From a virus, in the IMG/VR virus record IMGVR_UViG_3300032242_003148, positions 101,607 to 165,606 of that record: 64,000 nt of DNA; one strand, 5' to 3'. Shown one piece after another: positions 1 through 64,000 of the stretch. The translations under genes and the position numbers were made by a program. Below the pieces are notes generated by a model. The model had not been told where the DNA came from and ran no database searches. It saw nothing but the letters and a program-made list of their open reading frames with translations. The number at the start of each line of letters is the position of its first letter. Within the stretch, counting starts at the first letter, position 1.

Positions 1-441
1 TTGCTCAGCAAATCCTACGTTTGTACCCACCACAGTAACAACAATTGGCATCTCTAATATACTAAGTTTCGCCTTTTCGGAATTTCTAGAATCCCCACCT
101 ATCTGCTGATTAAACGTAGGATAATTATATTTAGCCTCGCCTCTGCTAACAAACACTGCAGGTCTTTTTTGTACAACGTCGTCTTTATAGTTATATGCTA
201 GATCCAAAAATACTTCAGACTTTTTAGGGTCTCTATGGTATCTTTGAGAAAATACAAATCCTTGAGCCCTTGGATCGTTGGCAAGCATGTAGTTAGCTGC
301 CATCTCATAACAAATGTTCTGAACTGTCCATGGGGTTAATACCAGGTTCTTACTGCTGGTTTCTTCTGGGGTAGGGGTATCCCTTGTAAACGGCGATACA
401 TAACCAACTAGGGGAGGACATGATAAATCTTCGTTACTCAT
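1..441 (-). CDS. Partial virion-region protein (C-terminus beyond window)
   Basis: An open frame starts with ATG at 441 and runs without a stop off the left edge, giving 147 visible residues that begin MSNEDLSCPPLVGYVSPFTR. I do not recognise the family. The protein looks soluble, with a YHRDPKKSEVFLDLAYNY segment. Its ATG overlaps the stop of the upstream gene (434-1243) by a few bases, so it belongs to the same neck/connector operon on the minus strand, and a head-tail joining or tail completion role is inferred from position only. The true length is unknown. Confidence 0.75.
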   Translation of the reverse strand, partial: MSNEDLSCPPLVGYVSPFTRDTPTPEETSSKNLVLTPWTVQNICYEMAANYMLANDPRAQGFVFSQRYHRDPKKSEVFLDLAYNYKDDVVQKRPAVFVSRGEAKYNYPTFNQQIGGDSRNSEKAKLSILEMPIVVTVVGTNVGFAEQ

Positions 442-1243
442 ATAAATCAACAGGCACTTGAATTTGATATATGGTATCAGTGGGCGGGATCAAGCGCAAT
501 GTTACTTTCTGGCTTACTGGAATGCCTGTGCCTGGAAAATAAGTTATACCCTTAGCTAGCACATCATATCTAAATCCATCTATATTCGTGCATATTACAT
601 CTCGTACATCTAATGATGGATAGCCTGGAAATCTTGCTATTGTGTCTGCAGTTTCTTTTACACCTAACCCTTGAGGGTCCATCTGTTTATCAAGCTGTGC
701 AGTATCTATTACATAGCTACATGGCACAGGAGAAAAGTATCCACCCTCTATACCAATACCAAAATCCGCTGTTCTTTCATCAGCGATAGATACCCCTGAT
801 ACAGGGTCTACTGTGGGTGTCGCCACAGCGCCATATGATTTTTTCTTTAATAACCAGGCTTCATGACCTGCGAATCTAGATAATAAAAATTCTTTTCTTA
901 GTATCTCACTAGCCATTGCATATCTGCGTTGCTCTGTGGTGGTATGCCCAAAAATAATAGAGTTAGAATAATATGTCTGTTTGTCTCCTGTGGTTAATAC
1001 AATCCTATAATTATAATTCAAACTCCAAGATTGCTTTTGATTAGAATTATCAATTGCAAAAAAATTATCTCCCACTTCAACCTCGTAGCTTATCTCGCTA
1101 AAGTCAAGAGTCTGACTTACCTGCAGTTTAAAATTATAAGGTAGTGGTGCATTGAAAAATGGATCTAATTCCCACTGAACAAAATGCCCCCTGACAAAAT
1201 CAGGGATCATAAACAGCTTGGAAAATACTTCTGCGACGTACAT
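434..1243 (-). CDS. Neck/head-tail connector-region structural protein
   Basis: Encodes 269 aa with no signal peptide or membrane segment. The composition (many aromatic and beta-prone residues, e.g. SLNYNYRIVLTTGDKQ) suggests a beta-rich structural protein. It lies two genes from a neck-like protein and downstream of the major capsid gene, the usual place for head completion and tail-joining genes. One base separates it from the upstream gene, and its stop overlaps the start of the next, so it is translationally coupled. No Shine-Dalgarno site; the ATG is preceded by an A-rich stretch (AAGAAAATAAT). Function is inferred from position. Confidence 0.7.
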   Translation of the reverse strand: MYVAEVFSKLFMIPDFVRGHFVQWELDPFFNAPLPYNFKLQVSQTLDFSEISYEVEVGDNFFAIDNSNQKQSWSLNYNYRIVLTTGDKQTYYSNSIIFGHTTTEQRRYAMASEILRKEFLLSRFAGHEAWLLKKKSYGAVATPTVDPVSGVSIADERTADFGIGIEGGYFSPVPCSYVIDTAQLDKQMDPQGLGVKETADTIARFPGYPSLDVRDVICTNIDGFRYDVLAKGITYFPGTGIPVSQKVTLRLIPPTDTIYQIQVPVDLYE

Positions 1244-1244
1244 A

Positions 1245-1466
1245 TTATTTTCTTATTTGCAGCACCATACTCATTATTTCCTTAGCCATCAAACCTACTG
1301 GAGATGTATTATTAGATACCGTTGACGCCCCTATTAATATTTTGTTAACGGGGTTTTTTTTAACTTGAGCGGCCAAGATAGCCCTGGTTAACGGGCCATA
1401 TTTATCTGAGCTTTGCTCTATCGCCGAACCTAACTTATTTAATGAAGCTATAAATTGATTATCCAT
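1245..1466 (-). CDS. Small hypothetical protein in connector operon
   Basis: Encodes 73 aa starting MDNQFIASLNKLGSAIEQSS. No known domain recognised. The first part is helical and amphipathic; the C-terminus is basic and hydrophobic (MAKEIMSMVLQIRK). It sits one base from each neighbour in a tightly packed minus-strand operon of neck-type genes, which argues that it is a real gene and probably a minor structural or assembly protein. Confidence 0.65.
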   Translation of the reverse strand: MDNQFIASLNKLGSAIEQSSDKYGPLTRAILAAQVKKNPVNKILIGASTVSNNTSPVGLMAKEIMSMVLQIRK

Positions 1467-1467
1467 A

Positions 1468-1914
1468 TTAGCCTATATTGCGGAAAAGATATTCGGAGTG
1501 CTTTGTTCCGTAGACCTGTGCAATATTATGGCTAATTCTGATGTTCTTTGCTAATTCTTTAAATTCATTCCAAAGCTCACCTCCGAGTTGGCCAAATATC
1601 TGTGCCTTATCCTTATCATTAATTTGAACACCGTCTGCAGCGTAGCTAAATTGATTACCTGCCTCATTAATAGATGCTGAGCGAAGTAGATAGCCTGCGG
1701 TACCCAACATTAATAGAGCCCTGAATGGAAAATTCTCTATGGTGTAGAACGTACCTATTGGTGGAGGCATTAAATTATAATAGTCCACAGTATTAATCAT
1801 TGCCTGATTAATCATCTCTGGAGTCCAACGAATACCTAAGATGAGCGGGTTTAATTCCGCCCTGTCCATCATGAACAGTCTTATTTCCTCGGGAGTAATA
1901 ATAGAAGTAGCCAT
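1468..1914 (-). CDS. Neck protein / head-tail adaptor-like
   Basis: Encodes 148 aa. The N-terminus (ITPEEIRLFMMDRAELNPLI, followed by a segment with TPEMINQAMINTVDYYN and PPP) follows the pattern of small neck or head-tail adaptor proteins of myophages, where an acidic helix with EEIRLF is followed by EI..A...TV..YN and a proline-rich turn. The rest is predicted mostly helical. Neighbours are the major capsid gene upstream and other probable connector genes downstream. Assignment rests on the motif pattern and position, not on a database match. Confidence 0.6.
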   Translation of the reverse strand: MATSIITPEEIRLFMMDRAELNPLILGIRWTPEMINQAMINTVDYYNLMPPPIGTFYTIENFPFRALLMLGTAGYLLRSASINEAGNQFSYAADGVQINDKDKAQIFGQLGGELWNEFKELAKNIRISHNIAQVYGTKHSEYLFRNIG

Positions 1915-1915
1915 A

Positions 1916-2146
1916 TTATTTTATTTTAGGATTCTTTAAATCAGTTAATGGCTTAGGTGCAGCTCCAGATGTTGTGGTATTTCCTCCAGGACTTACCGGA
2001 GAAGAAGAAATAGGCATTCTTTTAAGAGGCTGAGCATTGTGTATCTGGGGAGAAATTAAATTATTCTCAGGTGCGGTCTCTTGTGAGCTTCCTGTAGCCA
2101 ATTCTGCGTGCTTTAAAAAACTATCAAGTACATCTATGGAATTCAT
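1916..2146 (-). CDS. Small proline/serine-rich hypothetical protein
   Basis: Encodes 76 aa, MNSIDVLDSFLKHAELATGS followed by a low-complexity tail rich in P, S, T and N. The short N-terminal helix followed by a disordered tail resembles minor head proteins elsewhere in the window. It is the first gene after the terminator that follows the capsid gene. A promoter (TTCACA, 17 nt, TATAAT) ends 6 nt before the ATG, so the mRNA is probably leaderless and opens the neck-gene operon. Confidence 0.6.
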   Translation of the reverse strand: MNSIDVLDSFLKHAELATGSSQETAPENNLISPQIHNAQPLKRMPISSSPVSPGGNTTTSGAAPKPLTDLKNPKIK

Positions 2147-2152
2147 AATTAC

Positions 2153-2181
2153 ATTATAGCTTTACGCACATTAGTTGTGAA
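2153..2181 (-). promoter_or_regulatory. Sigma70-like promoter for the neck-gene operon
   Basis: On the minus strand -35 TTCACA (2181-2176), 17-nt spacer, -10 TATAAT (2158-2153). The ATG of the next gene (2146) is 6 nt past the -10, placing the expected start of transcription at or beside the start codon. It lies directly after the capsid terminator, so the neck genes can be transcribed independently. Confidence 0.55.
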
Positions 2182-2195
2182 TACAAATAACCTAT

Positions 2196-2228
2196 AAAAA
2201 GATTAGGGGGAGCCGAAGCTCCCCCTAA
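2196..2228 (-). terminator. Rho-independent terminator after major capsid gene
   Basis: On the minus strand GGGGGAGC, a TTCG tetraloop, GCTCCCCC, then TAATCTTTTTAT. This is a classic GC-rich stem with a UUCG loop and a U-rich tail, 27 nt past the stop of the major capsid gene. Confidence 0.9.
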
Positions 2229-2254
2229 GACTTTATTTAACTCTGTAGTTAAGC

Positions 2255-3211
2255 TTACTTGAAGGTAACCTTTACTGCGCCCTTCACGTTACCGATTGCG
2301 AGGGAGATGTTCAGGTACTGGAAGTACTCAAGGAAGTATGCTTCGTTCTTCATGAACACTGTGAGCGGCTGGAGCCTGTAGTACTTACCTAAGAACTCCT
2401 CAGAAGAGAAGAGATAGATAACACCATCAGGAACGAGATCACGCTTGATTGTGTAGATGGGCTTCACACCAAGAAGAGTCTTGGAGGGGAGACCATTAAC
2501 AAACATATCCTGGGCGAGATCACCACCAACTTCCGAGCGACCCATTTTCACGAAGTCGTCAGCAGTTACTGTGTTCATCAGCATAACACCCTTGCTCTCA
2601 CCGCCATCTGGCTGTGAAGGACCAAAGGGAACCTGGAGGCGCTTGATAACCTTGAAGGCTTCTGCAACAGTCTCACGTGTGATACCACCGGAGATGCTAA
2701 CGTTCTGAGGAAGGCTCAGGCCGTTTGCGCTGTTAGCTGTATCGGGTGAACCGATATTGCTGTTAATAGTGTTGATGAAGCTGGTGTCGATCTGAGTAGC
2801 GATGTCCTTGGTGCTGAGTTCGAGCATGATTGCACGAATATCATAGTCATAGGTACGAAGCTTATCGATGTCCTTGTTATACTTAGGTGACACGATGCGG
2901 CTGAAGTACGAAGGATAACGTGTACCCTTGAACTGGAAGGCATCAGGAACAACACCGAGGGGGACTGTCACAGCGGGGGCTGTATCAGGCTCACGGTCGT
3001 TCCACTTAACAAGGAGCTCAGGATCCTGGGCCTTGTCGAGCTCATCATTGCTGAGATCAATAGGGGTGAGGATCTTTTCTGCGAAGCTTTCTTCACGGAG
3101 TTTGTTGCGGGTGAACTGCTGGGCGGAAACAGCTGCCTGCTTCTCTTGTCCAGCCTTTACCATCTCAACGAATGTGTCGTTGAACACTTTTTGGTCGGCG
3201 ATTTTTTCCAT
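2255..3211 (-). CDS. Major capsid protein (putative, HK97-type)
   Basis: Encodes 318 aa. Features that fit a major capsid protein: an N-terminal helical region (about residues 1-50) with K-x-A sites (MVKAGQ, EKQAA) like those proposed as prohead protease sites; a central region with P-domain and E-loop-like character; and a C-terminal beta-rich end. The gene sits after a decoration-like gene with a strong promoter and leader, is followed by a strong terminator, and lies downstream of scaffold and protease genes, the standard head-gene order. Codon use appears more GC-rich than neighbouring genes, as in highly expressed genes. The fold is not proven here. Confidence 0.75.
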   Translation of the reverse strand: MEKIADQKVFNDTFVEMVKAGQEKQAAVSAQQFTRNKLREESFAEKILTPIDLSNDELDKAQDPELLVKWNDREPDTAPAVTVPLGVVPDAFQFKGTRYPSYFSRIVSPKYNKDIDKLRTYDYDIRAIMLELSTKDIATQIDTSFINTINSNIGSPDTANSANGLSLPQNVSISGGITRETVAEAFKVIKRLQVPFGPSQPDGGESKGVMLMNTVTADDFVKMGRSEVGGDLAQDMFVNGLPSKTLLGVKPIYTIKRDLVPDGVIYLFSSEEFLGKYYRLQPLTVFMKNEAYFLEYFQYLNISLAIGNVKGAVKVTFK

Positions 3212-3232
3212 ATTATTATATATCCTTGTTAA

Positions 3233-3721
3233 TTAGGCTGCGAGTAATTTGACACCGAGGAAAGCCTTAACAGCTCCTACAGTTGCACCTGTGCTAGTGT
3301 CAGGAAGGGTACGAATACCTTCAACCGTACCAATTAACTTGGCATTGGTGGATGTTGTGGACAACACACCAGCTGTGGTTGCGTAGAGACGCGTACCGAT
3401 AGGATAGTTTGTTGCATTGACTGCAGAATCTGTTGCGCTGCTGTCTACCTCGAGAACTGTGTCTCCGGAGACCAGATAGATACCAATGGATCCTGTTGCG
3501 ACTGCATCACCGTCACCGAGGCCGGTGGAAGTGCTGTAGGTATTTAATGAAAAGCCAACTAGGTCGTCTGCAGGGGAACCGGAAACACCTAAGGCGGCGG
3601 TACCATCTGTCTTGACGCGGACTACTTGGCCTGCGATTACTGACTGACTAGCGGCGAGCGTGGCAACCTTATCGGCTTGGCCTAAGCTCAGGGCTGGTCC
3701 TTTTTTGAAGTTAATAGCCAT
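3233..3721 (-). CDS. Head decoration/stabilisation protein-like
   Basis: Encodes 162 aa beginning MAINFKKGPALSLGQADKVA; the ATG at 3721 is preferred over an upstream in-frame one because the sequence between is a leader with CAA repeats. The pattern of IAGQVVRVKTDGTAALGVSG, then GFSLNTY and GSIGIYLVSGDTVLEVD resembles small beta-barrel head decoration (cement) proteins of tailed phages. It lies immediately before the major capsid gene (22 nt), so both are made from one abundant mRNA. No SD site; the leader is unstructured near the start. Confidence 0.7.
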   Translation of the reverse strand: MAINFKKGPALSLGQADKVATLAASQSVIAGQVVRVKTDGTAALGVSGSPADDLVGFSLNTYSTSTGLGDGDAVATGSIGIYLVSGDTVLEVDSSATDSAVNATNYPIGTRLYATTAGVLSTTSTNAKLIGTVEGIRTLPDTSTGATVGAVKAFLGVKLLAA

Positions 3722-3831
3722 ATTTTTGTTTTTTGTTTGTTGTTGTTTGATTTTGGTTTTCGCTTCTGCGCCCTCATACCGGTACCGATCAAGGTAACAC
3801 AAGTCGCATTGCCGAAGTTTTGTATATTTAA
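3722..3831 (-). promoter_or_regulatory. Long 5' leader with CAA-rich single-stranded tail
   Basis: Between the predicted transcription start (near 3825) and ATG 3721 lies a leader of about 105 nt. The distal half contains possible short helices around TACC-TTGATC-GGTA; the last 35 nt before the ATG are made almost only of C and A (AAACAACAACAAACAAAAAA, then CAAAAAT). No SD is present. A very similar C/A tail precedes the gene at 30780. Confidence 0.5.
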
Positions 3832-3859
3832 TTATTACAAAATTGTTTTATAGAGTCAA
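3832..3859 (-). promoter_or_regulatory. Promoter for decoration and capsid genes
   Basis: On the minus strand -35 TTGACT (3859-3854), 16-nt spacer, -10 TAATAA (3837-3832). It sits in the only gap between the scaffold-type genes and the capsid pair, where a strong late promoter is expected. Confidence 0.55.
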
Positions 3860-3870
3860 ATAAATAAAAT

Positions 3871-4263
3871 TTATTCGTCTAGAAGATTGTAGTTAGCATC
3901 ATAGCCAAATGCCTTACGCATTACAGGATCTGAGTTATCTCCAGCGGTTTTAACAGAGGCTACTTCGCCAAATGTTGAAACGTCTGAAGCTTCGCAAACC
4001 TTTTGAATGATTGTGGCGAGATACTTATGATCTTCTTTTGCTTTCTTGATGAATCTGCGCTTGTCATATTCATCGTTGATAAAATCGGAGTCATAAAGAG
4101 CGTTAGCAGCTAACTTGAGTGCGTGATTAAATTCTTCGTCGCGCTCTTCGAGTTCTGCGGCTCTTTTTTCATGAACGCTAGAAAGCTCAGCCTTGAGACT
4201 TTGGATCTCTGATTGAGCTTGCTTTACAAACTCCTCAATTTTGCTGAGCATTTCTTTGTCCAT
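3871..4263 (-). CDS. Coiled-coil head core/scaffold-like protein
   Basis: Encodes 130 aa. Residues 1-60 are a charged coiled coil (KIEEFVKQAQSEIQSLKAEL, then EKRAAELEERDEEF). The C-terminal part contains EVASVKTAGDNSD, another K-x-A site. It sits between the scaffold-type gene at 4415 and the decoration gene. A core, scaffold or assembly-chaperone role is inferred; no specific family recognised. Confidence 0.6.
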   Translation of the reverse strand: MDKEMLSKIEEFVKQAQSEIQSLKAELSSVHEKRAAELEERDEEFNHALKLAANALYDSDFINDEYDKRRFIKKAKEDHKYLATIIQKVCEASDVSTFGEVASVKTAGDNSDPVMRKAFGYDANYNLLDE

Positions 4264-4402
4264 TTTCGTTACTGGTTCCCTCTAAGAGGATTAAACTTTC
4301 TATATATTCTAAAACTTTTCTCTTGTCCGCGTCTGTTAGTTGAGTAAGAGCCTTCAGGGATTCTAGTTCTAAAGAGGATTGGACTCCTGTAGAACTATCC
4401 AT
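4235..4402 (-). CDS. Small acidic protein overlapping core gene
   Basis: A 55-aa frame starts at ATG 4402 and ends with TGA at 4235, overlapping the start of the next gene by 29 nt. It begins MDSSTGVQSSLELESLKALT and continues with a helical LTDADKRKVLEYIESLILLE. It fills what would otherwise be the only gap between two head genes, and the overlap is typical of coupled phage genes. Function unknown. Confidence 0.5.
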   Translation of the reverse strand: MDSSTGVQSSLELESLKALTQLTDADKRKVLEYIESLILLEGTSNENGQRNAQQN

Positions 4403-4414
4403 AAAGGCTTTTAA

Positions 4415-5320
4415 TTACTTAGCAGCTTCGGTCTTGAGGCGCTCGAGAACAATGTTAGCTACTGACTCAGCCAGCTTTGTTTGAAACTCAACTGACTCAG
4501 CGGCCTGCTTCTCTTGAGCTTCCTTGCTGAGAACAGACTCAGCAAACTGAGAAAGTTCTGCAACCTTTGCCTTTAGTGCTTCGTTCTCCTGGGCGGCTTC
4601 TTCAAAAGCGGCCTGCTTAACAATCTCCTCGAAATAAGCTGCACCTGCGGCCTCTGCCTGCTTTTCTGTATCTGCAACCTTTTCTGTTTCTAATTCTTGC
4701 GCGGCTTGAGCGATGAGCATGTCAAGATCACGGCGACCAGCTTCCTTCATAAGAGTAGCTTCGTCAGCAACTGTCTCAGACGCAGTCTTTAAAAGGGCTG
4801 CGCAGAATTGGCGACCAAGTTCATAGGAAGCAACCTTGCTGGCGAGTTCAGAAACTTCATCAGAGGCTTTCTTTGCTTCAGCGGCAGGCTCTGCACTATC
4901 TGAGCTAGGCTTTTGATCACCTGTGGTCTGGGGGGTATTCTTATCAGCACCAACTTCGTTCTTGTTAGTGGTCTCGTGTTCATCCTTAACTGACTCAGGC
5001 TTGTCTGTGGCTGGTTCGCCAGTAACTGCGTCTTGAGCGTCAGCATGCTTGCGGATGATGTCTAAAATTTCGTTACCAAGAGTTTCTGCTGTTTTAGCTG
5101 CAGGCTCTGCGGAATCCTTGGAGGGGGCTTGATGATAGCTCTGAGCGAGGTTATCAGCACCAACGTTGTTCTTATTGGTGGTCTCGTGCTCTTCTTTAAC
5201 AGCTTCAGGCTTCTGGGAAGCGGGTTCACCAGTGACTGACTTCTGTGCCTCTTCGGCTTGCTTCTTAACCAGCGAGTGAAGCTGATTTAATACTTCGGCG
5301 TGTTTTGTTAATTTGCCCAT
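4415..5320 (-). CDS. Scaffold-like protein with internal 28-aa repeat
   Basis: Encodes 301 aa, rich in A, E and K with very few aromatic residues. Residues about 28-58 and 100-128 are near-identical repeats (VTGEPASQKPEAVKEEHE versus VTGEPATDKPESVKDEHE, each followed by TTNKN.VGAD). The second half is predicted coiled coil. At least eight K-x-A sites occur (VKKQAEE, LLKTASE, LMKEAGR, EKQAEAA, IVKQAAF, LSKEAQE, EKQAAES). A scaffold or core protein cut into peptides by the prohead protease is the best reading, given its place between protease and capsid genes. Confidence 0.65.
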   Translation of the reverse strand: MGKLTKHAEVLNQLHSLVKKQAEEAQKSVTGEPASQKPEAVKEEHETTNKNNVGADNLAQSYHQAPSKDSAEPAAKTAETLGNEILDIIRKHADAQDAVTGEPATDKPESVKDEHETTNKNEVGADKNTPQTTGDQKPSSDSAEPAAEAKKASDEVSELASKVASYELGRQFCAALLKTASETVADEATLMKEAGRRDLDMLIAQAAQELETEKVADTEKQAEAAGAAYFEEIVKQAAFEEAAQENEALKAKVAELSQFAESVLSKEAQEKQAAESVEFQTKLAESVANIVLERLKTEAAK

Positions 5321-5382
5321 AATGTTATGTTCTCCTATTTTTTTATTTTAGTTTAGTTTTAGTTTTTTGTAAATAGCTAATA

Positions 5383-6351
5383 TTAATCTTTACTTGCTCT
5401 GCCTGCTGCGATTCCTGTTCCACCAACGGCTGCGGCACCTAGACCTAGCGAGATTCCTTTGTGCTTACTAGCGAGTTCTTTTGCATCATCTTTGAACCCC
5501 TTTAGCGCAGTCTTACCTCTGGTGAGTACGTTTGTTACAGCTTCACCTGCAGCATTAGCGAGTCCTGCTTCTTTAACAATAGCAAGAGTCTGAGCATCAG
5601 AGAGACCGTATTCACGTGCGCGCTCTACAATACCTTCGTAGTATGCTGCGGTCTTTTCTTCTTTTTCAGCCTTGGCTTTACAAGCCGCGCAGGTTCCACC
5701 ACAGTCGCAAGCTTTTTCTTCCTTTTCAGCCTTTTTCTCTTCAGCTACGGGAGCCTTGTTCTCACGGATCTTCTTTAAATCGTCAGCATCAATTTTACCA
5801 TTGTGATTAACATCTAACTTTTTCTGTCCACCAATTAATTCACTCTGCTTGAGCTGATTGAATGTTGTGGTAAAAGCTGTGTCATAAAGTTCAACAGCCT
5901 GCTTGAGACCTAAACCACGACCCAGAGCCTGCTCTAAGAATCCCTCAACATAGTTAGCGGATTTAATAAAATTAATTGCGCTCTGTTTGGCTAAAGCGGC
6001 CTCATCAGCTCCTGGCTGAGGGGCTAATTGCTCTGCCACATCAGGGTGCTGTGAAAGCTGCTGCTCAATCCCGGCGGCAACCCCAGGAATCTGCTCAGCT
6101 TCTTCACCATGTTCTGCCCCGCCACCATGACCATGAGTAACTTCAGCAATAAGCTGTTCTAGCTCCTCAGGAGAAAGTTGTGAAAGAAGCTTTTCAATTT
6201 CTTCTTCATGCGGAGTTTCAGAAGCTTCATGTTCAGGTGTGCCCTCTGGGGCTCCACCGCCATGCTGAGGAAGAAGTGCTTCAATTTGCTCTTCGTTCAT
6301 TCCGGCTTCATTCGCGGCTTTGATAAAGCCAGTTAAAAAATGTTTATTCAT
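5383..6351 (-). CDS. Putative head core protein with EF-hand and Cys cluster
   Basis: Encodes 322 aa. The N-terminus MNKHFLTGFIKAANEAGMNE matches an N-terminal helix shared by several minor head proteins here. Next comes an acidic Gly/His-rich stretch with HGGG repeats, then ALAKQSAINFIKSANYVEGF. Around residue 180 a calcium-binding EF-hand loop is visible (DVNHNGKIDADDL: D, N, N, D and final D at the ligand positions). A cysteine cluster (CDCGGTCAAC) follows, then EKTAAYYEG, IVKEAG and a C-terminal Gly/Ala hydrophobic segment. A GGAG sequence lies 8 nt before the ATG. A core/scaffold role is inferred. Confidence 0.6.
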   Translation of the reverse strand: MNKHFLTGFIKAANEAGMNEEQIEALLPQHGGGAPEGTPEHEASETPHEEEIEKLLSQLSPEELEQLIAEVTHGHGGGAEHGEEAEQIPGVAAGIEQQLSQHPDVAEQLAPQPGADEAALAKQSAINFIKSANYVEGFLEQALGRGLGLKQAVELYDTAFTTTFNQLKQSELIGGQKKLDVNHNGKIDADDLKKIRENKAPVAEEKKAEKEEKACDCGGTCAACKAKAEKEEKTAAYYEGIVERAREYGLSDAQTLAIVKEAGLANAAGEAVTNVLTRGKTALKGFKDDAKELASKHKGISLGLGAAAVGGTGIAAGRASKD

Positions 6352-6413
6352 ATGTTTTTCTCCAAGGATTGTTTTATATACTAGCTTATATTTATTTATG
6401 TTCCAAGTTTTTT

Positions 6414-7844
6414 TTAACGATTCTGGATCAGAGCGTTTAAAATAGTTTGATCGTCTAATTTACCGCTCTCATCCATATATCTCAGAGCCGCTAATTTATA
6501 GCTCAAATATTGTTGAGCTAATTCATCTGCAGCTGCATCTTTTTCGATCTCTTTCTTGTTAGGGGAAGCTTTTAAATCGCCAGGAATTCTCTTGATGATT
6601 GTAATGCGCATAACCCTACCATGAGCAGGCTGATCAAATAAAGAATGCCCTTCAAACAGACGACTGACAAGTCCTTTTATTTCCTTGGGAATTATTCCTA
6701 AGTCTGAAGGATCAAATTTTTCATTGTTAACAGCTCCCGCCTCTGAGTCTTCGTCCTCTTCCATATGAGAGAATCCAGAAGGTAAACGCTTCTTCATCTT
6801 ATCAATAATCTTTTCATCTTTTAATTTATCTCCGAAAAGATATTTAACAAAGTCTGCTGGAGAAAAAACAATACCATGATCAGCTAGGGCCTTTAATAGC
6901 TTGCTAGGATCTTGTTTGCGGAGCTCATCAATTGTTTCATCTGAAATACCATCAGCATGGTTAATCTTTGATGCTTCATGAGCAACATATTTCTCAGTAG
7001 AATCTTTGGGTCCCTTTGTTGCTATTCCCTCAAGATGCTTCTCCATTTCAGCTAACTTACCAACAAGTGCACGCTTATCGCTCGCCTTTTTAGAAATAAG
7101 AAAGTCGTTAGCCTCTGAAGGAGCTCTAAAGTCAGAATAAATTTGAAGATAGTCTGATGTAAGTTTAGGTGCGTATTCAGAAGCTAACTTAAGAGACATT
7201 CCGATTCTATCAGCAGGACGCCCAACAATAGATAACTCAAACCAATGAGGGTCTACGTTATCCATGCCACACATTTCTCCACGCTTGTTTAATTCACCTA
7301 TCTGGCTAGGAACGTGTTCACAACGTCCACGATCATCTTTGGCTTCGTGTCCGCACCATGTACAAACATCGCTAGCAACCTTTGCGGCCATAGAAACGTT
7401 GATCTGCTTGCCTTCTGCTAACTTTTGAATTTCTTCTGCACACTTATCATTATCTAAACCAACGATAAGCTCTATTCTCTTCATCTCAGGATTGTACGCC
7501 GCGGCTTTGATATTTCCGTACTTAGGATCATGTGGTTTGTTCTTGTGGTGACGGTTTAATGCCCTGCCATCATACTTACCATCTTTACCCTTAGAACCTG
7601 ACTTAACGAATGTCTTATAGTGCTCTAAACATTCAGCTTCTTTAAAAAGATCACCATTGCGGTTCTGGCCAATACCCTCATAAGCGCCAAGAGCAATAAC
7701 ATGCACGTCTGTTTGATTTGCTGTTTTTTCAACACGCAGCTCATCCTGCACAGCGGCTAACTTCTTCAAGTCAGCTGGTTCATTAACTATGTTTACAGGA
7801 GGAACATCGTAGTTCCAATCTGAGGTAGAATTAAATTTAATCAT
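6414..7844 (-). CDS. Prohead maturation protease (putative)
   Basis: Encodes 476 aa. The N-terminal 230 residues fit a herpesvirus-like prohead protease: VIALGAYEGIGQNRNGDLF, then a His-rich ALNRHHKNKPHDPKYGNI with candidate catalytic His, a KRIELIVGLD strand, the candidate Ser in INVSMAAKVASD, then HWFELSIVGRPADRIGMSL. A cysteine/histidine knuckle (CTWCGHEAKDDRGRCEH) is inserted after the Ser. The C-terminal half is helical and charged and may act as a removable core domain. It overlaps the upstream gene by one base and precedes the scaffold and capsid genes, the usual order. Confidence 0.65.
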   Translation of the reverse strand: MIKFNSTSDWNYDVPPVNIVNEPADLKKLAAVQDELRVEKTANQTDVHVIALGAYEGIGQNRNGDLFKEAECLEHYKTFVKSGSKGKDGKYDGRALNRHHKNKPHDPKYGNIKAAAYNPEMKRIELIVGLDNDKCAEEIQKLAEGKQINVSMAAKVASDVCTWCGHEAKDDRGRCEHVPSQIGELNKRGEMCGMDNVDPHWFELSIVGRPADRIGMSLKLASEYAPKLTSDYLQIYSDFRAPSEANDFLISKKASDKRALVGKLAEMEKHLEGIATKGPKDSTEKYVAHEASKINHADGISDETIDELRKQDPSKLLKALADHGIVFSPADFVKYLFGDKLKDEKIIDKMKKRLPSGFSHMEEDEDSEAGAVNNEKFDPSDLGIIPKEIKGLVSRLFEGHSLFDQPAHGRVMRITIIKRIPGDLKASPNKKEIEKDAAADELAQQYLSYKLAALRYMDESGKLDDQTILNALIQNR

Positions 7845-9130
7845 TATTTAATGCGGTTAGCTTCTTCGAATTCACCACGAGAACGCAACATATTGCGCTT
7901 CCATTCGTTAATCTGTTCCTTGCCATAAACTTGATTTTGTAGCGCTTTTAACGCGGCATGGAGACCTAATCCTCCGGCAGCAATACCTCCACCAATCACG
8001 CCCGCGGGTCCCAAACGACGAAGCGTTTTACCTGCAGTTGTTCTAGCAAAGCTATTTCTAGCTATATCGTTAGCTAACATACTGCGATCACCGCCAACAG
8101 CGTTCTCAAGAACCTGTTTGATCATTTCGTGGCTCATATTCTCAGGATGCTGCTTACCTATTGTGGCGTTGATCCAATCACGCAATGGCTGGTCTTTATC
8201 CGGCAAGATCTGCCCTAAAATATTATGAAGTTTGGGGTGTTTCTCTAATAAGTCCCCAGTCAATACCTTCTCACGTAATTTTTCACCTAATCCAGCAAAA
8301 ACGGGGGACTTTAAATTTTTACCAGCGTCTCTTAGTCCTTTATGCGCTTCAGCGTATTCACCAAGCGCTAAATGTTCAGGAGTGCTATAGAGGCCATCTA
8401 AATATTGTCTAATTTTGGCAGACCTTAATTTGACCTCTTCTTCTGTTGCGGCTGTAGAATTAAGCAGCGATGCATATTCGTTTAAATACTTGTCTTTATC
8501 CCCTCCCAAAAGACCCATTTGCCTGAGGCGCTTAAGCATAGGAGTTTTTTCTATCTGCTGCTGTGCATCTGTGCGCAATTTAGGGTCTGCAGACTTTAAA
8601 TTTTCAATAATCTTGGCGTGTTCAGACATATCTGGAGTTGCCGACAGGGACCCAAACATGTTCAATACATGAGGATCTGTAACTGGAAGGCGCTTTCCCT
8701 CTTTGCCTACTGGAGCTAATTTTTCAAGCATGCTCTGCGCAGGATCACCTTTTCTGGTGTTGTATGCCGGCATCATCTTTTTGAGATTACCGCCCTGACG
8801 AACTGCGTTTACTAGAGGTACACCAGCAGCAACACCTGCGCCGATTGTTCCTGAATTAGCAAGAATATCTGAGGTTAATGCTTGTACGGGGTGTTTATCA
8901 TAGAAGGTCTCTGCCTTGTTATTCTTAAGTCCTGTTAGATATTCCAGCCCCACGGTACCTTTTCTAAAATCATCCTTAAGCTTATTAAGTCTTTCTTGGT
9001 CGAATTTATTTTTTGCCTCAGGAAGATTATGTAAATCAAGTAGTGGCGCAAGAGCTCTATAAAGCTCAGATTGCGTTCCAGCTTCGGGTGTATCTAATTC
9101 TCTTTGAAATGACGTAAGATCCTCTGGCAT
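7844..9130 (-). CDS. Putative minor head protein with C-terminal glycine zipper
   Basis: Encodes 428 aa, mostly helical. A first weakly hydrophobic Gly/Ala stretch lies near residues 92-108 (SGTIGAGVAAGVPLVNAV) and a second near 385-403 (GPAGVIGGGIAAGGLGLHAA). No enzyme motif found. It lies between the protease and two small glycine-zipper proteins. It may be an internal head or ejected protein; this is inferred from composition and context. Confidence 0.6.
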   Translation of the reverse strand: MPEDLTSFQRELDTPEAGTQSELYRALAPLLDLHNLPEAKNKFDQERLNKLKDDFRKGTVGLEYLTGLKNNKAETFYDKHPVQALTSDILANSGTIGAGVAAGVPLVNAVRQGGNLKKMMPAYNTRKGDPAQSMLEKLAPVGKEGKRLPVTDPHVLNMFGSLSATPDMSEHAKIIENLKSADPKLRTDAQQQIEKTPMLKRLRQMGLLGGDKDKYLNEYASLLNSTAATEEEVKLRSAKIRQYLDGLYSTPEHLALGEYAEAHKGLRDAGKNLKSPVFAGLGEKLREKVLTGDLLEKHPKLHNILGQILPDKDQPLRDWINATIGKQHPENMSHEMIKQVLENAVGGDRSMLANDIARNSFARTTAGKTLRRLGPAGVIGGGIAAGGLGLHAALKALQNQVYGKEQINEWKRNMLRSRGEFEEANRIK

Positions 9131-9134
9131 AATT

Positions 9135-9695
9135 TTAGCTGTTTAAAAGATATTTATCTGCTTGTAGGGCACTACTAAGTCTCTCCACATTTCTGGGATC
9201 ATTTAATTTTTGAAAGTTGGTTACAGTTTTTTGCTTGGCCTCATAGGCGGGAACTCCTGCAAGCAATCCTCCTCCTATAGCTCCGGCTAAACCTAAGCCT
9301 TTTGGAAGTCTAGAACGAAGGGCATTTAAAATAGCTGATCTACCTGGTCCCTTTAATGCAGAACCTGCTAGATGCCCCGCAGCCCCGCCCACAAAAGCCC
9401 CGCCAACAGCCTTGCCTAACCCAGCGCTAATTCCTTGCTGTTGTGGATTTTCTCCTAAGGTGGAATTGCGGGTGTTTAAAATAGCTTGATTGTACTGTGC
9501 TGATGTTTGTCCTGTTGGGTCGTTGTAGCCCGGAGGAACGCCAGCTTCGCGTAGAGCTATGCGGATTCTAGCGATATCCTCGTCACTTAAATCGTCTGTA
9601 TATGCTTTTTTAATTAGCCCAAGTATCTCGTCTTCTGGTAAGCCTGAAATATTTGCGGCCTTTATAAAGCCAGTCATGAAGTTATTAGTATTCAT
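9135..9695 (-). CDS. Putative minor head protein with N-terminal packaging-type motif
   Basis: Encodes 186 aa from ATG 9695. The start gives MNTNNFMTGFIKAANISGLP, which matches the N-terminal helix of the proteins at 5383, 22360, 22788 and 23225; an upstream in-frame ATG would add 14 residues without the motif. The helix ends in LGLIKKAYTDD, a K-x-A site. Two glycine-rich hydrophobic segments follow (GKAVGGAFVGGAAGHLAGSA; LAGAIGGGLLAGVP). Its start lies inside the last codons of the upstream gene, so the two are coupled. Confidence 0.65.
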   Translation of the reverse strand: MNTNNFMTGFIKAANISGLPEDEILGLIKKAYTDDLSDEDIARIRIALREAGVPPGYNDPTGQTSAQYNQAILNTRNSTLGENPQQQGISAGLGKAVGGAFVGGAAGHLAGSALKGPGRSAILNALRSRLPKGLGLAGAIGGGLLAGVPAYEAKQKTVTNFQKLNDPRNVERLSSALQADKYLLNS

Positions 9696-10101
9696 TATAT
9701 TGTTGTACTTGTTGCTGAGGTTGGGGGTTCTCACCACCGGCTAGTGCTGACCCAGCGGCGCCACCTAATCCAAAGCCTAGTGTTGAGCCTATTGCCTGCC
9801 CTGTTCTCATACCTGTTCCTGGGATGGGGGCTCTAAAAAATTTTAATAACTTAGTAGATAAACCTGCAGGTTCGGGGTGACCAGCTGCAAGAGCTGCGGC
9901 TCTACGAGTCTGTAATGTTTTACCAGCCATACGCAAAAGTGGACCTGTGGCTAATCGACTCAGTAATAAATCGCCACCTAGACCACCAATTATCGGAGCG
10001 AGTAGATTCAACCAGGCAGTTTTATCTAATCCGTGCTCAGCACACTTGTTCATATAGCCGCGAATAAATGCAGCCTTGATCTTAGGGTCTTCTAAGTTCA
10101 T
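9685..10101 (-). CDS. Putative minor head protein, glycine zipper
   Basis: Encodes 138 aa starting MNLEDPKIKAAFIRGYMNKC, a variant of the F-x-x-G-F/Y helix found in other head proteins here. It has hydrophobic Gly-rich segments at about 35-50 (LLAPIIGGLGGDLLL) and 105-130 (GQAIGSTLGFGLGGAAGSAL), then a Q-rich tail. Overlaps both neighbours by a few bases. An internal head protein that could enter membranes on ejection is a possibility, not shown. Confidence 0.6.
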   Translation of the reverse strand: MNLEDPKIKAAFIRGYMNKCAEHGLDKTAWLNLLAPIIGGLGGDLLLSRLATGPLLRMAGKTLQTRRAAALAAGHPEPAGLSTKLLKFFRAPIPGTGMRTGQAIGSTLGFGLGGAAGSALAGGENPQPQQQVQQYNEY

Positions 10102-10469
10102 AAGTTAAATAAATATTCCCCAGTAAATGTATCAGCCTGAGCTCTTAACGTACCCAAAGCAGAAGTATAGCTAGCAACAATCGCGTCTTGATATGCTTGA
10201 GCCTTTAACTGAGTATTTACATTAAATGGAGCAGAGTTAGAATCAAAAGTCCGGGTATATGGTAGCTCAGAAACAATTCCAATATATTGAGCAGGAAGAG
10301 TAAATTGATTAGGGGTAGATCCAAAAGTTCCACCGACATTAATAGTAGGTTCACCGAACTTAGAAATAAGTTGGGTATCTGTTTGTGAAATTTTATCTCT
10401 ATCCACGGAGAAGGTCATGCTCCATATATCGTTTTCAATAGACCTTGTGACTTGTAATAATAAGCTCAT
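10098..10469 (-). CDS. Hypothetical structural-region protein
   Basis: Encodes 123 aa, starting MSLLLQVTRSIENDIWSMTF. Beta-rich with no hydrophobic zipper, unlike its neighbours; it contains TINVGGTFGSTPNQFTLPAQ. No family recognised. The ATG overlap with the next gene (10101) indicates translational coupling within the head operon. It could be a small capsid or vertex component. Confidence 0.6.
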   Translation of the reverse strand: MSLLLQVTRSIENDIWSMTFSVDRDKISQTDTQLISKFGEPTINVGGTFGSTPNQFTLPAQYIGIVSELPYTRTFDSNSAPFNVNTQLKAQAYQDAIVASYTSALGTLRAQADTFTGEYLFNL

Positions 10470-10482
10470 TTTAATTTATAAT

Positions 10483-11898
10483 TTAAAACTTTATACCTTC
10501 TAGGTTACCACGTAAATAGCTATCAGACACGATTTTTCTTTTCATCATGTCCATATCTAGTTTGGTGAGTTGATCTGCGTCGTGAGGTGCAATGGCCTGA
10601 GAAGCTACCGCTTGGCGAAGCATAGCACGAAGAACTTCTTTCTCTTTAGATACTTGCGGAGAAAGTCTAAGAATCTGCTCATAAGCTTTTACAACCTTTT
10701 GTGGATTAGCCCTTGAAAGAATAGGATCTGTGAGCATTAACTCTTGAAGGATTAGTTGCCTCTCCATGTTTTCCATGGTCATATTATGGGCATGGCTAGA
10801 TCCTCCTGGCTTTTTGCCTCCTCTGCTGGATAACTCCTCATAGAGTCTATGCTCACCCATAGCCTTGCCGGCACCGACTAAATTAGCTAAAGAAAACAAG
10901 CTAAGTGGACTAGCCTCTTTCTTTAGGGCTGCCTTTTTTTCTATCCTCTCTAAAATAGGATCTCTGCTCTCAGCTGTTTTCGTCGGTTTATTTTTTTTTT
11001 TAGCTACCACAATAGGGGCCTCTTCGGCTTGCTTGGATAGTGTTCCATTACCGGCAACCAGCTTTCCGATTTCAGAATAATACTCTTTTTCAAAAGTATA
11101 GTCAGCTTCGGCAGTTTTTAAGTTACCCTCAGCCTCACCTAATGCTGCTGCGGCTTTCATAAAATCATCATACATACCTAGTTCTGCAACTGGGGAGAAC
11201 ATATTGTATTTGCTGTCGTGCACTCCACGCTCTTCTTCTATACCTGCAGTCTTATAGATTAGGTCTAGATAAGGAACTGACGCTTCGCCATGCTTGCTGA
11301 ACACTTGAGATTCAAACTCCTCAAAAGATGTTCTATATCCTTCGTCACGGCGGAAATGAGCCGCCAGCTTTGAGAACTTTTTATTCAGATCTAACTCTGC
11401 ACCAACCTTTTCTGTTTTGCAGTTATCGAGATTCTGTTCTAAATCTCTTAAAAGCTTTGCGGCCTTGTCGAAAGCGCCTTTCATGGTTAAACCATAAGAA
11501 TCCTCTGTTGCGGTTGCTCCTGTGATTTCGAGATAAGCCTGCTTATATTTAGGGTTATTAAGGGCACGGTTAAAATTAAATACTTCATCATTTGATTCAG
11601 AAGTAGGAAAGTGCTCAGAAATATACTCGCTGGCTGTTTTTTCTGTTTTGTCGAAAATGCTGGAAATTGTTCCAGGGATATCAGCAATCGCAAACCCAGC
11701 AGAACGGTCTGACGCAGTTTTGAAGTGATTATAGTGGAGAGCAACATTCAGGGCCTCGCCAACACGATGGATATAATTAGGATTAAGATCCAGATCAGAG
11801 GCCACTTTCTTAAGGGCATCAGTAGGATTTGTTCCACTGTTAACTTTCTGCACTACCTCGGCTAATGCAATTTTTACGAGAGAATTCGGTTGTTCCAT
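10483..11898 (-). CDS. Large helical head protein with many K-x-A sites
   Basis: Encodes 471 aa, charged and helical. At least ten K-x-A sites are present in its first 340 residues (LKKVASD, HFKTASD, TEKTASE, FDKAAKL, FSKLAAH, IYKTAGI, FMKAAAA, LSKQAEE, PTKTAES, IEKKAAL, LKKEASP), more than chance and like the scaffold gene at 4415. The C-terminal 100 residues form a distinct helical domain (LTDPILSRANPQKVVKAYEQ). A core protein with a processed N-terminal part and a retained C-terminal domain is a plausible reading. Confidence 0.6.
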   Translation of the reverse strand: MEQPNSLVKIALAEVVQKVNSGTNPTDALKKVASDLDLNPNYIHRVGEALNVALHYNHFKTASDRSAGFAIADIPGTISSIFDKTEKTASEYISEHFPTSESNDEVFNFNRALNNPKYKQAYLEITGATATEDSYGLTMKGAFDKAAKLLRDLEQNLDNCKTEKVGAELDLNKKFSKLAAHFRRDEGYRTSFEEFESQVFSKHGEASVPYLDLIYKTAGIEEERGVHDSKYNMFSPVAELGMYDDFMKAAAALGEAEGNLKTAEADYTFEKEYYSEIGKLVAGNGTLSKQAEEAPIVVAKKKNKPTKTAESRDPILERIEKKAALKKEASPLSLFSLANLVGAGKAMGEHRLYEELSSRGGKKPGGSSHAHNMTMENMERQLILQELMLTDPILSRANPQKVVKAYEQILRLSPQVSKEKEVLRAMLRQAVASQAIAPHDADQLTKLDMDMMKRKIVSDSYLRGNLEGIKF

Positions 11899-11926
11899 AG
11901 CTTTATCCTTAATTTATACCAGGTTT

Positions 11927-13012
11927 TTAAAAAGAGTTCAATTCCGTAATTGATTTATATTCAGGAAGGGAATTTTCTTTTAGTGCGAGCGTTCCTATCA
12001 ATTTTAACGCTTCTTGGTCATCCGAGTCAATAGTTCCTGACTCCTGGCTGTTATCATTCACTATTCTTACAGTGCTGGCGTCAAGATTTCTAACCTTTGC
12101 CCTGTAGTAATTAACCTCTTCTTTCTTGATATAGAAAGAGGCTAAGTTATTAATTACTCCATTAAAATTAATTGCATCTTTCATATCTGTTACAGCAAAA
12201 TTTAGGCTTAGTACGTTCTCTAGCATAGAATCCCCTAGATAATCTTCAACCTTTAATTTTTGTTCTAGGCTCAAGGTATGATAATTAGCGTGGGCCCTTA
12301 AACCTACCTCTCCTAACTCTGAAATTAATTTATAGTATCTCTTGTCTAGGTCAGTAATAATATCATTATCTACTAGTTGAGTCAGGTAGGCAGCTTGTGC
12401 TGTAATATCTTTTGGTACAGCAGAAAAATCAAAAAATAGGTTTCTAATAGCCTCTATCTGCCTAGTATACATTTTAAATCTCTTAGCTATCTCGGCATCA
12501 GTAACTCCTGCAAATATATGATAACCAATGGCTTTAAAGATATGCTCGTGGTCTGTGCTCATCTTAAGACCCACAGCAAACTGGATATACTGGTCATAGT
12601 GCATGTTAGAAACATGGTACAATAATTTCTTTAAAAATGCGTCTGAGATGCCATCCACATGCTTGATATTCCAAACAGGGTTTTTACCATCATAAGACTT
12701 ACAAAAAATCTTTTTATCTCCTGAGATTTTTAGCTTTTTATCAAACAGCTTATAAAACGTTTCCCTGTTTTTCCAGCTCAACCTATCAACTACCTTTTGA
12801 AAGTTATCAGGAAATGAATAATTTGTTTCTGTATTCTCCTTAACCCCTGGATAATTAATATACCTTCTCAACGCACTAGAACCATCCGCAGGTTTACGAC
12901 AACACCAAATAAGATTAGCTTTGGCGGGATTGAGATATATCTGATACCTCCAATTAGGAAAGTTATAAAAAGAGCCTACCCTATTGAGGGGTATTATTGC
13001 CTTACGCTTCAT
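11927..13012 (-). CDS. Hypothetical protein with possible HTH, near RNA polymerase genes
   Basis: Encodes 361 aa. No full family match. Residues about 170-195 contain a segment like a helix-turn-helix (GVTDAEIAKRFKMYTRQIEA), comparable to sigma region 4 or LuxR-type HTHs (D-x-E-I-A, then R-x-I-E). The N-terminus is basic and aromatic. It overlaps the upstream gene by 4 nt and lies three genes from RNA polymerase subunit genes. A DNA-binding role, for example promoter recognition for the phage polymerase, is a guess from the HTH and place only. Confidence 0.55.
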   Translation of the reverse strand: MKRKAIIPLNRVGSFYNFPNWRYQIYLNPAKANLIWCCRKPADGSSALRRYINYPGVKENTETNYSFPDNFQKVVDRLSWKNRETFYKLFDKKLKISGDKKIFCKSYDGKNPVWNIKHVDGISDAFLKKLLYHVSNMHYDQYIQFAVGLKMSTDHEHIFKAIGYHIFAGVTDAEIAKRFKMYTRQIEAIRNLFFDFSAVPKDITAQAAYLTQLVDNDIITDLDKRYYKLISELGEVGLRAHANYHTLSLEQKLKVEDYLGDSMLENVLSLNFAVTDMKDAINFNGVINNLASFYIKKEEVNYYRAKVRNLDASTVRIVNDNSQESGTIDSDDQEALKLIGTLALKENSLPEYKSITELNSF

Positions 13013-13941
13013 ACATTATCATTATGCTGACTTGTTGCATATCCTGCAAGGCCTCCTAGTCCACCTAAAAGTAAAGCATTTCTACCCATAGACTTTCTTG
13101 CGGCTCTAGCATACCAATCCATTAAATTAATAGGTTTTGGGATTTCTTTAACGGGGTTAAATACCGCCCTTTGTGCGGCTTCGATTGTGGGGGGTATAAA
13201 TGTACCAGCTGCTCCTACACCTGCGCCCACACCTGCACCTACCCCTGTGCTTAACGCTGGGTTATCTTGCTGCTCATATGAGTTTAAAACAGACGCTAAC
13301 TCGCCTCCTGGTAATCCAGAAGCATATGGATGTTCTTGTAAAATTTTAGCTGCGGCCTGAAGATCAGCTTCGCTTGGTTTGGATGTACCTGCGTTTAAAC
13401 CACCTGCGGCGCCTCCCGCTGCCCCTAAAATAGTGGAACCTACTGCACCTTGTGTGGCTCTATTTAAAACAAGGTTTTTAAATTGTCCTGCCCTGTTTAA
13501 CCTACCGGATGGTAATGTTTCTGTTGGAGTTCTTAGTAAGTTTATGCTATTTCGCAGTCCTTTACCTTTACCAAACATAGATAAAATTCCCCCCGCGGCA
13601 AATCCCACAGGAGCAGCAATAGCCCCTAATCTCAATGCATTAGATAATGCCTGATTTTTCATTTCATCTGAAGAACCGGCGGCCCCTCTAGCCTTTTCTA
13701 AAGCTGCTGCAATTTGTGCCCTGCGCTTAGCGGGGTTGTTAGATATAATTGCGCGACTGGTTAATGCCTCTGCTAATGGTCCGCTTAAGGATCTAGCTTC
13801 TCCAGGGATATCTTCAATTGCACCAATTGCAGAATCAGTAACCGGCTTGGTATAGAAGATATTATCCCTGAGAGCCTTCAGGGCTAAATACCTTTTAAGC
13901 AGGCTATCGTCGCCTTGGGACTGATCAGAGTTCGAGGGCAT
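13009..13941 (-). CDS. Glycine-zipper putative virion protein
   Basis: Encodes 310 aa. Four separate Gly/Ala hydrophobic stretches: near residues 110-125 (IAAPVGFAAGGILSMFG), 165-182 (GAVGSTILGAAGGAAGGL), 230-247 (GVGAGVGAGVGAAGTF) and 290-305 (LLLGGLGGLAGYA). The rest is helical and basic. It overlaps the 763-aa protein upstream by 17 nt. Such repeated glycine zippers favour membrane insertion and oligomer packing, so an ejected or channel-forming head protein is possible. Confidence 0.6.
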   Translation of the reverse strand: MPSNSDQSQGDDSLLKRYLALKALRDNIFYTKPVTDSAIGAIEDIPGEARSLSGPLAEALTSRAIISNNPAKRRAQIAAALEKARGAAGSSDEMKNQALSNALRLGAIAAPVGFAAGGILSMFGKGKGLRNSINLLRTPTETLPSGRLNRAGQFKNLVLNRATQGAVGSTILGAAGGAAGGLNAGTSKPSEADLQAAAKILQEHPYASGLPGGELASVLNSYEQQDNPALSTGVGAGVGAGVGAAGTFIPPTIEAAQRAVFNPVKEIPKPINLMDWYARAARKSMGRNALLLGGLGGLAGYATSQHNDNV

Positions 13942-16216
13942 CTTCCTTACCCATGTTAATGGTGAGCTCAGGAGATTTGCGCTTGAGGAAGATAACCAGA
14001 TCGCCGAGATTTTTGAACACGTTGCTAACCAGCTCTACAAGTTCCGGCAGATCGTTTCTTCCATACATCTCCACGAATTTGTCGGTATCCCAGTTAAGAA
14101 GAAATAAGATTCTACCTAAGCGGTCCATACCTTCGATTAGTGATGGTACGTATTCAGTAATCTTATCAGATACTCCAACATACTTGGCTAGGGTTGCCAT
14201 GGTCTGCACGTCGAAAATCTCTTTCTGCCCGCTCTGGGCCATTTGAGTGGCTTGATTTACATACCTAGGATCAATTTCTTTTTTAGATGTGGATGGATCA
14301 ATTCCCTCTACTTCTGGCATAACAGTTAAACCTAATGCTGTTGGATCTCCTGTATAACGAATATCTGCTGGGAGACGGCTCTCTTGACCAACACCCACAT
14401 ATGTAGGCTGCCCTACTTGATTTGTATATGGAGCCTCCTCATAAGGAATAGGATAGTAATCTCCTGTATAGGCGAGCTTTACATGCCCAGAAAGATTCTT
14501 CGCTGGAGTAAGATTATCAATAATTTCGCAAGCTTGTTTGAAATCAAGACCCACCTCTGTGACCATTGCAATCTTGGCCTTCATAGGATTGTCATATTTC
14601 TTTTTAGCTCCTGCGATATCACTGAAGTACTCGCTGCCGTTTGTTCTAACGGTCATTGGGAAAATATTGTTTTTACTCAGGAATGAGTTTAATGCCCATG
14701 AACCGCCTGGGCGATTCTCTAAATATCTTTCATGGGCTGAGGCTTTGTCGGATTGCTCCTTATCCGCTTCACTCTTGACTTTATCTGAGGCATCAAGAGG
14801 AATATATTGATTAGGTACTCCGCAATAACCATGTTCATTAAGAGGGTGAAACTTAACCTCTAAAAGCTTATAGCCTGATGGAACATAGAGTGTATGCCCA
14901 TGATAGTCTAAACTATCTCCAGGCTTCTTAGTCATTACCAGAAGAATTTCTTTAGCTTTTCTAGGGTGGCGATAGTAATTTCCACGAGTGAGATCATGCA
15001 CACTACCTGGACGATCCTTAGGCCCGCGGTTGTGATCCTGATACTCATAGTCGGTTTTAGCTTCTTGATGTAATGAGAAGGGCTCTACGCTGATTCTTCT
15101 GATACCCTGAGCATCCTTGAAATTGGCGTTAATGCGGAAGGGCTGGGTAGCCTTCATATGTTCATTAAGAAGCACATATACAGAAGTATAGCTAGGCTTT
15201 GCTTCTGCGGGATCCACCATCATTTTATGAACTAATGAGTAGTCGTCAACCTTGAGTTGATCTTTTGTATAAACCATCTTGGTATCTACAATATAAGCTG
15301 ATCCTTTATCTTCTGAATCAAGATTAATAACGATTGCGTCATCTGTAGCAAAATCTTGTTGTAGTTGTTTAGGGCGAACCAAGATAAGACCATAATTAAT
15401 TGTTCCTGTGGAGGTAACATAGGGGTAAAACCCAGATTCTGTAGGATTCTGGAACTTTTTAACATAATCCACCACACCAAACTTTGATTTCTTGTCTACT
15501 GGTCTCTTATCAACTACAACAAATCCTTGTGTCATTACATCCTTGCGCTGTTTCTCATCTAGCTTGAGAACTTCAGGCTTTTGGTCCTTCATTACAACTT
15601 TGACATCATTTTCTTTGCGATATGAGTCGCCGTCCTCTGTTTCTACAACAGCCTCGGCCACCTTCTCAATGGAGTAAAAGCGTAGAACAGCCTCACAAAA
15701 CTCAGCGTCCTTCTCTAACAGTTCTGTGAAAGCTTTCTTGGTCTTGTTGTCAGAGTCCTTAACATAATCTATGCAAGATGCAATTGTGTACTTTCCTGTG
15801 CGGGGAGGAATAGTCATCTGACGATAGTCTCCCTGAGTCATGTCCTGTAGAACCTTCTGGCGGGGCTCTTTTGCTACACCACCAAGTGAGGTGGTTTCAT
15901 CTTTAAGGAACATCTCAGCAAAATCCTCATTCAGGGGATAGAACTGCTCGTTATTCTTAGAATATAGGAGATCAAGATTCTTAACTTTACCATCAATAAA
16001 GAAAGCTGGTACATAAAGAATCTGACCAGAGTGAGAACGAAAACCAAAAACACCCAGGGCCTTTGTGTTATCCTCGTTCTTCTTAACAATCTCAAATCCA
16101 ATCAAGAAAGGGAGGAGATTCTTTAAGCTGTCCTGTAATTTATTATATGCTAGCTGGAAAAAGGACTGTTCTAATGAATCGTCGCCTGCCAGCTTTGTTT
16201 TAGAAAAATTTGCCAT
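13925..16216 (-). CDS. Large (763 aa) structural-region protein
   Basis: Encodes 763 aa with no enzyme motif that I can see. N-terminus: MANFSKTKLAGDDSLEQSFF, including a K-x-A-like site. Residues 20-120 look like a folded alpha/beta domain (LLPFLIGFEIVKKNEDN; GVFGFRSHSGQILYVPAFFI). The middle is beta-rich; the last 150 residues are helical with an acidic end. It directly follows beta-prime C-terminal in the transcript, with a 74-nt gap. A major internal head or portal-associated protein is likely from its size and place. Confidence 0.65.
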   Translation of the reverse strand: MANFSKTKLAGDDSLEQSFFQLAYNKLQDSLKNLLPFLIGFEIVKKNEDNTKALGVFGFRSHSGQILYVPAFFIDGKVKNLDLLYSKNNEQFYPLNEDFAEMFLKDETTSLGGVAKEPRQKVLQDMTQGDYRQMTIPPRTGKYTIASCIDYVKDSDNKTKKAFTELLEKDAEFCEAVLRFYSIEKVAEAVVETEDGDSYRKENDVKVVMKDQKPEVLKLDEKQRKDVMTQGFVVVDKRPVDKKSKFGVVDYVKKFQNPTESGFYPYVTSTGTINYGLILVRPKQLQQDFATDDAIVINLDSEDKGSAYIVDTKMVYTKDQLKVDDYSLVHKMMVDPAEAKPSYTSVYVLLNEHMKATQPFRINANFKDAQGIRRISVEPFSLHQEAKTDYEYQDHNRGPKDRPGSVHDLTRGNYYRHPRKAKEILLVMTKKPGDSLDYHGHTLYVPSGYKLLEVKFHPLNEHGYCGVPNQYIPLDASDKVKSEADKEQSDKASAHERYLENRPGGSWALNSFLSKNNIFPMTVRTNGSEYFSDIAGAKKKYDNPMKAKIAMVTEVGLDFKQACEIIDNLTPAKNLSGHVKLAYTGDYYPIPYEEAPYTNQVGQPTYVGVGQESRLPADIRYTGDPTALGLTVMPEVEGIDPSTSKKEIDPRYVNQATQMAQSGQKEIFDVQTMATLAKYVGVSDKITEYVPSLIEGMDRLGRILFLLNWDTDKFVEMYGRNDLPELVELVSNVFKNLGDLVIFLKRKSPELTINMGKEDALEL

Positions 16217-16290
16217 AATTAGAGAGTGCCGGAATTTATAAACAATATTACGTATTTTTTAATGTACATGCAAGCTTCTAAATAGGTCAA

Positions 16291-18153
16291 CTATTCTTTG
16301 AAGTTACTATGCTCACCAAAACCAACGCCGTGAGCAAGCCCGGGAATAGGGCTTGGTCCCCTGATATCAGAAGTAGCGCCAGCGTTAACAGCATTGCTAA
16401 ATCTCTTTGCCAGGTTTGTGCTATACAATACATGCATAAAGTCATCTGCGTGCTCTGGTACGTCTAATAATCTTACCATATGGGGTTCAAAATGTGGAGG
16501 GTCGTCATGCACAACCACAGATTCTATACCATGCTCTGCCAAGTCTTGCATAACTGAAGATGTTACTCTAGTACCTATGGTATAATGTAACTCTGGTTTT
16601 TCCAAATACTTACCATAAGCTAAGTCTGATCTAACTGTTTTGCTACTTGCCCTGGGTACGTAATTTTTCTCTAGAGCTGAGTAAGAAACAATCTGGTCTG
16701 GTAGAAAATCGCCTAGTCCTTCGTTATCTGTTATCTTTACATGATCAATGGCAGATCTAGCAATAAGTTCAAAATTTCTTCTGTTAACCCCTAGGTTACC
16801 CTCATCAAAAGCCCGCTTCATAGCCTGCGCATAATAATTTCGACCCTCTCCAATTCCCTTGTATCTAACAACTTCACTAGGATCAATTAGCCCAGAGCTA
16901 AGCACATCTCCCTGCTCTACTTTATCACCAACCTTAACTTTAGGTTCTTGTCCGACACCTATATAGTATTCTGTATCTCCTATCTTTATAAAATATCCAC
17001 CAGCTGCGGCGTGTTGAACGCTAGACACAACCCCATCTTCTTGAGCTAGTGGTGCTTTGTTTAAAAAAGTTTTTGGGATGTTAGCTAGTTGGTTAATCAT
17101 TTTAAACCCTGACACGCCACCTAGAGAAGTAGCAGCTCCGCCGCCATGACGAAGTTTCATAGCATACTCTGTGAGGGGTTCACTAACTGCTGTACCAGCA
17201 ACCAGTCCAATATAACTATCAGGAGCGGCTAAACCTTTTTCTCTTCTCCCCACACACAGCTGACAAACTGCACCGAAGTGACTATTATTGCTGGCTCTGC
17301 ACGTCATGGGGGAACGGATTAAAATTTTGTTAATATTTTGTTCCTTTAAGTCATTCAACATTTTTGCGGTGATCTCATTATTCCTTTTATACCCGCCAAC
17401 AGGAGCAGCTAGAAAGGCCCCAACAGAATCTTTGTCTGTGGTGGGTACTGTAATCCCATTAGTAGTGCCGCAATCATGTTCTGTGATTTGTAAATTCATC
17501 AAGGCTCTAGAAAACTGTTTGGAAGAATATCCTCCCTGAGCCACACCAACCTTTTTAACAACTTCACCAGAACGAGTACCAAAAGATGTCACAAGATACT
17601 CAGGAAGAGAAAGTCCTTCAGCAAAAGAGCTTTTAACAGGAATATCCATTTTAGGATTTCCTTCTGCATCCACAACAATCCCCTGTGTTGCTATGGTAGA
17701 GCGATATTGTGCTGGTGATCCTCTAGAACCCGCCAAAATAATTTTAGCTAGTGACTTATTATTCTTAAGCCCCTCATCAAGAATGGTCTTGTTGGTCTCC
17801 TCCATCAAGGAGTTATATTTATCAAAAATTCTTTGATTTTTAACGCTTTCAGAATCTTTGGTTTTATGTACTTTCTCCTGAAACTCTTCGAATTTGTCGT
17901 AAAGCTCTTTTGTATTAATAGGAGAAACCAAATCTTTTAATGTAATAGATGTTCCTTGTCTAGTGGCAATCTCAAAACCTAAACGGGTAAGATCAGAGGC
18001 GATCTTGCTATAATTTTCTGGCTCTTGTTCTACTAGCTTACTAAACAGATTATTGATTCCTTTTTTATCAAGAACCTGACCATCTATCATGTGATGTAAG
18101 TGTTTAGGAGTATACTCTTTCAGAAGTATACGTCCTACAGTAGTAACGGACAT
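16291..18153 (-). CDS. RNA polymerase beta-prime subunit, C-terminal half
   Basis: Encodes 620 aa with clear beta-prime C features in order: TTVGRILLKE (1-13); FEIATRQGTSI (60-70); the secondary-channel and bridge region ILAGSRGSPAQYRSTIATQG (139-158) matching SGARGS.AQ.RQ..G.RG; FAEGLSLPEYLVTSFGTRSG (177-196); trigger-loop region AQGGYSSKQFSRALMN. Zn site cysteines C228 (DCGT), C285, C297, C300 are all present. Then GLVAGTAVSEPLTEYAMKLR (I..A..I.EP.TQ.TM). The protein ends after about 280 more residues of clamp/jaw-type sequence. It is transcribed after the beta-beta-prime fusion, three small genes apart. In phage-encoded polymerases splits at this site are known; the packaging into virions is inferred only from its place among head genes. 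Confidence 0.95.
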   Translation of the reverse strand: MSVTTVGRILLKEYTPKHLHHMIDGQVLDKKGINNLFSKLVEQEPENYSKIASDLTRLGFEIATRQGTSITLKDLVSPINTKELYDKFEEFQEKVHKTKDSESVKNQRIFDKYNSLMEETNKTILDEGLKNNKSLAKIILAGSRGSPAQYRSTIATQGIVVDAEGNPKMDIPVKSSFAEGLSLPEYLVTSFGTRSGEVVKKVGVAQGGYSSKQFSRALMNLQITEHDCGTTNGITVPTTDKDSVGAFLAAPVGGYKRNNEITAKMLNDLKEQNINKILIRSPMTCRASNNSHFGAVCQLCVGRREKGLAAPDSYIGLVAGTAVSEPLTEYAMKLRHGGGAATSLGGVSGFKMINQLANIPKTFLNKAPLAQEDGVVSSVQHAAAGGYFIKIGDTEYYIGVGQEPKVKVGDKVEQGDVLSSGLIDPSEVVRYKGIGEGRNYYAQAMKRAFDEGNLGVNRRNFELIARSAIDHVKITDNEGLGDFLPDQIVSYSALEKNYVPRASSKTVRSDLAYGKYLEKPELHYTIGTRVTSSVMQDLAEHGIESVVVHDDPPHFEPHMVRLLDVPEHADDFMHVLYSTNLAKRFSNAVNAGATSDIRGPSPIPGLAHGVGFGEHSNFKE

Positions 18154-18154
18154 A

Positions 18155-18487
18155 TTATTCCCTGCGAGTTAACTTATCCAGAAGATCTTTAACTGGAGAA
18201 GATGCTTTTTTTGTATTTGGATTATCTAATTCATTCAACACATCCAAATCTTTAAATGCACCGGCCATTAAAGATCCCTCTAAATTTTGATGAGCTTTGT
18301 CCTGTTCTGCTGTTTCTAATTTAGAGGCCTCGTCCACAGATTCATCTGGATCATCATTAATCACACCAGCTGTTTGTGCGGCTTGGATATCTGCAAGCTT
18401 TTCACGAATATAACAAACATAGTCATAGTTAGGATCCTGGGGACCAAAACTGTCTAAATAGTTAGCGACTTTTTCTAATGATTCCAT
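18155..18487 (-). CDS. Small acidic hypothetical protein
   Basis: Encodes 110 aa from ATG 18487 (MESLEKVANYLDSFGPQDPN); an upstream in-frame ATG lies inside the previous gene and would add 16 unrelated residues. It contains LEKVANY, a K-x-A site, and an acidic middle. One base separates it from the beta-prime C gene. A minor head protein or polymerase accessory factor are both possible; no domain is recognised. Confidence 0.6.
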   Translation of the reverse strand: MESLEKVANYLDSFGPQDPNYDYVCYIREKLADIQAAQTAGVINDDPDESVDEASKLETAEQDKAHQNLEGSLMAGAFKDLDVLNELDNPNTKKASSPVKDLLDKLTRRE

Positions 18488-18491
18488 TTTA

Positions 18492-19091
18492 TTATTGCCC
18501 CGGAGCTGCGCCCATAGGGGCAGAATAAATTCCACCCTGCCCCATTGCGCTCTGTTGGGCTTGCTCTTGTTGGGCTTGACTCTGTTCTTGCTCTTGTTGC
18601 TTTTGCAGGGCTTCCATTTTCTTATTGTGGGTATCTGCTAACTGCTTAACCTTTAACAAGCTATGCGTTGCTTTGCCTCCGCTAGAGAGATCTAGGAGTT
18701 CACGAACAGAGAGAGTTACTTTTGTATTATCCAAGCTATTTTCTGCATTAACATTCCCCTCTGCTGGAGCTGGCTGGGCTTGCTGCTGCTCTTGAGCTTG
18801 TGGCTGCTGTGCTCCTGCTTGAGGTGCCGCGCCCCCTTGCTGTCCAACTTGTTGAATTTGCTGCGCCAATTGTTGCATGGCCTGCATCTGTTGGTCTGGT
18901 GGTAGCTGCTGTAGCTGTTGAAGCGCAGGTGCAATTTGTTGCTGGGCATCTTGAGGGAGCTGTTGAATCATTCCCATTAGCTGCTGTTGAGCCTGTTGGA
19001 GCTGCGCCTGTTCTTGCTGGGGCTGAGGATTAGGGATAAAAGCCTGTTTTACAAGGCTATCATATGATTGGATAAGTTCGGCGATATTCAT
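18492..19091 (-). CDS. Glutamine-rich head-region protein
   Basis: Encodes 199 aa. The N-terminus MNIAELIQSYDSLVKQAFIP contains a K-x-A site; then about 90 residues are nearly half glutamine (QQLPQDAQQQIAPALQQLQQ), followed by a short ordered part (KVTLSVRELLDLSSGGKATH, then LLKVKQLADTHNKKM) and a second Q-rich coiled coil. It overlaps the next gene upstream by 4 nt. A structural or scaffold role is inferred. Confidence 0.6.
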   Translation of the reverse strand: MNIAELIQSYDSLVKQAFIPNPQPQQEQAQLQQAQQQLMGMIQQLPQDAQQQIAPALQQLQQLPPDQQMQAMQQLAQQIQQVGQQGGAAPQAGAQQPQAQEQQQAQPAPAEGNVNAENSLDNTKVTLSVRELLDLSSGGKATHSLLKVKQLADTHNKKMEALQKQQEQEQSQAQQEQAQQSAMGQGGIYSAPMGAAPGQ

Positions 19092-19288
19092 TTTATGTAC
19101 TCCAGGTCTATTATTTGGTTTATAGTTTTTTTAAGCTCTGTTTTTAAAGTCTTTATTTTGCCCTCTTCATGAGTGCCCCTAAGCTCATGCTCACCAGAGT
19201 CAAGCCTTCTGAACTCGTTTAAATATTTTTCGAGTTCTGCCAGCTTTTCTTCATCGGTTAGCTTGAACCAGATTTCTTCATCTATCAT
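19088..19288 (-). CDS. Small coiled-coil hypothetical protein
   Basis: Encodes 66 aa, charged and helical (WFKLTDEEKLAELEKYLNEF). Begins 30 nt after the RNA polymerase fusion gene and overlaps the Q-rich gene by ATGA-type coupling. No family recognised. Confidence 0.55.
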   Translation of the reverse strand: MIDEEIWFKLTDEEKLAELEKYLNEFRRLDSGEHELRGTHEEGKIKTLKTELKKTINQIIDLEYIK

Positions 19289-19318
19289 TGTATGTGATAC
19301 TTAAAGTTTAATAAAGCT

Positions 19319-22306
19319 TTAAGATATGTCAACATTATCTCCTATGTCCAGCTTTCCTGCCATAAAATCAGCAACTACTTGAGAGTCACTAGAGTAATGT
19401 ATTGGTTTGTTGTGTTTATCCTCATAGCTAGCGGCAAACAATCCTACAGCTGCTTCGTTTGAAGGTGTATAGATAGGGCTGAACGTTCTGTGATAAATAA
19501 GGTTTTTCTCCGGGAATAGCTTTTCTTTGACTTCCTCTTTAGCTGCATCACCGGCAGGTACTTGAACATTGAGCTGGTCTCCGTCGGAGTCTGCACCATA
19601 TCCTTTGAATACCAATGGGTTTAATTTAATAGAGAAGTCTTTGGGGTCAGGATTAGCCCTTAAGTAAAACCCTTGGAAGTTATATTTAGACAACTGGGGA
19701 TCACGAGTAACAATACCAGGACGATCTTTTAGCTCCTCTTGCAGGGCTAATGACGCTAGTGGGTGTTTGCTCTTAACATAGTCTCTGGCTTTGGTGGCGG
19801 GTACCCCTTGTCTCACTAGTCTGCGAATAATAAACGGAGTATAGATATTCCATAGAATAGTCTGAGGAATAGCTGCCTCATTCAACTGCAGATTTCCATC
19901 TGGTACAAGTACACCTCTTCCTACAAGATCAATTGGCTTGTTAACTACTTTGGCCTGGAACATAGAGCTCTTTGCGCTACCCCCTTGTGTGCCTAGCGTT
20001 GTGGCGAGCAGACCTTTGAAATGCTTTTCTTTGCTTCTTGTGCTGATTGGTTCGCCTAACCCATAGATGGCTCTAACTCCCTCGTATAACTTTTTACGAG
20101 CTTCACCTTTTAGCTCTTCAGGAGTGTGTTCGTCTATGCCTTTGAACGACCTGTTCACCAACATGAGATCTTTATATAATTCATTAACATCCGCGCTCAT
20201 GATCTGATTACCCTGTGCGGTAATTGGTCGGTATTGCGCAGGTATAACAGGAACTTTAGATAGCAATAAATCTTTGGGGTGAAGATTCTCCCTCTTTAGC
20301 ATTGTTAGGAAAGCTAATACTTTAACTGCAGAGTCTCTATCTGTTTTTCTGTTAGATTTAATATACCCTTTTAGCTCTGCTATCTTGTCATCTAACTTAA
20401 TACCTTTGAGTGCTTTTTCTAATTCGCCGTTAGATAACATTTCCTCAAACTTAGCTTTTGTTGTGCCTAATAGTTTACGCAACGGCTCTTCACTAATAGG
20501 ATTAGGTACTTTCATTGCTAGCTCTATGTGATTGTAGTTATCTCCGTAAATACCTACATTAACAGGGTCAAAAAGCCCGCTATTCTCTGCAACTAATTCT
20601 CCGTTCTTAAGCTTGTATGTGAGCGGTTCATGAATTTCGCCGTGACTAAGCATCTCTATATCTTTGTCTGTTTGAGGAAGAATATTAAACTTTGTGCCCT
20701 CTTGATTAACATGCACACCAGATCCCTCTAGGTGAGAAATAAACTTATTAAATATAAACGGAACTTTCGGAGGTGGCGGAGTATAACCTAGCTTGATTGC
20801 GTTCCAGAATTCATCGTTCTTTGTGCTTCTAACCACAGCCACATCTTTTAAAACTTCCTTGGCGTCATTAGACAGAGCTACCGTGGTTGCAAGGTTTCCT
20901 AAGCGCTTGCTCTTTTCAACAGTGCCGGCCTTAGAGGGCTGCATGTTAATATCGTATGTAGTACCTGCGGATCTAGATGATATTTTGTCTTCTGCAATGT
21001 GATGTAATCTTGTGTAATATGACGGACCTGTGAAAACTTCTATGTGCTTGCCAGAGATAGGATCATAGAGTTTTTCGGTATCTTTGATCCCGTGTTTTTC
21101 TAATTCTTTGATTGTGTTCTCTACAACACTACCATTTGCAAAAGGAGTAGTTTTAATGTTGTGACCTAACTTCTGAGCAACTTTGCCCATAGCCATTGTG
21201 GTGATAAGTCCAGGAGCAACGCGGCTAGTAACACTCATAGAGTTGAGCAGCACATCAATAGGTTTACCATCTTCTCCTTGAGGCATCTCGCTATTGCTAA
21301 CAATTCTAACCACACCTTTTGCGCCGAAAGGGTTAGAGAGTTTATCTCCCTGGGCCATTGTTCTTCTTGTCTTAATTGTAACAGTAATAAGTTTACTAGT
21401 ATGACTAACATCCACTACTTCACCATCATGCTCGTATTCCCAAGTATGTGTGATATCTGAGTAAGCATTTTTAAGTGCTCTAGAAAGTTTACCCAGTTGA
21501 ATTTCTAATGACTTTAGCGTTTTAGGTTGATACGCAAGAATCAACGGATCTCCATGGCTAACAATGCTGCCTCTTTTAATTGTTCCAGAACTATCTAACT
21601 TACTAAGCTGGTCGTTGAAATATTTGTTTGGGAACAATGAAACATATTTGTCTTTGTCTGTTTCTATTCCTCTAGCAATTTCTAATCTAACAGGCACAAG
21701 TTGCTCTGCTTCTAATTTTTGAGCGGCTGCTTCGCTAATAACAAGAGCATCTTCGAAATTATAAGAGCGATATGGCATCACGGCGGTTTTAAGATTCATA
21801 CCTAGTGCCATATTGCCATGAGCGTCAGAATAATTAGATGTGGCTAATAATCCCTCTTTTTTAACAGTGTCTCCTACTTTAACTGTAGGAATATGATGCA
21901 TATAACTTTCACGTCCCACCAGATAATGTTGATATAGTGGGTGCTCGTGGTCTTTACCAGAACTATCCTTAACCACAATCTTGTCAGGATCTACCTTGGT
22001 TACTTTTCCATCTGAAAAACTGTGAAGGCTAACTAGTTTATGTCCGAACTCCTCTATAAAGCTCTTGTGATCCTGGCTCTCGCTAGACTGAACTAATGGA
22101 GCTTCTCTGTTAACCAGAGTCATAGCCTGAAGTGAGCTCTTATCACCGATTAATACACGGGCACCTGATACACTACTCAGGCTGGGAATAAGATTAGTAA
22201 CAGGGGAGAAGAAATCCGTGGTGCTCGGAATCTTATAATCTACTTTGGTTGACTTAGGGACTTTTTTGAGTTTTCCGTGGTCCAACACGAATTTGTACTC
22301 TTTCAT
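19319..22306 (-). CDS. RNA polymerase fusion: beta C-terminal half + beta-prime N-terminal half
   Basis: Encodes 995 aa. Beta part (about 1-535): SLSSVSGARVLIGDKSSLQA (the D..RALMGSNMQRQ motif), REAPLVQ, YNFEDALVISE (182-192, Y.YEDS..ISE), MAQGDKLSNPFGAKGVV with the two active-site lysines K322 and K330, MPQGEDGKPIDVLLN, and TRLHHIAEDKISSRS (clamp). Around 510-535 PPKVPFIFNKFI resembles the extreme C-terminus of beta. Beta-prime part: NHIELAMKVPNPI (592), VPVIPAQYRPI (685), GGSAKSSMFQAKVVNKPIDL with LVGRGVLVPD (KR.DYSGRSVI), RDPQLSKYNFQGF (R.P.LHR...Q.F), and the catalytic GADSDGDQ with D906, D908, D910. The beta-prime N-terminal zinc ribbon is absent: no Cys pairs precede NHIELA. The start follows a -10-like TAGAAT by 6 nt. 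Confidence 0.95.
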   Translation of the reverse strand: MKEYKFVLDHGKLKKVPKSTKVDYKIPSTTDFFSPVTNLIPSLSSVSGARVLIGDKSSLQAMTLVNREAPLVQSSESQDHKSFIEEFGHKLVSLHSFSDGKVTKVDPDKIVVKDSSGKDHEHPLYQHYLVGRESYMHHIPTVKVGDTVKKEGLLATSNYSDAHGNMALGMNLKTAVMPYRSYNFEDALVISEAAAQKLEAEQLVPVRLEIARGIETDKDKYVSLFPNKYFNDQLSKLDSSGTIKRGSIVSHGDPLILAYQPKTLKSLEIQLGKLSRALKNAYSDITHTWEYEHDGEVVDVSHTSKLITVTIKTRRTMAQGDKLSNPFGAKGVVRIVSNSEMPQGEDGKPIDVLLNSMSVTSRVAPGLITTMAMGKVAQKLGHNIKTTPFANGSVVENTIKELEKHGIKDTEKLYDPISGKHIEVFTGPSYYTRLHHIAEDKISSRSAGTTYDINMQPSKAGTVEKSKRLGNLATTVALSNDAKEVLKDVAVVRSTKNDEFWNAIKLGYTPPPPKVPFIFNKFISHLEGSGVHVNQEGTKFNILPQTDKDIEMLSHGEIHEPLTYKLKNGELVAENSGLFDPVNVGIYGDNYNHIELAMKVPNPISEEPLRKLLGTTKAKFEEMLSNGELEKALKGIKLDDKIAELKGYIKSNRKTDRDSAVKVLAFLTMLKRENLHPKDLLLSKVPVIPAQYRPITAQGNQIMSADVNELYKDLMLVNRSFKGIDEHTPEELKGEARKKLYEGVRAIYGLGEPISTRSKEKHFKGLLATTLGTQGGSAKSSMFQAKVVNKPIDLVGRGVLVPDGNLQLNEAAIPQTILWNIYTPFIIRRLVRQGVPATKARDYVKSKHPLASLALQEELKDRPGIVTRDPQLSKYNFQGFYLRANPDPKDFSIKLNPLVFKGYGADSDGDQLNVQVPAGDAAKEEVKEKLFPEKNLIYHRTFSPIYTPSNEAAVGLFAASYEDKHNKPIHYSSDSQVVADFMAGKLDIGDNVDIS

Positions 22307-22312
22307 CCAAAC

Positions 22313-22318
22313 ATTCTA
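22313..22318 (-). promoter_or_regulatory. Possible -10 element of a leaderless RNA polymerase transcript
   Basis: TAGAAT on the minus strand (22318-22313) lies 6 nt before the ATG at 22306. No convincing -35 is seen. It fits the spacing seen at stronger sites in this window. Confidence 0.3.
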
Positions 22319-22359
22319 GCACAGCCCTATTAAAAGGCTACTGATTTGTTATTACTTGT

Positions 22360-22791
22360 TTAATAGCTTATCTTGCCGCCCTTGAAATTAGGGTCTGGAA
22401 CATAAGTATTATTAAGGTGCTGATTGTTTTGATGTCTGCTTTCAGCCAGGGAAGGACCACTAAAGAGATCAAGGCCTGTATTATGGGCGGCGCTATTTAA
22501 CATACCACCAACGTTAGTCTTAAAGTTTTGAAAACCAGTTCCGATAGCGTTACCAATATTATGTGCTGTGTTACCGAGTGCGTGACCCGCAGCCCCAATA
22601 CCATTACCCACAGATTGCAGGCCTTTAGTTATGGTGTCGTCTTCACCTAAGGGCAAGTGGTTGTACTTGGATGCTGATATTTCTGAATTTAAGGGAATTG
22701 TGGCCTGCTTTAAAATCTCGATAGCTTCATTCTTGCTAACTCCATAGTCAGCTGCTCTTTTTAGGAATCCATTAATAAATGCTTCGTTCAT
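22360..22791 (-). CDS. Putative minor head protein, member 1 of three-gene family
   Basis: Encodes 143 aa. The N-terminal 30 residues (MNEAFINGFLKRAADYGVSK, then NEAIEILKQA) are shared with the two genes just upstream. The C-terminal part (NIGNAIGTGFQNFKTNVGGM, LNSAAHNTG) matches the C-terminus of the gene at 23225. A glycine-rich central helix lies between. The helix ends in ILKQATIP, a K-x-A site. A cleaved, packaged internal head protein is inferred. Confidence 0.65.
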   Translation of the reverse strand: MNEAFINGFLKRAADYGVSKNEAIEILKQATIPLNSEISASKYNHLPLGEDDTITKGLQSVGNGIGAAGHALGNTAHNIGNAIGTGFQNFKTNVGGMLNSAAHNTGLDLFSGPSLAESRHQNNQHLNNTYVPDPNFKGGKISY

Positions 22792-23150
22792 AAGTTTTTC
22801 TTTTTTTCTTCTTCTGTTTTTCGTTTCTGCTTTCTTTTTTCTCCAAGGTTTTCTCTAAGCACGTGATCAGCTTTATACTTACGACCAATGTGATAACCGG
22901 TATATCCGGGAATAAGGAGCCCCTTACCAAGTCCATAAGGTGTGCGGTGTACTTCTTCAGCCTCATCTTCATCCATGTCATTATATCTACCAATAAGTGC
23001 ACCTATAGCAGAAGGAACTCCAAGATTACCAATATCATACATAGGTCCAATGATGGCCTGCTTCTCTAAAATCTCGATAGCTTCAGCTTCGCTAACTCCA
23101 TAGTCAGCTGCTCTTTTTACAAATCCATTAATAAATGCTTGTTCGCTCAT
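22788..23150 (-). CDS. Putative minor head protein, member 2 of three-gene family
   Basis: Encodes 120 aa: MSEQAFINGFVKRAADYGVS, then EAEAIEILEKQAIIGP. The helix and K-x-A site match its neighbours; the rest differs and ends in a very basic K/E/R-rich tail (KRKQKRKTEEEKKKN pattern). The basic tail could bind DNA inside the head. Overlaps the next gene by ATGA-type coupling. Confidence 0.65.
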   Translation of the reverse strand: MSEQAFINGFVKRAADYGVSEAEAIEILEKQAIIGPMYDIGNLGVPSAIGALIGRYNDMDEDEAEEVHRTPYGLGKGLLIPGYTGYHIGRKYKADHVLRENLGEKRKQKRKTEEEKKKNL

Positions 23151-23224
23151 ATAGTTATTTGTTATTTCTGCTTTAGTACGTCTTCGTTCATATAGTTATT
23201 TCTATACCCTGCTCAGTGCTTTAT

Positions 23225-23698
23225 CTAGGGAGTGATATCTGTATTATGGGCGGCACTATTTAAAGCACCGCCGACATTATCGTTACGCTTTTGAAAATAA
23301 TCTCCAACAGTGTTACCAATATTACGTGCTTTGTCAGCAACAAAGTTATTAATTTCACGCCCTACGGCTGGTATGGCGTGTGATGTGCCAGCTAAAGTGG
23401 CGCCTGCGCCCCACAGGGCTGGAATACCGGTGTTGCGGATTGATTGACCGACCGACGGTGGCGTCAATCCGCTAGTTAAAGGGCTAGCAACTCCACGTTC
23501 AGCACCTAGACCAGCACGAAGGCTAGCGCCAAGGCCAGGGAATGCTTTGTTTGCTATGTTACCCACTCTACCTAAACCGCCTAATATAGGACCGATGGGG
23601 GCTGCGGACTTTTCATTCAAAATACTAATTGCTTCATTCTCACTAACTCCATAGTCCGCTGCTCTTTTTAAGAATCCGTTTATAAAGGCTTCGTTCAT
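23225..23698 (-). CDS. Putative minor head protein, member 3 of three-gene family
   Basis: Encodes 157 aa. The N-terminal helix MNEAFINGFLKRAADYGVSE is nearly identical to that at 22360, ending in ILNEKSAAPIG. A glycine-rich hydrophobic middle follows (PALWGAGATLAGTSHAIPAV), and the C-terminus NVGGALNSAAHNTDITP matches that at 22360. The stretch just before the ATG has repeats of AAAACTT and no SD site. Confidence 0.65.
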   Translation of the reverse strand: MNEAFINGFLKRAADYGVSENEAISILNEKSAAPIGPILGGLGRVGNIANKAFPGLGASLRAGLGAERGVASPLTSGLTPPSVGQSIRNTGIPALWGAGATLAGTSHAIPAVGREINNFVADKARNIGNTVGDYFQKRNDNVGGALNSAAHNTDITP

Positions 23699-23729
23699 AA
23701 GTTTTAAGTTTTAAGTTTTTCTGATTTTA

Positions 23730-24056
23730 TTAACTTTCCCCCTCTTCGTCAAGATTTTCTGGATTATCAACAAATCTCAAACCACATCTCCAGAGCACAT
23801 GGGCAAGGTCATCGCTAATCTCGTCCACCACATCATTGTCCAACTCCCAAATAGCGCAATGTATTAGTTCATCTAATAGGGTAGCCAACATCTCCTTTGG
23901 TGTTTGGTTAGGGTCAACAACTACACTCTTACCCTTTGTTGCAGGGTTGTCTGTTCTGCCCCTATTCTGAGTTTCAGTTATCAGATTAGGGGTTAATGAA
24001 AATTTATACCTCCTACCTCTCACGGTAATAGAGTGAATGTTCTCTAGCTGCTTCAT
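23730..24056 (-). CDS. Zincin-like protein with altered HExxH (DELIH)
   Basis: Encodes 108 aa. The segment EMLATLLDELIHCAIWELDN, then VVDEISDDLAHVLWRCGLRF follows the pattern of small phage zincin-like proteins (LLHE.lHA....L.....E.....L...LWR.G.R), but the first His of HExxH is Asp here. It may be inactive or use another ligand. First gene of the minus-strand head operon, facing the divergent HUH-like gene across a 147-nt spacer. Confidence 0.6.
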   Translation of the reverse strand: MKQLENIHSITVRGRRYKFSLTPNLITETQNRGRTDNPATKGKSVVVDPNQTPKEMLATLLDELIHCAIWELDNDVVDEISDDLAHVLWRCGLRFVDNPENLDEEGES

Positions 24057-24103
24057 AATGTATTCTCAGCCTAGAATACTAAAATCAAAGGTGGAAAGGA
24101 AGC

Positions 24104-24185
24104 GGGATTTGTATGGGGCTGCCTATATCATTAGATATAACGTCATTCATCACCAGATATTACCCCATTGACATACACAAATCCC
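24104..24185. repeat. Inverted repeat upstream of the Rep-like gene
   Basis: Arms GGGATTTGTATG (24104-24115) and CATACACAAATCCC (24172-24185) are complementary except for a two-base bulge. Within the loop lies a smaller palindrome TATATC-ATTA-GATATA. Lies in the divergent spacer beside an HUH Rep-like gene, where an origin or operator would be expected. Confidence 0.5.
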
Positions 24186-24196
24186 ACAGCTAGATT
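24168..24196 (+). promoter_or_regulatory. Sigma70-like promoter for plus-strand block
   Basis: -35 TTGACA (24168-24173), 17-nt spacer, -10 TAGATT (24191-24196). The ATG at 24204 is 7 nt after the -10, predicting a leaderless transcript. The right arm of the inverted repeat lies between the two boxes, so a bound protein could repress it. Confidence 0.5.
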
Positions 24197-24203
24197 CCCA
24201 TTC

Positions 24204-25601
24204 ATGATTCTCTTACCCGAACACCCATTAAGAAGAGCTAACACCCAATACAAGCCTCCTGTTCCATCCATAGAACTAATAGAGCATTGGCTAGAGAACG
24301 AATGGAACCAGATAATGGATAGGCCGGTAGCTAACCGTGTTGTGAGGGACAAACTAGACATAGACATCACAAGCATATGGGATATCAGAGCCCATTGGGG
24401 AGTTCTCACTGCAGAAGAAGCCATTAAGATTACTAGGGTACTAGAGAAAGAAACCTCTGGTGTGGGTGCGTCAGGTAACGAGGGATTCATTTATTATCCA
24501 GGCTGGGGTATGAAGCGTAAACATGAATTCTCTCGATGGTGCTCTATTACTGCACTACTAGGTGAGAATTGGGACTCTCGTGGTTGCCTACTAAACAGCA
24601 TGCTCTCATACACCAAAGGAGTTAGTGGCTTGAACATTAAAAACAGAATTTTAAACCCATATACTACTCGTGTGGAAACTAAAAATTGGTTAACCGCCAG
24701 AGAGAAGAGCATAAACAAGTTATTCAAGAGAGGCCTAGTTGCTCGTACATTTGTTATTCATGAGAATGATTGCTTTGTGCCATCCTTTGGGGAAGATTGG
24801 GTAGACGTTGTGAGGGACGGCTTCAAGCTAACCAGAAAAAGACTAATGGCTCTAAAGAGATCTGGTGTGATAGAGGACTACATGTACAGCCATGAATCTA
24901 GCTGCACCTCTATAGAATCCAGACTTATACATCCACATACCCACGTTATCTTCTGGGCAGGCAAGAACTGGAGTGAGTCTGCTATGAGAATTGCTCTAAA
25001 GCTAAACAAAGAACTCACCATGGGCTATCATGATGACGAGAGGACTCTTATCTCCTGGAGGTCTCAAAGCGAGGACTTTAAGAACTACGTGGGCTATATC
25101 AATGGTGTGTATGACTTCGGAAATAGGCTCTCTAAGGAATGGACAAAAGAGAAGAGTCGTGAGTTGAACATAGCTACTCGTGAGCTGGCTAGTGGTGTGA
25201 ACTACTTATTCTTGAAAATACACAAAACCGGCTGTGGTGGTCTAAAGAAGAATACCGGCTTGCAAAAGAGCAAAGGAGAGTTTAAAATCGATCAAACTAA
25301 ATCTTGCGAAGAAGAAATAATTTATGAACAAACAAGCACTCTCAGAGGGAATAATGTGGGAATTGGGCAGGAACAACATATCCAAGGAAGCCTCTCTAGG
25401 AATACTAGATACACTGATGTCAACGGAGAGCGTGGTTTTATCTCTAGAGAAGAAAGCTCAACTAATACGCAGAGTAGAGGAGGAGAGCCTAGAGTTCAGA
25501 AGGGGACTAAAAGAGGCCATGCTAGAGAGGGGAGTGGACGAGGATGTAGTAGACGGCTTTCTAAAGCAGGGAGAGGTAGAGTTCGAGAACATCATGAATA
25601 G
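24204..25601 (+). CDS. HUH Rep-like protein (rolling-circle initiator type)
   Basis: Up to 465 aa from ATG 24204 (a TTG at 24168 is also in frame, but it is the -35 box). The region around residues 230-290 matches plasmid Rep_1-type initiators: TRKRLMALKRSGVIEDYMYS, then RLIHPHTHVIFWAG with the HUH motif HPHTH. About 60 residues later FKNYVGYINGVYDF offers candidate catalytic tyrosines like the Y..KY motif. The last 90 residues are low-complexity S/R/G and overlap the next gene in another frame, so the functional protein may effectively end earlier. Roles: replication initiation, or nicking in mobile DNA transfer. The family call is by motif only. Confidence 0.5.
   Translation: MILLPEHPLRRANTQYKPPVPSIELIEHWLENEWNQIMDRPVANRVVRDKLDIDITSIWDIRAHWGVLTAEEAIKITRVLEKETSGVGASGNEGFIYYPGWGMKRKHEFSRWCSITALLGENWDSRGCLLNSMLSYTKGVSGLNIKNRILNPYTTRVETKNWLTAREKSINKLFKRGLVARTFVIHENDCFVPSFGEDWVDVVRDGFKLTRKRLMALKRSGVIEDYMYSHESSCTSIESRLIHPHTHVIFWAGKNWSESAMRIALKLNKELTMGYHDDERTLISWRSQSEDFKNYVGYINGVYDFGNRLSKEWTKEKSRELNIATRELASGVNYLFLKIHKTGCGGLKKNTGLQKSKGEFKIDQTKSCEEEIIYEQTSTLRGNNVGIGQEQHIQGSLSRNTRYTDVNGERGFISREESSTNTQSRGGEPRVQKGTKRGHAREGSGRGCSRRLSKAGRGRVREHHE
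25260..25288 (+). promoter_or_regulatory. Internal TTGCAA-type promoter for the gene at 25324
   Basis: -35 TTGCAA (25260-25265), 17-nt spacer, -10 TAAAAT (25283-25288), 35 nt before the ATG. The -35 and following AAGAG match the minus-strand promoter at 50722-50694. Confidence 0.45.
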
Positions 25602-26358
25602 CCTGCTAGAGAAGAACGCAGGGGGATTTGGCAGCATTCTTGAGGGTGGAGCAAACCTATTCAAAGGGATAAAAAATTTAGGTGGTGAAGTAGGAAATAC
25701 CTGGAGAGAGGCAGGAGATGGTGGCGGAATGTGGCAGGGCATTAAAAATATATTTCATGGTAGAGAGGGCAGTGGACCAGGTTCTTCTGGGGCTAGAATT
25801 ACTCCTGAGCCAGGAGCAGCATCCAGCGTAGCTGGCAGCTCAGCAAAAACTCAAGCAGGGGTTACAAATCCCGGATTTATGGGTCCTGGTTTCTGGGGGC
25901 GTAGGTTCGGTAAAGGGGGTAAAGGAGCTCTCTATGGTGGAGCAATAGGAAGTTTTGTTCCTGGCGTGGGCACAATAGGCGGAGCAGCCCTAGGAGGAGC
26001 AGCGGGATTATTAGGCAGGGCAGGACTAGCAGGTGTAGGAGCAACGACCTTAGGTGGTGGAGCACTATTAGGGCATAGCATGCTTGGTGGGGATAGCGAC
26101 AAATATGGTTTAGAGCCATGGAAGCAAAATAATCTTATTCCCGGAATATCCAATAATATGCTAGGCACAGGGGCTGGAGCAATAGGTGCACTTATGTTGA
26201 GCAAAGAATTAGGTCTACCTCTGGGCAACGCTATACCTCTTCTGCTGGGTGGATATCTTGGGCACAAATATCTTCCAGGTATTATGGGAGGCAACAATCC
26301 ACTTTCCCAGTATGGTTATGGCTGGAGCAGGGATGCAGCGCCTTCTCAACTCCAATAA
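25324..26358 (+). CDS. Glycine-zipper putative virion protein
   Basis: Encodes 344 aa. The N-terminal 90 residues are charged helices (LIRRVEEESLEFRRGLKEAM) ending in SLLEKNAGGFG, a K-x-A site. Then a Gly-rich linker and four Gly/Ala hydrophobic segments (ALYGGAIGSFVPGVGTIGGA; LGGAAGLLGRAGLAGVG; ATTLGGGALLGHSML; TGAGAIGALMLS). It overlaps the end of the Rep-like frame by 278 nt but has its own promoter and typical composition. Likely an internal head or membrane-active protein. Confidence 0.65.
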   Translation: MNKQALSEGIMWELGRNNISKEASLGILDTLMSTESVVLSLEKKAQLIRRVEEESLEFRRGLKEAMLERGVDEDVVDGFLKQGEVEFENIMNSLLEKNAGGFGSILEGGANLFKGIKNLGGEVGNTWREAGDGGGMWQGIKNIFHGREGSGPGSSGARITPEPGAASSVAGSSAKTQAGVTNPGFMGPGFWGRRFGKGGKGALYGGAIGSFVPGVGTIGGAALGGAAGLLGRAGLAGVGATTLGGGALLGHSMLGGDSDKYGLEPWKQNNLIPGISNNMLGTGAGAIGALMLSKELGLPLGNAIPLLLGGYLGHKYLPGIMGGNNPLSQYGYGWSRDAAPSQLQ

Positions 26359-26359
26359 A

Positions 26360-27190
26360 ATGAATTTAGACTTGGCTGCTTTTAGCTTAGGGTTCAATGA
26401 CAGGCTTTTGGAGAAATCCGCAAGCTCTTCTAACTTCTTGGATCATGCCGCTAATGAAAACATACTTCCTTCATTCAACAATCAAACTAACTGGAAGTAC
26501 GTTAAGACTCCTGAGGGTATAAGACTTTCAGACGGTAATCATGTGTTTGGATTTGGTTTAAAAGATTTCGGTGGAGAGCAGAGCCGGGTAGAAAAATTAA
26601 ATGACATTTCTATCCTGGATTTTGAAAAGGATAAGTTACATGGAGGAACTGCACAGATTCACAGGAGCAGTCCTCATAGTGTTTATATGACTCTAGCCAC
26701 AGGCAGAGATAATCCTACGTTTGTGTTAGAGCATGATGAGGGTAAGAACTGGAGGTATATTCCTTCTAAGAAAATGATAAAGAGGCTAGAGACTCTGAAG
26801 AATCTAGAGACCCAAACAATACCCTCTATAGACGAAGAGTCATTGATGAAAGGTGCAGAGCATATGCTTAAATCTGCGTTACTTCCAGAAGTATCAAACA
26901 ACTTAGCTCAAGGCAATGGCTTGTTAGGATCTCCTGAATACGGTGCGCATTTATTTAATTCTGGAATTAACACACTAAAGTCAGGACTAGGAGCAATAGG
27001 AGCCCACCCAGTTATGGCTATAGGTGGAACATTACTTGGTGGCATGCTATTAAACCACCTGAGAAAAAAGTATAGCCCAGAGTACAGGCAAGAAATGTTA
27101 TCTCATCCTGGTAAAGAGACAAACAGAAGCATATTACTCCCATTGTTGGCGGGTGGGGCTCTAGTAGGATTAGGAGGACTAGCAAGATGA
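26360..27190 (+). CDS. Putative virion protein
   Basis: Encodes 276 aa from ATG 26360 (MNLDLAAFSLGFNDRLLEKS), one base after the upstream stop; an upstream in-frame ATG lies inside the previous gene. DRLLEKSASSS is a K-x-A site after a short helix. The middle (HGGTAQIHRSSPHSVYMTLA) looks folded and beta-rich; the C-terminus has two hydrophobic Gly-rich helices (HPVMAIGGTLLGGMLLNHL; LLPLLAGGALVGLGGLA). Same operon as 25324-30375. Confidence 0.6.
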   Translation: MNLDLAAFSLGFNDRLLEKSASSSNFLDHAANENILPSFNNQTNWKYVKTPEGIRLSDGNHVFGFGLKDFGGEQSRVEKLNDISILDFEKDKLHGGTAQIHRSSPHSVYMTLATGRDNPTFVLEHDEGKNWRYIPSKKMIKRLETLKNLETQTIPSIDEESLMKGAEHMLKSALLPEVSNNLAQGNGLLGSPEYGAHLFNSGINTLKSGLGAIGAHPVMAIGGTLLGGMLLNHLRKKYSPEYRQEMLSHPGKETNRSILLPLLAGGALVGLGGLAR

Positions 27191-27555
27191 TTCCAGGCTA
27201 CGACCATACAGCAGATTTAGGACCAGACTTCTCTACCTTGGTAGGCCCAGGGGGAACATTACTTCCAGCAGATCTGCAAAAATATATAAATGCTGATCAT
27301 GGGCTGGCTCCTGACCAGAGAGTACATCTATTAAAAATGTTAAACTCCCCGGATATGGCCGGCCATCTTTTCGCAGGAGTAACAGGAGCGGCTATAGCAT
27401 TAGCTGTGGCAAGATGGAAAAAGATGAGCGCGGCAAGTCAGGTTCTTATGAGCTTGGCAGGTTTCGGTTTAGGAAATATAATATTAAACAAGCTAGAAGG
27501 ACACCCTAAGCATACGTCATGGGATCCTGATACAGGAACAGTTACAGTTTTATGA
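27187..27555 (+). CDS. Small putative membrane-active virion protein
   Basis: Encodes 122 aa. Two hydrophobic stretches near residues 60-77 (AGHLFAGVTGAAIALAVA) and 85-102 (ASQVLMSLAGFGLGNIIL). ATGA overlaps at both ends show translational coupling. Function unknown; composition matches the other glycine-rich virion candidates. Confidence 0.6.
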   Translation: MIPGYDHTADLGPDFSTLVGPGGTLLPADLQKYINADHGLAPDQRVHLLKMLNSPDMAGHLFAGVTGAAIALAVARWKKMSAASQVLMSLAGFGLGNIILNKLEGHPKHTSWDPDTGTVTVL

Positions 27556-27923
27556 AATTAACACCTTACGGAAAAATTATCAAAGCAGCTCTAGCGGCAG
27601 AACTAGAGAAATCAGGTAGCTCTATACTTGAGTTTGAAAAGAATCTTGCAGAGCTGAATACCGCAGAAGGAGCCGTTAAGGTTGCTAGCGATCTTAATAT
27701 GATGCATGAATTTGTTACTCGCCCTATGGCAGGAGTAGCCGGTAGCATTCCTGGGTGGGCATTAAATACTAGTGCCGCGGCAGGTGCTGCTGGTGGAATA
27801 ACATTTGACGAGATGGAGAATAGTGTAGGAGAATTAAACAATGCGCTAGCACGTGAACGTCAAAAAGTTAACATGATACGCAATCTAACCCACAAACTAA
27901 AACAAGAACATGGCCTTAACTAA
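27552..27923 (+). CDS. Small putative head protein
   Basis: Encodes 123 aa. The N-terminal helix (IIKAALAAELEKSGSSILEF) has K-x-A-type sites, then AVKVASDLN; a Gly/Ala hydrophobic part (WALNTSAAAGAAGGITF) and a C-terminal coiled coil follow. Coupled to both neighbours by overlap. Confidence 0.6.
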   Translation: MKLTPYGKIIKAALAAELEKSGSSILEFEKNLAELNTAEGAVKVASDLNMMHEFVTRPMAGVAGSIPGWALNTSAAAGAAGGITFDEMENSVGELNNALARERQKVNMIRNLTHKLKQEHGLN

Positions 27924-28278
27924 CACAGAAAAAATGACAGAACATTTTGATTTCGGCAGCACAAGCTCCGATTTCAAGCCAACACCCAAAAGAACAATCC
28001 AAAGAGAGCTGAAAGGAGAAATCCTAGATCAGCAGAGAGAAATAGATGCATTCGAACAAGCCAAAGGCTGGAGCAAAAAGCCCAAGGTGGACATGAGTGT
28101 TTATGAATTTCAAAGCATAGTTCTAGACCCTGAGAAGCAACACGACAATGACATGCTTTCCCAGCTCTTGAACAACGAAAAATATATAATCAGCTACTAC
28201 AAAGATAACTGGACTCCTCAAGGAACATACAGGGCGTTCATTATCTACGGTAAAAAGAAAGAAGAACCTAAACAATGA
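27910..28278 (+). CDS. Hypothetical protein
   Basis: Encodes 122 aa, charged and soluble, ending in EKYIISYYKDNWTPQGTYRA, FIIYGKKKEEPKQ. No family recognised. It overlaps both neighbours, so it is clearly part of the operon. A chaperone or tail/head assembly role cannot be distinguished. Confidence 0.55.
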   Translation: MALTNTEKMTEHFDFGSTSSDFKPTPKRTIQRELKGEILDQQREIDAFEQAKGWSKKPKVDMSVYEFQSIVLDPEKQHDNDMLSQLLNNEKYIISYYKDNWTPQGTYRAFIIYGKKKEEPKQ

Positions 28279-29003
28279 CAACCAACGCAAACACCAATAT
28301 CCCACTTTCACCAGAAGAGGCATATCTTGCTTCTAGACTTTTTGGTAAAAGTTTGTTCAGTGCAATCCAACTCTCTAAAGAAATGGAGGAAAGCGATCGC
28401 CGCAAAGAGTTGGGCGGTGGTAATGATGTGCTTAGAATTCCTATTCCTATTAGTAAACTCCAGAAAACCAGTAACGAGAATGAGCCTGCCCCTGGGCTTA
28501 TTGGCAGGGCATTAAGATTTAATAGAAATCCTATTCGCGCCCTGGTAGGTGGAGAAACAGGATTTCATGAAGCTCGCCGTGAATACTTTGATCAGCAGCG
28601 TGCACAAATTCAAAAAGAATTAGAACATGCCCAGAGAGAATATCTAGACACCTTGCAGCAGATCAAACAAGGAGAAGAGAATACTCCTAATGTGGACAGT
28701 TTTTGCAATGGGCTTGCTGCAGAAGCAACCATTCCAGAGTTAATTTCTAAAACTGCAGGTAACACAGCGGAGGATGTAAATATTAGTGATAATACCATAC
28801 GCCGTCTTTTGGGTAATAGCTTAAGTTTTGCCAAGAAACCCGTGGAGCCTCTTATTGATCTTGGAGCTACAGGTATGGCAGGAACTGCTGCAGGCAGCGC
28901 TTATCTCACATATATATTGAAAAAGAAACTTCGTGAAAAGGATCCTAACAGCTACTACCAGTCAGATATTCCTACTCGCGTTGAATTAGAGCCCTACAGA
29001 TAA
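28275..29003 (+). CDS. Putative virion protein with coiled coil and C-terminal hydrophobic segment
   Basis: Encodes 242 aa. Residues 95-135 form a coiled coil (RAQIQKELEHAQREYLDTLQ). NGLAAEATIPELISKTAGNT contains a K-x-A site. Near the C-terminus LGATGMAGTAAGSAYLTYIL is a Gly/Ala hydrophobic helix followed by a basic patch KKKLREKD. Overlaps neighbours by 1-4 nt. Confidence 0.6.
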   Translation: MTTNANTNIPLSPEEAYLASRLFGKSLFSAIQLSKEMEESDRRKELGGGNDVLRIPIPISKLQKTSNENEPAPGLIGRALRFNRNPIRALVGGETGFHEARREYFDQQRAQIQKELEHAQREYLDTLQQIKQGEENTPNVDSFCNGLAAEATIPELISKTAGNTAEDVNISDNTIRRLLGNSLSFAKKPVEPLIDLGATGMAGTAAGSAYLTYILKKKLREKDPNSYYQSDIPTRVELEPYR

Positions 29004-29533
29004 TGAACATAAACTGGAGTGAGTTTGAAAAGGGTTTTAATGAATTAGCTAAAGAGGCTAATTTTGTAGGAGACATCGCAGGAAATATTTTAAAGAACTA
29101 CACAGACAAGGCCCTGGGAGGACTTGCTAATAAATTAGAAGGACTGGGTATTGGTGGAATTCCACAGGGAGGATTTCTTCCGCCCCAAATGCCAAATATC
29201 ACAATAAACATGGCAAAGCCGGGCAACTTACTCGACACCACCACAGGTGTACACAGCATTAACAATCCAGTGATCGGCACAGAAAAACTTGCAGGTGAAA
29301 AAACAGCTGGAATTATTGATCCTAATGTACTGAGAAGTGTGCTCACCGCTAATGCAGTAAAAGGAATAGTTAACACAGTAACAGACCAGCACGGTAACAC
29401 TATCCCAGCAGAAGAACACAAAGATGTTATCCTAGAGTCTAAGTATCCTGAGATGAAAAAACTTCTTGCAGATCCTTCAACCAAAGCATATCTTGAATCC
29501 TTACTCACTGAGGATTCGAACAATGCACGCTAA
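29003..29533 (+). CDS. Putative minor head protein
   Basis: Encodes 176 aa. The N-terminus MNINWSEFEKGFNELAKEAN is a variant of the packaging-type helix with a K-x-A site. KLAGEKTAGIIDPNVLRS holds another. The middle is Gly/Pro-rich, the C-terminus helical and acidic. Overlaps the next gene by 11 nt. Confidence 0.6.
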   Translation: MNINWSEFEKGFNELAKEANFVGDIAGNILKNYTDKALGGLANKLEGLGIGGIPQGGFLPPQMPNITINMAKPGNLLDTTTGVHSINNPVIGTEKLAGEKTAGIIDPNVLRSVLTANAVKGIVNTVTDQHGNTIPAEEHKDVILESKYPEMKKLLADPSTKAYLESLLTEDSNNAR

Positions 29534-29735
29534 ACAAATCTATATCCCGTCTTTAAAAATAAAAGGAACATACCTGGAAGAAATCGGCGGAGGAACTGAC
29601 AAAGTTATGTACCCAGGTAAGACTATAGAGGTTGAGTTAGGCGCAGAAGATTTCTTATCAGAAGAGGACTACCATAGTGCATGGATCCTTATCACAAAGG
29701 CAGTTCAAAAGAAACTAACAGATGGAGCCGCCTAA
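29523..29735 (+). CDS. Small hypothetical protein
   Basis: Encodes 70 aa from ATG 29523 (MHAKQIYIPSLKIKGTYLEE). An upstream in-frame ATG exists inside the previous gene and is unlikely. Beta-rich first half, then an acidic helix (EDFLSEEDYHSAWILITKAV). It overlaps the beta N-terminal RNA polymerase gene by 14 nt. Confidence 0.55.
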   Translation: MHAKQIYIPSLKIKGTYLEEIGGGTDKVMYPGKTIEVELGAEDFLSEEDYHSAWILITKAVQKKLTDGAA

Positions 29736-30375
29736 AAACACCAGAGCTTTCTTTGATCCTCACCAGTTAAACAAGCTTATTCAAAAGCATGTACTGGATG
29801 GGTTTAAATCCAAGCTAGGGCTGATAGAGACCAACGACCACAAGCTAGAGGTTGATAACTTAGAGCTGCACCCGAAGAATTTCTCAATAGAAGAGCAGAA
29901 GAGTGCTGTGCTTGAGAAAAGAGATCTTACGTATCCTATAAAAGGAGATATACATCTGGTGGATAAGAAAACCGGAGGTAGGATAGAATCAAAGCATATC
30001 ACTATAGCCAATATTCCTTTTGTAACAGATAGAAACACAGTTATTTACAACGGCAGCGAATACGAACCTATTCATCAGCAGAGATTATTGCCAGGGGTAT
30101 ATTCAAGGATTCGTCAGAGCGGCGAGGCCGAAGCCCATATCAACCCAGCACCTAGAACAGGCATGGGCGGTAGAATATTATTCTTTCCTGACAAACAGTT
30201 ATTTGTGCTTATGATTCAAAACACCCAGATCAAGCTATATGGAGTAATGCATGACTTAGGTATACCTGATAGCCAGATGCAAAATAGCTGGGGAGAAGAA
30301 ATCTACCTGGCAAATAAAAGAATGTATACAGGCGATGAGATAGACAAACTCTACAACAAAATATTTTTAGGATAA
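29722..30375 (+). CDS. RNA polymerase beta subunit, N-terminal fragment
   Basis: Encodes 217 aa corresponding to the protrusion (beta1) region. The segment ITIANIPFVTDRNTVIYNGS, then EYEPIHQQRLLPGVYSRI matches bacterial G.IPFMTE.GTFIINGTERV and V.QL.RSPGVYF. The following part (GGRILFFPDKQLFVLMIQNT, then IKLYGVMHDLGIPDSQ) corresponds to the ..R.....R.DRRRKLP.T.L.ALG segment; the protein stops there, before any lobe domain. Last gene of the plus-strand virion operon, unlike the other polymerase genes, which are on the minus strand. Confidence 0.85.
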   Translation: MEPPKNTRAFFDPHQLNKLIQKHVLDGFKSKLGLIETNDHKLEVDNLELHPKNFSIEEQKSAVLEKRDLTYPIKGDIHLVDKKTGGRIESKHITIANIPFVTDRNTVIYNGSEYEPIHQQRLLPGVYSRIRQSGEAEAHINPAPRTGMGGRILFFPDKQLFVLMIQNTQIKLYGVMHDLGIPDSQMQNSWGEEIYLANKRMYTGDEIDKLYNKIFLG

Positions 30376-30413
30376 TTTCTTATACACAGACAAGAAAGGT
30401 GGTGAATACACAC

Positions 30414-30635
30414 ATGAACAAAAACGCATACGAAATCAGACTCGACGTTCTTATCGACGCCCACAGGTACTGCAATGATATCTTTCAACACAAGGTATCA
30501 GCACTACTCACTGCAGCTGATAAGCAGGGTAAGTCGGTCTCTCCTGAGGATATAGAAAAGCTATATCCCTCTAAGAAAGAGATCATTAGTACCGCAGAAC
30601 TCTTCTATGAGTTTGTGAGCAACAATCACAAATAA
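30414..30635 (+). CDS. Small conserved-looking phage protein
   Basis: Encodes 73 aa from ATG 30414 (MNKNAYEIRLDVLIDAHRYC). GTG codons lie 12-15 nt upstream in frame, but GGTGGTGA 8 nt before the ATG looks like a Shine-Dalgarno site and favours the ATG. Helical, soluble. The NAYEIRLDVL start is a pattern I associate with small structural-region proteins of T4-like phages, without firm assignment. Confidence 0.6.
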   Translation: MNKNAYEIRLDVLIDAHRYCNDIFQHKVSALLTAADKQGKSVSPEDIEKLYPSKKEIISTAELFYEFVSNNHK

Positions 30636-30637
30636 AC

Positions 30638-30665
30638 TTGCAAGAGAACTAAAAAAAAGTAATAA
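30638..30665 (+). promoter_or_regulatory. TTGCAA-type promoter for the gene at 30780
   Basis: -35 TTGCAA (30638-30643), 16-nt spacer, -10 TAATAA (30660-30665). Predicted transcription start near 30672, inside the left arm of the leader stem. Confidence 0.5.
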
Positions 30666-30666
30666 T

Positions 30667-30750
30667 ACTATCAGCAATGGAGAAACCTCATGTTTCTCTG
30701 GCCTAGGTAAAACCGAAGCTGTTGCAAGGGCATAATCCATTGTTGATAGT
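30667..30750 (+). ncRNA. Structured 5' leader element
   Basis: A 14-bp stem closes the element: ACTATCAGCAATGG (30667-30680) with CCATTGTTGATAGT (30737-30750), one G-U pair. Inside is a 7-bp hairpin GAGAAAC-CTCAT-GTTTCTC (30680-30698) and a third region with GGTAAAACC. A CAACAAACAACAATAAAATT tail links it to the ATG at 30780. It resembles a stabilising or regulatory leader; I could not match it to a known riboswitch or ribozyme. Confidence 0.55.
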
Positions 30751-30779
30751 CTAACAAAACAACAAACAACAATAAAATT

Positions 30780-31268
30780 ATGGCAACATATTCAATTCGT
30801 AAAGTAGCCTCAACAGCAGACGCTACACAAATCGGTGGACTCATCACTTCACGTTATGAGAAAGCCAGCATGGCCTTCGGAACAGTTCCCGCAGGAAGCT
30901 ACAAGTGTGGTGATACACTCAGCTTTGATGACGTGGATGCTCAGTACATTGTAGAAGCCCACATCACAGCCCATACAACAGCAACAGCCGTTGCCGTTCT
31001 TGACGTTGTGCCTGGAACAAACCTCAATACAGGAGCTCTTACATTAGACCTCGGTACAGGGTTTGGTACAGACGGAACTACAGATGGTCCTTTACTCAGC
31101 TATGTAATCTATTACATCCGCGGTAACGGAGCTTTACCGGCAACTCGTCACCTCGGTGGTGATGCAGCGCCCCGTAACTCAGGAGATGGTAATCTTCTCC
31201 AGGTTAAGGTAACCGCCAGCGCAGTTGCCACAACCACGACTTCCACAGAGTCCGGTCCTACAGCCTAA
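30780..31268 (+). CDS. Putative abundant virion protein (162 aa)
   Basis: Encodes 162 aa, MATYSIRKVASTADATQIGG and onwards, rich in T, A, G and V; beta-sheet type, with a T/S-rich tail. No charged coiled coil and no hydrophobic zipper. It has a dedicated promoter, a structured leader, a CAA-rich tail and its own strong terminator, like the capsid/decoration unit at 2.2-3.9 kb, and codons look optimised. A decoration, head fibre or tail tube-type protein made in high amounts is the likely role. Confidence 0.65.
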   Translation: MATYSIRKVASTADATQIGGLITSRYEKASMAFGTVPAGSYKCGDTLSFDDVDAQYIVEAHITAHTTATAVAVLDVVPGTNLNTGALTLDLGTGFGTDGTTDGPLLSYVIYYIRGNGALPATRHLGGDAAPRNSGDGNLLQVKVTASAVATTTTSTESGPTA

Positions 31269-31290
31269 TAACTGCTACAGTTCAAAGAGT

Positions 31291-31323
31291 AAGGGTGTGG
31301 AGAAATCCACGCCCTTATTTTTT
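31291..31323 (+). terminator. Rho-independent terminator
   Basis: AAGGGTGTGG, loop AGAAAT, CCACGCCCTT, then ATTTTTTG. Ten base pairs with one G-U and a T6 tail, 22 nt after the stop at 31268. Confidence 0.9.
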
Positions 31324-31337
31324 GTCTAAAAAAGACC

Positions 31338-31365
31338 TTGCAAGAAAAGAAGAGATCGATATATT
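31338..31365 (+). promoter_or_regulatory. TTGCAA-type promoter
   Basis: -35 TTGCAA (31338-31343), 16-nt spacer, -10 TATATT (31360-31365), just after the terminator and 38 nt before the ATG at 31404. Confidence 0.5.
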
Positions 31366-31403
31366 AATTTTGACGGTAAACACTAACCCTAAACATAAAC
31401 ACT

Positions 31404-31556
31404 ATGGCACAAGACGACACAAAAGAACAAAAGGTATTCAGACTTGTACAAGACCTCGAGCAGGTAAGGAAAAACAAAAAAGCCGAGATGCAAGCGTACA
31501 ACGAAGAAATCAAAAGAATCAACGGAGAAATCAAAGATCTTTTAAACGAGAAATAA
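31404..31556 (+). CDS. Small coiled-coil protein (50 aa)
   Basis: ATG 31404 to TAA 31556 encodes MAQDDTKEQKVFRLVQDLEQ followed by a basic/acidic helix ending in INGEIKDLLNEK. Has a promoter upstream, a C/A-rich leader (CTAACCCTAAACATAAACAC) and is followed four bases later by another coiled-coil gene. A longer frame in another register over the same bases looks like a non-coding shadow. Confidence 0.65.
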   Translation: MAQDDTKEQKVFRLVQDLEQVRKNKKAEMQAYNEEIKRINGEIKDLLNEK

Positions 31557-31560
31557 ACAT

Positions 31561-31860
31561 ATGACTGAAGAAAACAATACAATCCCAGAAGGCAGAGTAG
31601 AACTGCCCATAGTAGTAGCAGAAGAAACAAACAAGCATGTATCCATACTTCTTGTAGAGGATGGACTTGCACAAGTAGAAGACCAGCTTAAAACTATTGA
31701 TAGCGGGCTGATTGAAGCCAATGAATCAAGCAGGCAATTGAATGAACGTGTGACTATGCTGCAGAGCAGGAAAATAGCAGCCACAGCACAAAAAAACTTG
31801 CTCATAGAGCTTCAAAAAAAGATTGTTGAGTTTGCTGAAGCAAATCAAGTAATCGCCTAA
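31561..31860 (+). CDS. Coiled-coil protein
   Basis: Encodes 99 aa. Residues 35-95 are a continuous coiled coil (LVEDGLAQVEDQLKTIDSGL; KNLLIELQKKIVEF). No hydrophobic membrane segment. It forms a two-gene unit with the preceding 50-aa gene and may interact with it. Function unknown. Confidence 0.6.
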   Translation: MTEENNTIPEGRVELPIVVAEETNKHVSILLVEDGLAQVEDQLKTIDSGLIEANESSRQLNERVTMLQSRKIAATAQKNLLIELQKKIVEFAEANQVIA

Positions 31861-31866
31861 ATTAAA

Positions 31867-32220
31867 ATGAAAGAAACCCTCAGCAGCCTGTACCCACTGT
31901 TGGGGGTTTCTTTTATGCTGGGTTATGCTCTGCTTGTTTGGTTTAGAACTAATGCCTTTGCAGAGTATGTCACTCTATTTAGATTAACTAGGTTCTTTCA
32001 TGTAGGGGATTATAACGAGGTATCTAAAAATGGCTATCCAGAGGGGTATGTGCATTTTTTAAAAGAATACTATCATGATAATTTTATAGTTCGTCTAGTT
32101 ACCTGCCCTGTATGTTTTGGATTTTGGCTAGGCCTTATTATTTTTTTTGGTTTTCCTGTTAACATACTAGTAGTTCCTCTAGGCTTGTTTTTTTACGGGG
32201 TTTTAAATAAGCTAGTTTGA
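31867..32220 (+). CDS. Small membrane protein with CPVC motif
   Basis: Encodes 117 aa. Membrane helices at about 10-26 (YPLLGVSFMLGYALLVW) and 85-115 (GFWLGLIIFFGFPVNILVVP). Between them RLVTCPVCFGFWLGL holds a C-x-x-C next to a Trp, as in the small DUF1360-like membrane proteins of phages and bacteria. Ends two bases before the adhesin-like gene. A role in the host inner membrane is inferred. Confidence 0.6.
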   Translation: MKETLSSLYPLLGVSFMLGYALLVWFRTNAFAEYVTLFRLTRFFHVGDYNEVSKNGYPEGYVHFLKEYYHDNFIVRLVTCPVCFGFWLGLIIFFGFPVNILVVPLGLFFYGVLNKLV

Positions 32221-32221
32221 T

Positions 32222-33943
32222 ATGTCAAATCTAAGTATCAATCCCTCCACAGTAGAGCTGGGTCCACAGTATACTGTGCAATATCAGCCTGGATATTATG
32301 CAAGTAGAGATATTGTTGTGCACACCACAGCTATTGGTACAGTTGGTAGTACGTCTCTGATAGTAGATAATGCTTCTAATCTATCTAGAGGAGACCTGGT
32401 AGAGGCTTACGGAATACCAGAACAGACTAATATATCAAATATCTCTGGCACTACAATAACTCTTAGCAGCGCGATAACACAAACAATACCTATAGGCACT
32501 GCGCTATATATAGGGTCAATCTCAAAACCATCAAGCTGCATACTTCCTTCTGCTATATCCCCAAGCCTAGACCTAGGTTCTCCTATAGCTCCTATAGATC
32601 TCAGCTGTCATTATGCTTTTCCGCAAGTATATCTAACTCCCCCCATTTATAATGCTCCACAAACATTTGTGGCTTGTGAAGATTTTACAGCTTCTGTGGA
32701 CATTAGCCTACGAAATGCCATAACAGGGAATATAACGGCCACACCCACAAGTTCTCCACATTGTGGATTAGCCATCACAGGTCTTTTAGACGTAAACACC
32801 TGTGCCAATTTTACAGCCACGTCAAATATAACCTTTTCAGGTGCGGCACAAAACAGCTCATTAAAATTAACTGCAAGAGGACAACCGGATTGTGGTGTAG
32901 ACATTAAAGGTAATATAGATGTGCAAGCCTGCTCGGCATTTACATCTACTGTTAAATTTGATGTACCCGACGCTATGGCCGGCTCGGTTTTTTCTGTAAC
33001 TCCTAAAGGCCCATCTGACTGTGGGTTAGACCTAGACCTAGCCCTAAAATTAAATTTAAATGCGTGTGAAAAAATAACACCTATTATTAATTTTACATTT
33101 CCAGAAGCAATGGCTGGATCTACAGCTGTTTTTACTGCATCTCAAAACCCCCCTGACTGTCCTATTGAACTAGACCTTAACTTGGCACTAAACGCATGTA
33201 CAACATTCACTGCCGGCGGGGGAATAAGTGTTGGTGGTGGTGGCGCTAGCGGGTTTATTGGAGTTAGGGCGAACAAACCGCCAGATTGTGGCGTTTTTCT
33301 TGCTGGAAATATAAATGTACCAGCTGCGTGTACAGGGATTACCGTGGGTGGTAATGTGGGTATATCGGGCGCCGCGCAAGGCAGCATTACGTTAACGCCA
33401 TCTGGAGGCCCACCAGGTTGTGGGGTGCAGCTTGGCGGGAATATACATGTTAACTGCCCAACCGCTAACAGCTCCTTTCGTCCTGCTGGGGCAGCATGTA
33501 CTGGCGCAATCAGACTTGTCAGCACCGGAGGAGGGAACGCATGCGGAATTGACCTACAGGGTGACTTAAAAATACAAGCCTGTACTAAATTTTCAATAGA
33601 TACCAGTGCGTATCAATTTTTACATCTAGCGGCCATACGTAAACCAACATTTGCTATAACACAAATGGGTTCGGCAGATGATAGCGGTCAATGTAATCTG
33701 AAGTTAACAGGAACAATGGATATTCCATGCCCATCAATTCTGCCCTCCGAAATCAACTGGGGCGGGATAGTTAATAGCGCAGCCACAACGTTTAATATAG
33801 TTGTAGACCCCGTGAACTGCAATCAGTTTAAATTAAAAGGAAATGTAGCATTTGATGGGGCATGGACAAACGTAACAATTTGTAACAATGGAGTAACGTC
33901 AACTATGCAAGTTTGGGCCAGGGCCCTATCAACCACAAATTAA
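32222..33943 (+). CDS. Cys-paired repeat protein, putative tail fibre/adhesin
   Basis: Encodes 573 aa. After about 150 residues of beta-rich sequence come seven or eight repeats of about 45 aa with the pattern P-D-C-G-hydrophobic-x-hydrophobic-x-G-N-hydrophobic-x-V-x-A-C-x-x-F, then a beta segment with GAAQ/DAMAGS (e.g. PDCGVDIKGNIDVQACSAF; PPDCGVFLAGNINVPAAC). Each repeat has two Cys, likely a disulfide or metal pair. The last 90 residues differ. No signal peptide. The stop TAA shares the palindrome TTAA with the stop of the convergent RNA polymerase gene. An extracellular virion appendage is likely. Confidence 0.6.
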   Translation: MSNLSINPSTVELGPQYTVQYQPGYYASRDIVVHTTAIGTVGSTSLIVDNASNLSRGDLVEAYGIPEQTNISNISGTTITLSSAITQTIPIGTALYIGSISKPSSCILPSAISPSLDLGSPIAPIDLSCHYAFPQVYLTPPIYNAPQTFVACEDFTASVDISLRNAITGNITATPTSSPHCGLAITGLLDVNTCANFTATSNITFSGAAQNSSLKLTARGQPDCGVDIKGNIDVQACSAFTSTVKFDVPDAMAGSVFSVTPKGPSDCGLDLDLALKLNLNACEKITPIINFTFPEAMAGSTAVFTASQNPPDCPIELDLNLALNACTTFTAGGGISVGGGGASGFIGVRANKPPDCGVFLAGNINVPAACTGITVGGNVGISGAAQGSITLTPSGGPPGCGVQLGGNIHVNCPTANSSFRPAGAACTGAIRLVSTGGGNACGIDLQGDLKIQACTKFSIDTSAYQFLHLAAIRKPTFAITQMGSADDSGQCNLKLTGTMDIPCPSILPSEINWGGIVNSAATTFNIVVDPVNCNQFKLKGNVAFDGAWTNVTICNNGVTSTMQVWARALSTTN

Positions 33944-34632
33944 CTCTCAGGAATCTCTACCACAGAATCCAAAAAAGTTTGATGGTCTATCCATATTTTT
34001 TTACCATGACCGTCCTCTACTAAGCGGTATAACTTTCCATCATCACCTTTTCTACAGTTTTTTACAAAGAAGTTTACAACACCTATTGTTTCAGCTTCTA
34101 CAGTTTGTATAGGATCCATTAATCCGAACTGGCTCTCGTTAACACTTCTAGAGCTATCAGGAATACTCTCAGTACTTCCTATACCGCCCTCTCCCATCTT
34201 ACTCACCTTGTGGGCAAGCATATATTGCTCCATAGGGTTAACTCCCTCAATATTTTGACTAAGCGCATTACCAACAAACACGCTTTTGATTTGCGGTGTA
34301 AAGAACCCACTGTGGAGCCAGGATAGATTTCTTTTCTGTCTGAGCTTCATCTTAGCCTTCATTTGAATTTTTCCAGCATCATGTTCAATGTGCTCTTTAA
34401 CATAGTCCTCGGCTCCCAAGAATTTTGAGTACGCCAGGTTATCACGATCATCAGGACTAATCTCACGGCTATGCACCTTGAGTAGTTTTCCAGTGGTTTG
34501 CAATAACACCTGAGGGCTCACGTGATTAACACTCATTCCTAGAGTCTTGCCCATAACACCGATGTCTAATCGAATGTTGCCAAAGTACTCTTTAATCTTC
34601 TGAATTTTTTCTGCTTTAGAGGTGGTATCCAT
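33940..34632 (-). CDS. RNA polymerase beta subunit, fork/Rif-pocket fragment
   Basis: Encodes 230 aa. EISPDDRDNLAYSKFLGAED matches the DD.DHL.NRR...GELL region; FTPQIKSVFVGNALSQNIEG then VNPMEQYMLAHKVSKMGEGG aligns with the Rif region (..S.LSQFMDQ.NPLSE..HKRR.SALGPGG); the end (SQFGLMDPIQTVEAETIGVV) aligns with HYGR.CPIETPEGPNIGL. N132-P133 and S144 align with E. coli N519-P520 and S531; position H526 is Leu here. It fills the gap between the fragments at 29722 and 19319. No lobe domain is seen. The promoter abuts the start. Confidence 0.85.
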   Translation of the reverse strand: MDTTSKAEKIQKIKEYFGNIRLDIGVMGKTLGMSVNHVSPQVLLQTTGKLLKVHSREISPDDRDNLAYSKFLGAEDYVKEHIEHDAGKIQMKAKMKLRQKRNLSWLHSGFFTPQIKSVFVGNALSQNIEGVNPMEQYMLAHKVSKMGEGGIGSTESIPDSSRSVNESQFGLMDPIQTVEAETIGVVNFFVKNCRKGDDGKLYRLVEDGHGKKIWIDHQTFLDSVVEIPES

Positions 34633-34639
34633 GTAGCTT

Positions 34640-34667
34640 ATTATAATGGCTAAAATAAAACAAACAA
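34640..34667 (-). promoter_or_regulatory. Leaderless promoter for beta-fork gene
   Basis: -35 TTGTTT (34667-34662), 16-nt spacer, -10 TATAAT (34645-34640), 7 nt, ATG at 34632. Confidence 0.5.
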
Positions 34668-34696
34668 TCAGAAATCCTCAACCTAAAAGATAAGCT

Positions 34697-34724
34697 TTGA
34701 CGATGAACAAATATATATTAATAT
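34697..34724 (+). promoter_or_regulatory. Promoter for the plus-strand block from 34756
   Basis: -35 TTGACG (34697-34702), 16-nt spacer, -10 TAATAT (34719-34724), in the divergent spacer, with an A/T-only stretch to the ATG. Confidence 0.5.
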
Positions 34725-34755
34725 ATTAGTGTTAGTTTAAATAAAAATAATAAAT

Positions 34756-34944
34756 ATGAATTTTGACTTCAACTACGATCCTGAATCGGAAGAGATAGGA
34801 ATTACATTTGATAATTCAATCACACTCAGGGCATATCAGCAAAATGGTAAAATAATTTTTGTTAATTTTGACAGGGTTGACGACGGGGATGTAGAAGATC
34901 TTTTAAAAAACCTTTGCAAAGCCACGTTTGATATGCTTACTTAG
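34756..34944 (+). CDS. Small acidic hypothetical protein
   Basis: Encodes 62 aa: MNFDFNYDPESEEIGITFDN and onwards, beta-strand first half and a short C-terminal helix (VEDLLKNLCKATFDMLT). No family recognised. First gene of a short plus-strand operon, 4 nt before the dCMP deaminase gene. Confidence 0.6.
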   Translation: MNFDFNYDPESEEIGITFDNSITLRAYQQNGKIIFVNFDRVDDGDVEDLLKNLCKATFDMLT

Positions 34945-34948
34945 TTGA

Positions 34949-35395
34949 ATGGTAAATTCAACATACACACACGAAAGACTTAGTTGGGATCAGTACGGAA
35001 TGCTGCTGGCACACGCGGCAGCCCTAAGGTCAGAAGACCCATATATCCAGGTAGGAGCCGCAGCCCTAAGAAGTGACCATAGCGTTGCAGGCACAGGATA
35101 TAACGGAGTACCTAGCGGAATAAATATTTCCTGGGAAGATAGAGACCAGCGCAGAAAGTATGTTTGTCATGCAGAGATAAACTGTTTGAGATATGCAAAG
35201 CCCTCTGAGGTAGAAACAATCTATACCACGCTATCTCCGTGTGCAGACTGTATTAAAACAATAGGTGCGTTTGGTATAAAACGTGTATTGTTTTCAGAAA
35301 TATACGACAAAGATAATTCTTGTTTTGACATTGGTAAAGTGTTTGGTATATCTATAGAACACTTTCAGTTTAACCCTCAGATACTAATAAAATAA
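34949..35395 (+). CDS. dCMP/deoxycytidylate deaminase
   Basis: Encodes 148 aa, the usual length. It turns dCMP to dUMP for dTTP synthesis. The zinc and catalytic motifs are present: KYVCHAEINCLRYA (H-A-E, with the proton-shuttle Glu) and TTLSPCADCIKTIGAFGI (P-C-x-x-C). The N-terminal SWDQYGMLLAHAAALRSEDP then QVGA..L is standard for the family. Works with the ribonucleotide reductase at 40-43 kb in nucleotide supply. Confidence 0.9.
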   Translation: MVNSTYTHERLSWDQYGMLLAHAAALRSEDPYIQVGAAALRSDHSVAGTGYNGVPSGINISWEDRDQRRKYVCHAEINCLRYAKPSEVETIYTTLSPCADCIKTIGAFGIKRVLFSEIYDKDNSCFDIGKVFGISIEHFQFNPQILIK

Positions 35396-35409
35396 TCTTT
35401 GACAAAGCT

Positions 35410-35583
35410 ATGGAGGCGGAAGATAGTAAGGATGAGTTTCGTAGCTCTTCTCCTGATAAAGAAGAAGATAAAGGAATAACCCACAAAAAAGAAACCTTGA
35501 AAAAACTACGTAAATATCAAAAATCAATAGAACCTGACGAATATGACGAATACTACAGATACAACACAAACAGCAGATATTAA
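35410..35583 (+). CDS. Small charged protein (57 aa)
   Basis: ATG 35410 to TAA 35583: MEAEDSKDEFRSSSPDKEED, then KGITHKKETLKKLRKYQ and a Tyr/Asp/Glu-rich tail. It fills the gap after the deaminase and overlaps the next gene by 41 nt. Charged and probably disordered; no function. Confidence 0.45.
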   Translation: MEAEDSKDEFRSSSPDKEEDKGITHKKETLKKLRKYQKSIEPDEYDEYYRYNTNSRY

Positions 35584-35770
35584 ACAATGCAGCAACTGCA
35601 GCTACTGGTTCCCTATTGGAGATGATCCAGAGAACCCTGATAATCCACTAAAGTTTGGAAAGTGTAAGAGAAACCCTCCTACCTTTCTTGAAAAAGACGA
35701 CACCACATACACAGGATTCCCTATGATTGTGAATAACGAGTGGTGTGGTGAACACAACCCTAAACAATAA
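35543..35770 (+). CDS. Small zinc-ribbon-like protein
   Basis: Encodes 75 aa. Four cysteines in the order CSNCSYW, GKCKRNPP, EWCGEH look like a metal-binding site. A pattern C..C.YW......G.C.RNPP......P.....WCGE is common in small uncharacterised phage and bacterial proteins. Role unknown. Confidence 0.6.
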   Translation: MTNTTDTTQTADIKQCSNCSYWFPIGDDPENPDNPLKFGKCKRNPPTFLEKDDTTYTGFPMIVNNEWCGEHNPKQ

Positions 35771-35779
35771 AATACATAT

Positions 35780-36283
35780 ATGAAGAAAACATCACAAAAA
35801 ACTAGAGTAAAAGCAAAAAATCAACAGCTTGTTTCTCGTGCAGTAAAAGAGGCAGGCTTTAAGAATATCAAAGAAGCCAAGGAAACCCTGGCACAGCAAA
35901 AAGAACAAATCTTTTCAAACGGAGAAATAACTCCTCAGTTCATTATTCCTGAAGGCGAAAACTATAAGTTTATTCATCAGGAAATTTCCAGCCTGCGCCA
36001 AGAAAATGCTCCAGAATCGTATATAGATGAACGAGTTAAATACTTGGTATGGAAAACTAGAAAGGCTGAGATTGAGCAAACCGAAAAGAAATCTACATGT
36101 TCTTGCAAGGGTAACTGTGGAACTAGCGAAACTCCAGCGCAGCTGGAGGTGGCTAATTACAGCTTCCCAGTTAATACAGGATATGTATTTTCTTCAAATA
36201 ACCAACTACAGGAAAGTTTTGCAAAAGAACTTCAAGGGCTATTCGGTCCTGCCTTTAAGGTTATTGGAGTACAACTCAGGTGA
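35780..36283 (+). CDS. Hypothetical protein with Cys-rich insert
   Basis: Encodes 167 aa. The N-terminus is basic (MKKTSQKTRVKAKNQQLVSR), the centre a charged helical region, with a cysteine patch (STCSCKGNCGTS) near residue 112. The C-terminus contains ELQGLFGPAFKVIGVQLR. Its stop overlaps the start of a 29-aa membrane peptide. No family recognised. Confidence 0.6.
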   Translation: MKKTSQKTRVKAKNQQLVSRAVKEAGFKNIKEAKETLAQQKEQIFSNGEITPQFIIPEGENYKFIHQEISSLRQENAPESYIDERVKYLVWKTRKAEIEQTEKKSTCSCKGNCGTSETPAQLEVANYSFPVNTGYVFSSNNQLQESFAKELQGLFGPAFKVIGVQLR

Positions 36284-36372
36284 TGTTAAGCATGGCTGAT
36301 TTATTTGCTTCCGCATTAGGAGGCTTTTTGATAGTATCTTGTTTCAGACTCTGGAAAAAATACGATAAGTAA
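36283..36372 (+). CDS. Membrane microprotein (29 aa)
   Basis: ATG at 36283 inside the TGA of the previous gene (ATGA-type overlap) and TAA at 36370 encode MLSMADLFASALGGFLIVSC, FRLWKKYDK. One transmembrane helix and a basic end. Followed directly by a terminator. Confidence 0.5.
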   Translation: MLSMADLFASALGGFLIVSCFRLWKKYDK

Positions 36373-36391
36373 AAAGTTAGGTTGCATGGGT

Positions 36392-36433
36392 AGGGACCGG
36401 TATCTAAATGGTGGGTACCGGTCCCTTTACTTT
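36392..36433 (+). terminator. Rho-independent terminator
   Basis: AGGGACCGGTATC, loop TAAATGGTG, GGTACCGGTCCCT, then TTACTTTA. Thirteen pairs with one G-T; the T-tract is interrupted. Ends the 34.7-36.4 kb operon. Confidence 0.8.
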
Positions 36434-36473
36434 ATGGGTTACATAGTGCTAGGCAACAGTCCACAGGAGTAGC

Positions 36474-36479
36474 TATAAT
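36474..36479 (+). promoter_or_regulatory. -10 element, leaderless start
   Basis: TATAAT lies 5 nt before the ATG at 36485. A clear -35 is not seen at 17 nt; an AGC precedes the -10. Confidence 0.4.
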
Positions 36480-36484
36480 TAACC

Positions 36485-37486
36485 ATGTTTATATTTATAT
36501 TAACGGTATCTGCATTATTTATTGCCGGCTGTGCGGCATTCTTTTCTATCAAAGGAATTACCTTACTATTCGCCGGTAGCGCTATTTCTGTAGCGATTAT
36601 GGCTAGTTCATTAGAGATAGGTAAGCTAGTAGCTGCTAGTTTTTTACACAGAAGCTGGAGCAAGATATCCATAGCTTTAAAAATCTACCTTTGTATAGCT
36701 GTGGGTTCTCTCATGCTCATTACTTCATTAGGTATCTTTGGATTTCTCACCAGAGCTTATGAGGTGCACAGAGGAACAGAGGTTGCATATGATATATCCT
36801 TAAAAGGTTATGATACCCAGACTAATGTTTTAAAAGATGAATTAGCTGCTAACCAGGTACGCATAGATAATCTTAATGCCCTGAGAAAAGATCAAGAAGC
36901 CAGGGTAAACGCTGCAGGTAATTACAAGGCTCCAAGAGAGCAAGCATACAAAGCCATAGAAAGCGCCAACCAAGAAATAACAGGCAAAGAAGCCAGACAG
37001 GTAGAACTACGCAAACAAATAGGAGAACTAGAAATAAAGAAGACCGCCATAAATTCTGAAATAAATACAAAAACAGATGTGGGTACATTTAAGTTTGTGG
37101 CTGCTGCTATGGGTACAGATGTAGATACCGCTGTTAAATGGTTTATTCTTCTATTGGTGTTTGTGTTTGATCCATTGGCTGTGGCATTGATTCTTGCACT
37201 CAACCAGCAGATAGAGGAAAGACAAAAAGTTAAAAAAAATGAAAATGCTTCCGAAAATGTTGCAGAGCGTTTACATAAGAGAAATGTTAATGATAGCCAA
37301 CATGCTCCCGATCATGTTACCGAGCATGTACTTACTAAAGCAGAAGAGCTAAAAAAAAGCATAACGCCGGTTGAGCCTATTGAGTCAAATATGAGCCATT
37401 CACCAGAATTAAAACAAAATACGCGTAAAAATGAAAAAAGGCTTGTTCCTGAGAATAATTCGATTATAACTATTAAATCAAACTAA
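36485..37486 (+). CDS. Membrane protein with periplasmic-type coiled coil
   Basis: Encodes 333 aa. Transmembrane helices at about 2-18, 24-42 and 62-88 (IALKIYLCIAVGSLMLITSL), then a coiled coil from 105-200 (KDELAANQVRIDNLNALRKD; EARQVELRKQIGELEIKKTA), a further helix at 218-240 (AVKWFILLLVFVFDPLAVAL) and a charged cytoplasmic tail rich in N, E, K and H. This layout occurs in marine-type phage membrane proteins. A role in the host envelope or in lysis timing (spanin/holin-like) is possible but not shown. Confidence 0.6.
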   Translation: MFIFILTVSALFIAGCAAFFSIKGITLLFAGSAISVAIMASSLEIGKLVAASFLHRSWSKISIALKIYLCIAVGSLMLITSLGIFGFLTRAYEVHRGTEVAYDISLKGYDTQTNVLKDELAANQVRIDNLNALRKDQEARVNAAGNYKAPREQAYKAIESANQEITGKEARQVELRKQIGELEIKKTAINSEINTKTDVGTFKFVAAAMGTDVDTAVKWFILLLVFVFDPLAVALILALNQQIEERQKVKKNENASENVAERLHKRNVNDSQHAPDHVTEHVLTKAEELKKSITPVEPIESNMSHSPELKQNTRKNEKRLVPENNSIITIKSN

Positions 37487-37490
37487 TCAC

Positions 37491-37565
37491 GCCTGTGTAG
37501 CTCAGTGGTAGAGCAATGGTTTTGTAAACCATCGGTCGTCGGTTCAATCCCGACCTCAGGCTCCA
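37491..37565 (+). tRNA. tRNA-Thr (anticodon TGT)
   Basis: 75-nt cloverleaf: acceptor GCCTGTG pairs with CTCAGGC (one T-T mismatch), D arm GCTC...GAGC, anticodon stem ATGGT/ACCAT with loop TTTGTAA (anticodon TGT, Thr), T arm GTCGG-TTCAATC-CCGAC, then T and an encoded CCA (37563-37565). It lies 4 nt after a gene and 5 nt before the next, so it is likely excised from an mRNA. Confidence 0.9.
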
Positions 37566-37570
37566 CCTCT

Positions 37571-38221
37571 ATGTCACAAAGTCAAAACAAGATTATCAAA
37601 CTGTTATCAGCGGCATTTAAAGGGAAAAAACTTTCTTTTAGTGGATTTAGAAATCTTGTAGAGGGAGCCGTACTCAGGGGTGAAGGTAATATAATAATAC
37701 TTAGTGGTATTCATGGTGATGAGCCGGCAGGTAATATTGCTGCTGAACTATTCAGAGGTACCAAGGGAGTAAAAGTAATTTCAGGAATAAATAGAACAGG
37801 TAAAAGAAGAATAGATGGCAAAGACCCTAACCGCCACTTTGGTACGCCTGATGAGGGAGAACTTCAAGAGAATATATTAAACGCAATATTTGAAGATCAG
37901 CCTAGACTAGTTATTAGCTTGCACGAAGATAATGAGTCCACAGGTATGTATGCATATAGCTCTAAAACAATGGCTCCTGTTATTGCAGAGGTAATAAAAT
38001 CTTTAGACGTTCCTATAATATCAACCATACACGGAGACACAGCAAAAGACGGAGTTATCTCAGGAGGAAAACAACCATTTCGTGGAACTCTAGAAAGAAC
38101 TTTAAGAAGTTATAGTATACCATATTGTACTCTAGAAACACCCACCTGCTGGGATTTAAAAGTACGCTCTACTTGTCTATCCAAGGCTGTATCTGGTATA
38201 ATAGAGCATGTGCGCATGTGA
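37571..38221 (+). CDS. M14-type zinc carboxypeptidase / aspartoacylase-like protein
   Basis: Encodes 216 aa from ATG 37571; an upstream reading frame runs through the tRNA and is not coding. Active-site residues: ILSGIHGDEPAG (zinc ligands H48 and E51), DPNRHF (N87, R88), ISLHED (third zinc ligand H118) and TLETP (catalytic E189). Short for a peptidase and close to succinylglutamate desuccinylase/aspartoacylase or gamma-D-glutamyl peptidase types. No signal peptide. May hydrolyse a peptidoglycan stem or a small amide; substrate not readable. Overlaps the methyltransferase gene by 14 nt. Confidence 0.75.
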   Translation: MSQSQNKIIKLLSAAFKGKKLSFSGFRNLVEGAVLRGEGNIIILSGIHGDEPAGNIAAELFRGTKGVKVISGINRTGKRRIDGKDPNRHFGTPDEGELQENILNAIFEDQPRLVISLHEDNESTGMYAYSSKTMAPVIAEVIKSLDVPIISTIHGDTAKDGVISGGKQPFRGTLERTLRSYSIPYCTLETPTCWDLKVRSTCLSKAVSGIIEHVRM

Positions 38222-38873
38222 TAACTTTACTTGGGACGCCTGGAAATTTTTTTGTGTATCTACCGGAAGAGAGGCTCTTTGGGGTAATAAAGTAGGTAGA
38301 ATGTTAACCAGAAAGGGAATACTCCCTGCTGGGTTATTACTAGATGTTGGTACAGGCACAGGAGAATTCTTGGATTCCCTTAAAAACTACACAGATAAGG
38401 TAGTAGGCATAGATATTCAAGACTATAGAACCTTAAAGACATTTAAGTTTAAAGAGGTGGATGTAGAGAATTACAAGGGCGCCAAGCCAGATATCGTGAT
38501 CTATAAGCAGGTATTTCATCTAGTTGAGAATCCATTCAACATATGTACAAAGTATCCCAATGCTATAATTATATTAATGCAAATGCCCACAGACGACATA
38601 GAGGGAGACTTTTCTGCTATGGAAGATCCCAGCGCTAATAGAGTCAGATTTAACAGGCTTGGGTATACTACAGAAATTCATTCTGTTGTTTTAAAATTTC
38701 AAATACCCCCACAAAGATACGAACAAATGATATTGGGAGGATATACCACAACATTCGCTAAAATGCCTATGTGTGAAAGAAGAGCATATTGGAACAGAAT
38801 CAAAGATACTTATGACTCTGTGTATAGAGATAGATTAGAAATATTAATAGCTACCCCAGCTTCTCACTTATAA
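38208..38873 (+). CDS. SAM-dependent methyltransferase (class I)
   Basis: Encodes 221 aa. Motif I LLDVGTGTGEFLDSL (44-58), motif II VVGIDIQDY, and IVIYKQVFHLVENPFN at the motif IV position. No N-6 adenine motif (DPPY) and no Cys-type catalytic motif, so the target is probably a small molecule, tRNA base or protein rather than DNA. The last 23 nt overlap the convergent DUF1003-like gene. Confidence 0.7.
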   Translation: MCACDNFTWDAWKFFCVSTGREALWGNKVGRMLTRKGILPAGLLLDVGTGTGEFLDSLKNYTDKVVGIDIQDYRTLKTFKFKEVDVENYKGAKPDIVIYKQVFHLVENPFNICTKYPNAIIILMQMPTDDIEGDFSAMEDPSANRVRFNRLGYTTEIHSVVLKFQIPPQRYEQMILGGYTTTFAKMPMCERRAYWNRIKDTYDSVYRDRLEILIATPASHL

Positions 38874-39318
38874 TTTTTTTTAGCTCTGCCATATCCTCTC
38901 TTATATTGGTTAGATGGCTTTTTAGTTCAATGTGATCCTCTTTGAGCTGAGAGTGATTCTTTAGTGTTTGTCTGTCTAATTCTAGATCCTCTTGCACTTC
39001 TGCTAATAGCTGCTTGATATTTAATACTATGGCGTAAGAATCTTCGTCTAGTTTGATATCATGCAGCAGATGTTCTCTATCCTTTTCACTCTGTCTGTTC
39101 GCACTCATTAATATAAGAGGGGTGGCATAAGCAGCCTCAAAAGACAAAAATAAGTTTAATAGAATAAACGGGTATGGGTCAAAGTGGGTTAAACCAAGTA
39201 TATTAATAATTAGCCAAATAGTTAATAGTGAGGACTGAATAACTATAAATTTCCAGCTACCCAAGAAAGCCACAATCTTATCCGCCAGAACAATACTTAG
39301 AGCTTTGATATTTAGCAT
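38851..39318 (-). CDS. DUF1003-like membrane protein
   Basis: Encodes 155 aa. DKIVAFLGSWKFIVIQSSLL, then IWLIINILGL, FDPYPFILLNLFLSFEAAYA and PLILMSANRQSEKDREHLLH match the DUF1003 pattern (D..A...GSW.F...Q....W...N......DPYPF.LLNL.LS..AAY..P.I.MS.NRQ...DR). Two membrane helices and a C-terminal coiled coil. Role in the family is unknown. Divergent from the HNH gene with overlapping -10 boxes. Confidence 0.8.
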   Translation of the reverse strand: MLNIKALSIVLADKIVAFLGSWKFIVIQSSLLTIWLIINILGLTHFDPYPFILLNLFLSFEAAYATPLILMSANRQSEKDREHLLHDIKLDEDSYAIVLNIKQLLAEVQEDLELDRQTLKNHSQLKEDHIELKSHLTNIREDMAELKKIISEKLG

Positions 39319-39323
39319 AGTGT

Positions 39324-39331
39324 AGTATAAC
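39324..39331. promoter_or_regulatory. Overlapping divergent -10 elements
   Basis: On minus, TATACT (39329-39324) is 5 nt from ATG 39318. On plus, TATAAC (39326-39331) is 7 nt from ATG 39339. The two -10s share bases, so only one direction can fire at a time; both mRNAs would be leaderless. Confidence 0.45.
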
Positions 39332-39338
39332 TTAAAAT

Positions 39339-39644
39339 ATGGCTTGGCGTAAACCTACAAAGAAAGAAGCAAGGCGTAGAGACCGCCGTAGAAGAGCTAG
39401 AATCAAACTAGGGAGCGTAGGTAATACTCAGGATGATAAAAAGGTGATAGAGGCTATTTATGAAGCCGCTAGGAGGATCTCAAAATGCATTGGTATACAG
39501 TTTCATGTAGACCATATAACGCCATTAGCTAGGGGAGGAAAACACCACCCTTCTAACCTTCAATTATTGCCGGCAAAGATAAATCTCAGAAAGAAAGCCA
39601 GGATACCAAAAGGACTTGCTCGCCGCCGTAGAAATCCACGCTAA
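39339..39644 (+). CDS. HNH endonuclease (small, basic)
   Basis: Encodes 101 aa. HNH motif: IQFHVDHITPLARGGKHHPS, NLQLLPAKINLRKKA, with H-x-D-H, the middle N (NLQLL) and a late N. The Cys pairs of zinc-type HNH proteins are missing; strongly basic N- and C-termini bind DNA. It could be a homing endonuclease or a packaging-related nuclease; no intron or split gene is seen next to it. Confidence 0.8.
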   Translation: MAWRKPTKKEARRRDRRRRARIKLGSVGNTQDDKKVIEAIYEAARRISKCIGIQFHVDHITPLARGGKHHPSNLQLLPAKINLRKKARIPKGLARRRRNPR

Positions 39645-39699
39645 CCCTAGGAACTTACCCTAGTAATTTTCGGCCCTCACAGTGGCACGACGAGCAAAA

Positions 39700-39921
39700 T
39701 TAGTCTCCTGCTATTTTATTAAACTCTTTGATATCTCTATCTGCTCTCTGGCGGAGCTCTACTAATTCTTGCCTGTACTTTTCTAGCGTTCTCGACTGCT
39801 TTGGTGTTAAGTTTAGAGGGTCTATACCTTTAAGAAAAGCTTCTACTTTTATCCTGAGCTCTACCATTCTGTTGTGTAACCACTCCAGATTGTCGTTTAT
39901 CAACTCTAGCTCTTCCTCCAT
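39700..39921 (-). CDS. Small coiled-coil protein
   Basis: Encodes 73 aa, one long charged helix (MEEELELINDNLEWLHNRMV) with a PxQ break (NLTPKQSRTLEKYRQELVEL). Last gene of the minus-strand block that holds the ribonucleotide reductase genes. No family recognised. Confidence 0.55.
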   Translation of the reverse strand: MEEELELINDNLEWLHNRMVELRIKVEAFLKGIDPLNLTPKQSRTLEKYRQELVELRQRADRDIKEFNKIAGD

Positions 39922-39922
39922 A

Positions 39923-40333
39923 TTATTTCCATTTAGCTGGTTCCGCTCCTTCAGGTTGGGGTTCTAGCCTATAGTCTATGAATAACTCCTGGTTTTTGTA
40001 GATAGGAACTTTAGCAACTATTATATGCTTTTCTAGGTCCCAATAGCAATTAGGAAACTTATTATGGTTTATATATGAAAACTTGGAATACTTGTCCGTA
40101 GTCAAGCATCTCTTAGAATCCAGCATAATAAACCAGTTATTATCTTTGTATTCTTCTGATAGTTCTAGGTAGTTTGTCTCTTTCCAGCTCCCAATGTTTT
40201 TACTATAGTCCACTATAATCTCACCTGGCTCAAAATCTCTAACCGCAAATAGTCCTAAGCCATGAGTAATAGATGGACGCACTTGAGTATCTGGTGCGTC
40301 ATCTATATCAACTTTTATTTCCTCTAGGGTCAT
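39923..40333 (-). CDS. SET-domain protein (lysine methyltransferase-like)
   Basis: Encodes 136 aa from ATG 40333 (MTLEEIKVDIDDAPDTQVRP); an upstream ATG would read back into nrdA. SET motifs are in order: THGLGLFAVRDFEPGEIIVD (G.G.FA...I..GE.I), then SYINHNKFPNCYWDLE (the RFINHS..PN knot) and YKNQELFIDY (GEEL..DY). No pre-SET or post-SET cysteines. It would use SAM to methylate a lysine on a protein; the target could be a phage or host protein. Sits one base after nrdA. Confidence 0.75.
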   Translation of the reverse strand: MTLEEIKVDIDDAPDTQVRPSITHGLGLFAVRDFEPGEIIVDYSKNIGSWKETNYLELSEEYKDNNWFIMLDSKRCLTTDKYSKFSYINHNKFPNCYWDLEKHIIVAKVPIYKNQELFIDYRLEPQPEGAEPAKWK

Positions 40334-40334
40334 A

Positions 40335-41981
40335 TTATGCTTCGCAGCTCTTGCACTGCATGATTGAGCGAGCCAACTTCTGACTAGGGTTTGAACTGCG
40401 CTGATAGTAGAATGTCTTGATTCCTTGCTCCCAACCAAAGATTAACAACTCATTAACATCTTTAGGTTTTGCATTGAGCGGGATCATAAGATTCAAGCTC
40501 TGGGCTTGGTCAATATACTTTTGCCGGCTAGCCGCTTGAATAACAATCTCACGTTGGCTGATTTCCTCGAATGTCTTGAATACATCTTTCTCATGGTCAC
40601 TCAAGAATTCAAGGCCTTGTACACTGCCACCATCCACAAGAATTTGCTTCCAGGTTTCTTCGTTGTCCTGCCCTTTTTCTTTTAATAGTTTCTTTAAATA
40701 TGGATTCTTGTATGTGAACTTACCTTTCGCTAGATCTTTCACATAGAAGTTACTAACCATAGGCTCTACACTCTGTGAGACCTGCCCAAGAATAAAAGAA
40801 CTAGAGGTGGTGGGGGCGACTGCAAGAGTTGTACTGTTTCTACGATTGTAGCCTTTTAACAGTTCGGGTTCTCCGAAAATCCCTGCCAACTCCTCAGTCG
40901 CTTTATCTGCTTCCCTCCGAATAGTCTGCCAAATTGTGGTATTGATTAGCTTAGCCTCCATACTCTCAAAGCCTACCATTTTGCTCTGAAGATAAGAGTG
41001 CCAACCTAGTACACCAACTCCTAATGCTCGTTGGTTCATTGCGAATTTACGAGGAGCTTCCATAAACTTAACTCCTTCGGTTTTGTTTATGAACTCTGAC
41101 ATCACAGCATCCAAGAACCATACTAATGTTTTTACAGCGTCGGTATCTTTCATTTCATCCCAACGCTCTAAATTAATAGAAGATAGGTTACACACAAAAG
41201 ATTCATCATTCTCGCTAGACAACATTATCTCACTACATAGGTTACTAGCCCATATCTTCTTACCCTTGTCCTTGTATACTTGAGGTGCGTTATTGTTAAC
41301 ATTATCAGAGAACAAAATATATGGATAACCACTCTCAAAACGCTTCTGGATTACTTTGCCCCAGACTTTACGTTTTGACTTATCCCCATCAATCATGCTC
41401 TTCATCCATTCATCACTCACTGTAACACCAAAGCTCATATCCTGAATAGGGTTACCATCTCCCTTGATCTCTAGAAATTCTTCTATATCTCCATGGTCAA
41501 TAGGAAGATAAGCAGCAAAAGATCCACGACGAACATTACCCTGAGAGATAACATTCATGAGCTTGTCAAACATCTCCATAAAGTGTACAGAGCCTGTGGA
41601 TTCACCACCTGAGTTAATCTTTGCTCCTCGTGGACGTATTGCACCAAAGTAAGCACTAGTTCCACCTCCGCCCTTTGTCATAGCTCCTACCTCGGCATGC
41701 TTGTCTAGTATAGCCTCAATACTATCGTCGATGTAGCTACCAAAGCAGCTAATAGGCAATCCCCTCTTACGCCCGAAATTACTCCAGATAGGAGAGCTCA
41801 AGCTATAGAATCCCCTGTGCATATAATTTTCGAACTTAGCAGCAAAGCCAGGTTCTTTTAATAGTGTCTCTGCTTCTATAGAGATATCTTTGATTCTCTG
41901 CTCTGGAGTTTCACCCTCTAATAAGTAACCTCTTTCTAGGAATTTTCTTGAATCTTTGTTCAGCCAATAAATGTCAGTCAT
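40335..41981 (-). CDS. nrdA: Ribonucleotide reductase class I, large subunit
   Basis: Encodes 548 aa, shorter than the 750 aa of E. coli NrdA, mainly because the N-terminal ATP-cone is missing. Active-site residues: GLPISCFGS (first redox Cys), SNLCSEIMLSSENDESFVCN (N, C and E of the radical site; C of the second redox pair), MNQRALGVGVLGWHS, TTSSSFILGQ, and near the end TFYYQRSS (the two radical-transfer tyrosines) and C-terminal MQCKSCEA (shuttle cysteines). Reduces NDPs to dNDPs with NrdB. Without an ATP cone it likely lacks overall dATP inhibition, as in many phages. Confidence 0.95.
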   Translation of the reverse strand: MTDIYWLNKDSRKFLERGYLLEGETPEQRIKDISIEAETLLKEPGFAAKFENYMHRGFYSLSSPIWSNFGRKRGLPISCFGSYIDDSIEAILDKHAEVGAMTKGGGGTSAYFGAIRPRGAKINSGGESTGSVHFMEMFDKLMNVISQGNVRRGSFAAYLPIDHGDIEEFLEIKGDGNPIQDMSFGVTVSDEWMKSMIDGDKSKRKVWGKVIQKRFESGYPYILFSDNVNNNAPQVYKDKGKKIWASNLCSEIMLSSENDESFVCNLSSINLERWDEMKDTDAVKTLVWFLDAVMSEFINKTEGVKFMEAPRKFAMNQRALGVGVLGWHSYLQSKMVGFESMEAKLINTTIWQTIRREADKATEELAGIFGEPELLKGYNRRNSTTLAVAPTTSSSFILGQVSQSVEPMVSNFYVKDLAKGKFTYKNPYLKKLLKEKGQDNEETWKQILVDGGSVQGLEFLSDHEKDVFKTFEEISQREIVIQAASRQKYIDQAQSLNLMIPLNAKPKDVNELLIFGWEQGIKTFYYQRSSNPSQKLARSIMQCKSCEA

Positions 41982-41986
41982 GTGTG

Positions 41987-42970
41987 TTAAAATAAGTCGT
42001 CTTCCCCAAAAGACTGGTTCTTTTTAGCATAACCGGTGGGACGGCTATGGAAGAAATCTGTGTGGTTTTCACCCATCAGTTCTTCTTCAAACCATACAGT
42101 ACCAGCTAAGAGTTCCTTGTCAACTTTGAATACTTTCTTGAATCCAATTTGTTTCATGGACTCATTGATTCTATTCTTGATGAACTCTTTTAGAATAGGT
42201 GCAGAGAGTCCCGGCTCCTGAATACCATTGATCATCCAATCAACAATCTTGGCTTCTGCCAGATAAGCTTCTTCTGCCTCACTTCTGATCTTCTCCTCTA
42301 GCTCTTCATCAAACAGCTCAGGGTACTCTTCACGAATAGTGTTTACCAGCTTGATACCTACTAGTGCGTGAATGTTTTCTTCGTTTCTGGTATACTTAAC
42401 CTGTTGGTCTGTGTCTTTGAGAACATTCTTAAAGCGAGCAAACCAATTAATAACGTAGAACTGACTAAACAGCGAAACGTTTTCAACGAACAGAGTAAAT
42501 AATATCAGGGCATAGAGATATTGCTTTTTGCTGTCCTTGTAGAAGCGGTGGGTGTACTTCTTAAGATATTTAACACGACCCTGAATCCACTCTAATTTGA
42601 GATTCTCCTCGAACACATCCTCTAACCCAAGAGCAGTGATTAGACGCTCATAGGCGTTGTTATGAATGACCTCTACATTAGCCATTACATAGCCTAGATC
42701 TGATAGTGAGGGGTGAGGAAGGTTCTCACCTAGCTTTGCCCAAAAAGACTTCACAGCCACCTCTATCTGCCCCACAGCCGAAAGAGTTCTAATAATGATA
42801 TCTCTTTCTTGCTGGGTGAGGTTTACCTTGAACTGCTGGATGTCTGATTTGAAACTGAACTCTTTATCTGTCCAGAACCCTTCGTGCATTACTTTTACAA
42901 AATCCTCTGTCCAGGGGTAACGATTAGGCTTACGGGACACTTGTTCTTCGAATATTTTAATAGTTTTCAT
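41987..42970 (-). CDS. nrdB: Ribonucleotide reductase class I, small subunit
   Basis: Encodes 327 aa. Metal ligands: a Q-I-E-V pair (SAVGQIEVAVKSFW) in place of the usual Asp; ANVEVIHNNAYERLI (E..H, with the radical Tyr at +4 from His), FVENVSLFSQF (Glu) and RNEENIHALVG (E...H). C-terminal acidic/aromatic tail SFGEDDLF binds NrdA. It makes the tyrosyl radical needed by NrdA. 5 nt separates the two genes, so they form one operon. Confidence 0.95.
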   Translation of the reverse strand: MKTIKIFEEQVSRKPNRYPWTEDFVKVMHEGFWTDKEFSFKSDIQQFKVNLTQQERDIIIRTLSAVGQIEVAVKSFWAKLGENLPHPSLSDLGYVMANVEVIHNNAYERLITALGLEDVFEENLKLEWIQGRVKYLKKYTHRFYKDSKKQYLYALILFTLFVENVSLFSQFYVINWFARFKNVLKDTDQQVKYTRNEENIHALVGIKLVNTIREEYPELFDEELEEKIRSEAEEAYLAEAKIVDWMINGIQEPGLSAPILKEFIKNRINESMKQIGFKKVFKVDKELLAGTVWFEEELMGENHTDFFHSRPTGYAKKNQSFGEDDLF

Positions 42971-42998
42971 ATAGGTGAGGTTGATTACGGTTTTCTAG

Positions 42999-43025
42999 TA
43001 TCTAACAGAAATACCCTCTCGTCAA
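42999..43025 (-). promoter_or_regulatory. Possible nrdBA promoter
   Basis: On minus: -35 TTGACG (43025-43020), 15-nt spacer, -10 TAGATA (43004-42999), 28 nt before the nrdB ATG. The spacer is short, so this is tentative. The rest of the 255-nt gap up to phoH holds no convincing gene. Confidence 0.35.
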
Positions 43026-43174
43026 CTGTCCGAGAGAAGAAATTCAAAACTATATTTCTTGACACTAGTCTCCAAACTTTTCTAGAGGCTATCTCTAGTG
43101 TAAATAGGGCACAAGTTAATTTAGCTACCTTTAATTGGACATCTTGAATAGCTAGAACTGGGTCGGTAACTGGG

Positions 43175-43229
43175 TCCCAACTTAGTCCCAACTTAGTCCC
43201 AACTTAGTGCCAACTTAGTGCCAACTTAG
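43175..43229. repeat. Tandem 11-bp repeat, five copies
   Basis: TCCCAACTTAG three times then TGCCAACTTAG twice (units start 43175, 43186, 43197, 43208, 43219), head to tail without gaps. The phoH stop codon lies in the last unit. Iteron-like or a slippage array; sits in the phoH-nrdB gap. Confidence 0.95.
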
Positions 43230-44032
43230 TGCTTTGGATGTACTGGCGGAGGAAGCGTTTGTTTATAATCATCAAAGGTTTCCACAATAAATTTACATAG
43301 CTCAGAGCGCACAATATCATCTTTTGTAAACTTAGCAGAGAAGATTCCCATACCCTGCGCAGCCTCTGTATCAAATATCTTAGCACAAGTGGTAAATCCA
43401 CCCTGTTTGTTGTATGGAAGATCGCTCTGGTCAGGATCAGCACAAATGATAAGCTTACTGAATTTACCTATACGAGTCATAAGTGTTTGAAGCTCGTTCA
43501 ATGTAAGATTTTGGGCTTCATCCACAATAATGCATTTTGCTGTCCAACTTGCTCCACGGCAGAAATTTACAGGTTTGTATATAATCCTGTTTTCTGCTTT
43601 TAGCTTCATTCTGTCTGGAGTGCATAGCATTTCTTCTAACTTGTCTCCAAAAGGAGTCATGTATTCCCCAAGCTTGTCATCCACATCACCAGGAAGCATA
43701 CCAAGCTTTGTATCTCCAGATTCAACAGCAGCTCTAACACATATCAAATCAGATATCTTCTTCTGGTTTAATAGCTCTAATGCTGCTCTTACAGCCACAG
43801 TGCTTTTACTAGAACCTGCCGGCCCTGTGAGGAATATAACCCTGGTGTCCTTGTGGTTTGCTAGTGTTAAAAAAGCCTTTTGTTTTTCTGTCCAAGGAAG
43901 TTCTCTTATATTCAGTGTCCAATCTATTTTTTCTCTTTGATAAACCTTAGGGCTGGTGTCTGGTGTTTGCCCCTTCTGCTCCTTTGCGGCCCCCTTTTCC
44001 TGAGCAGGTTTCTTCCTTTTTGGTTTTTGCAT
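43226..44032 (-). CDS. phoH: PhoH-like P-loop ATPase
   Basis: Encodes 268 aa. Walker A FLTGPAGSSKSTVA, Walker B KCIIVDEAQNLT, and ADPDQSDLPYNKQGG (PhoH-type motif with sensor residues). N-terminal 30 residues are basic and disordered. PhoH proteins are common in phages and are thought to be RNA helicase or nuclease-related; the exact role is unknown. Its start overlaps the end of the small frame at 43947-44129. Confidence 0.9.
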   Translation of the reverse strand: MQKPKRKKPAQEKGAAKEQKGQTPDTSPKVYQREKIDWTLNIRELPWTEKQKAFLTLANHKDTRVIFLTGPAGSSKSTVAVRAALELLNQKKISDLICVRAAVESGDTKLGMLPGDVDDKLGEYMTPFGDKLEEMLCTPDRMKLKAENRIIYKPVNFCRGASWTAKCIIVDEAQNLTLNELQTLMTRIGKFSKLIICADPDQSDLPYNKQGGFTTCAKIFDTEAAQGMGIFSAKFTKDDIVRSELCKFIVETFDDYKQTLPPPVHPKH

Positions 44033-44129
44033 ATTCCATTAGTTCATTGTACAGAGAGCGACGTGCTTCTGGGGTTAATTTTTCGAATTGGCTATAATAC
44101 TGATATAGCATGGTGTCTTTTATATTCAT
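43947..44129 (-). CDS. Small protein overlapping phoH start
   Basis: Encodes 60 aa: MNIKDTMLYQYYSQFEKLTP, then a helical EARRSLYNELMEYAKTKKEE; the C-terminal third lies in another frame of phoH. A -10 TATAAT is 17 nt before the ATG. The first 40 residues look like a real helical protein. Overlap of 86 nt with phoH is larger than usual here, which lowers confidence. Confidence 0.45.
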   Translation of the reverse strand: MNIKDTMLYQYYSQFEKLTPEARRSLYNELMEYAKTKKEETCSGKGGRKGAEGANTRHQP

Positions 44130-44146
44130 ACTATATCTATAGGCAA

Positions 44147-44152
44147 ATTATA
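44147..44152 (-). promoter_or_regulatory. Promoter -10 (GGTATAAT)
   Basis: TATAAT (44152-44147), preceded by GG; 18 nt upstream is CTGACT as a possible -35. Lies just after the terminator at 44182-44207. Same GGTATAAT form recurs near 44600, 44890 and 51550. Confidence 0.45.
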
Positions 44153-44181
44153 CCACTAACCAGGTAGGGGAGTCAGTAGCT

Positions 44182-44207
44182 AAAAAAAGAGGGGTTGTTA
44201 GCCCCCC
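44182..44207 (-). terminator. Terminator with UAACAA loop
   Basis: On minus: GGGG, loop GCTAACAA, CCCC, TC, then seven T and AGC. Immediately after the stop of the gene at 44211. Confidence 0.85.
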
Positions 44208-44210
44208 TTT

Positions 44211-44375
44211 TTATTTGCCTCCAACGGCATCCAGAATCATATATTCTCCTATGGTTCCAGAAAGGAAAAGTACCGATGCAAATTTCCAATCCCACCCCTG
44301 CAGGAATATATACTCACCCAATCCGATAACTATTAGCGGCAATACTATGGCTGTGTAAATAATGAATGTTTTCAT
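44211..44375 (-). CDS. Small membrane protein (54 aa)
   Basis: From ATG 44375: MKTFIIYTAIVLPLIVIGLG, then EYIFLQGWDWKFASVLFLSG and a short tail. Two membrane helices. The start overlaps the TGA of the gene upstream (ATGA), so I prefer it over a start 8 codons earlier. Function unknown. Confidence 0.6.
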   Translation of the reverse strand: MKTFIIYTAIVLPLIVIGLGEYIFLQGWDWKFASVLFLSGTIGEYMILDAVGGK

Positions 44376-44551
44376 CTTATACAAGGAACCATTGTCCACT
44401 TATCGTTAGGGCACTTATACACTCCAGGGATGGTGTACTGCTGAATCAAACCGCACGCCGGACACTTATAGGTGTACAGCTGAACTGCTATGCTTGCGCT
44501 AACAGTAAACAGTAATACACTTAATAATAACATTATATTTTTCATATTCAT
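44372..44551 (-). CDS. Small secreted/membrane zinc-ribbon protein (59 aa)
   Basis: ATG 44551 to TGA 44372 encodes MNMKNIMLLLSVLLFTVSAS, a signal-peptide-like start with an A-S-I-A cleavage-type region, then YKCPACGLIQQYTIPGVYKC and PNDKWTMVPC: two C-x-x-C-type pairs that fit a zinc ribbon. ATGA overlap to the next gene. Likely exported or membrane-anchored. Confidence 0.6.
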   Translation of the reverse strand: MNMKNIMLLLSVLLFTVSASIAVQLYTYKCPACGLIQQYTIPGVYKCPNDKWTMVPCIR

Positions 44552-44651
44552 TTGGTTAAGGGTTATGAAATAGTTGTTACTACTTCAATGGATTATACCC
44601 GTATTAGAGGGTAAACAGGGTAGGGGGACCCCTGGGGGTATATAGATAGCT

Positions 44652-44676
44652 AAAAAAGAGGAATTGTTGGTTCCTC
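44652..44676 (-). terminator. Terminator with CAACAA loop
   Basis: On minus: GAGGAA, loop CCAACAA, TTCCTC, then TTTTTTAGC. Nine nt after the stop of the gene at 44686. Confidence 0.85.
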
Positions 44677-44685
44677 TTTTGTGCA

Positions 44686-44850
44686 TTATTTCATCTGGTT
44701 TACAACTCCTGTAAACCATCTGCTACCGATCTTGGCTTTCCAAGTAGTTGCTTTATTAGCATTAGCTTCTTCAGCTTCTCTAATACTTAACTTGGATAGA
44801 TTTTCAAGCCTTCTTTGAGCTTGAATATACCGGCTTTTGTTTGTTTTCAT
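44686..44850 (-). CDS. Small basic protein (54 aa)
   Basis: ATG 44850 to TAA 44686: MKTNKSRYIQAQRRLENLSK, then LSIREAEEANANKATTWKAK and IGSRWFTGVV. Basic and helical, possible nucleic acid or host-protein binder. It is a single-gene unit, with a GGTATAAT sequence about 45 nt upstream and its own terminator just downstream. Confidence 0.6.
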   Translation of the reverse strand: MKTNKSRYIQAQRRLENLSKLSIREAEEANANKATTWKAKIGSRWFTGVVNQMK

Positions 44851-44933
44851 TGTTTGTGACTAGGGGCATAGCGCCCTTTATCTAATTATTATACCATTTA
44901 AAAGAGCTTTATTGGTAGTGGGGTAAGAGGGCT

Positions 44934-44982
44934 AAAAAAAGGCTATAACCTAATTCTCAATTAAGAGAATTAGACTATAACC
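44934..44982 (-). terminator. Strong 18-bp terminator
   Basis: On minus: GGTTATAGTCTAATTCTC, loop TTAATT, GAGAATTAGGTTATAGCC, then seven T and AGCC. All 18 positions can pair when three G-U pairs are counted. Confidence 0.9.
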
Positions 44983-45175
44983 TAATTTTACTGCTTTCGT
45001 GGATTGCCTAGTATTACAGTAAATTACAACATGACCTCAGAAAATTCGAGGCGGCAAGACTCTCACGACTTATCTTTTACGCGGCAATAACACTAACCGG
45101 TAAATTCTTATTAGTTGTGCATTCAATATTATTATTGAATGCGCATAACTAGTTATTAATTAATATAAGTTTAGA
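44934..45175 (-). ncRNA. Candidate structured RNA in long 3' region
   Basis: The 242 nt after the stop at 45180 hold no gene but are full of pairing. On minus in order: a long hairpin GCATTCAATA-ATAA-TATTGAATGC (45142-45119), a long-range helix pairing 45093-45083 with 45008-44999 (GTG..ATTGCC with GGCAATcCAC), an inner hairpin CCTC...GAGG near 45051-45035, and the terminator at the end. May be a regulatory RNA or a processed 3' UTR; no known class was recognised. Confidence 0.45.
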
Positions 45176-45179
45176 AAAT

Positions 45180-46100
45180 CTAAACCTCACAATTAACTAA
45201 CACAGGATCTATGAGAATGTTTTTTCTAATAGAATAACCTGGGCCACACGCCTGACTTCTCCAATGCCCCCGTCTATAATGCATAACAGGAGAAGAATGT
45301 GTCCCAACACTTTCGCTAACTCGACGGATCTGGTAATTTTTTCCAATCCAAATAGGATTAAAAACATTACGTTTAACCATGGAGGCTTGATGTACGGTTT
45401 TACCTTCGGTAGTATTTTTTTCTACTAACTCAGGTTTAGCCATCATAAACAATATTAAATTAGTTGTAATCCTTAATATGCGTTTTGCAAATATACTATC
45501 TTTTTCTTTTTCTAGCACTCCAGCATTGCCCATATGCTCAGGATTTAAACTAGCCAACCTACTGTTTATGCTATACGTTTGTGTTATATTATTTGTACTA
45601 ACCGCAGAAGATGAGCATATTCCAACCAATTCTTTAGTAACCCCAAACTTATCTTTTGGTTGAAACTTTGCTACTCCTATCCAGTTATAGCTTTCTCTCT
45701 CATGGGAAACCAACAATCCCGCTGGAAGTAAAAATGCCATGGCTGGAAGAGGCCAGTTTAAGTCTCCTAAGGTCATATTTTCCGGAAAGTCAGTTTTATC
45801 TGCCATCTGAAACATAGCCTCAGTTATCCAGTAACAGGGCTGATTATATTTTGTTAATTGAACTCCAATTAACAAACCATTAGCAAGACCCAGTCTATTT
45901 GTATTTTCATCTGCAGATAGCTCGCGTCTTTTATTTAACTCCGAATACTTGTCATGGTCTATACAAGTTTGAGTAAAAAATGCTGCCGCCTCTTTAGGAT
46001 GTCCCCAACCTCCTACCCCATTATACTGTTTAGGATAAAACAATTTAAACTTTTCACGTTCGTTCCTTTCTAACCATTTTATAAACCTACCTTTTGTCAT
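45180..46100 (-). CDS. AcrVA2-like / HWRRGHWR-motif protein
   Basis: Encodes 306 aa. The C-terminal motif HSSPVMHYRRGHWRSQACGP then GYSIRKNILIDPVLVN matches the conserved C-terminus (RGHWR.Q..G......K.IWI.P.LVN) of a family that includes the anti-CRISPR AcrVA2 and many plasmid and phage proteins of unknown role. The N-terminal part is helical. Single-gene unit between two terminators with a long 3' region. An anti-CRISPR role is only a hypothesis; most members of the motif family have no known function. Confidence 0.55.
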   Translation of the reverse strand: MTKGRFIKWLERNEREKFKLFYPKQYNGVGGWGHPKEAAAFFTQTCIDHDKYSELNKRRELSADENTNRLGLANGLLIGVQLTKYNQPCYWITEAMFQMADKTDFPENMTLGDLNWPLPAMAFLLPAGLLVSHERESYNWIGVAKFQPKDKFGVTKELVGICSSSAVSTNNITQTYSINSRLASLNPEHMGNAGVLEKEKDSIFAKRILRITTNLILFMMAKPELVEKNTTEGKTVHQASMVKRNVFNPIWIGKNYQIRRVSESVGTHSSPVMHYRRGHWRSQACGPGYSIRKNILIDPVLVNCEV

Positions 46101-46135
46101 TTTATTTTATTTGTTTATATGGGATTAAAATATGA

Positions 46136-46168
46136 GGTCTCTCTGGCTCCCAATTAACCAGAGAGACC
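46136..46168 (-). terminator. Terminator after DNA ligase gene
   Basis: On minus: GGTCTCTCTGG, loop TTAATTGGGAG, CCAGAGAGACC, then TCATATTTTAAT. Perfect 11-bp stem but a weak T-tract; 7 nt after the ligase stop. Confidence 0.65.
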
Positions 46169-46174
46169 TTGTTA

Positions 46175-47311
46175 TTAATTAACTACTAATTCTTCACCTT
46201 TGTGGTCTCTAAACTTAATGCAGGTAAGGAACTTTGGAATACCATCAGGAGTTAACCTTTGGTATTTCACCGTTGCCATCATGCCTATCAGTGCAGGGGC
46301 CATATTATACAGCCTACGAGTATATTCAACTGAGCCTTTCACGCTACAGTCAAACTCCTGAGCTCTGTCATTACGGCAGCGAATGATTATACAACCTTGG
46401 CGATTACCTTTACCCTCCCTAAATCCAACAATAGGAAACTCCTCATCAACAAACTCCTTACGCTTTAGTAAATAGTTTGTACGTTTGTGCTGATATGTTG
46501 CGTCTGGATCTCTAACCATTTGACCCTCATATCCATTAGATAGATATATGTCATATAGTTCATCCAGTTGATGCATATCGATAGCCATGAGCGTTTCCAC
46601 CCGCTGAATCCACATGTCCTCTATCTCTAATAGATATTGTAGCAAGTTCCTAGAACGATCCGCGAAAGATATTTGATTCTTATCCACATAGTCGTAGATA
46701 TGATATTCAATCTTATCTTTGGCTCTATCTATATCCTCTCTTGTGGCTTTGGGTTGTTTCACTAAGCTCACAATCTCGTTAAAATCATCTTTGAGGAGAT
46801 GGTTATACACCTCCCCATCAAATGCAATAATGTTTGGATATTTACGGAACAGGGATTCTAGTGACTGCTGAATATGTCCTAGGGTAGCAAATAGTTTCCA
46901 GTTGCGACTATAGGCACCTTCGCGTGTTACAATACATCTCAGACCATCAAACTTAGGTTGGCTGTACACAGGCCAATTTAAGCTATCCTGATAGTCTTTG
47001 AAGTCTTTGGCCAGCGTGGGTTTAACGATGTCTGCTACCACAGAGTCAACTTCATTTTTTGCTTCTGCATAGCCTGATTCACGCTTTTTATCCCATTTGG
47101 CCTTAGCTTCTAATTTACACTGTTCTTCAGGAGAAGATTCATTACTTTTCCCCAAGTTCTTTGCAATGCATTGAACAGGGTCATTAGTAACCATCTTTCC
47201 TCCATCCTTACCGCTCACAGTCCAGTACTTGGAACCATCTATATGTATAGTCCAGCTTTGAACTGCTCCTGTTACTGTGCGTTTGTATAGTGTGGGTAAT
47301 TGTTTGCTCAT
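46175..47311 (-). CDS. ATP-dependent DNA ligase with N-terminal WGR-like region
   Basis: Encodes 378 aa. Ligase motifs: I, SQPKFDGLRC with the AMP-accepting Lys; Ia-III, YSRNWKLFATLG and IAFDGEVYNH; IV, YEGQMVRDPDATY; V, YLLKRKEFVDEEFPIVG; C-terminal OB-fold with KYQRLTPDG. The first 90 residues (LYKRTVTGAVQSWTIHIDGS) resemble a WGR-type domain. Seals nicks in phage DNA during replication or repair; the short length is normal for phage ligases. Confidence 0.9.
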   Translation of the reverse strand: MSKQLPTLYKRTVTGAVQSWTIHIDGSKYWTVSGKDGGKMVTNDPVQCIAKNLGKSNESSPEEQCKLEAKAKWDKKRESGYAEAKNEVDSVVADIVKPTLAKDFKDYQDSLNWPVYSQPKFDGLRCIVTREGAYSRNWKLFATLGHIQQSLESLFRKYPNIIAFDGEVYNHLLKDDFNEIVSLVKQPKATREDIDRAKDKIEYHIYDYVDKNQISFADRSRNLLQYLLEIEDMWIQRVETLMAIDMHQLDELYDIYLSNGYEGQMVRDPDATYQHKRTNYLLKRKEFVDEEFPIVGFREGKGNRQGCIIIRCRNDRAQEFDCSVKGSVEYTRRLYNMAPALIGMMATVKYQRLTPDGIPKFLTCIKFRDHKGEELVVN

Positions 47312-47323
47312 TTATTTTTTTAT

Positions 47324-47758
47324 TTATCTGTTATTCACAAATATTCTTTCGAATTTATGTGCCTCAGTATTGTGTGTATGCCGGCCGTCATCTACTAACA
47401 TACAGCTAATGCCAGCAGCTGAAGCCTCCTCAACAACTGATAACAAATCATCAATGTGCAGAGTTGTATCCAGCTCTTTTAGTATGTTTAATTTACTGCC
47501 CCCATCAGAACATCTGATGTGTGTTACAGGGAGCTTATGGTCTTTTATATATTCCTCTACCTGAGGAAAATTCCACAGCTCTCTGGCAGTTACTACACCA
47601 ATATCATATCCCTCTGAATGCTTTTGAAATAGTATGTCGTGGATTTGTTGTATTGGGGCCAGTACATCTGAAGCTGTCCATAGTGATCCTACCTTTTCTT
47701 CGGCTAGTGAAAAAAGGGTATCATCAAAATCAAAAGTTATTATCTCATTCTTCTTCAT
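47324..47758 (-). CDS. HAD-like phosphatase
   Basis: Encodes 144 aa from ATG 47758 (MKKNEIITFDFDDTLFSLAE). DFDDT is HAD motif I with the nucleophile Asp; VVTARELWN is motif II; LHIDDLLS is motif IV-like (DD). Acts on phosphate esters, possibly nucleotides or a nucleic acid end (compare phage polynucleotide kinase/phosphatase and 5'-nucleotidase types). Upstream in-frame ATG lies inside the previous gene. Overlaps the previous gene by 14 nt. Confidence 0.75.
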   Translation of the reverse strand: MKKNEIITFDFDDTLFSLAEEKVGSLWTASDVLAPIQQIHDILFQKHSEGYDIGVVTARELWNFPQVEEYIKDHKLPVTHIRCSDGGSKLNILKELDTTLHIDDLLSVVEEASAAGISCMLVDDGRHTHNTEAHKFERIFVNNR

Positions 47759-47939
47759 CCGGCACTTCAGTGAAGTCAGCTTCTGTCCATCCAGCATCTC
47801 TAGCACTCTGGATTGCTTCTGCTCTAGGAGATAGTGAATTCCTATCGTAGGTACCCGCTAGATCCTTGTACATTTCTAGCCTGGCAGCTTCTCTGGCTTC
47901 TCTGAGAAACTCCCGGTCTTCTGGGCTTAGGTTACTCAT
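47745..47939 (-). CDS. Small hypothetical protein
   Basis: Encodes 64 aa, MSNLSPEDREFLREAREAAR and onwards, helical and acidic with a C-terminal DEEE. Overlaps both neighbours by 4-14 nt in a run of small genes. Confidence 0.55.
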   Translation of the reverse strand: MSNLSPEDREFLREAREAARLEMYKDLAGTYDRNSLSPRAEAIQSARDAGWTEADFTEVPDEEE

Positions 47940-48172
47940 ACAAGTTCAGAATCCTGTAGCCCCACAGCGCAACTCATGGGTACCAAAGCCTCATACGGAG
48001 CCTCTTTGTGCCCTCTGTACTTGTTTGCCTCACGAACTATATCTTTTCCCTCTTCCCAGGAATATAAGCCGGCATTTCTAATGTCCGTTACATACCCCAT
48101 TCTGTTGTCACCCCACCAACCTTGATGTTCATGACTCCAAATATAATAGAATTCGTCTTCTGGATTACTCAT
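47936..48172 (-). CDS. Small hypothetical protein
   Basis: Encodes 78 aa: MSNPEDEFYYIWSHEHQGWW, then GDNRMGYVTDIRNAGLYSWE and a helical end. The YYIWSHEHQGWWG...YV.....AG.YS..EA pattern resembles small phage proteins of unknown role. ATGA overlap. Confidence 0.6.
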   Translation of the reverse strand: MSNPEDEFYYIWSHEHQGWWGDNRMGYVTDIRNAGLYSWEEGKDIVREANKYRGHKEAPYEALVPMSCAVGLQDSELV

Positions 48173-48416
48173 CTGTTTGTGTGTTTATGTGTTTGTGTTT
48201 AAACTCCTCGTACCAACTAGGTACTGTATGATAGGAGGGAAGGTCAGGAATTACTCTATCAAGCATTTCCATAAGTTCTCCCTTTTGCGATCTTTCATCA
48301 CTTAACTCTCTGGCTACTTGAGATAGCAGGGAGTTATTAACTTCTAATGCTTTCCGCAGCTCCTGGATTGTTTGATCCCTGAGCTTCAACATCTCTACTA
48401 ATGTGTTCTCTTCCAT
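48165..48416 (-). CDS. Small coiled-coil protein
   Basis: Encodes 83 aa, coiled coil (MLKLRDQTIQELRKALEVNN; LSQVARELSDERSQKGELME) with a soluble tail ending HKHINTQTDE. Overlaps the HTH gene by 80 nt at its start. Confidence 0.5.
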   Translation of the reverse strand: MEENTLVEMLKLRDQTIQELRKALEVNNSLLSQVARELSDERSQKGELMEMLDRVIPDLPSYHTVPSWYEEFKHKHINTQTDE

Positions 48417-48570
48417 CTTGCTCTTGTTTTATCTTTTGTACGCGTAATGCCGTTTGGCGGACTCTTTCGCGGGTTGTTTTGAATAGCTCTGCAATTTCCT
48501 TTAGAGGTATTCCGGCCACATAGAAAGCGTATATAGAATAATCTCTAGAGGTTATTTTTTTAGCTGTCAT
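48337..48570 (-). CDS. Small HTH protein (sigma region 4-like)
   Basis: Encodes 77 aa from ATG 48570 (MTAKKITSRDYSIYAFYVAG). IPLKEIAELFKTTRERVRQT is a helix-turn-helix of sigma70 region 4 type (EIA..F..TRERVRQ). No other sigma regions, so a transcription regulator or anti-sigma-like binder is more likely than a full sigma factor. Overlaps both neighbours; the last 25 residues overlap the next gene and may not be conserved. Confidence 0.6.
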   Translation of the reverse strand: MTAKKITSRDYSIYAFYVAGIPLKEIAELFKTTRERVRQTALRVQKIKQEQDGREHISRDVEAQGSNNPGAAESIRS

Positions 48571-48800
48571 GGGTTTATCTTTTGTATCTTTGCAAAGCCA
48601 CCATACCATTCCTCAGGACTCATACTCATTTGAGTGATGATATCTTCTTTTTCTTTTTTCAGTACTTCTATATAGCTAAGAGCAAAGTTAAGCTCTGTCT
48701 CTAACTGCCTAGAGATCTCCAGGCTTACACCTAGGTGAGTATTTCCTAGGTGATCCTGAATTTCCCATATATTTTTATCACTTCTGGGTGTGCTGGTCAT
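48567..48800 (-). CDS. Small hypothetical protein
   Basis: Encodes 77 aa from ATG 48800 (MTSTPRSDKNIWEIQDHLGN). Helical middle (SRQLETELNFALSYIEVLKK). A start 9 codons upstream would overlap the GT-D-type gene. ATGA-type overlap with the HTH gene. Confidence 0.5.
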   Translation of the reverse strand: MTSTPRSDKNIWEIQDHLGNTHLGVSLEISRQLETELNFALSYIEVLKKEKEDIITQMSMSPEEWYGGFAKIQKINP

Positions 48801-48810
48801 ATGTTTTTTA

Positions 48811-49668
48811 TTACCAATAGCAGCCATCTTCTAATTTTTTGTAGTTTTTTGGAATTTCATCACCGGATGGTCTTACCCAATAGTCATTATAGAAACGGTT
48901 TATATGAGGTTTTTTATCCCACCTATATCCACGTATTCCAAAGAGTATTTGTAAAGACCCTCCCAAATGTATTCCTATTTTACCTAAGCTTTTACAATGC
49001 ACAGCAAGGGGCAGAGAAGAACCTCCCGTGCCTATTAATGCAACGTCAAAACTAGTAGCGCTTATCATTCGTTTCATATCTTCCAACATTTCAGCCCAGC
49101 TATCATATGGGCTATCCTGAGATATCCCTGCAGATAGTGGATGTTTTATTGTTTTTAGATTGAAGTTAGGAAGCATGTTATAGCCCCTCCATATATTTTC
49201 ACGCTGAGCATACTGTTGTTCTATAGTGTTAATAAAAGGAGAAACTACTAGCACTGTTTTATTTTGCAATCCCATTGTCCAAGGCTCGGCAGTATAGAAA
49301 GGATCCAGCTCTTTAACGGATATTAATCTACACGCCGGTGAATAGCTACGTATGAATGCATGTTCTAAGCTAGGTGTTGGTGACCATACTGGAAGAGCAT
49401 TCATCACTTTTACACTATCAATAAGAGTATGCACAAAGTTTAATCTGGCATTATCATCTTCAGGGAATACTCCACAGTTAGCATATAACTTTTTTTTAGA
49501 CCCTTCTGACCATTGTATATTTTTTAATCCACTATCACCAAAGCAAAACAAGTATTCACGTACTGCTCTGAACTCGGCAATTCCTATTTTACCAGCAGCA
49601 AAAGGTAAATTACCGATTACATTCTGGAACAAATATTGATTAGTACCCTCGGGCTCAATCATTTCCAC
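48811..49668 (-). CDS. GT-D-fold glycosyltransferase-like protein
   Basis: Encodes 285 aa. The C-terminal part matches the GT-D fold family: FDVALIGTGGSSLPLAVHCK, then SLGKIGIHLGGSLQILFGIR and GYRW (pattern: D.ALIG.GA...PL...IK..GK..IH.GG..Q.LFGI.G.RW), followed by YNDYWVRPSGDEIP. Usually found in polysaccharide and phage gene clusters. Could modify phage DNA, capsid or host surface sugars; the substrate is not readable. Confidence 0.75.
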   Translation of the reverse strand: MEMIEPEGTNQYLFQNVIGNLPFAAGKIGIAEFRAVREYLFCFGDSGLKNIQWSEGSKKKLYANCGVFPEDDNARLNFVHTLIDSVKVMNALPVWSPTPSLEHAFIRSYSPACRLISVKELDPFYTAEPWTMGLQNKTVLVVSPFINTIEQQYAQRENIWRGYNMLPNFNLKTIKHPLSAGISQDSPYDSWAEMLEDMKRMISATSFDVALIGTGGSSLPLAVHCKSLGKIGIHLGGSLQILFGIRGYRWDKKPHINRFYNDYWVRPSGDEIPKNYKKLEDGCYW

Positions 49669-49855
49669 TAGTGGTTACTCTAGGAGTAGTCCAACGAAAC
49701 TCTGGGCCTGAGCCATATTTACCACAAACAAATTTACCAACGCCATGGTCTACTGCCTCATGTTGGATATGTAAAATATAGAATACCCATGCCACTGACA
49801 CCACAGCAGCTCCCATTAGTGCTCCTGCGAATAAAGCTAATATATCATCTCTCAT
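49655..49855 (-). CDS. Small membrane protein
   Basis: Encodes 66 aa: one membrane helix (LALFAGALMGAAVVSVAWVF) after a short N-terminus MRDDI, then a soluble tail HIQHEAVDHGVGKFVCGKYG. Type I/II topology unclear. Overlaps the next gene by 14 nt. Confidence 0.55.
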   Translation of the reverse strand: MRDDILALFAGALMGAAVVSVAWVFYILHIQHEAVDHGVGKFVCGKYGSGPEFRWTTPRVTTSGND

Positions 49856-49943
49856 CTTTTTTTTTGTGTGTTAATTGTTAATACCTACCATATGTCCTAT
49901 ACTCGTCTGAGTATATTCCACAACCTAACCCAGCAGTGCCGAG

Positions 49944-50555
49944 CTAGGAATTTTTATATACCTCGTCATAAACATCCAATAGTGGATGCTTAGGATCTAC
50001 ATAGTTAGCTAGCCTTAAAAACTTACCAGGCATAACTCCCCAGATTTCTGCCCGCTTGTATGGGTGTTTATACCAGCGTCTGTTTCGCATGGCAGCACCG
50101 TAAGCAAATAAATAACTATTTGCTCCACGTATATAGCGTTCTTTGTTTATAGGGAGTTTATACTTATTAATTTTTTTGATTGCTCTCTTCTCACAATCAA
50201 GCTCCAGCTCCACCACCTTTTCAAAAGCCTCTGCTTTTTTCCAGATCTTGTAATCTGGGTCTGTTACCCAGCTATCAACCCTAATCAGGTGAGGATCTAT
50301 ATCTCTCCATATCTGGATATTCTGGAGATACTGGTCCATATGACAACTCTCATGAACCAGCACACCAAGCCAGATTTCTAAATCATGATCAGTGGAAACC
50401 TGCAGGCTTTTTTCATCAAACATACCGCTACATTTGATTTTGCCTATGTGTAATTGCTGACTATGCACAAGTTTTAGTGTTATCTTGTTTTCATAGCAAG
50501 CCTCTACCAAGTCACCCAAGAAATTTTTTACATTGTTGGTTACCTTGGTTTGCAT
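49944..50555 (-). CDS. HExxH zincin-like metalloprotease
   Basis: Encodes 203 aa. LGVLVHESCHMDQYLQNI is an HExxH zinc site; VELELDCEKRAIKKINKY after about 65 residues offers the third ligand (E/D). No signal peptide. The rest is helical and aromatic. Small phage proteins of this type are common, and substrates are unknown. Confidence 0.65.
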   Translation of the reverse strand: MQTKVTNNVKNFLGDLVEACYENKITLKLVHSQQLHIGKIKCSGMFDEKSLQVSTDHDLEIWLGVLVHESCHMDQYLQNIQIWRDIDPHLIRVDSWVTDPDYKIWKKAEAFEKVVELELDCEKRAIKKINKYKLPINKERYIRGANSYLFAYGAAMRNRRWYKHPYKRAEIWGVMPGKFLRLANYVDPKHPLLDVYDEVYKNS

Positions 50556-50562
50556 TGTGAAT

Positions 50563-50664
50563 TTAGCGGCTTTTTACAGTTTTTGTAAGAGTAACTGTTT
50601 TTCTGAGTGTTACATTCCCTTTGGTTGCTGTGCGAACTTTACGTATTGATTTGGTCTTTTTCAT
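50563..50664 (-). CDS. Very small basic peptide (33 aa)
   Basis: ATG 50664 to TAA 50563: MKKTKSIRKVRTATKGNVTL, RKTVTLTKTVKSR. 13 of 33 residues are K or R. Has a strong-looking promoter 30 nt upstream and is 8 nt before the metalloprotease gene. Nucleic acid binding is possible. Confidence 0.5.
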   Translation of the reverse strand: MKKTKSIRKVRTATKGNVTLRKTVTLTKTVKSR

Positions 50665-50693
50665 GTGTTTTATTTTGGTTACCAAACTATTTC

Positions 50694-50722
50694 AATATAG
50701 AGAACCTTTTCCTCTTTTGCAA
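50694..50722 (-). promoter_or_regulatory. TTGCAA-type promoter
   Basis: On minus: -35 TTGCAA (50722-50717), 17-nt spacer, -10 TATATT (50699-50694), 22-30 nt before ATG 50664. The sequence after the -35 (AAGAGGAAAAGG) resembles the promoter at 25260. Confidence 0.55.
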
Positions 50723-50753
50723 GTAGTCTGTATTTTTCCTTTACCTCTGAAGG

Positions 50754-50781
50754 ATTCCTGACGACCCACGCCGTCAGGAAT
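50754..50781. repeat. Perfect 10-bp inverted repeat
   Basis: ATTCCTGACG, 8-nt loop ACCCACGC, CGTCAGGAAT. Between the end of the broken DUF4313-like gene and the promoter; no T-tract on the minus side, so operator or processing site rather than a clear terminator. Confidence 0.6.
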
Positions 50782-50816
50782 TTTCTTCATATGTGTTTCT
50801 ACCATACCACCCATAA

Positions 50817-51137
50817 TTACTCCTCTAGGGCCTCTATTCCCTTTTGAGATAGTTTATAGGCTCTTATGTTAGAAACAAATCCCGACTCTACAGGAATACG
50901 TGGAGTTGCCTCTACCAGCCCTAGCTGTTTAATTGCTTGAGCTACCGGTTCGTTCTCGCTCCACTCTTTCATATAGAACTCACCATCTTGGAGCAAATCG
51001 CTCTGAGGTAAGTTTACTGATAGTGTGGCATATGGCCGGCCCTCGCTAATCAGGCCTACATATGTATTACCATTAGAGTATTTCCCCTGGGTAAGTTAAA
51101 ACTCGCCCTCTTCTCCATATATCTTAGCTTTAAACAT
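50817..51137 (-). pseudogene. DUF4313-like gene broken by an in-frame TAA
   Basis: ATG 51137 starts MFKAKIYGEEGEF, then TAA at 51098-51096, then the same frame continues for 92 sense codons: LTQGKYSNGNTYVGLISEGR, PYATLSVNLPQSDLLQDGEF, YMKEWSENEPVAQAIKQLG and more, to TAA at 50817. The whole matches the DUF4313 pattern (..G....L..GKY.NG..A..L....G.PYA.LTVNLP...L...EF..K.WSEN). One nonsense codon splits an otherwise intact gene. Either a mutation, a sequence error or stop readthrough. Confidence 0.75.
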
Positions 51138-51315
51138 CTTCATCCTCCTTGTGTGTTGTGGTATCATTCAACCAGATAATCTCTTCCTCTGGAACGAGTT
51201 GGTTTACTTTTTCTTTTAGCTCTTTGGTGTCTTTTAACACAGACACCAACATCTTTTGGATGTCATCTATTTTTTCAATTTCTGACATCTCAACTACCGT
51301 CTTTTTTGTTTTCAC
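51130..51315 (-). CDS. Small coiled-coil protein
   Basis: Encodes 61 aa, MKTKKTVVEMSEIEKIDDIQ, then KMLVSVLKDTKELKEKVNQL and an acidic tail. Overlaps the broken DUF4313 gene by 8 nt and the next gene upstream by 26 nt. Confidence 0.5.
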   Translation of the reverse strand: MKTKKTVVEMSEIEKIDDIQKMLVSVLKDTKELKEKVNQLVPEEEIIWLNDTTTHKEDEDV

Positions 51316-51490
51316 TTTCTTTTAACAGAGAGCGTATAAGACTTATTTGTCCGTTTGCTCTCTGTAGTTCCTCTTGTAGTTCCAAGATCTTATCTCGGGC
51401 TTCTCTATAACCGTCTATTGCCTGAATATAAAGATCTAATGGAACGGTTGTTGTGTTTTCCTCTACGTTTTCGTATGTTCTGAGGTGCAT
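51290..51490 (-). CDS. Small coiled-coil protein
   Basis: Encodes 66 aa: MHLRTYENVEENTTTVPLDL, then a coiled coil with YREARDKILELQEELQRANG. The upstream 98 nt contain a terminator and a GGTATAAT sequence. Confidence 0.5.
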   Translation of the reverse strand: MHLRTYENVEENTTTVPLDLYIQAIDGYREARDKILELQEELQRANGQISLIRSLLKESENKKDGS

Positions 51491-51562
51491 TATTTTTAGT
51501 TCATATATTTAAGTTACAAATTGCAATAGACCACAATGGTTTATTGCAAGGTATTATACCCT

Positions 51563-51590
51563 AAAAAAAGAAAAAACCCTTCGGGGGGTT
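51563..51590 (-). terminator. Terminator
   Basis: On minus: AACCC, loop CCCGAA, GGGTT, TTTTC, then seven T, ending in AGGGTATAAT. It overlaps the stop of the gene at 51589 and runs directly into a -10-like sequence. Confidence 0.65.
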
Positions 51591-52128
51591 ATATTAGAGA
51601 TTGCCACTTACCTATAGGACAAGAAGATATAGCTAACTTTAATTTTAACCCAGAACATCCACATTTTAGACATCTACCTGCGCCATTAAATGCAGCTTTA
51701 TCAAAAAATTCACATCCTCCACATATAGCCAACCTCTCTTGATACTCTTTGTCAGGGCAGTCTTTGAACCCGCTCTTTGCATATTCTAATGCGGCGGTAG
51801 CAAGGCTCTTTAGCTGTTCACTCACTGGGGGCGGGGATATTTTATTAATTTCCATAGCCGCAATTTCAGCAGCATCAGGCACAGAGATATCTAAATTTAT
51901 TTTACCGTCCTTTAGGCCACCCTCTTTGTGCCTCAGTATATCTAGCAATTCAGATGGTGGATTTTCAGATATATAGGATATTATCTTAACCAGTGCATCC
52001 GCATTAAAAAATTTATTATCTAATTTTGTGATTGTTTCATACTGTGTGATATAGCTCCTTATAAGAGGATATTGTTTAAATACCGCTGAGTTATTTTTAA
52101 ATATATCGTAAAGATCTTTGGTTGTCAT
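51589..52128 (-). CDS. Protein with C-terminal zinc-binding domain
   Basis: Encodes 179 aa. The C-terminal 50 residues hold six cysteines in the order ICGGCEFFDKAAFNGAGRCL, KCGCSGLKLKLAISSCP, GKW, matching a domain (C..C..F......C..CGC...LK......CP..KW) seen in many marine phage proteins. N-terminal part is helical. ATGA overlap to the DUF6065-like gene. It may bind nucleic acid or a partner protein. Confidence 0.65.
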   Translation of the reverse strand: MTTKDLYDIFKNNSAVFKQYPLIRSYITQYETITKLDNKFFNADALVKIISYISENPPSELLDILRHKEGGLKDGKINLDISVPDAAEIAAMEINKISPPPVSEQLKSLATAALEYAKSGFKDCPDKEYQERLAICGGCEFFDKAAFNGAGRCLKCGCSGLKLKLAISSCPIGKWQSLI

Positions 52129-52871
52129 TTTTTGAACAGTTTATGAAATGGGCATTTAGATGCATTTGATTGTTTAGGAGTATTTAAATTTACTCGCTTT
52201 ATATTGTCAACAAATTCTTCTCCTGTGAATCCACTTATATAAGACTTCAGATGCATTTTGGATCTAAAGTTAAACTTATCAGCAAAAACATATCGCATAG
52301 CTCGTTTAGCAAAAGATTCACTATAACTCATCTCTCTATAGATAGGTTGAAATTCCTCTATATAGTTTTTAGGATATGGAACTATTCTACAGTAGCTTTT
52401 ACCCTTTTCTAGAATAATATCTACATCAGGGGAAGTAATCCTATAATTCATTGTGATATGTGCAGCAAACCAGTCATTCTCTACCAACCCTTCCATTGGA
52501 TATAGGTCTAAAGATAGCGGATTATTTGTGGGTCCTTTAAACCATAAGAAGTTATCTTTTTCTATTTCAAACGTATAGGGTATTCTGATGGTTAGAATAC
52601 CGTAGCCCAAGCTAGACGTTACAAAATCATAATATTCTTTATTATTCGGTTTTAAAATATTTATGCTGCTTTTATTGTTTCCACCATCCCATCTAACCGT
52701 AAAGGTCTCTGGCATTATTAAATCCCAACCCATACTTCCGGCTATTTTGATAGGTAAACATTTTCTATGAGCAGTTTCGCCTGAACCTAAAAAATTAAAA
52801 TCTGCAACTCCAGGATTTATACCTTTTACATGCTCTCTACCGTCATCGTAGTATATATCTAATTTTTTCAT
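52125..52871 (-). CDS. DUF6065-like protein
   Basis: Encodes 248 aa. AGSMGWDLIMPETFTVRWDG, then SLGYGILTIRIPYTFEIEKD, FLWFKGPTNNP, PMEGLVENDWFAAHITMNYR follow the DUF6065 pattern (GWD...P....W.G......HFG.GILT......T......L...GP.N........EG..E.DW....FTMN). Family function unknown but found near capsule and phage genes. C-terminal KCPFHKLFKK. Coupled to the gene upstream. Confidence 0.7.
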   Translation of the reverse strand: MKKLDIYYDDGREHVKGINPGVADFNFLGSGETAHRKCLPIKIAGSMGWDLIMPETFTVRWDGGNNKSSINILKPNNKEYYDFVTSSLGYGILTIRIPYTFEIEKDNFLWFKGPTNNPLSLDLYPMEGLVENDWFAAHITMNYRITSPDVDIILEKGKSYCRIVPYPKNYIEEFQPIYREMSYSESFAKRAMRYVFADKFNFRSKMHLKSYISGFTGEEFVDNIKRVNLNTPKQSNASKCPFHKLFKK

Positions 52872-53605
52872 TGTTTAACTACTCTATTCTCAGCCTTTAA
52901 AGCTTTTAATAAATCATCTCCTAGTAGATCCGTATAAGTGTAATGATTCTCGAGCTGTTTACTAACTGGAAAATTTAATGTAGACACCATCACACCCATA
53001 GGCATATTTAATATTCCTGCTCCTCTAAAGCCGTCTACAAGATAATTTAAATATGGGTATCTATGCCCTGTTAATATTTTTCCCTGCTCCACCTTTGCTT
53101 TTTGTGCTGGAAATTTAATTTCTAAATCTTTAAATAATTCTTCTAATTTTGGTGATAGCATAAAATCAGTCCATACATTTCCAAATTCAGAAATATCTAA
53201 AGTGTAAAAATTAGGAGATTTATTGAAAAAGTTAGAGACATCATTATAATATTTGGTTATTTTTTTGTTTATGTCTGGGAGCACACCAGATTCAAATGTA
53301 ACACCCCAATGCTTTTGAAAATCTTCTTCTATGGCTTCGCTATATATATTATTAAAATAGCTATACATTAAATGATCTTCTATTGTTGTTGTATTCTCCT
53401 TAAGCAAAATAAAAGTTGCATCAGGATAGAGGGCTAGCAACTCTTTATAAAAAAAAGATACCGTATACCCAGCGCATAGAGGAGCTATTTTTATTAAATC
53501 CATATCATAAGGAGCGTGAGCAGCACACAACCCTTGAGTACCCAGCAGCCTAGCAATATTCAAACTATTAAAACTAAGATAGTTTAATACAAAATATTTT
53601 TTCAT
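52868..53605 (-). CDS. Sulfotransferase-like protein (degenerate)
   Basis: Encodes 245 aa. YTVSFFYKELLALYPDATFI then LLKENTTTIEDHLMYSYFN resembles the sulfotransferase segment (YY.EL...YPDAKFIL..RD...W..S). The N-terminal P-loop for the PAPS phosphosulfate is not clear (LLGTQGLCAAHAPYDMD lies in its place). May be inactive or act on another nucleotide. Lies in a module with DUF6065-like and Cys-rich proteins. Confidence 0.5.
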   Translation of the reverse strand: MKKYFVLNYLSFNSLNIARLLGTQGLCAAHAPYDMDLIKIAPLCAGYTVSFFYKELLALYPDATFILLKENTTTIEDHLMYSYFNNIYSEAIEEDFQKHWGVTFESGVLPDINKKITKYYNDVSNFFNKSPNFYTLDISEFGNVWTDFMLSPKLEELFKDLEIKFPAQKAKVEQGKILTGHRYPYLNYLVDGFRGAGILNMPMGVMVSTLNFPVSKQLENHYTYTDLLGDDLLKALKAENRVVKQ

Positions 53606-53611
53606 AATTTA

Positions 53612-54628
53612 TTATGAGCAGCTATCACATCCAGGGCAGCCACCGCCACTACCTGTTTGAGATCCTAGACTTAGCGTTATAGCTATGCTCCCAGACTGCC
53701 ACAAATCGTGTTCACCGCAGTGTTGATCACAGCACGGACTCGAATCGGGATTATCAGGATTTTTGCAGTTTGTACTGCAATCTGGGCTAGAGTTATCATC
53801 AAGTCCACAATGCTTGATTGGGCGAGCAAATGTACAGTCCCCGCAAGGGTGAGGCTTAAAATTTCTCCAATACCAGGTAGAATTATACTGCCAACTATTA
53901 CCAGAAATATCAAAATACCAAGTTCCTTTACCCGGCACTTGATCCGCTGCACGCTCGGCTATATTGTCACCTCCATTACCAAAACAATCAAATCCTGTAG
54001 TATTACAACCATATTCAGTTCCAGGATAAACTGGAACATCAAAACAAGGTTCACTAATTAATGATGGAGAAGTAACAGAACCCTTGCCTCCCATACATTC
54101 AGAGTCAAACCACACAGAAGGAGTATCCCAATATATTACTGGAGAAATATTTTTGTTTGTTTTATACCCATCATCTATATACCATCTATTCATCTGCACT
54201 TTAAGACCTATTTTATCTTTTGCATTTCTTGCTGTATAAAAACCATTTGGCCCGCCGTTACATTGATCACCAGCAGCACAAGGACTATAATTATAGTTTC
54301 CAGATATAAAACAATTAGCTGCTTGAAACGTCCGGTAACCACCTGCAGAGCCACCCACGACGGAGCATGGGTTACTTGGTGCCGGGGCGGATAGTGATCC
54401 TCCTCCACCCCAAGTAAACTGGTAAACACCTCTTTGCGTTGCGTTATATATGAACATGTCCACTTTTGCTGTTATCGATGTATAAGAACCCATCCAGTTC
54501 GATATATTAGGCCAATATGCTCGTACCTGCCGATATGTACCACAGTCTGACGTGATAGGTGGACCGGATTGCTGATATGGCCCATTAATACTAGTTGGAG
54601 GACTACTCGGTGTGCATAATTTAATCAT
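53612..54628 (-). CDS. Cys-rich putative appendage protein
   Basis: Encodes 338 aa from ATG 54628 (MIKLCTPSSPPTSINGPYQQ); an in-frame ATG 16 codons earlier lies in the promoter and is not transcribed if the promoter is right. About 25 cysteines, most in the last 120 residues (SPDCSTNCKNPDNPDSSPCC; DQHCGEHD; GGGCPGCDSCS). Aromatic, N- and G-rich sequence (YFDISGNSWQYNSTWYWRNF). Disulfide-bonded extracellular virion protein such as an adhesin is likely. Compare the Cys-repeat protein at 32222. Confidence 0.55.
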   Translation of the reverse strand: MIKLCTPSSPPTSINGPYQQSGPPITSDCGTYRQVRAYWPNISNWMGSYTSITAKVDMFIYNATQRGVYQFTWGGGGSLSAPAPSNPCSVVGGSAGGYRTFQAANCFISGNYNYSPCAAGDQCNGGPNGFYTARNAKDKIGLKVQMNRWYIDDGYKTNKNISPVIYWDTPSVWFDSECMGGKGSVTSPSLISEPCFDVPVYPGTEYGCNTTGFDCFGNGGDNIAERAADQVPGKGTWYFDISGNSWQYNSTWYWRNFKPHPCGDCTFARPIKHCGLDDNSSPDCSTNCKNPDNPDSSPCCDQHCGEHDLWQSGSIAITLSLGSQTGSGGGCPGCDSCS

Positions 54629-54648
54629 AATTTTTAAAAGCTGATATA

Positions 54649-54676
54649 AATATATCAACAAGAATAATGTATGCAA
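54649..54676 (-). promoter_or_regulatory. TTGCAT-type promoter
   Basis: On minus: -35 TTGCAT (54676-54671), 16-nt spacer, -10 TATATT (54654-54649), 20 nt before ATG 54628. Drives the 51.6-54.6 kb operon. Confidence 0.55.
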
Positions 54677-54847
54677 CTAGTTTTTATGCCATAGCTTTAT
54701 TAGCTGGTCCAATATATCCCCTAAACTAGTATTACCGTAATAGGATGTTTCTGTTAAAAAAGGAACAGATATATCCACACCATAGATATAAATAAACATT
54801 CCCCATGTTAGTAGGAAGATCCAGAAGAGAATTTCCGGAAGTTTCAT
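54677..54847 (-). CDS. Small membrane protein (56 aa)
   Basis: ATG 54847 to TAG 54677: MKLPEILFWIFLLTWGMFIY, then IYGVDISVPFLTETSYYGNT and a C-terminal helix. One membrane helix. -10 TATAAT lies 6 nt before the ATG. Function unknown. Confidence 0.6.
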   Translation of the reverse strand: MKLPEILFWIFLLTWGMFIYIYGVDISVPFLTETSYYGNTSLGDILDQLIKLWHKN

Positions 54848-54853
54848 GATGTT

Positions 54854-54859
54854 ATTATA
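54854..54859 (-). promoter_or_regulatory. -10 element, leaderless start
   Basis: TATAAT (54859-54854) 6 nt before ATG 54847, shortly after the terminator at 54886-54920. Confidence 0.4.
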
Positions 54860-54885
54860 TATTATTTTTAAAAGCTCTAATAGCT

Positions 54886-54920
54886 AAAAAAAAGAGAGCA
54901 GCTTGTTAGGCCACTCTCTT
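54886..54920 (-). terminator. Terminator with UAACAA loop
   Basis: On minus: AGAGAGTGGC, loop CTAACAA, GCTGCTCTCT with a mismatch, then eight T and AGC. 12 nt after the stop of the gene at 54932. Confidence 0.8.
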
Positions 54921-54931
54921 CTTTTTGTTAA

Positions 54932-56002
54932 CTACGCATTTCCTACTTGGTAGTTTTCTACCATTTCGTCTATTGCGTTGTTGAGTTTTTTACTTTGCTC
55001 TAAAGTGGGTATTTGATCGTTAGAAGAATCTAACTTATCTAATATCATTTCTTTAGCATCTTTGGAATACTCCCCGAAGGTATCATAGTGTTTACTCAAT
55101 GGGTCAAGTCCAAGCATAATCATATCTCTAATGATATGTTCTGGTAAATGCCGCAGCAGCTCTTTAATTTCGGGATTTGTTAACTCCAGTGCGTCTATCA
55201 CTTGATATACATATGGAGCTGGTGGCCAAACTGACTGACATTCAATAGACATCGTCAAATTAGACAACCTAGCTTTATAGCTTTTAACATTTTGCCCATT
55301 AGAGCTGGTGTACTCCTCCCAACCACTAAGACTATCCCATACCTGGCGAGCGGTATAATTCTTAAACCTATTCCTCCACCTCCATAGCAAGATACCGCAT
55401 TTACGTGCAGCCTCTTTGCTGTTAGGCTCTACATCAGTCATTAAATACGGCATTAGAGAAGCACCTTCAACCCCTTTGCGAATATTTAACAAATCTATCT
55501 TTAAGTTTTTAAGATCTTCTGTTATGTGTTCAGGAAGAAGACTTATAAGCTTTTTAACTTCGCTTTTTTTAGCCTCCACGCATTTTAGCATCCCTTCTAA
55601 ATATCTAGCCGGTGGCCATCCAGCGTGTCGGCTAGTTTCTAGTGTACGCGAAAGATTAGTTTTTCTATCAGCTTTGCTGCGCACAACACTAAAACCTTTT
55701 TGCAAGGAAGAAGGGTATTCTTCCCAGCTAGGAATTTTATTCCATAGTTCTAGTTCTGTGAGCCCTGCTCTTTCGCGCCACTTTTTAAGCAGCTTTCCGC
55801 ACTCTAGTCTATTAGCATGACTAATATACATATTACTATAATTTGAAGCGGCCGGCTCTTCAATAACCTCGCTTTTAACATCAGAAATTTGAGATAGAAG
55901 ATTTTCAATCTTATGTCCCTCAATTTCTATGTTGCTCTTATGGCTGGCAAAAATATCCAGCAATTTACTCATTACGTCTAACAGTTTATCTATTGTTTGC
56001 AT
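54932..56002 (-). CDS. Internally duplicated regulator-like protein
   Basis: Encodes 356 aa from ATG 56002 (MQTIDKLLDVMSKLLDIFAS). After an N-terminal helix, two copies of a 110-aa unit follow (about 65-170 and 200-310): LECGKLLKKWRERAGLTELE, WNKIPSWEEYPSSLQ, then WPPARYLEGMLKCVEAKKSE; and CGILLWRWRNRFKNYTARQV, WDSLSGWEEYTSSNG, then WPPAPYVYQVIDALELTNPE. Each begins like a Cro/C1-type HTH (LLK.WR...GLT..EL). Likely DNA-binding, perhaps a two-headed repressor. Own terminator downstream. Confidence 0.6.
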   Translation of the reverse strand: MQTIDKLLDVMSKLLDIFASHKSNIEIEGHKIENLLSQISDVKSEVIEEPAASNYSNMYISHANRLECGKLLKKWRERAGLTELELWNKIPSWEEYPSSLQKGFSVVRSKADRKTNLSRTLETSRHAGWPPARYLEGMLKCVEAKKSEVKKLISLLPEHITEDLKNLKIDLLNIRKGVEGASLMPYLMTDVEPNSKEAARKCGILLWRWRNRFKNYTARQVWDSLSGWEEYTSSNGQNVKSYKARLSNLTMSIECQSVWPPAPYVYQVIDALELTNPEIKELLRHLPEHIIRDMIMLGLDPLSKHYDTFGEYSKDAKEMILDKLDSSNDQIPTLEQSKKLNNAIDEMVENYQVGNA

Positions 56003-56132
56003 TTTAATTTTAGTTTTAGTTAACAAAAAATGAACAGGTCCCAAATTAGGGTTGCTCACATAATACTATACCTTAAAAAAAGAGATTATTTGATGGGGGG
56101 TACCCCGTTGCAAAATTGTAATAAAATAGGAC

Positions 56133-56159
56133 TTGCATACCCAGGATTGTTAATATAAC
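56133..56159 (+). promoter_or_regulatory. TTGCAT-type promoter
   Basis: -35 TTGCAT (56133-56138), 15-nt spacer, -10 TATAAC (56154-56159), 8 nt before ATG 56168. Starts the short plus-strand operon. Confidence 0.5.
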
Positions 56160-56167
56160 TTTTCGGT

Positions 56168-56419
56168 ATGGAAAAAACTTATAGCTACATTATACAAGTA
56201 TATGAGCCAGAAGACGCAGAATGGATAGACTGTGAAGATGGCAAATTTCCGTACACAGCTAAAACCCAACAAAAGAAAATAGATCTAGCCTATGAGCGGC
56301 TCCAAGATTGGGCCTCTAGCGTTCCTGGAGTAGATATAAGGTTAATATCCAGAGAAGAAGAATTAATATCATCTGTTAGCTCAGATCAGGAAGAAGAAGC
56401 AGATGAATCATCAGAATAA
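56168..56419 (+). CDS. Small acidic hypothetical protein
   Basis: Encodes 83 aa: MEKTYSYIIQVYEPEDAEWI, a helical middle and a Glu/Ser-rich tail ending EEEADESSE. First gene of a five-gene plus-strand operon of small proteins, probably early genes. Confidence 0.6.
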   Translation: MEKTYSYIIQVYEPEDAEWIDCEDGKFPYTAKTQQKKIDLAYERLQDWASSVPGVDIRLISREEELISSVSSDQEEEADESSE

Positions 56420-56600
56420 CAGTCACGATAACTATGATGATGATGAGATTAGCCCTGAAGAACTCAGAGCTCAGCTAGTTAATTCTCTTGAGTACCTTAT
56501 AGCAGAGGGCCTGGTTGTAGAGGTAGGCGGTAATTATCGGTTAAAGACTAAAAAAGAGATAAGAAAAGAACTTAGGGATATAGAAGATGGAAATTTTTAA
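56403..56600 (+). CDS. Small acidic hypothetical protein
   Basis: Encodes 65 aa: ISPEELRAQLVNSLEYLIAE then GLVVEVGGNYRLKTKKEIRK. The layout (helix, strand GLV..VGG.YRL) resembles small winged-helix fragments. Overlaps both neighbours. Confidence 0.55.
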   Translation: MNHQNNSHDNYDDDEISPEELRAQLVNSLEYLIAEGLVVEVGGNYRLKTKKEIRKELRDIEDGNF

Positions 56601-56820
56601 CAAAATACTACTAACACTAAACTTCTTGTGGCTTTTCTTTATTTTTCTAGGAGTATTAGCTGCAAATATAATGTTTAATGGGGATGTTAAACTTTGGATG
56701 GATAGTACAAAAAAAGATAGTGTAGGAGTAATTTACTATAAGTTTATGATATACTTTACTCTGGTGCTTTTCTTTAGCATACTATATTGGCCAATTTATT
56801 TGGTTTGGAGATTTATATGA
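56587..56820 (+). CDS. Small two-helix membrane protein
   Basis: Encodes 77 aa: membrane helices at about 6-27 (LLTLNFLWLFFIFLGVLAAN) and 52-76 (FMIYFTLVLFFSILYWPIYL). ATGA overlap with the YopX-like gene. Confidence 0.6.
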   Translation: MEIFNKILLTLNFLWLFFIFLGVLAANIMFNGDVKLWMDSTKKDSVGVIYYKFMIYFTLVLFFSILYWPIYLVWRFI

Positions 56821-57230
56821 GAACAGAACCATATAAATTTAGAGCATGGCACCCACAATGGAGAGAGTATATAGAGCTTTCTAATCTCTCATTGGAATAC
56901 AATGGTAGCTGGCATATATCCTCTGATACTAATGGTAAAGTGCACTACCATTGGTTTAATAAGGTTGATGTAAAAATAGAGGAATACACAGGGTTAAAGG
57001 ACAAAACAGACAAAGAAATATACGAGGGAGACGTAATATTCTGTACAGATAGTTTAGAGAAATATGAAGTTAAATTCCATAAAGGAATGTACTGCATATA
57101 CATGCCAAAATCCGATACATATTCACCGCTACATGAATATACTAGCACTAGCTTGGTAGTTGGCTCTCTAGCGAAGAACCCAGAAATACTAACCACAAAA
57201 ACAGAGGAACCCCAAAATGAGCCTAGATGA
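56817..57230 (+). CDS. YopX-family protein
   Basis: Encodes 137 aa from ATG 56817 (MRTEPYKFRAWHPQWREYIE). Family pattern: KFRAW..........., then EEYTGLKDKTDKEIYEGDVI (YTGL.D..G.EIYEGD). Found in many phages; function unknown. An upstream in-frame ATG lies inside the previous gene. Confidence 0.85.
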   Translation: MRTEPYKFRAWHPQWREYIELSNLSLEYNGSWHISSDTNGKVHYHWFNKVDVKIEEYTGLKDKTDKEIYEGDVIFCTDSLEKYEVKFHKGMYCIYMPKSDTYSPLHEYTSTSLVVGSLAKNPEILTTKTEEPQNEPR

Positions 57231-57471
57231 TTACCTAGAAGATCATATGCTCAAGGCAGATGGTTATGATGATTGTGTATTGGGTATTGCTGAACGTGCC
57301 GGTAAATTACCTGTACTAGCCTATTCCACAGACAAGATAATAGACAAACTAGTACAAGACGACGGTATGACCAGGGACGAAGCAGAAGAGTGGTTTAGCT
57401 ATAATATAGTAGACGCCTGGGTAGGTTCAGGCACACCTATCTTTGTTAGACAGATTCAGTTTGAGGATTAA
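57217..57471 (+). CDS. Small acidic hypothetical protein
   Basis: Encodes 84 aa: MSLDDYLEDHMLKADGYDDC, then VLGIAERAGKLPVLAYSTDK, EEWFSYNIVDAWVGSGTPIF. The pattern of LAYS...I...L...G...EA.EWF.YN..GA..G..TP.F is shared with small phage proteins. Its end overlaps the convergent gene by 26 nt. Confidence 0.65.
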   Translation: MSLDDYLEDHMLKADGYDDCVLGIAERAGKLPVLAYSTDKIIDKLVQDDGMTRDEAEEWFSYNIVDAWVGSGTPIFVRQIQFED

Positions 57472-60070
57472 TCAAACTGCTGGGCACTATGTGCTTAGGT
57501 GCGTGTATCTTGAACCCTGACTTGATGTGGGTGATGCCTACATATCCACGATTCAGGTGACTATCTACTTTAAATGCCTTTGGGTTCTTCTCTAGCATTT
57601 TTCTGAGCAACTCGTTCTTATGAACATAGTCTTTCTGGTCACTCATTTTTTTAGCTTTTATCAGCTGTGAGAGCTCTATGGACTTGGCTGTTTTGCTAAG
57701 CTTTTCTTTTTTACTTTTTTCATGAGCCAGCCATGCAGCAATAGAGCTTGCGGTTATTCCCGCCCCAGCTAATGCCCCTAAAGCTCCGCGTATGCGCTGG
57801 CGGCGTATATTCTTTTTAGCTATATCAAATATAGCTTTAGGCATAGCTTTTCTGCCTTTATCAATATCTTTATTAACAATTTTCGCTCTATTAAATGCAT
57901 CTACTTTAGATTTGGCTAATGCTTCCTCGTCTTGTAAAAAATCTATAATTTTATTAGGGTCATCTTCAAGATGCAAACCTCCGGGTATACTTGCGGCAAA
58001 TTCTCTATTTCCTCTGTTCCAGTGATCTGTATTAGGCATTGATGCCTCCCCATTAAGCCATGCTTTCCATCTATCCGCTAAAGAATTTGGTGTGTAATTA
58101 CCATATTCGTATCCCCACACAGCAGGTACAACATTACGTCCTCCGCTCTGTAACATACTTTCTGTGAGTGAGCTTGTTCCTGTGGACCCCATGTGCATAT
58201 CCGCAATTCTCTGTAAACCAACAAAAGTTTTATTATCTAACTTACCATGTATTGGAATAACGTGAGGCACATTTGCTAATGCTGCTCTTAATTCTTTGTT
58301 AGCTCCCGCACTAGCAGTGAGCGCAATTATTTTAACATTTTTTATACCTCTACTCTCTAATTCATTAGAGAGTTCAATTGCCCTCTGACCAACAAAGTCC
58401 CCTCTTCCACTTCCTGATACTGTGATTATTTTTTTCCCTCTCAATTCTTTTATTCTGTCTGCTAGACTAGGTTTAGACTTAGCCAAATCATCAAGAATAA
58501 TATCTTTGGGCGTTAAATCTCTAGCGGTCTCTAATGCTTTGTTTAATATTAGTGGTGTGAATGTTTTATTAGTCCTTATTGCATTAACACCTCTATTTTT
58601 CATTCCTTCAAGCTGTGGACTATTTTGTCCATAGTATAAAATATGATCTCCTTTTCCTAAGCCATTAAATGTGCTACCACTCATAGACTGATCTGCACTA
58701 TGAAATAGGTCTGACATTATACCAACACGACTGTAATAAGGCCTAGCATTGCTATGATTGAAAAATTCATTATGTTGGCGTTTACCTGCATTCATTCCAG
58801 GATCATCAAATGGAGCAAAATGCCCCAAACCAGTATCTGCAATTACATTATAATTAGGCTTCATTTGCCTAGGATCAACTATACCAGATTGATTACGTAT
58901 GATTTTACTTAAATTGAATTTGCGTAGGGACGGGTCTTTTGTTTTTGCTTCTTGAAGTAACTCGAATAGCGCATCTCCCGGGTTACTATGACCACCACCA
59001 ATATCCCAGCTGTTATACTCTGGATTCATTTTACCGTACGTAACAGCTATATTCCTGCTTGGGTTTAGCGCTCTTTGTGTGTTATATCCAGTTATACCTG
59101 CCCCTAGTCCAACGCCAGATGCAACACCCAAGTCAACAGCCAAATCATTATCTTCTCCTGTTTTATTTTTTAATTTATCGTAAGCTTGATAGCCTTTAAT
59201 TGCAGATAATGTTGAACCTGCAGCTAAAAGAGGTAAACGTCCTTTTAAAATTTTTTGAAGTATTGTGGGAACTGTTTGGTGATAAGCTCTTGAAGTACCC
59301 AATACTGTGGCTCTATTATTACCAATCATTCTTAGTACAGTTCCAGCTCCCTCTAACGTTTTAGAGTTACTGAGTATTTCTTTTCTAATTTTTTCTGCCG
59401 CTTGGGGTCCGAACTTACTGCTGTAGAGATTGAGTAAATTTTTTAAAAATCCTTCTGTTTCAGGTAAATTGACATTTTTTAAAAACTCGGCGCTTTCTGG
59501 TCCCGCATTATGAAAAGCCTCTTCTATGTGGTGTTTTCTAAGCTCGTTCAGTGAAATATTAGGATCACTATACATTTTGTAGTGATTAATTGCATGGCTA
59601 TTTAAATTATTTTTAATATCTCCTATAACTTGAGGAATTCCTCTTATAGCCTGAAAGAGAGATTTATTCTTTAAATGATATCCGAGATGATCTTTTATTT
59701 TTCCTAATATTGCACCTTGCTGCAAATTTTTCAAATTAATGCTTCCGGAACGAAGCCCTAATACTTTGCTTTGTGTAATTCCTCTAGCTCCATTGATATA
59801 TGTGTCCATAAACCTTTGCGCCTGATCTGGAGTTAATTTGTTTAAACCCCCAACTAAAAGCTGGTCTATTTCTGTTCTATTTTTACCCAATGCGTCATTC
59901 CATATATCAAATTTTTTACTTATATTTTTTACATCATTAAAAAATTTACCTGCGCCTAGAGTTGCTCCACCAGCAATAATAGGGGTACCCAGAGACAAAT
60001 ACGGATTAGATTTTTCCTGTTCTGTATAAATCTGAGGCGTCTGGGGTAAACTGGCAAGTTCTTCTGGCAT
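57446..60070 (-). CDS. Large virion-like protein with embedded GT-B glycosyltransferase domain
   Basis: Encodes 874 aa. Residues 25-45 are a glycine-rich hydrophobic segment (YLSLGTPIIAGGATLGAGKF); 50-330 are helical; 310-330 is another hydrophobic stretch (DLGVASGVGLGAGITGYN). From about 340 to 690 the sequence resembles a MurG/GT28-type enzyme: first half with NSWDIGGGHSNPGDALFELL (GGGH..A..AL), second half with KIITVSGSGRGDFVGQRAIE, VIPIHGKLDN, and RIADMHMGSTGTSSLTESML (the AD..I...G..S..E motif). The last 150 residues include AKKNIRRQRIRGALGALAGA and more helix. Likely carried in the virion; acceptor unknown. Confidence 0.65.
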   Translation of the reverse strand: MPEELASLPQTPQIYTEQEKSNPYLSLGTPIIAGGATLGAGKFFNDVKNISKKFDIWNDALGKNRTEIDQLLVGGLNKLTPDQAQRFMDTYINGARGITQSKVLGLRSGSINLKNLQQGAILGKIKDHLGYHLKNKSLFQAIRGIPQVIGDIKNNLNSHAINHYKMYSDPNISLNELRKHHIEEAFHNAGPESAEFLKNVNLPETEGFLKNLLNLYSSKFGPQAAEKIRKEILSNSKTLEGAGTVLRMIGNNRATVLGTSRAYHQTVPTILQKILKGRLPLLAAGSTLSAIKGYQAYDKLKNKTGEDNDLAVDLGVASGVGLGAGITGYNTQRALNPSRNIAVTYGKMNPEYNSWDIGGGHSNPGDALFELLQEAKTKDPSLRKFNLSKIIRNQSGIVDPRQMKPNYNVIADTGLGHFAPFDDPGMNAGKRQHNEFFNHSNARPYYSRVGIMSDLFHSADQSMSGSTFNGLGKGDHILYYGQNSPQLEGMKNRGVNAIRTNKTFTPLILNKALETARDLTPKDIILDDLAKSKPSLADRIKELRGKKIITVSGSGRGDFVGQRAIELSNELESRGIKNVKIIALTASAGANKELRAALANVPHVIPIHGKLDNKTFVGLQRIADMHMGSTGTSSLTESMLQSGGRNVVPAVWGYEYGNYTPNSLADRWKAWLNGEASMPNTDHWNRGNREFAASIPGGLHLEDDPNKIIDFLQDEEALAKSKVDAFNRAKIVNKDIDKGRKAMPKAIFDIAKKNIRRQRIRGALGALAGAGITASSIAAWLAHEKSKKEKLSKTAKSIELSQLIKAKKMSDQKDYVHKNELLRKMLEKNPKAFKVDSHLNRGYVGITHIKSGFKIHAPKHIVPSSLINPQTESV

Positions 60071-60114
60071 TTGTTTATTTTAATAGTCTAGATATTTTGA
60101 GCATGCTGGCAAAC

Positions 60115-61788
60115 TTATATTCCGACAGGAGCTAAATTTTTGGCTCGCTCACCTAAAGTATACTCGCCGTCTTGCTTGTCTTGGGCATCTGCTGTTTTAA
60201 TAGGATCGTCCAAACCAAAAGATAACTGGGGAGGATTTTTCAATTTTTCTAGTCTGCTATCTCTATTTGCTACATGAGCTAGCCTTTCAGCTTCTCTTTT
60301 GGCACGGGCTGCACGAACTAGTCCACCTTTACTAGATGCTGCTCTGTGTAACTCAGGATTTTTATAGCGGAGATTGCGATAGTAACTAGAAGCTAATTTA
60401 GCTCCAGAGTCTTTTAATAACCCACTCATGTCCAGCATTCCTTGCTTTTCTTTTTTACCTTTTTTAGCTTTTCTTTTTTTATTGTAATAAGCATTAATTC
60501 CTCCAATACCTGCACCTACGCCGCCAGTAGCAGTCAAATAAGTTAGAAAAGCCGGCAGCATGCTAGCAATATTTTTAGCTTTTAAGTGTCCCGGAAGAGA
60601 TGAGCGCATTATATTAACAGCACCTCTGCGAGAAGCTTCAAACTCAGGCACTAGTATTCCAGCATTAAGTAGTGAGGCTATACCCAATCCCTTTGCGGCC
60701 CCTGTGGCTACGTTTGTATCGTCTTTTGTGGCGCCATATATACCCAAGCCAGAAACAGTTCCAAGAAGGGGTGAAAATTTATGGGTGAGCGGATATAGGT
60801 GTTTTTGCATACCCCCCACAATTCCCTTGTTTTTTGATATATTTGCATGTCCTAACTCATGAGCGATAATTCCTGGCTTGTACATATTCTCATGAGATAC
60901 ATCTACATTACCTATAATTTTATTCCCTTTATCGTCTATATATGGCTTAACATCTATATAGTGGGCATTGTCTGGCCTGCCACTTCCTTTACCAATACCT
61001 AAAAAATTAATATTTTTACCTACCCCAGAATTGTTCAGCAAGTCTTCAACAACATTAGCTTCGGCCTTGGGTATTCCTTTTAAACCAAGCATCATTGCTT
61101 TACCTGATAGATAATTTGCTCCACCTCCAAGTATTCCTCCTATAAGGGATAGCTCTTCTGCCTTTTGTTTATCTCTAAGAATTTTTGCTACAGGATGATT
61201 ATCTTTTTCCTCCTGAGCGGCTATATATTCCTTTACCTGTTGTCGTTTTTGTTCTGGAGATAGCTTACGATAATTTCTAGTCGATAAACGATTAAGACCA
61301 TAAGCAGCACCGCCTCCGGCTAAAATCCCACCTGCCCCATAACCTAATGGTTTTAGTATTTTCATTAGTTTGGATGCACTAGGTGATGTGGTACCATGTC
61401 CAATCATTCCACCTAGCGCCCCACCAAAAAGTCCTCCAACACCACTAACAACCTTATCACCAAAATCTAATTCTTCATTAGACGGAAGATAATTATTAAC
61501 AATTTTTTCTATTTCAGTGTTACTAAGCCTTGGTGGGTTGTTATGTTTTTCCGGGTCAAAATTTAAAAATCCAGGGTATTTTTTATTCTTTTGTTCTTGA
61601 TGCCGCTGGGCACGCAATAAATCTAAAAGTCCGGTTATAGTGTCATTAACATCAGCTTTTTTAACTTTCTTGGGGAGTTTCTCCCCCCTGCTGGATTCAT
61701 TCCACTCATCCACATCAACACCCTGACGCTCAAGCTCTTTGCGATGGATATTAAAGTATGCAGCTTGGGCTTTGGACTTGTATGGCAT
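60115..61788 (-). CDS. Virion-like protein with Zn_peptidase_2 (YugP-type) domain
   Basis: Encodes 557 aa. The N-terminus MPYKSKAQAAYFNIHRKELE is a start common in phage proteins. Glycine-rich membrane segments at about 112-130 (VVSGVGGLFGGALGGMIGHG), 145-165 (GYGAGGILAGGGAAYG) and 212-230. From about 275: zinc motif KPGIIAHELGHANIS (HExxH), then a helical pair and NAGILVPEFEASRRGAVNIM, matching the PVEFDASRRA signature of membrane zinc metalloproteases. The C-terminal 100 residues are basic. Active-site residues are intact. Likely delivered with the genome. Confidence 0.7.
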   Translation of the reverse strand: MPYKSKAQAAYFNIHRKELERQGVDVDEWNESSRGEKLPKKVKKADVNDTITGLLDLLRAQRHQEQKNKKYPGFLNFDPEKHNNPPRLSNTEIEKIVNNYLPSNEELDFGDKVVSGVGGLFGGALGGMIGHGTTSPSASKLMKILKPLGYGAGGILAGGGAAYGLNRLSTRNYRKLSPEQKRQQVKEYIAAQEEKDNHPVAKILRDKQKAEELSLIGGILGGGANYLSGKAMMLGLKGIPKAEANVVEDLLNNSGVGKNINFLGIGKGSGRPDNAHYIDVKPYIDDKGNKIIGNVDVSHENMYKPGIIAHELGHANISKNKGIVGGMQKHLYPLTHKFSPLLGTVSGLGIYGATKDDTNVATGAAKGLGIASLLNAGILVPEFEASRRGAVNIMRSSLPGHLKAKNIASMLPAFLTYLTATGGVGAGIGGINAYYNKKRKAKKGKKEKQGMLDMSGLLKDSGAKLASSYYRNLRYKNPELHRAASSKGGLVRAARAKREAERLAHVANRDSRLEKLKNPPQLSFGLDDPIKTADAQDKQDGEYTLGERAKNLAPVGI

Positions 61789-61839
61789 AATTATTGATTA
61801 TACTTGTTCCCCCTGTGAATTTCTATAAATTTCTATAGA

Positions 61840-63096
61840 TTAGGCTGGAATTTGAACAATTTGATCAGCTATAGGACAACCAAGCCCTGTTGCCAGATCA
61901 TACCCAGTATGTGCAGGTTGGCCATTTGATCCCTCAGTAATATCTCTAAAGTATGTAGAGTAATCGGTTCTAGCTAAGCTATATGCTTTTTCGTTGAACG
62001 GTGTTGTACCTGCATTCCCCAGACTGGCGCGTCTAGCTAGAAGCGCTGACATAATTACAGCGCTCACACTAGTCCCCCCAAATACATACCAACCACCTTG
62101 GCTATCACCTATTGGTGTAAAGTAAACTGAAACACCAGTATATGGGTCAGCAACAAGACTCAAATCAGGAGTACTACGGAATAAACTAGTATTAAAATCT
62201 GCCTGATAATCTGGAGCTGGTATATATTCACTAACACCACCACCGCCCCTATCCCAAGCAGTTTCTGATGTAACTGTATTTGAAGACGAATTATAGATCA
62301 AAGATGTTCCTCCCACAGAGACCACACTTGGGGATACTGAAGGATAACTCACAACACCACCCTTGTCACCCGCTGCAGCAACATAGTTCACTCCACGGTG
62401 CGCAAAGTAGTATTCTAATTTAGCCTGTCCTTGTCTCTCCCTGAATACTGTACTATATGGGTCGTAGTCATAACCAGTATTCTCCCAATCATTTGAACCC
62501 CAGCTCATATTAATCACATCTGCTTTAACAAAAATAGCAGCATATCTCACAGCGTTCAAAAGGGTTTCTTGTTGATCATTGCCAGCCACTACAACCACAA
62601 TTTTTGCTCCTGGGGCCATAGCGTGAGCCCATTGTACGTCAAGAGTAGCTTCTTGCGCCCAATCTAATCCCCATGGTATACCGCCCATGGTTTGCGAAGA
62701 ATATACAATTGGCGATTTTACTGGGTAATGATGGATATGAACTGTTGTGGTGGGAATTCCGTAGGCGGCGCAGAAAGTGTTCAAATCTTTTTGAATATTC
62801 GGATTGTTTACTGCAACTATTATCGCGATAGTCTTTCCACGACCATCTCCTATACTTGATATTTTATCAAATCCGTAGGCTTTTGCAATTTGGCTTGGAC
62901 TATAACCTGACCCCGGTAAAGGTATTGGTAGTGCAGGTACGCTTTGTTGCACTGATGAACCAATGGTATTGTTTAAGTTCCCATCATTATAATTATATTT
63001 CCATTTTAAGTGAGGAATAGCTTTTTTAATCTCACCCAAACCAGTTTTTTTTATATAGTCTAAACGAGACTTTTCATTTATATCAGGAATATCCAT
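61840..63096 (-). CDS. Sedolisin-type (S53) serine-carboxyl protease
   Basis: Encodes 418 aa. Catalytic residues: E149 and D153 in WAQEATLDVQWAHAMAP (E...D spacing of four), oxyanion Asp D244 in AAAGDKGG, and the Ser S343 in VFGGTSVSAV. The calcium site is present at the end: YFRDITEGSNG and GYDLATGLGCP. The central pattern VINMSWGSNDWE and SYPSVSPSVVSVGGTSL also match. The usual long prodomain is missing; only about 85 residues precede the fold, so it may not need self-activation. No signal peptide. In an operon with the zinc protease. Confidence 0.85.
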   Translation of the reverse strand: MDIPDINEKSRLDYIKKTGLGEIKKAIPHLKWKYNYNDGNLNNTIGSSVQQSVPALPIPLPGSGYSPSQIAKAYGFDKISSIGDGRGKTIAIIVAVNNPNIQKDLNTFCAAYGIPTTTVHIHHYPVKSPIVYSSQTMGGIPWGLDWAQEATLDVQWAHAMAPGAKIVVVVAGNDQQETLLNAVRYAAIFVKADVINMSWGSNDWENTGYDYDPYSTVFRERQGQAKLEYYFAHRGVNYVAAAGDKGGVVSYPSVSPSVVSVGGTSLIYNSSSNTVTSETAWDRGGGGVSEYIPAPDYQADFNTSLFRSTPDLSLVADPYTGVSVYFTPIGDSQGGWYVFGGTSVSAVIMSALLARRASLGNAGTTPFNEKAYSLARTDYSTYFRDITEGSNGQPAHTGYDLATGLGCPIADQIVQIPA

Positions 63097-63098
63097 TT

Positions 63099-63578
63099 TT
63101 AGAATTCAGGCTGTGTATTATCCACAGCTCTATCATACTTACCAGCTCTGTAGATTTCCATAGCTTTCTCTAGCGCTTTAGGATTTTTTACTAGTTTTGT
63201 AGGGTCTATAGCCCAGTTACGCAATGCATATGCTCTACGGGGGGTGGGCTTTGTTTGAAAAGCATTGCCGCCATGTCTGCTCTTAAAAGCTTTCCACCTT
63301 TTTATCTGGCGCTCATCATCCTCCATTCTACGCCCCTCGCTATATCTCTTATACCATTGTAGCCAACCATGAGGATCTTCCTTATGGTACCAATGAGCCG
63401 GCCATTCTGGTAGGCTAGCTAATCTAGGCGCAGATTTAGGGCCATACACTTCACTATATGCACCCATCTCTTTTAATTGGGTTGGACTATAGTCAGGCTT
63501 GAACTCCTCATGAAGCCCCGCCAGCTTGTTCAGATAATTCTTAATTACTGAGCTAGGAATATTATACTTCCCACTCAT
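63099..63578 (-). CDS. Conserved marine phage-type protein (PHGWLQWY motif)
   Basis: Encodes 159 aa. LPEWPAHWYHKEDPHGWLQW, YKRYSEGRRMEDDERQIKRW, KAFKSRHGG is a highly conserved-looking motif set (W..H....DP.GWL.WY..Y..GRR...D..QI.RW). Basic, aromatic. The family is widespread in large phages and eukaryotic DNA viruses to my knowledge; function unknown. Two bases separate it from the sedolisin gene. Confidence 0.7.
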   Translation of the reverse strand: MSGKYNIPSSVIKNYLNKLAGLHEEFKPDYSPTQLKEMGAYSEVYGPKSAPRLASLPEWPAHWYHKEDPHGWLQWYKRYSEGRRMEDDERQIKRWKAFKSRHGGNAFQTKPTPRRAYALRNWAIDPTKLVKNPKALEKAMEIYRAGKYDRAVDNTQPEF

Positions 63579-63586
63579 ATTAAAAA

Positions 63587-63676
63587 TTACTTAGAGATGT
63601 TCAGATAAGTCAGAGTCATGGCGCCCAATGGGAGAACCATGAAATTAACCAATACTAATACGTCAGTGATATTCAT
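63587..63676 (-). CDS. Membrane microprotein (29 aa)
   Basis: ATG 63676 to TAA 63587: MNITDVLVLVNFMVLPLGAM, TLTYLNISK. Almost the whole chain is one membrane helix. It fills the 120-nt gap between two conserved genes. Confidence 0.45.
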   Translation of the reverse strand: MNITDVLVLVNFMVLPLGAMTLTYLNISK

Positions 63677-63700
63677 AGTATGATGGGTTAGGGGTTAATA

Positions 63701-63985
63701 TTAACTGCAGTTCCACTTTCTCAGCGCTAAAGCTTTACGTGTAGGTTTTCCATGCTCATCTTTCATAGGCCCCTTTACACCGCCCATACGTGCACAGAAT
63801 GAAGCTTTTCTACCTTTTGCTTCACCCTTAGGATTCTTCTGAGTAACAGGAGCTTTTAGATGGCTGCCTGTCTCACGGTTATATTTATCTCTGCCGTGTT
63901 GAGTTAATCCACCTGATGGATTCTTATCTTCTTTGTGCATAACAACATTAGCCTTTGCTAACTTGTTCAATGCCTCTATATACAT
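63701..63985 (-). CDS. DUF6321-like protein
   Basis: Encodes 94 aa from ATG 63985 (MYIEALNKLAKANVVMHKED). The core KNPSGGLTQHGRDKYNRETG, SHLKAPVTQKNPKGEAKGRK, ASFCARMGGVKGPMKDEHGK, PTRKALALRKWNCS matches the DUF6321 pattern found in many marine phages. The first 15 residues include LAKANVV, like the packaging-type helix seen in head proteins here. Function unknown; may be a virion component. Confidence 0.8.
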   Translation of the reverse strand: MYIEALNKLAKANVVMHKEDKNPSGGLTQHGRDKYNRETGSHLKAPVTQKNPKGEAKGRKASFCARMGGVKGPMKDEHGKPTRKALALRKWNCS

Positions 63986-64000
63986 AGCTAGCTTGTTTAC

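Follow-up and report, generated by a model that had tools for sequence, protein, structure and literature searches.

A gene predicted to encode a sedolisin (S53 protease) raises two questions of the phage that carries it: where such an enzyme came from, and what it would do there. S53 enzymes are acid proteases that usually need acid. The gene lies in a window of 64,000 nucleotides at the end of a linear virus record of 165,606 bases. For a known enzyme family this is a new setting, since by our database and literature searches sedolisins are undescribed in phages: S53 found no match among 50,697 phage records, and searches of the literature on S53 proteins in phages or viruses turned up nothing relevant.

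The carrier of the gene is a true phage, large and uncultured. Besides homologues of a capsid protein and a head maturation protease (Table 1), its record encodes a multisubunit RNA polymerase whose relatives are those of Salmonella phage Arash and Vibrio phage D69; a polymerase scan retrieved sister phages with polymerases 92, 86, 78 and 67% identical. Where Arash has a single beta-type RNA polymerase protein of 1,525 residues (gp206), this phage has three ORFs at three places (19319–22306, 29722–30375 and 33940–34632; 995, 217 and 230 residues). Several genes of the window have no visible Shine–Dalgarno sequence and start after an A/T-rich stretch, which may bear on the host.

An S53 protease with an intact active site

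The phage protein is an S53 (sedolisin/kumamolisin) protease with an intact active site. Its ORF begins with ATG and could be extended upstream by only three codons before a stop. The best solved match is kumamolisin (phmmer E 6e-19; residues 63 to 415), in agreement with the family assignment of the original prediction, and the tetrad that it had listed (E149, D153, D244 and S343) lies at those positions and is invariant in alignments of 13 and of 53 S53 proteins. The larger alignment also bears on a proposed calcium site, for which the conserved aspartates D400 (invariant) and D385 (at least 90%) argue at the level of sequence. Structure prediction had been suggested as a check: the AlphaFold2 model (pLDDT 84.9, pTM 0.86, with residues 1–6 and 35–59 poor) is closest to kumamolisins and sedolisin, which fill Foldseek matches 1–15 (E 3e-24; TM up to 0.80, for kumamolisin-As), and subtilisins (S8) rank below. 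In the GTSxxxP motif GGTS is kept and the near-invariant proline is replaced by Val347, a change that could lower activity. The enzyme is probably active.

A Chthoniobacterales ancestor

The closest relatives of the phage enzyme are chromosomal S53 genes of the Chthoniobacterales (Verrucomicrobiota), at up to 62% identity; the order name is our reading of the 'Spartobacteria' label that these relatives carry. In the tree the phage protein is nested within the Chthoniobacterales clade (100/100) as sister of one member, L159 (100/96), with which it shares 57.7% identity over 390 positions. Eight relatives occupy one syntenic chromosomal site, between a gene for a LivH-type permease and a gene of about 230 codons, across genomes; signal-like N termini are present in 8/8, and the eight have a WKYG...DG...N segment in common. 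Tree and synteny together indicate descent from a prodomain-less, Sec-exported Chthoniobacterales S53. A single-protein IMG/VR scan with the phage sequence returned no relatives, so that alignments had to be used, and a scan with an alignment of the Chthoniobacterales type gave no second viral copy.

The GC content of the gene is phage-like (41.6% versus 40.5%). From this, and from a tetrad kept at 42% divergence, we argue for selection inside phages.

An exchanged N terminus

A Pfam scan did not find the Pro-kuma_activ prodomain (PF09286) in the phage protein, as had been predicted. We considered loss of the prodomain in the phage and rejected it, because the domain occurs in only 2 of 53 S53 proteins scanned, equal to the number of prodomain controls deliberately included (one is a named control and the other we infer to be the second). 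The bacterial and other sampled relatives mostly have about 50–100 residues ahead of the catalytic domain, with a signal-like stretch in most. Since the same scan detected no prodomain in the Chthoniobacterales relatives, its absence in the phage was inherited; the state that had been taken as unusual is ancestral to the donor bacterial clade.

The phage N terminus has no hydrophobic stretch of the Sec type. From residue 28 onward, directly behind a leader that ends in EIKKA, the protein is homologous to the Chthoniobacterales enzymes. The change specific to the phage, as read from these alignments, is loss of a Sec signal peptide and gain of this 26-residue leader.

One gene inserted into a variable locus

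Comparison with sister phages shows where the gene entered (Table 1). The nearest of them, with a 92% identical RNA polymerase subunit, has an empty site. In sister phage G010 the 159-residue flanking gene and the next gene (its first 45 residues) are adjacent, and here they stand about 1.3 kb apart with the S53 gene between. A direct repeat beside the insertion, AAGTATRAT, was considered as a clue to mechanism and set aside as too short to claim.

Table 1. Features of the S53 locus and of the head genes discussed in the text (window coordinates).
Feature	Coordinates	Strand	Basis or remark
Major capsid protein	2255..3211	-	Homologue of annotated Salmonella phage Arash capsid protein
Phage's own head maturation protease (predicted)	6414..7844	-	PHROG 18299, E 2.9e-8
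874-aa neighbour	57446..60070	-	C-terminal ~100 aa correspond to C terminus of 236-aa G010 protein
HELGH zinc-peptidase-like neighbour, 557 aa, Gly-rich hydrophobic segments	60115..61788	-	Sub-threshold PF04298; sister G012 has a 32-35% homologue
Portable N-terminal tag, residues 1-45 of zinc-peptidase-like neighbour, ends KKVKKA	61654..61788	-	91% identical to start of otherwise different 236-aa G010 protein
S53 sedolisin-like serine-carboxyl protease	61840..63096	-	418 aa; phmmer/Foldseek to kumamolisin, invariant tetrad, AlphaFold2
S53 catalytic domain, residues 63-418	61843..62910	-	Aligned to kumamolisin 4-353
S343 nucleophile in GGTSVSAV	62068..62070	-	Usual Pro at 347 is Val
D244, oxyanion Asp	62365..62367	-	Kumamolisin D164
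E149 and D153	62638..62652	-	Kumamolisin E78/D82
26-residue phage leader MDIPDINEKSRLDYIKKTGLGEIKKA	63019..63096	-	Stands where bacterial enzymes have a Sec signal peptide; helix 8-18 predicted (AlphaFold2 model)
Conserved flanking protein of 159 aa, at upstream edge of insertion	63099..63578	-	80% identical in G010, there fused behind AstE-like domain
DUF6321 protein, 94 aa, KLA near N terminus	63701..63985	-	PF19846, E 4e-28; C-terminal domain of 502-aa G010 protein

The flanks had been described as a zinc protease and conserved phage genes. The HELGH motif of the former is present and its Pfam match is sub-threshold (PF04298: 20.5 bits, cut-off 27); as a block, the flanking genes are not conserved. 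A 236-residue G010 protein joins the N-terminal tag found here on the zinc-peptidase-like protein to the C-terminal tag found here on the 874-residue neighbour (63% identity over residues 773–871 of the latter), and the AstE-like domain of G010 is 39% identical to an AstE-like protein encoded elsewhere in this phage (37505–38221; PF24827). A tRNA-Thr(TGT) gene overlaps the ORF start of this AstE/aspartoacylase-like gene (37491–38221). A similar locus in the second sister, G012, carries a different tagged protein, an HExxH peptidase of its own. The 874-residue protein has hydrophobic Gly-rich segments and no Pfam or PHROG match, and its middle looks like a candidate nucleotide-sugar-enzyme fold; PHROGs matched neither the S53 protein nor its immediate neighbours, the DUF6321 protein excepted, and a single-protein IMG/VR scan returned no relatives of the zinc-peptidase-like neighbour. 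These alignments identify the S53 gene as an insertion of one gene at a variable locus, in which hydrolase domains are swapped between conserved N- and C-terminal tags. A slot of this swap-in, swap-out kind suggests that the gene is optional cargo, whose product is perhaps carried inside the virion.

An S53 gene was absent from 20 related phage records, some of them fragments, by a search that did find S53 in the phage's own record and in nine others. This absence and the empty sister site mark the gene as accessory and speak against the role of second maturation protease proposed in the original prediction, whether for proteins of the head or of the tail. A protease would suit a phage with many possible leader-peptide proteins, but the 20 records lacking the gene include a sister whose head genes are the same, the phage already encodes a homologue of head maturation proteases (Table 1), and the S53 gene is of host origin and lies outside the head module; we regard this role as scarcely credible.

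A passenger gene without selected function, or a misassembled bacterial fragment, would account for a copy confined to one contig, missing from sister phages and from elsewhere in IMG/VR, and for the unique Val347. Both flanks, however, are homologous to a sister phage, the tetrad is intact despite the divergence, GC is phage-like, and bacterial signal peptide and bacterial neighbours are absent. We give this account only a slim chance.

K-x-A leaders in head and locus proteins

The KKA end of the leader has counterparts elsewhere in the phage group. The N-terminal 26 residues of the capsid protein end in EKQA (EKKA in aligned sister phages), and this EK[QK]A is conserved in seven phages; other head proteins have KKQA (at the start of a 301-residue protein), EKTA (the head protease) and VK[QE]A (a 199-residue protein). 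In head-module proteins of the group a K-x-A site tends to lie 10–45 residues from the start. Of 33 head-module proteins, 9 have K[KQE]A, against 4 of a comparison set of 74 replication and tail proteins (p = 0.003). For K[KLQER]A the locus proteins of three phages give 12 of 23, versus 9/74 (p = 0.0002). Both p-values are optimistic, and suggestive only, because the motif was picked after inspection. A K[KQE]A would fall within five positions of the homology boundary by chance in about 0.6% of cases. The zinc-peptidase-like protein and its counterparts in G010 and G012 share a conserved tag that ends in KKA, followed by differing sequence; the 874-residue neighbour is without the motif.

Another N-terminal tag, YxxGFxKRAxxxGxSxxEAxxLLKQA, is repeated on many small proteins of the phage group (L155 in G010, L157 in G012; window 22360–24056). 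Homology of the S53 leader to an FxxGFxKRA tag or to the capsid leader was considered and not retained, being only weak (p 0.02–0.08 for similarity to the capsid leader).

An enzyme freed at lysis would need no packaging step. Made in the cytoplasm and nearly inactive at neutral pH, it would be released at burst and, in an acidic habitat, cut cell-surface or extracellular proteins. Want of a signal peptide and of a prodomain, the extracellular ancestors and the established acid dependence of the family all fit. Such release leaves unexplained both a KKA-ended leader at the homology boundary and the tag-and-cargo composition of the locus, and we judge it unlikely, though a serious competitor.

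Sedolisins in other viruses

IMG/VR scans found about 20 further contigs with S53 genes, some of which may be misclassified bacterial DNA. Six sequences (L017/L018, L019, L021, L117, L120 and L121) form a phage-only lipoprotein clade (100/99) with no cellular member in the sample, a label that may not last because the search patterns restricted which cellular proteins were sampled. Their contigs include a T4-like phage (L018, with terminase, ssDNA-binding protein and UvsX by PHROGs) and contigs of 191–238 kb (jumbo phage), and their lipobox signal marks these enzymes as exported. In BFVD the best viral structural matches are giant-virus sedolisins, and phage matches score like subtilisin-type S8 proteins, far below sedolisins. 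One further record, G004, which has terminase and portal matches, encodes in a late structural operon a signal-less S53 of 664 residues (L024; 7908–9902) that groups with Planctomycetota S53.

The late operon of this unrelated phage, with its terminase and portal genes, would suit a surface-exposed virion enzyme, sited in the tail-fibre or spike region and digesting the host surface layer at adsorption; the locus studied here adjoins tail-fibre-like genes in G010 and G012. The 418-residue protein nevertheless has no tail, fibre or baseplate-binding domain and no fused receptor-binding part, and its neighbours at the locus bear head-type leaders. A surface role of this kind seems to us quite improbable. 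The protein may still be a virion-borne protease, as the original prediction suggested, and for one we would favour cargo of the head interior over an enzyme on the particle surface.

From secreted enzyme to phage protein

On balance we favour the view that an extracellular host sedolisin was captured and refitted as an accessory phage protein made inside the cell. A host-derived, Sec-exported S53 was taken up by the phage and its signal peptide exchanged for the 26-residue leader ending in KKA. The leader may be a capsid-targeting or propeptide sequence akin to those of T4 internal proteins, of the K-x-A kind present in capsid and head proteins. The enzyme would then be packed in the head and would enter the host with the DNA, or be released in active form. 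As it lacks a prodomain, the near-neutral cytoplasmic pH would be its main restraint, and acidic conditions would let it act on host or competing proteins.

The step to head cargo, taken alone, we put at slightly short of an even chance on present analysis. It is preferred because K-x-A leaders recur in head and locus proteins and because T4 offers a precedent. Against it, the other phage S53 proteins are mostly exported lipoproteins, which points to action outside the cytoplasm, and work within the cytoplasm is doubtful for enzymes that usually need acid. A wider tag-and-cargo system, held more tentatively, would use K-x-A leaders to send the S53 protein, the HExxH zinc peptidases and the AstE-like zinc enzyme into the head, so that a swap of signal peptide for leader would make injected phage proteins of secreted host enzymes.

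Donor clade, empty site and leader boundary can all be seen in this case, which plainly shows how a secreted host enzyme becomes a phage protein, by giving up its signal peptide and receiving a phage leader. Should the K-x-A leader serve as a signal for packaging, the remaining tagged proteins in this phage group could be read as a list of virion cargo.

Comparison with known systems

Kumamolisin and kumamolisin-As (PDB 1t1e and 1sio) share with the phage enzyme the S53 fold, the Glu-Asp-Asp-Ser tetrad and the calcium-site acids; kumamolisin has a prodomain of about 190 residues and a signal peptide, whereas the phage protein has neither and carries valine in place of the GTSxxxP proline. The Chthoniobacterales family (L159–L166) is nearer, with about 44–62% identity, the WKYG...DG...N segment on both sides and a prodomain on neither. 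Its members have a Sec signal peptide and often a C-terminal tail rich in Pro, Thr and Ser, where the phage enzyme has its 26-residue leader. The S53 lipoproteins encoded on contigs of T4-like and jumbo phages are likewise prodomain-less and phage-borne, but form a separate clade with a lipobox signal that the protein described here lacks. Giant-virus sedolisins (Terrestrivirus, Sylvanvirus, Barrevirus and Homavirus) differ in being larger proteins of viruses of eukaryotes.

For the leader the closest parallel is T4, in which capsid targeting sequences of about 10–20 residues bring varying, non-conserved proteins into the head and so into the host (PMC9026906, PMC7411985). The internal proteins and Alt of T4 are variable, non-conserved cargo with a short leader at the N terminus (PMC9026906), to which we liken the S53 leader. 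One point against head packaging is that the prohead proteases of T4, phiKZ and SPN3US cleave after Glu and not after K-x-A (PMC9026906). The T4 leaders terminate in a Glu motif at which gp21 cuts, and the S53 leader ends in KKA.
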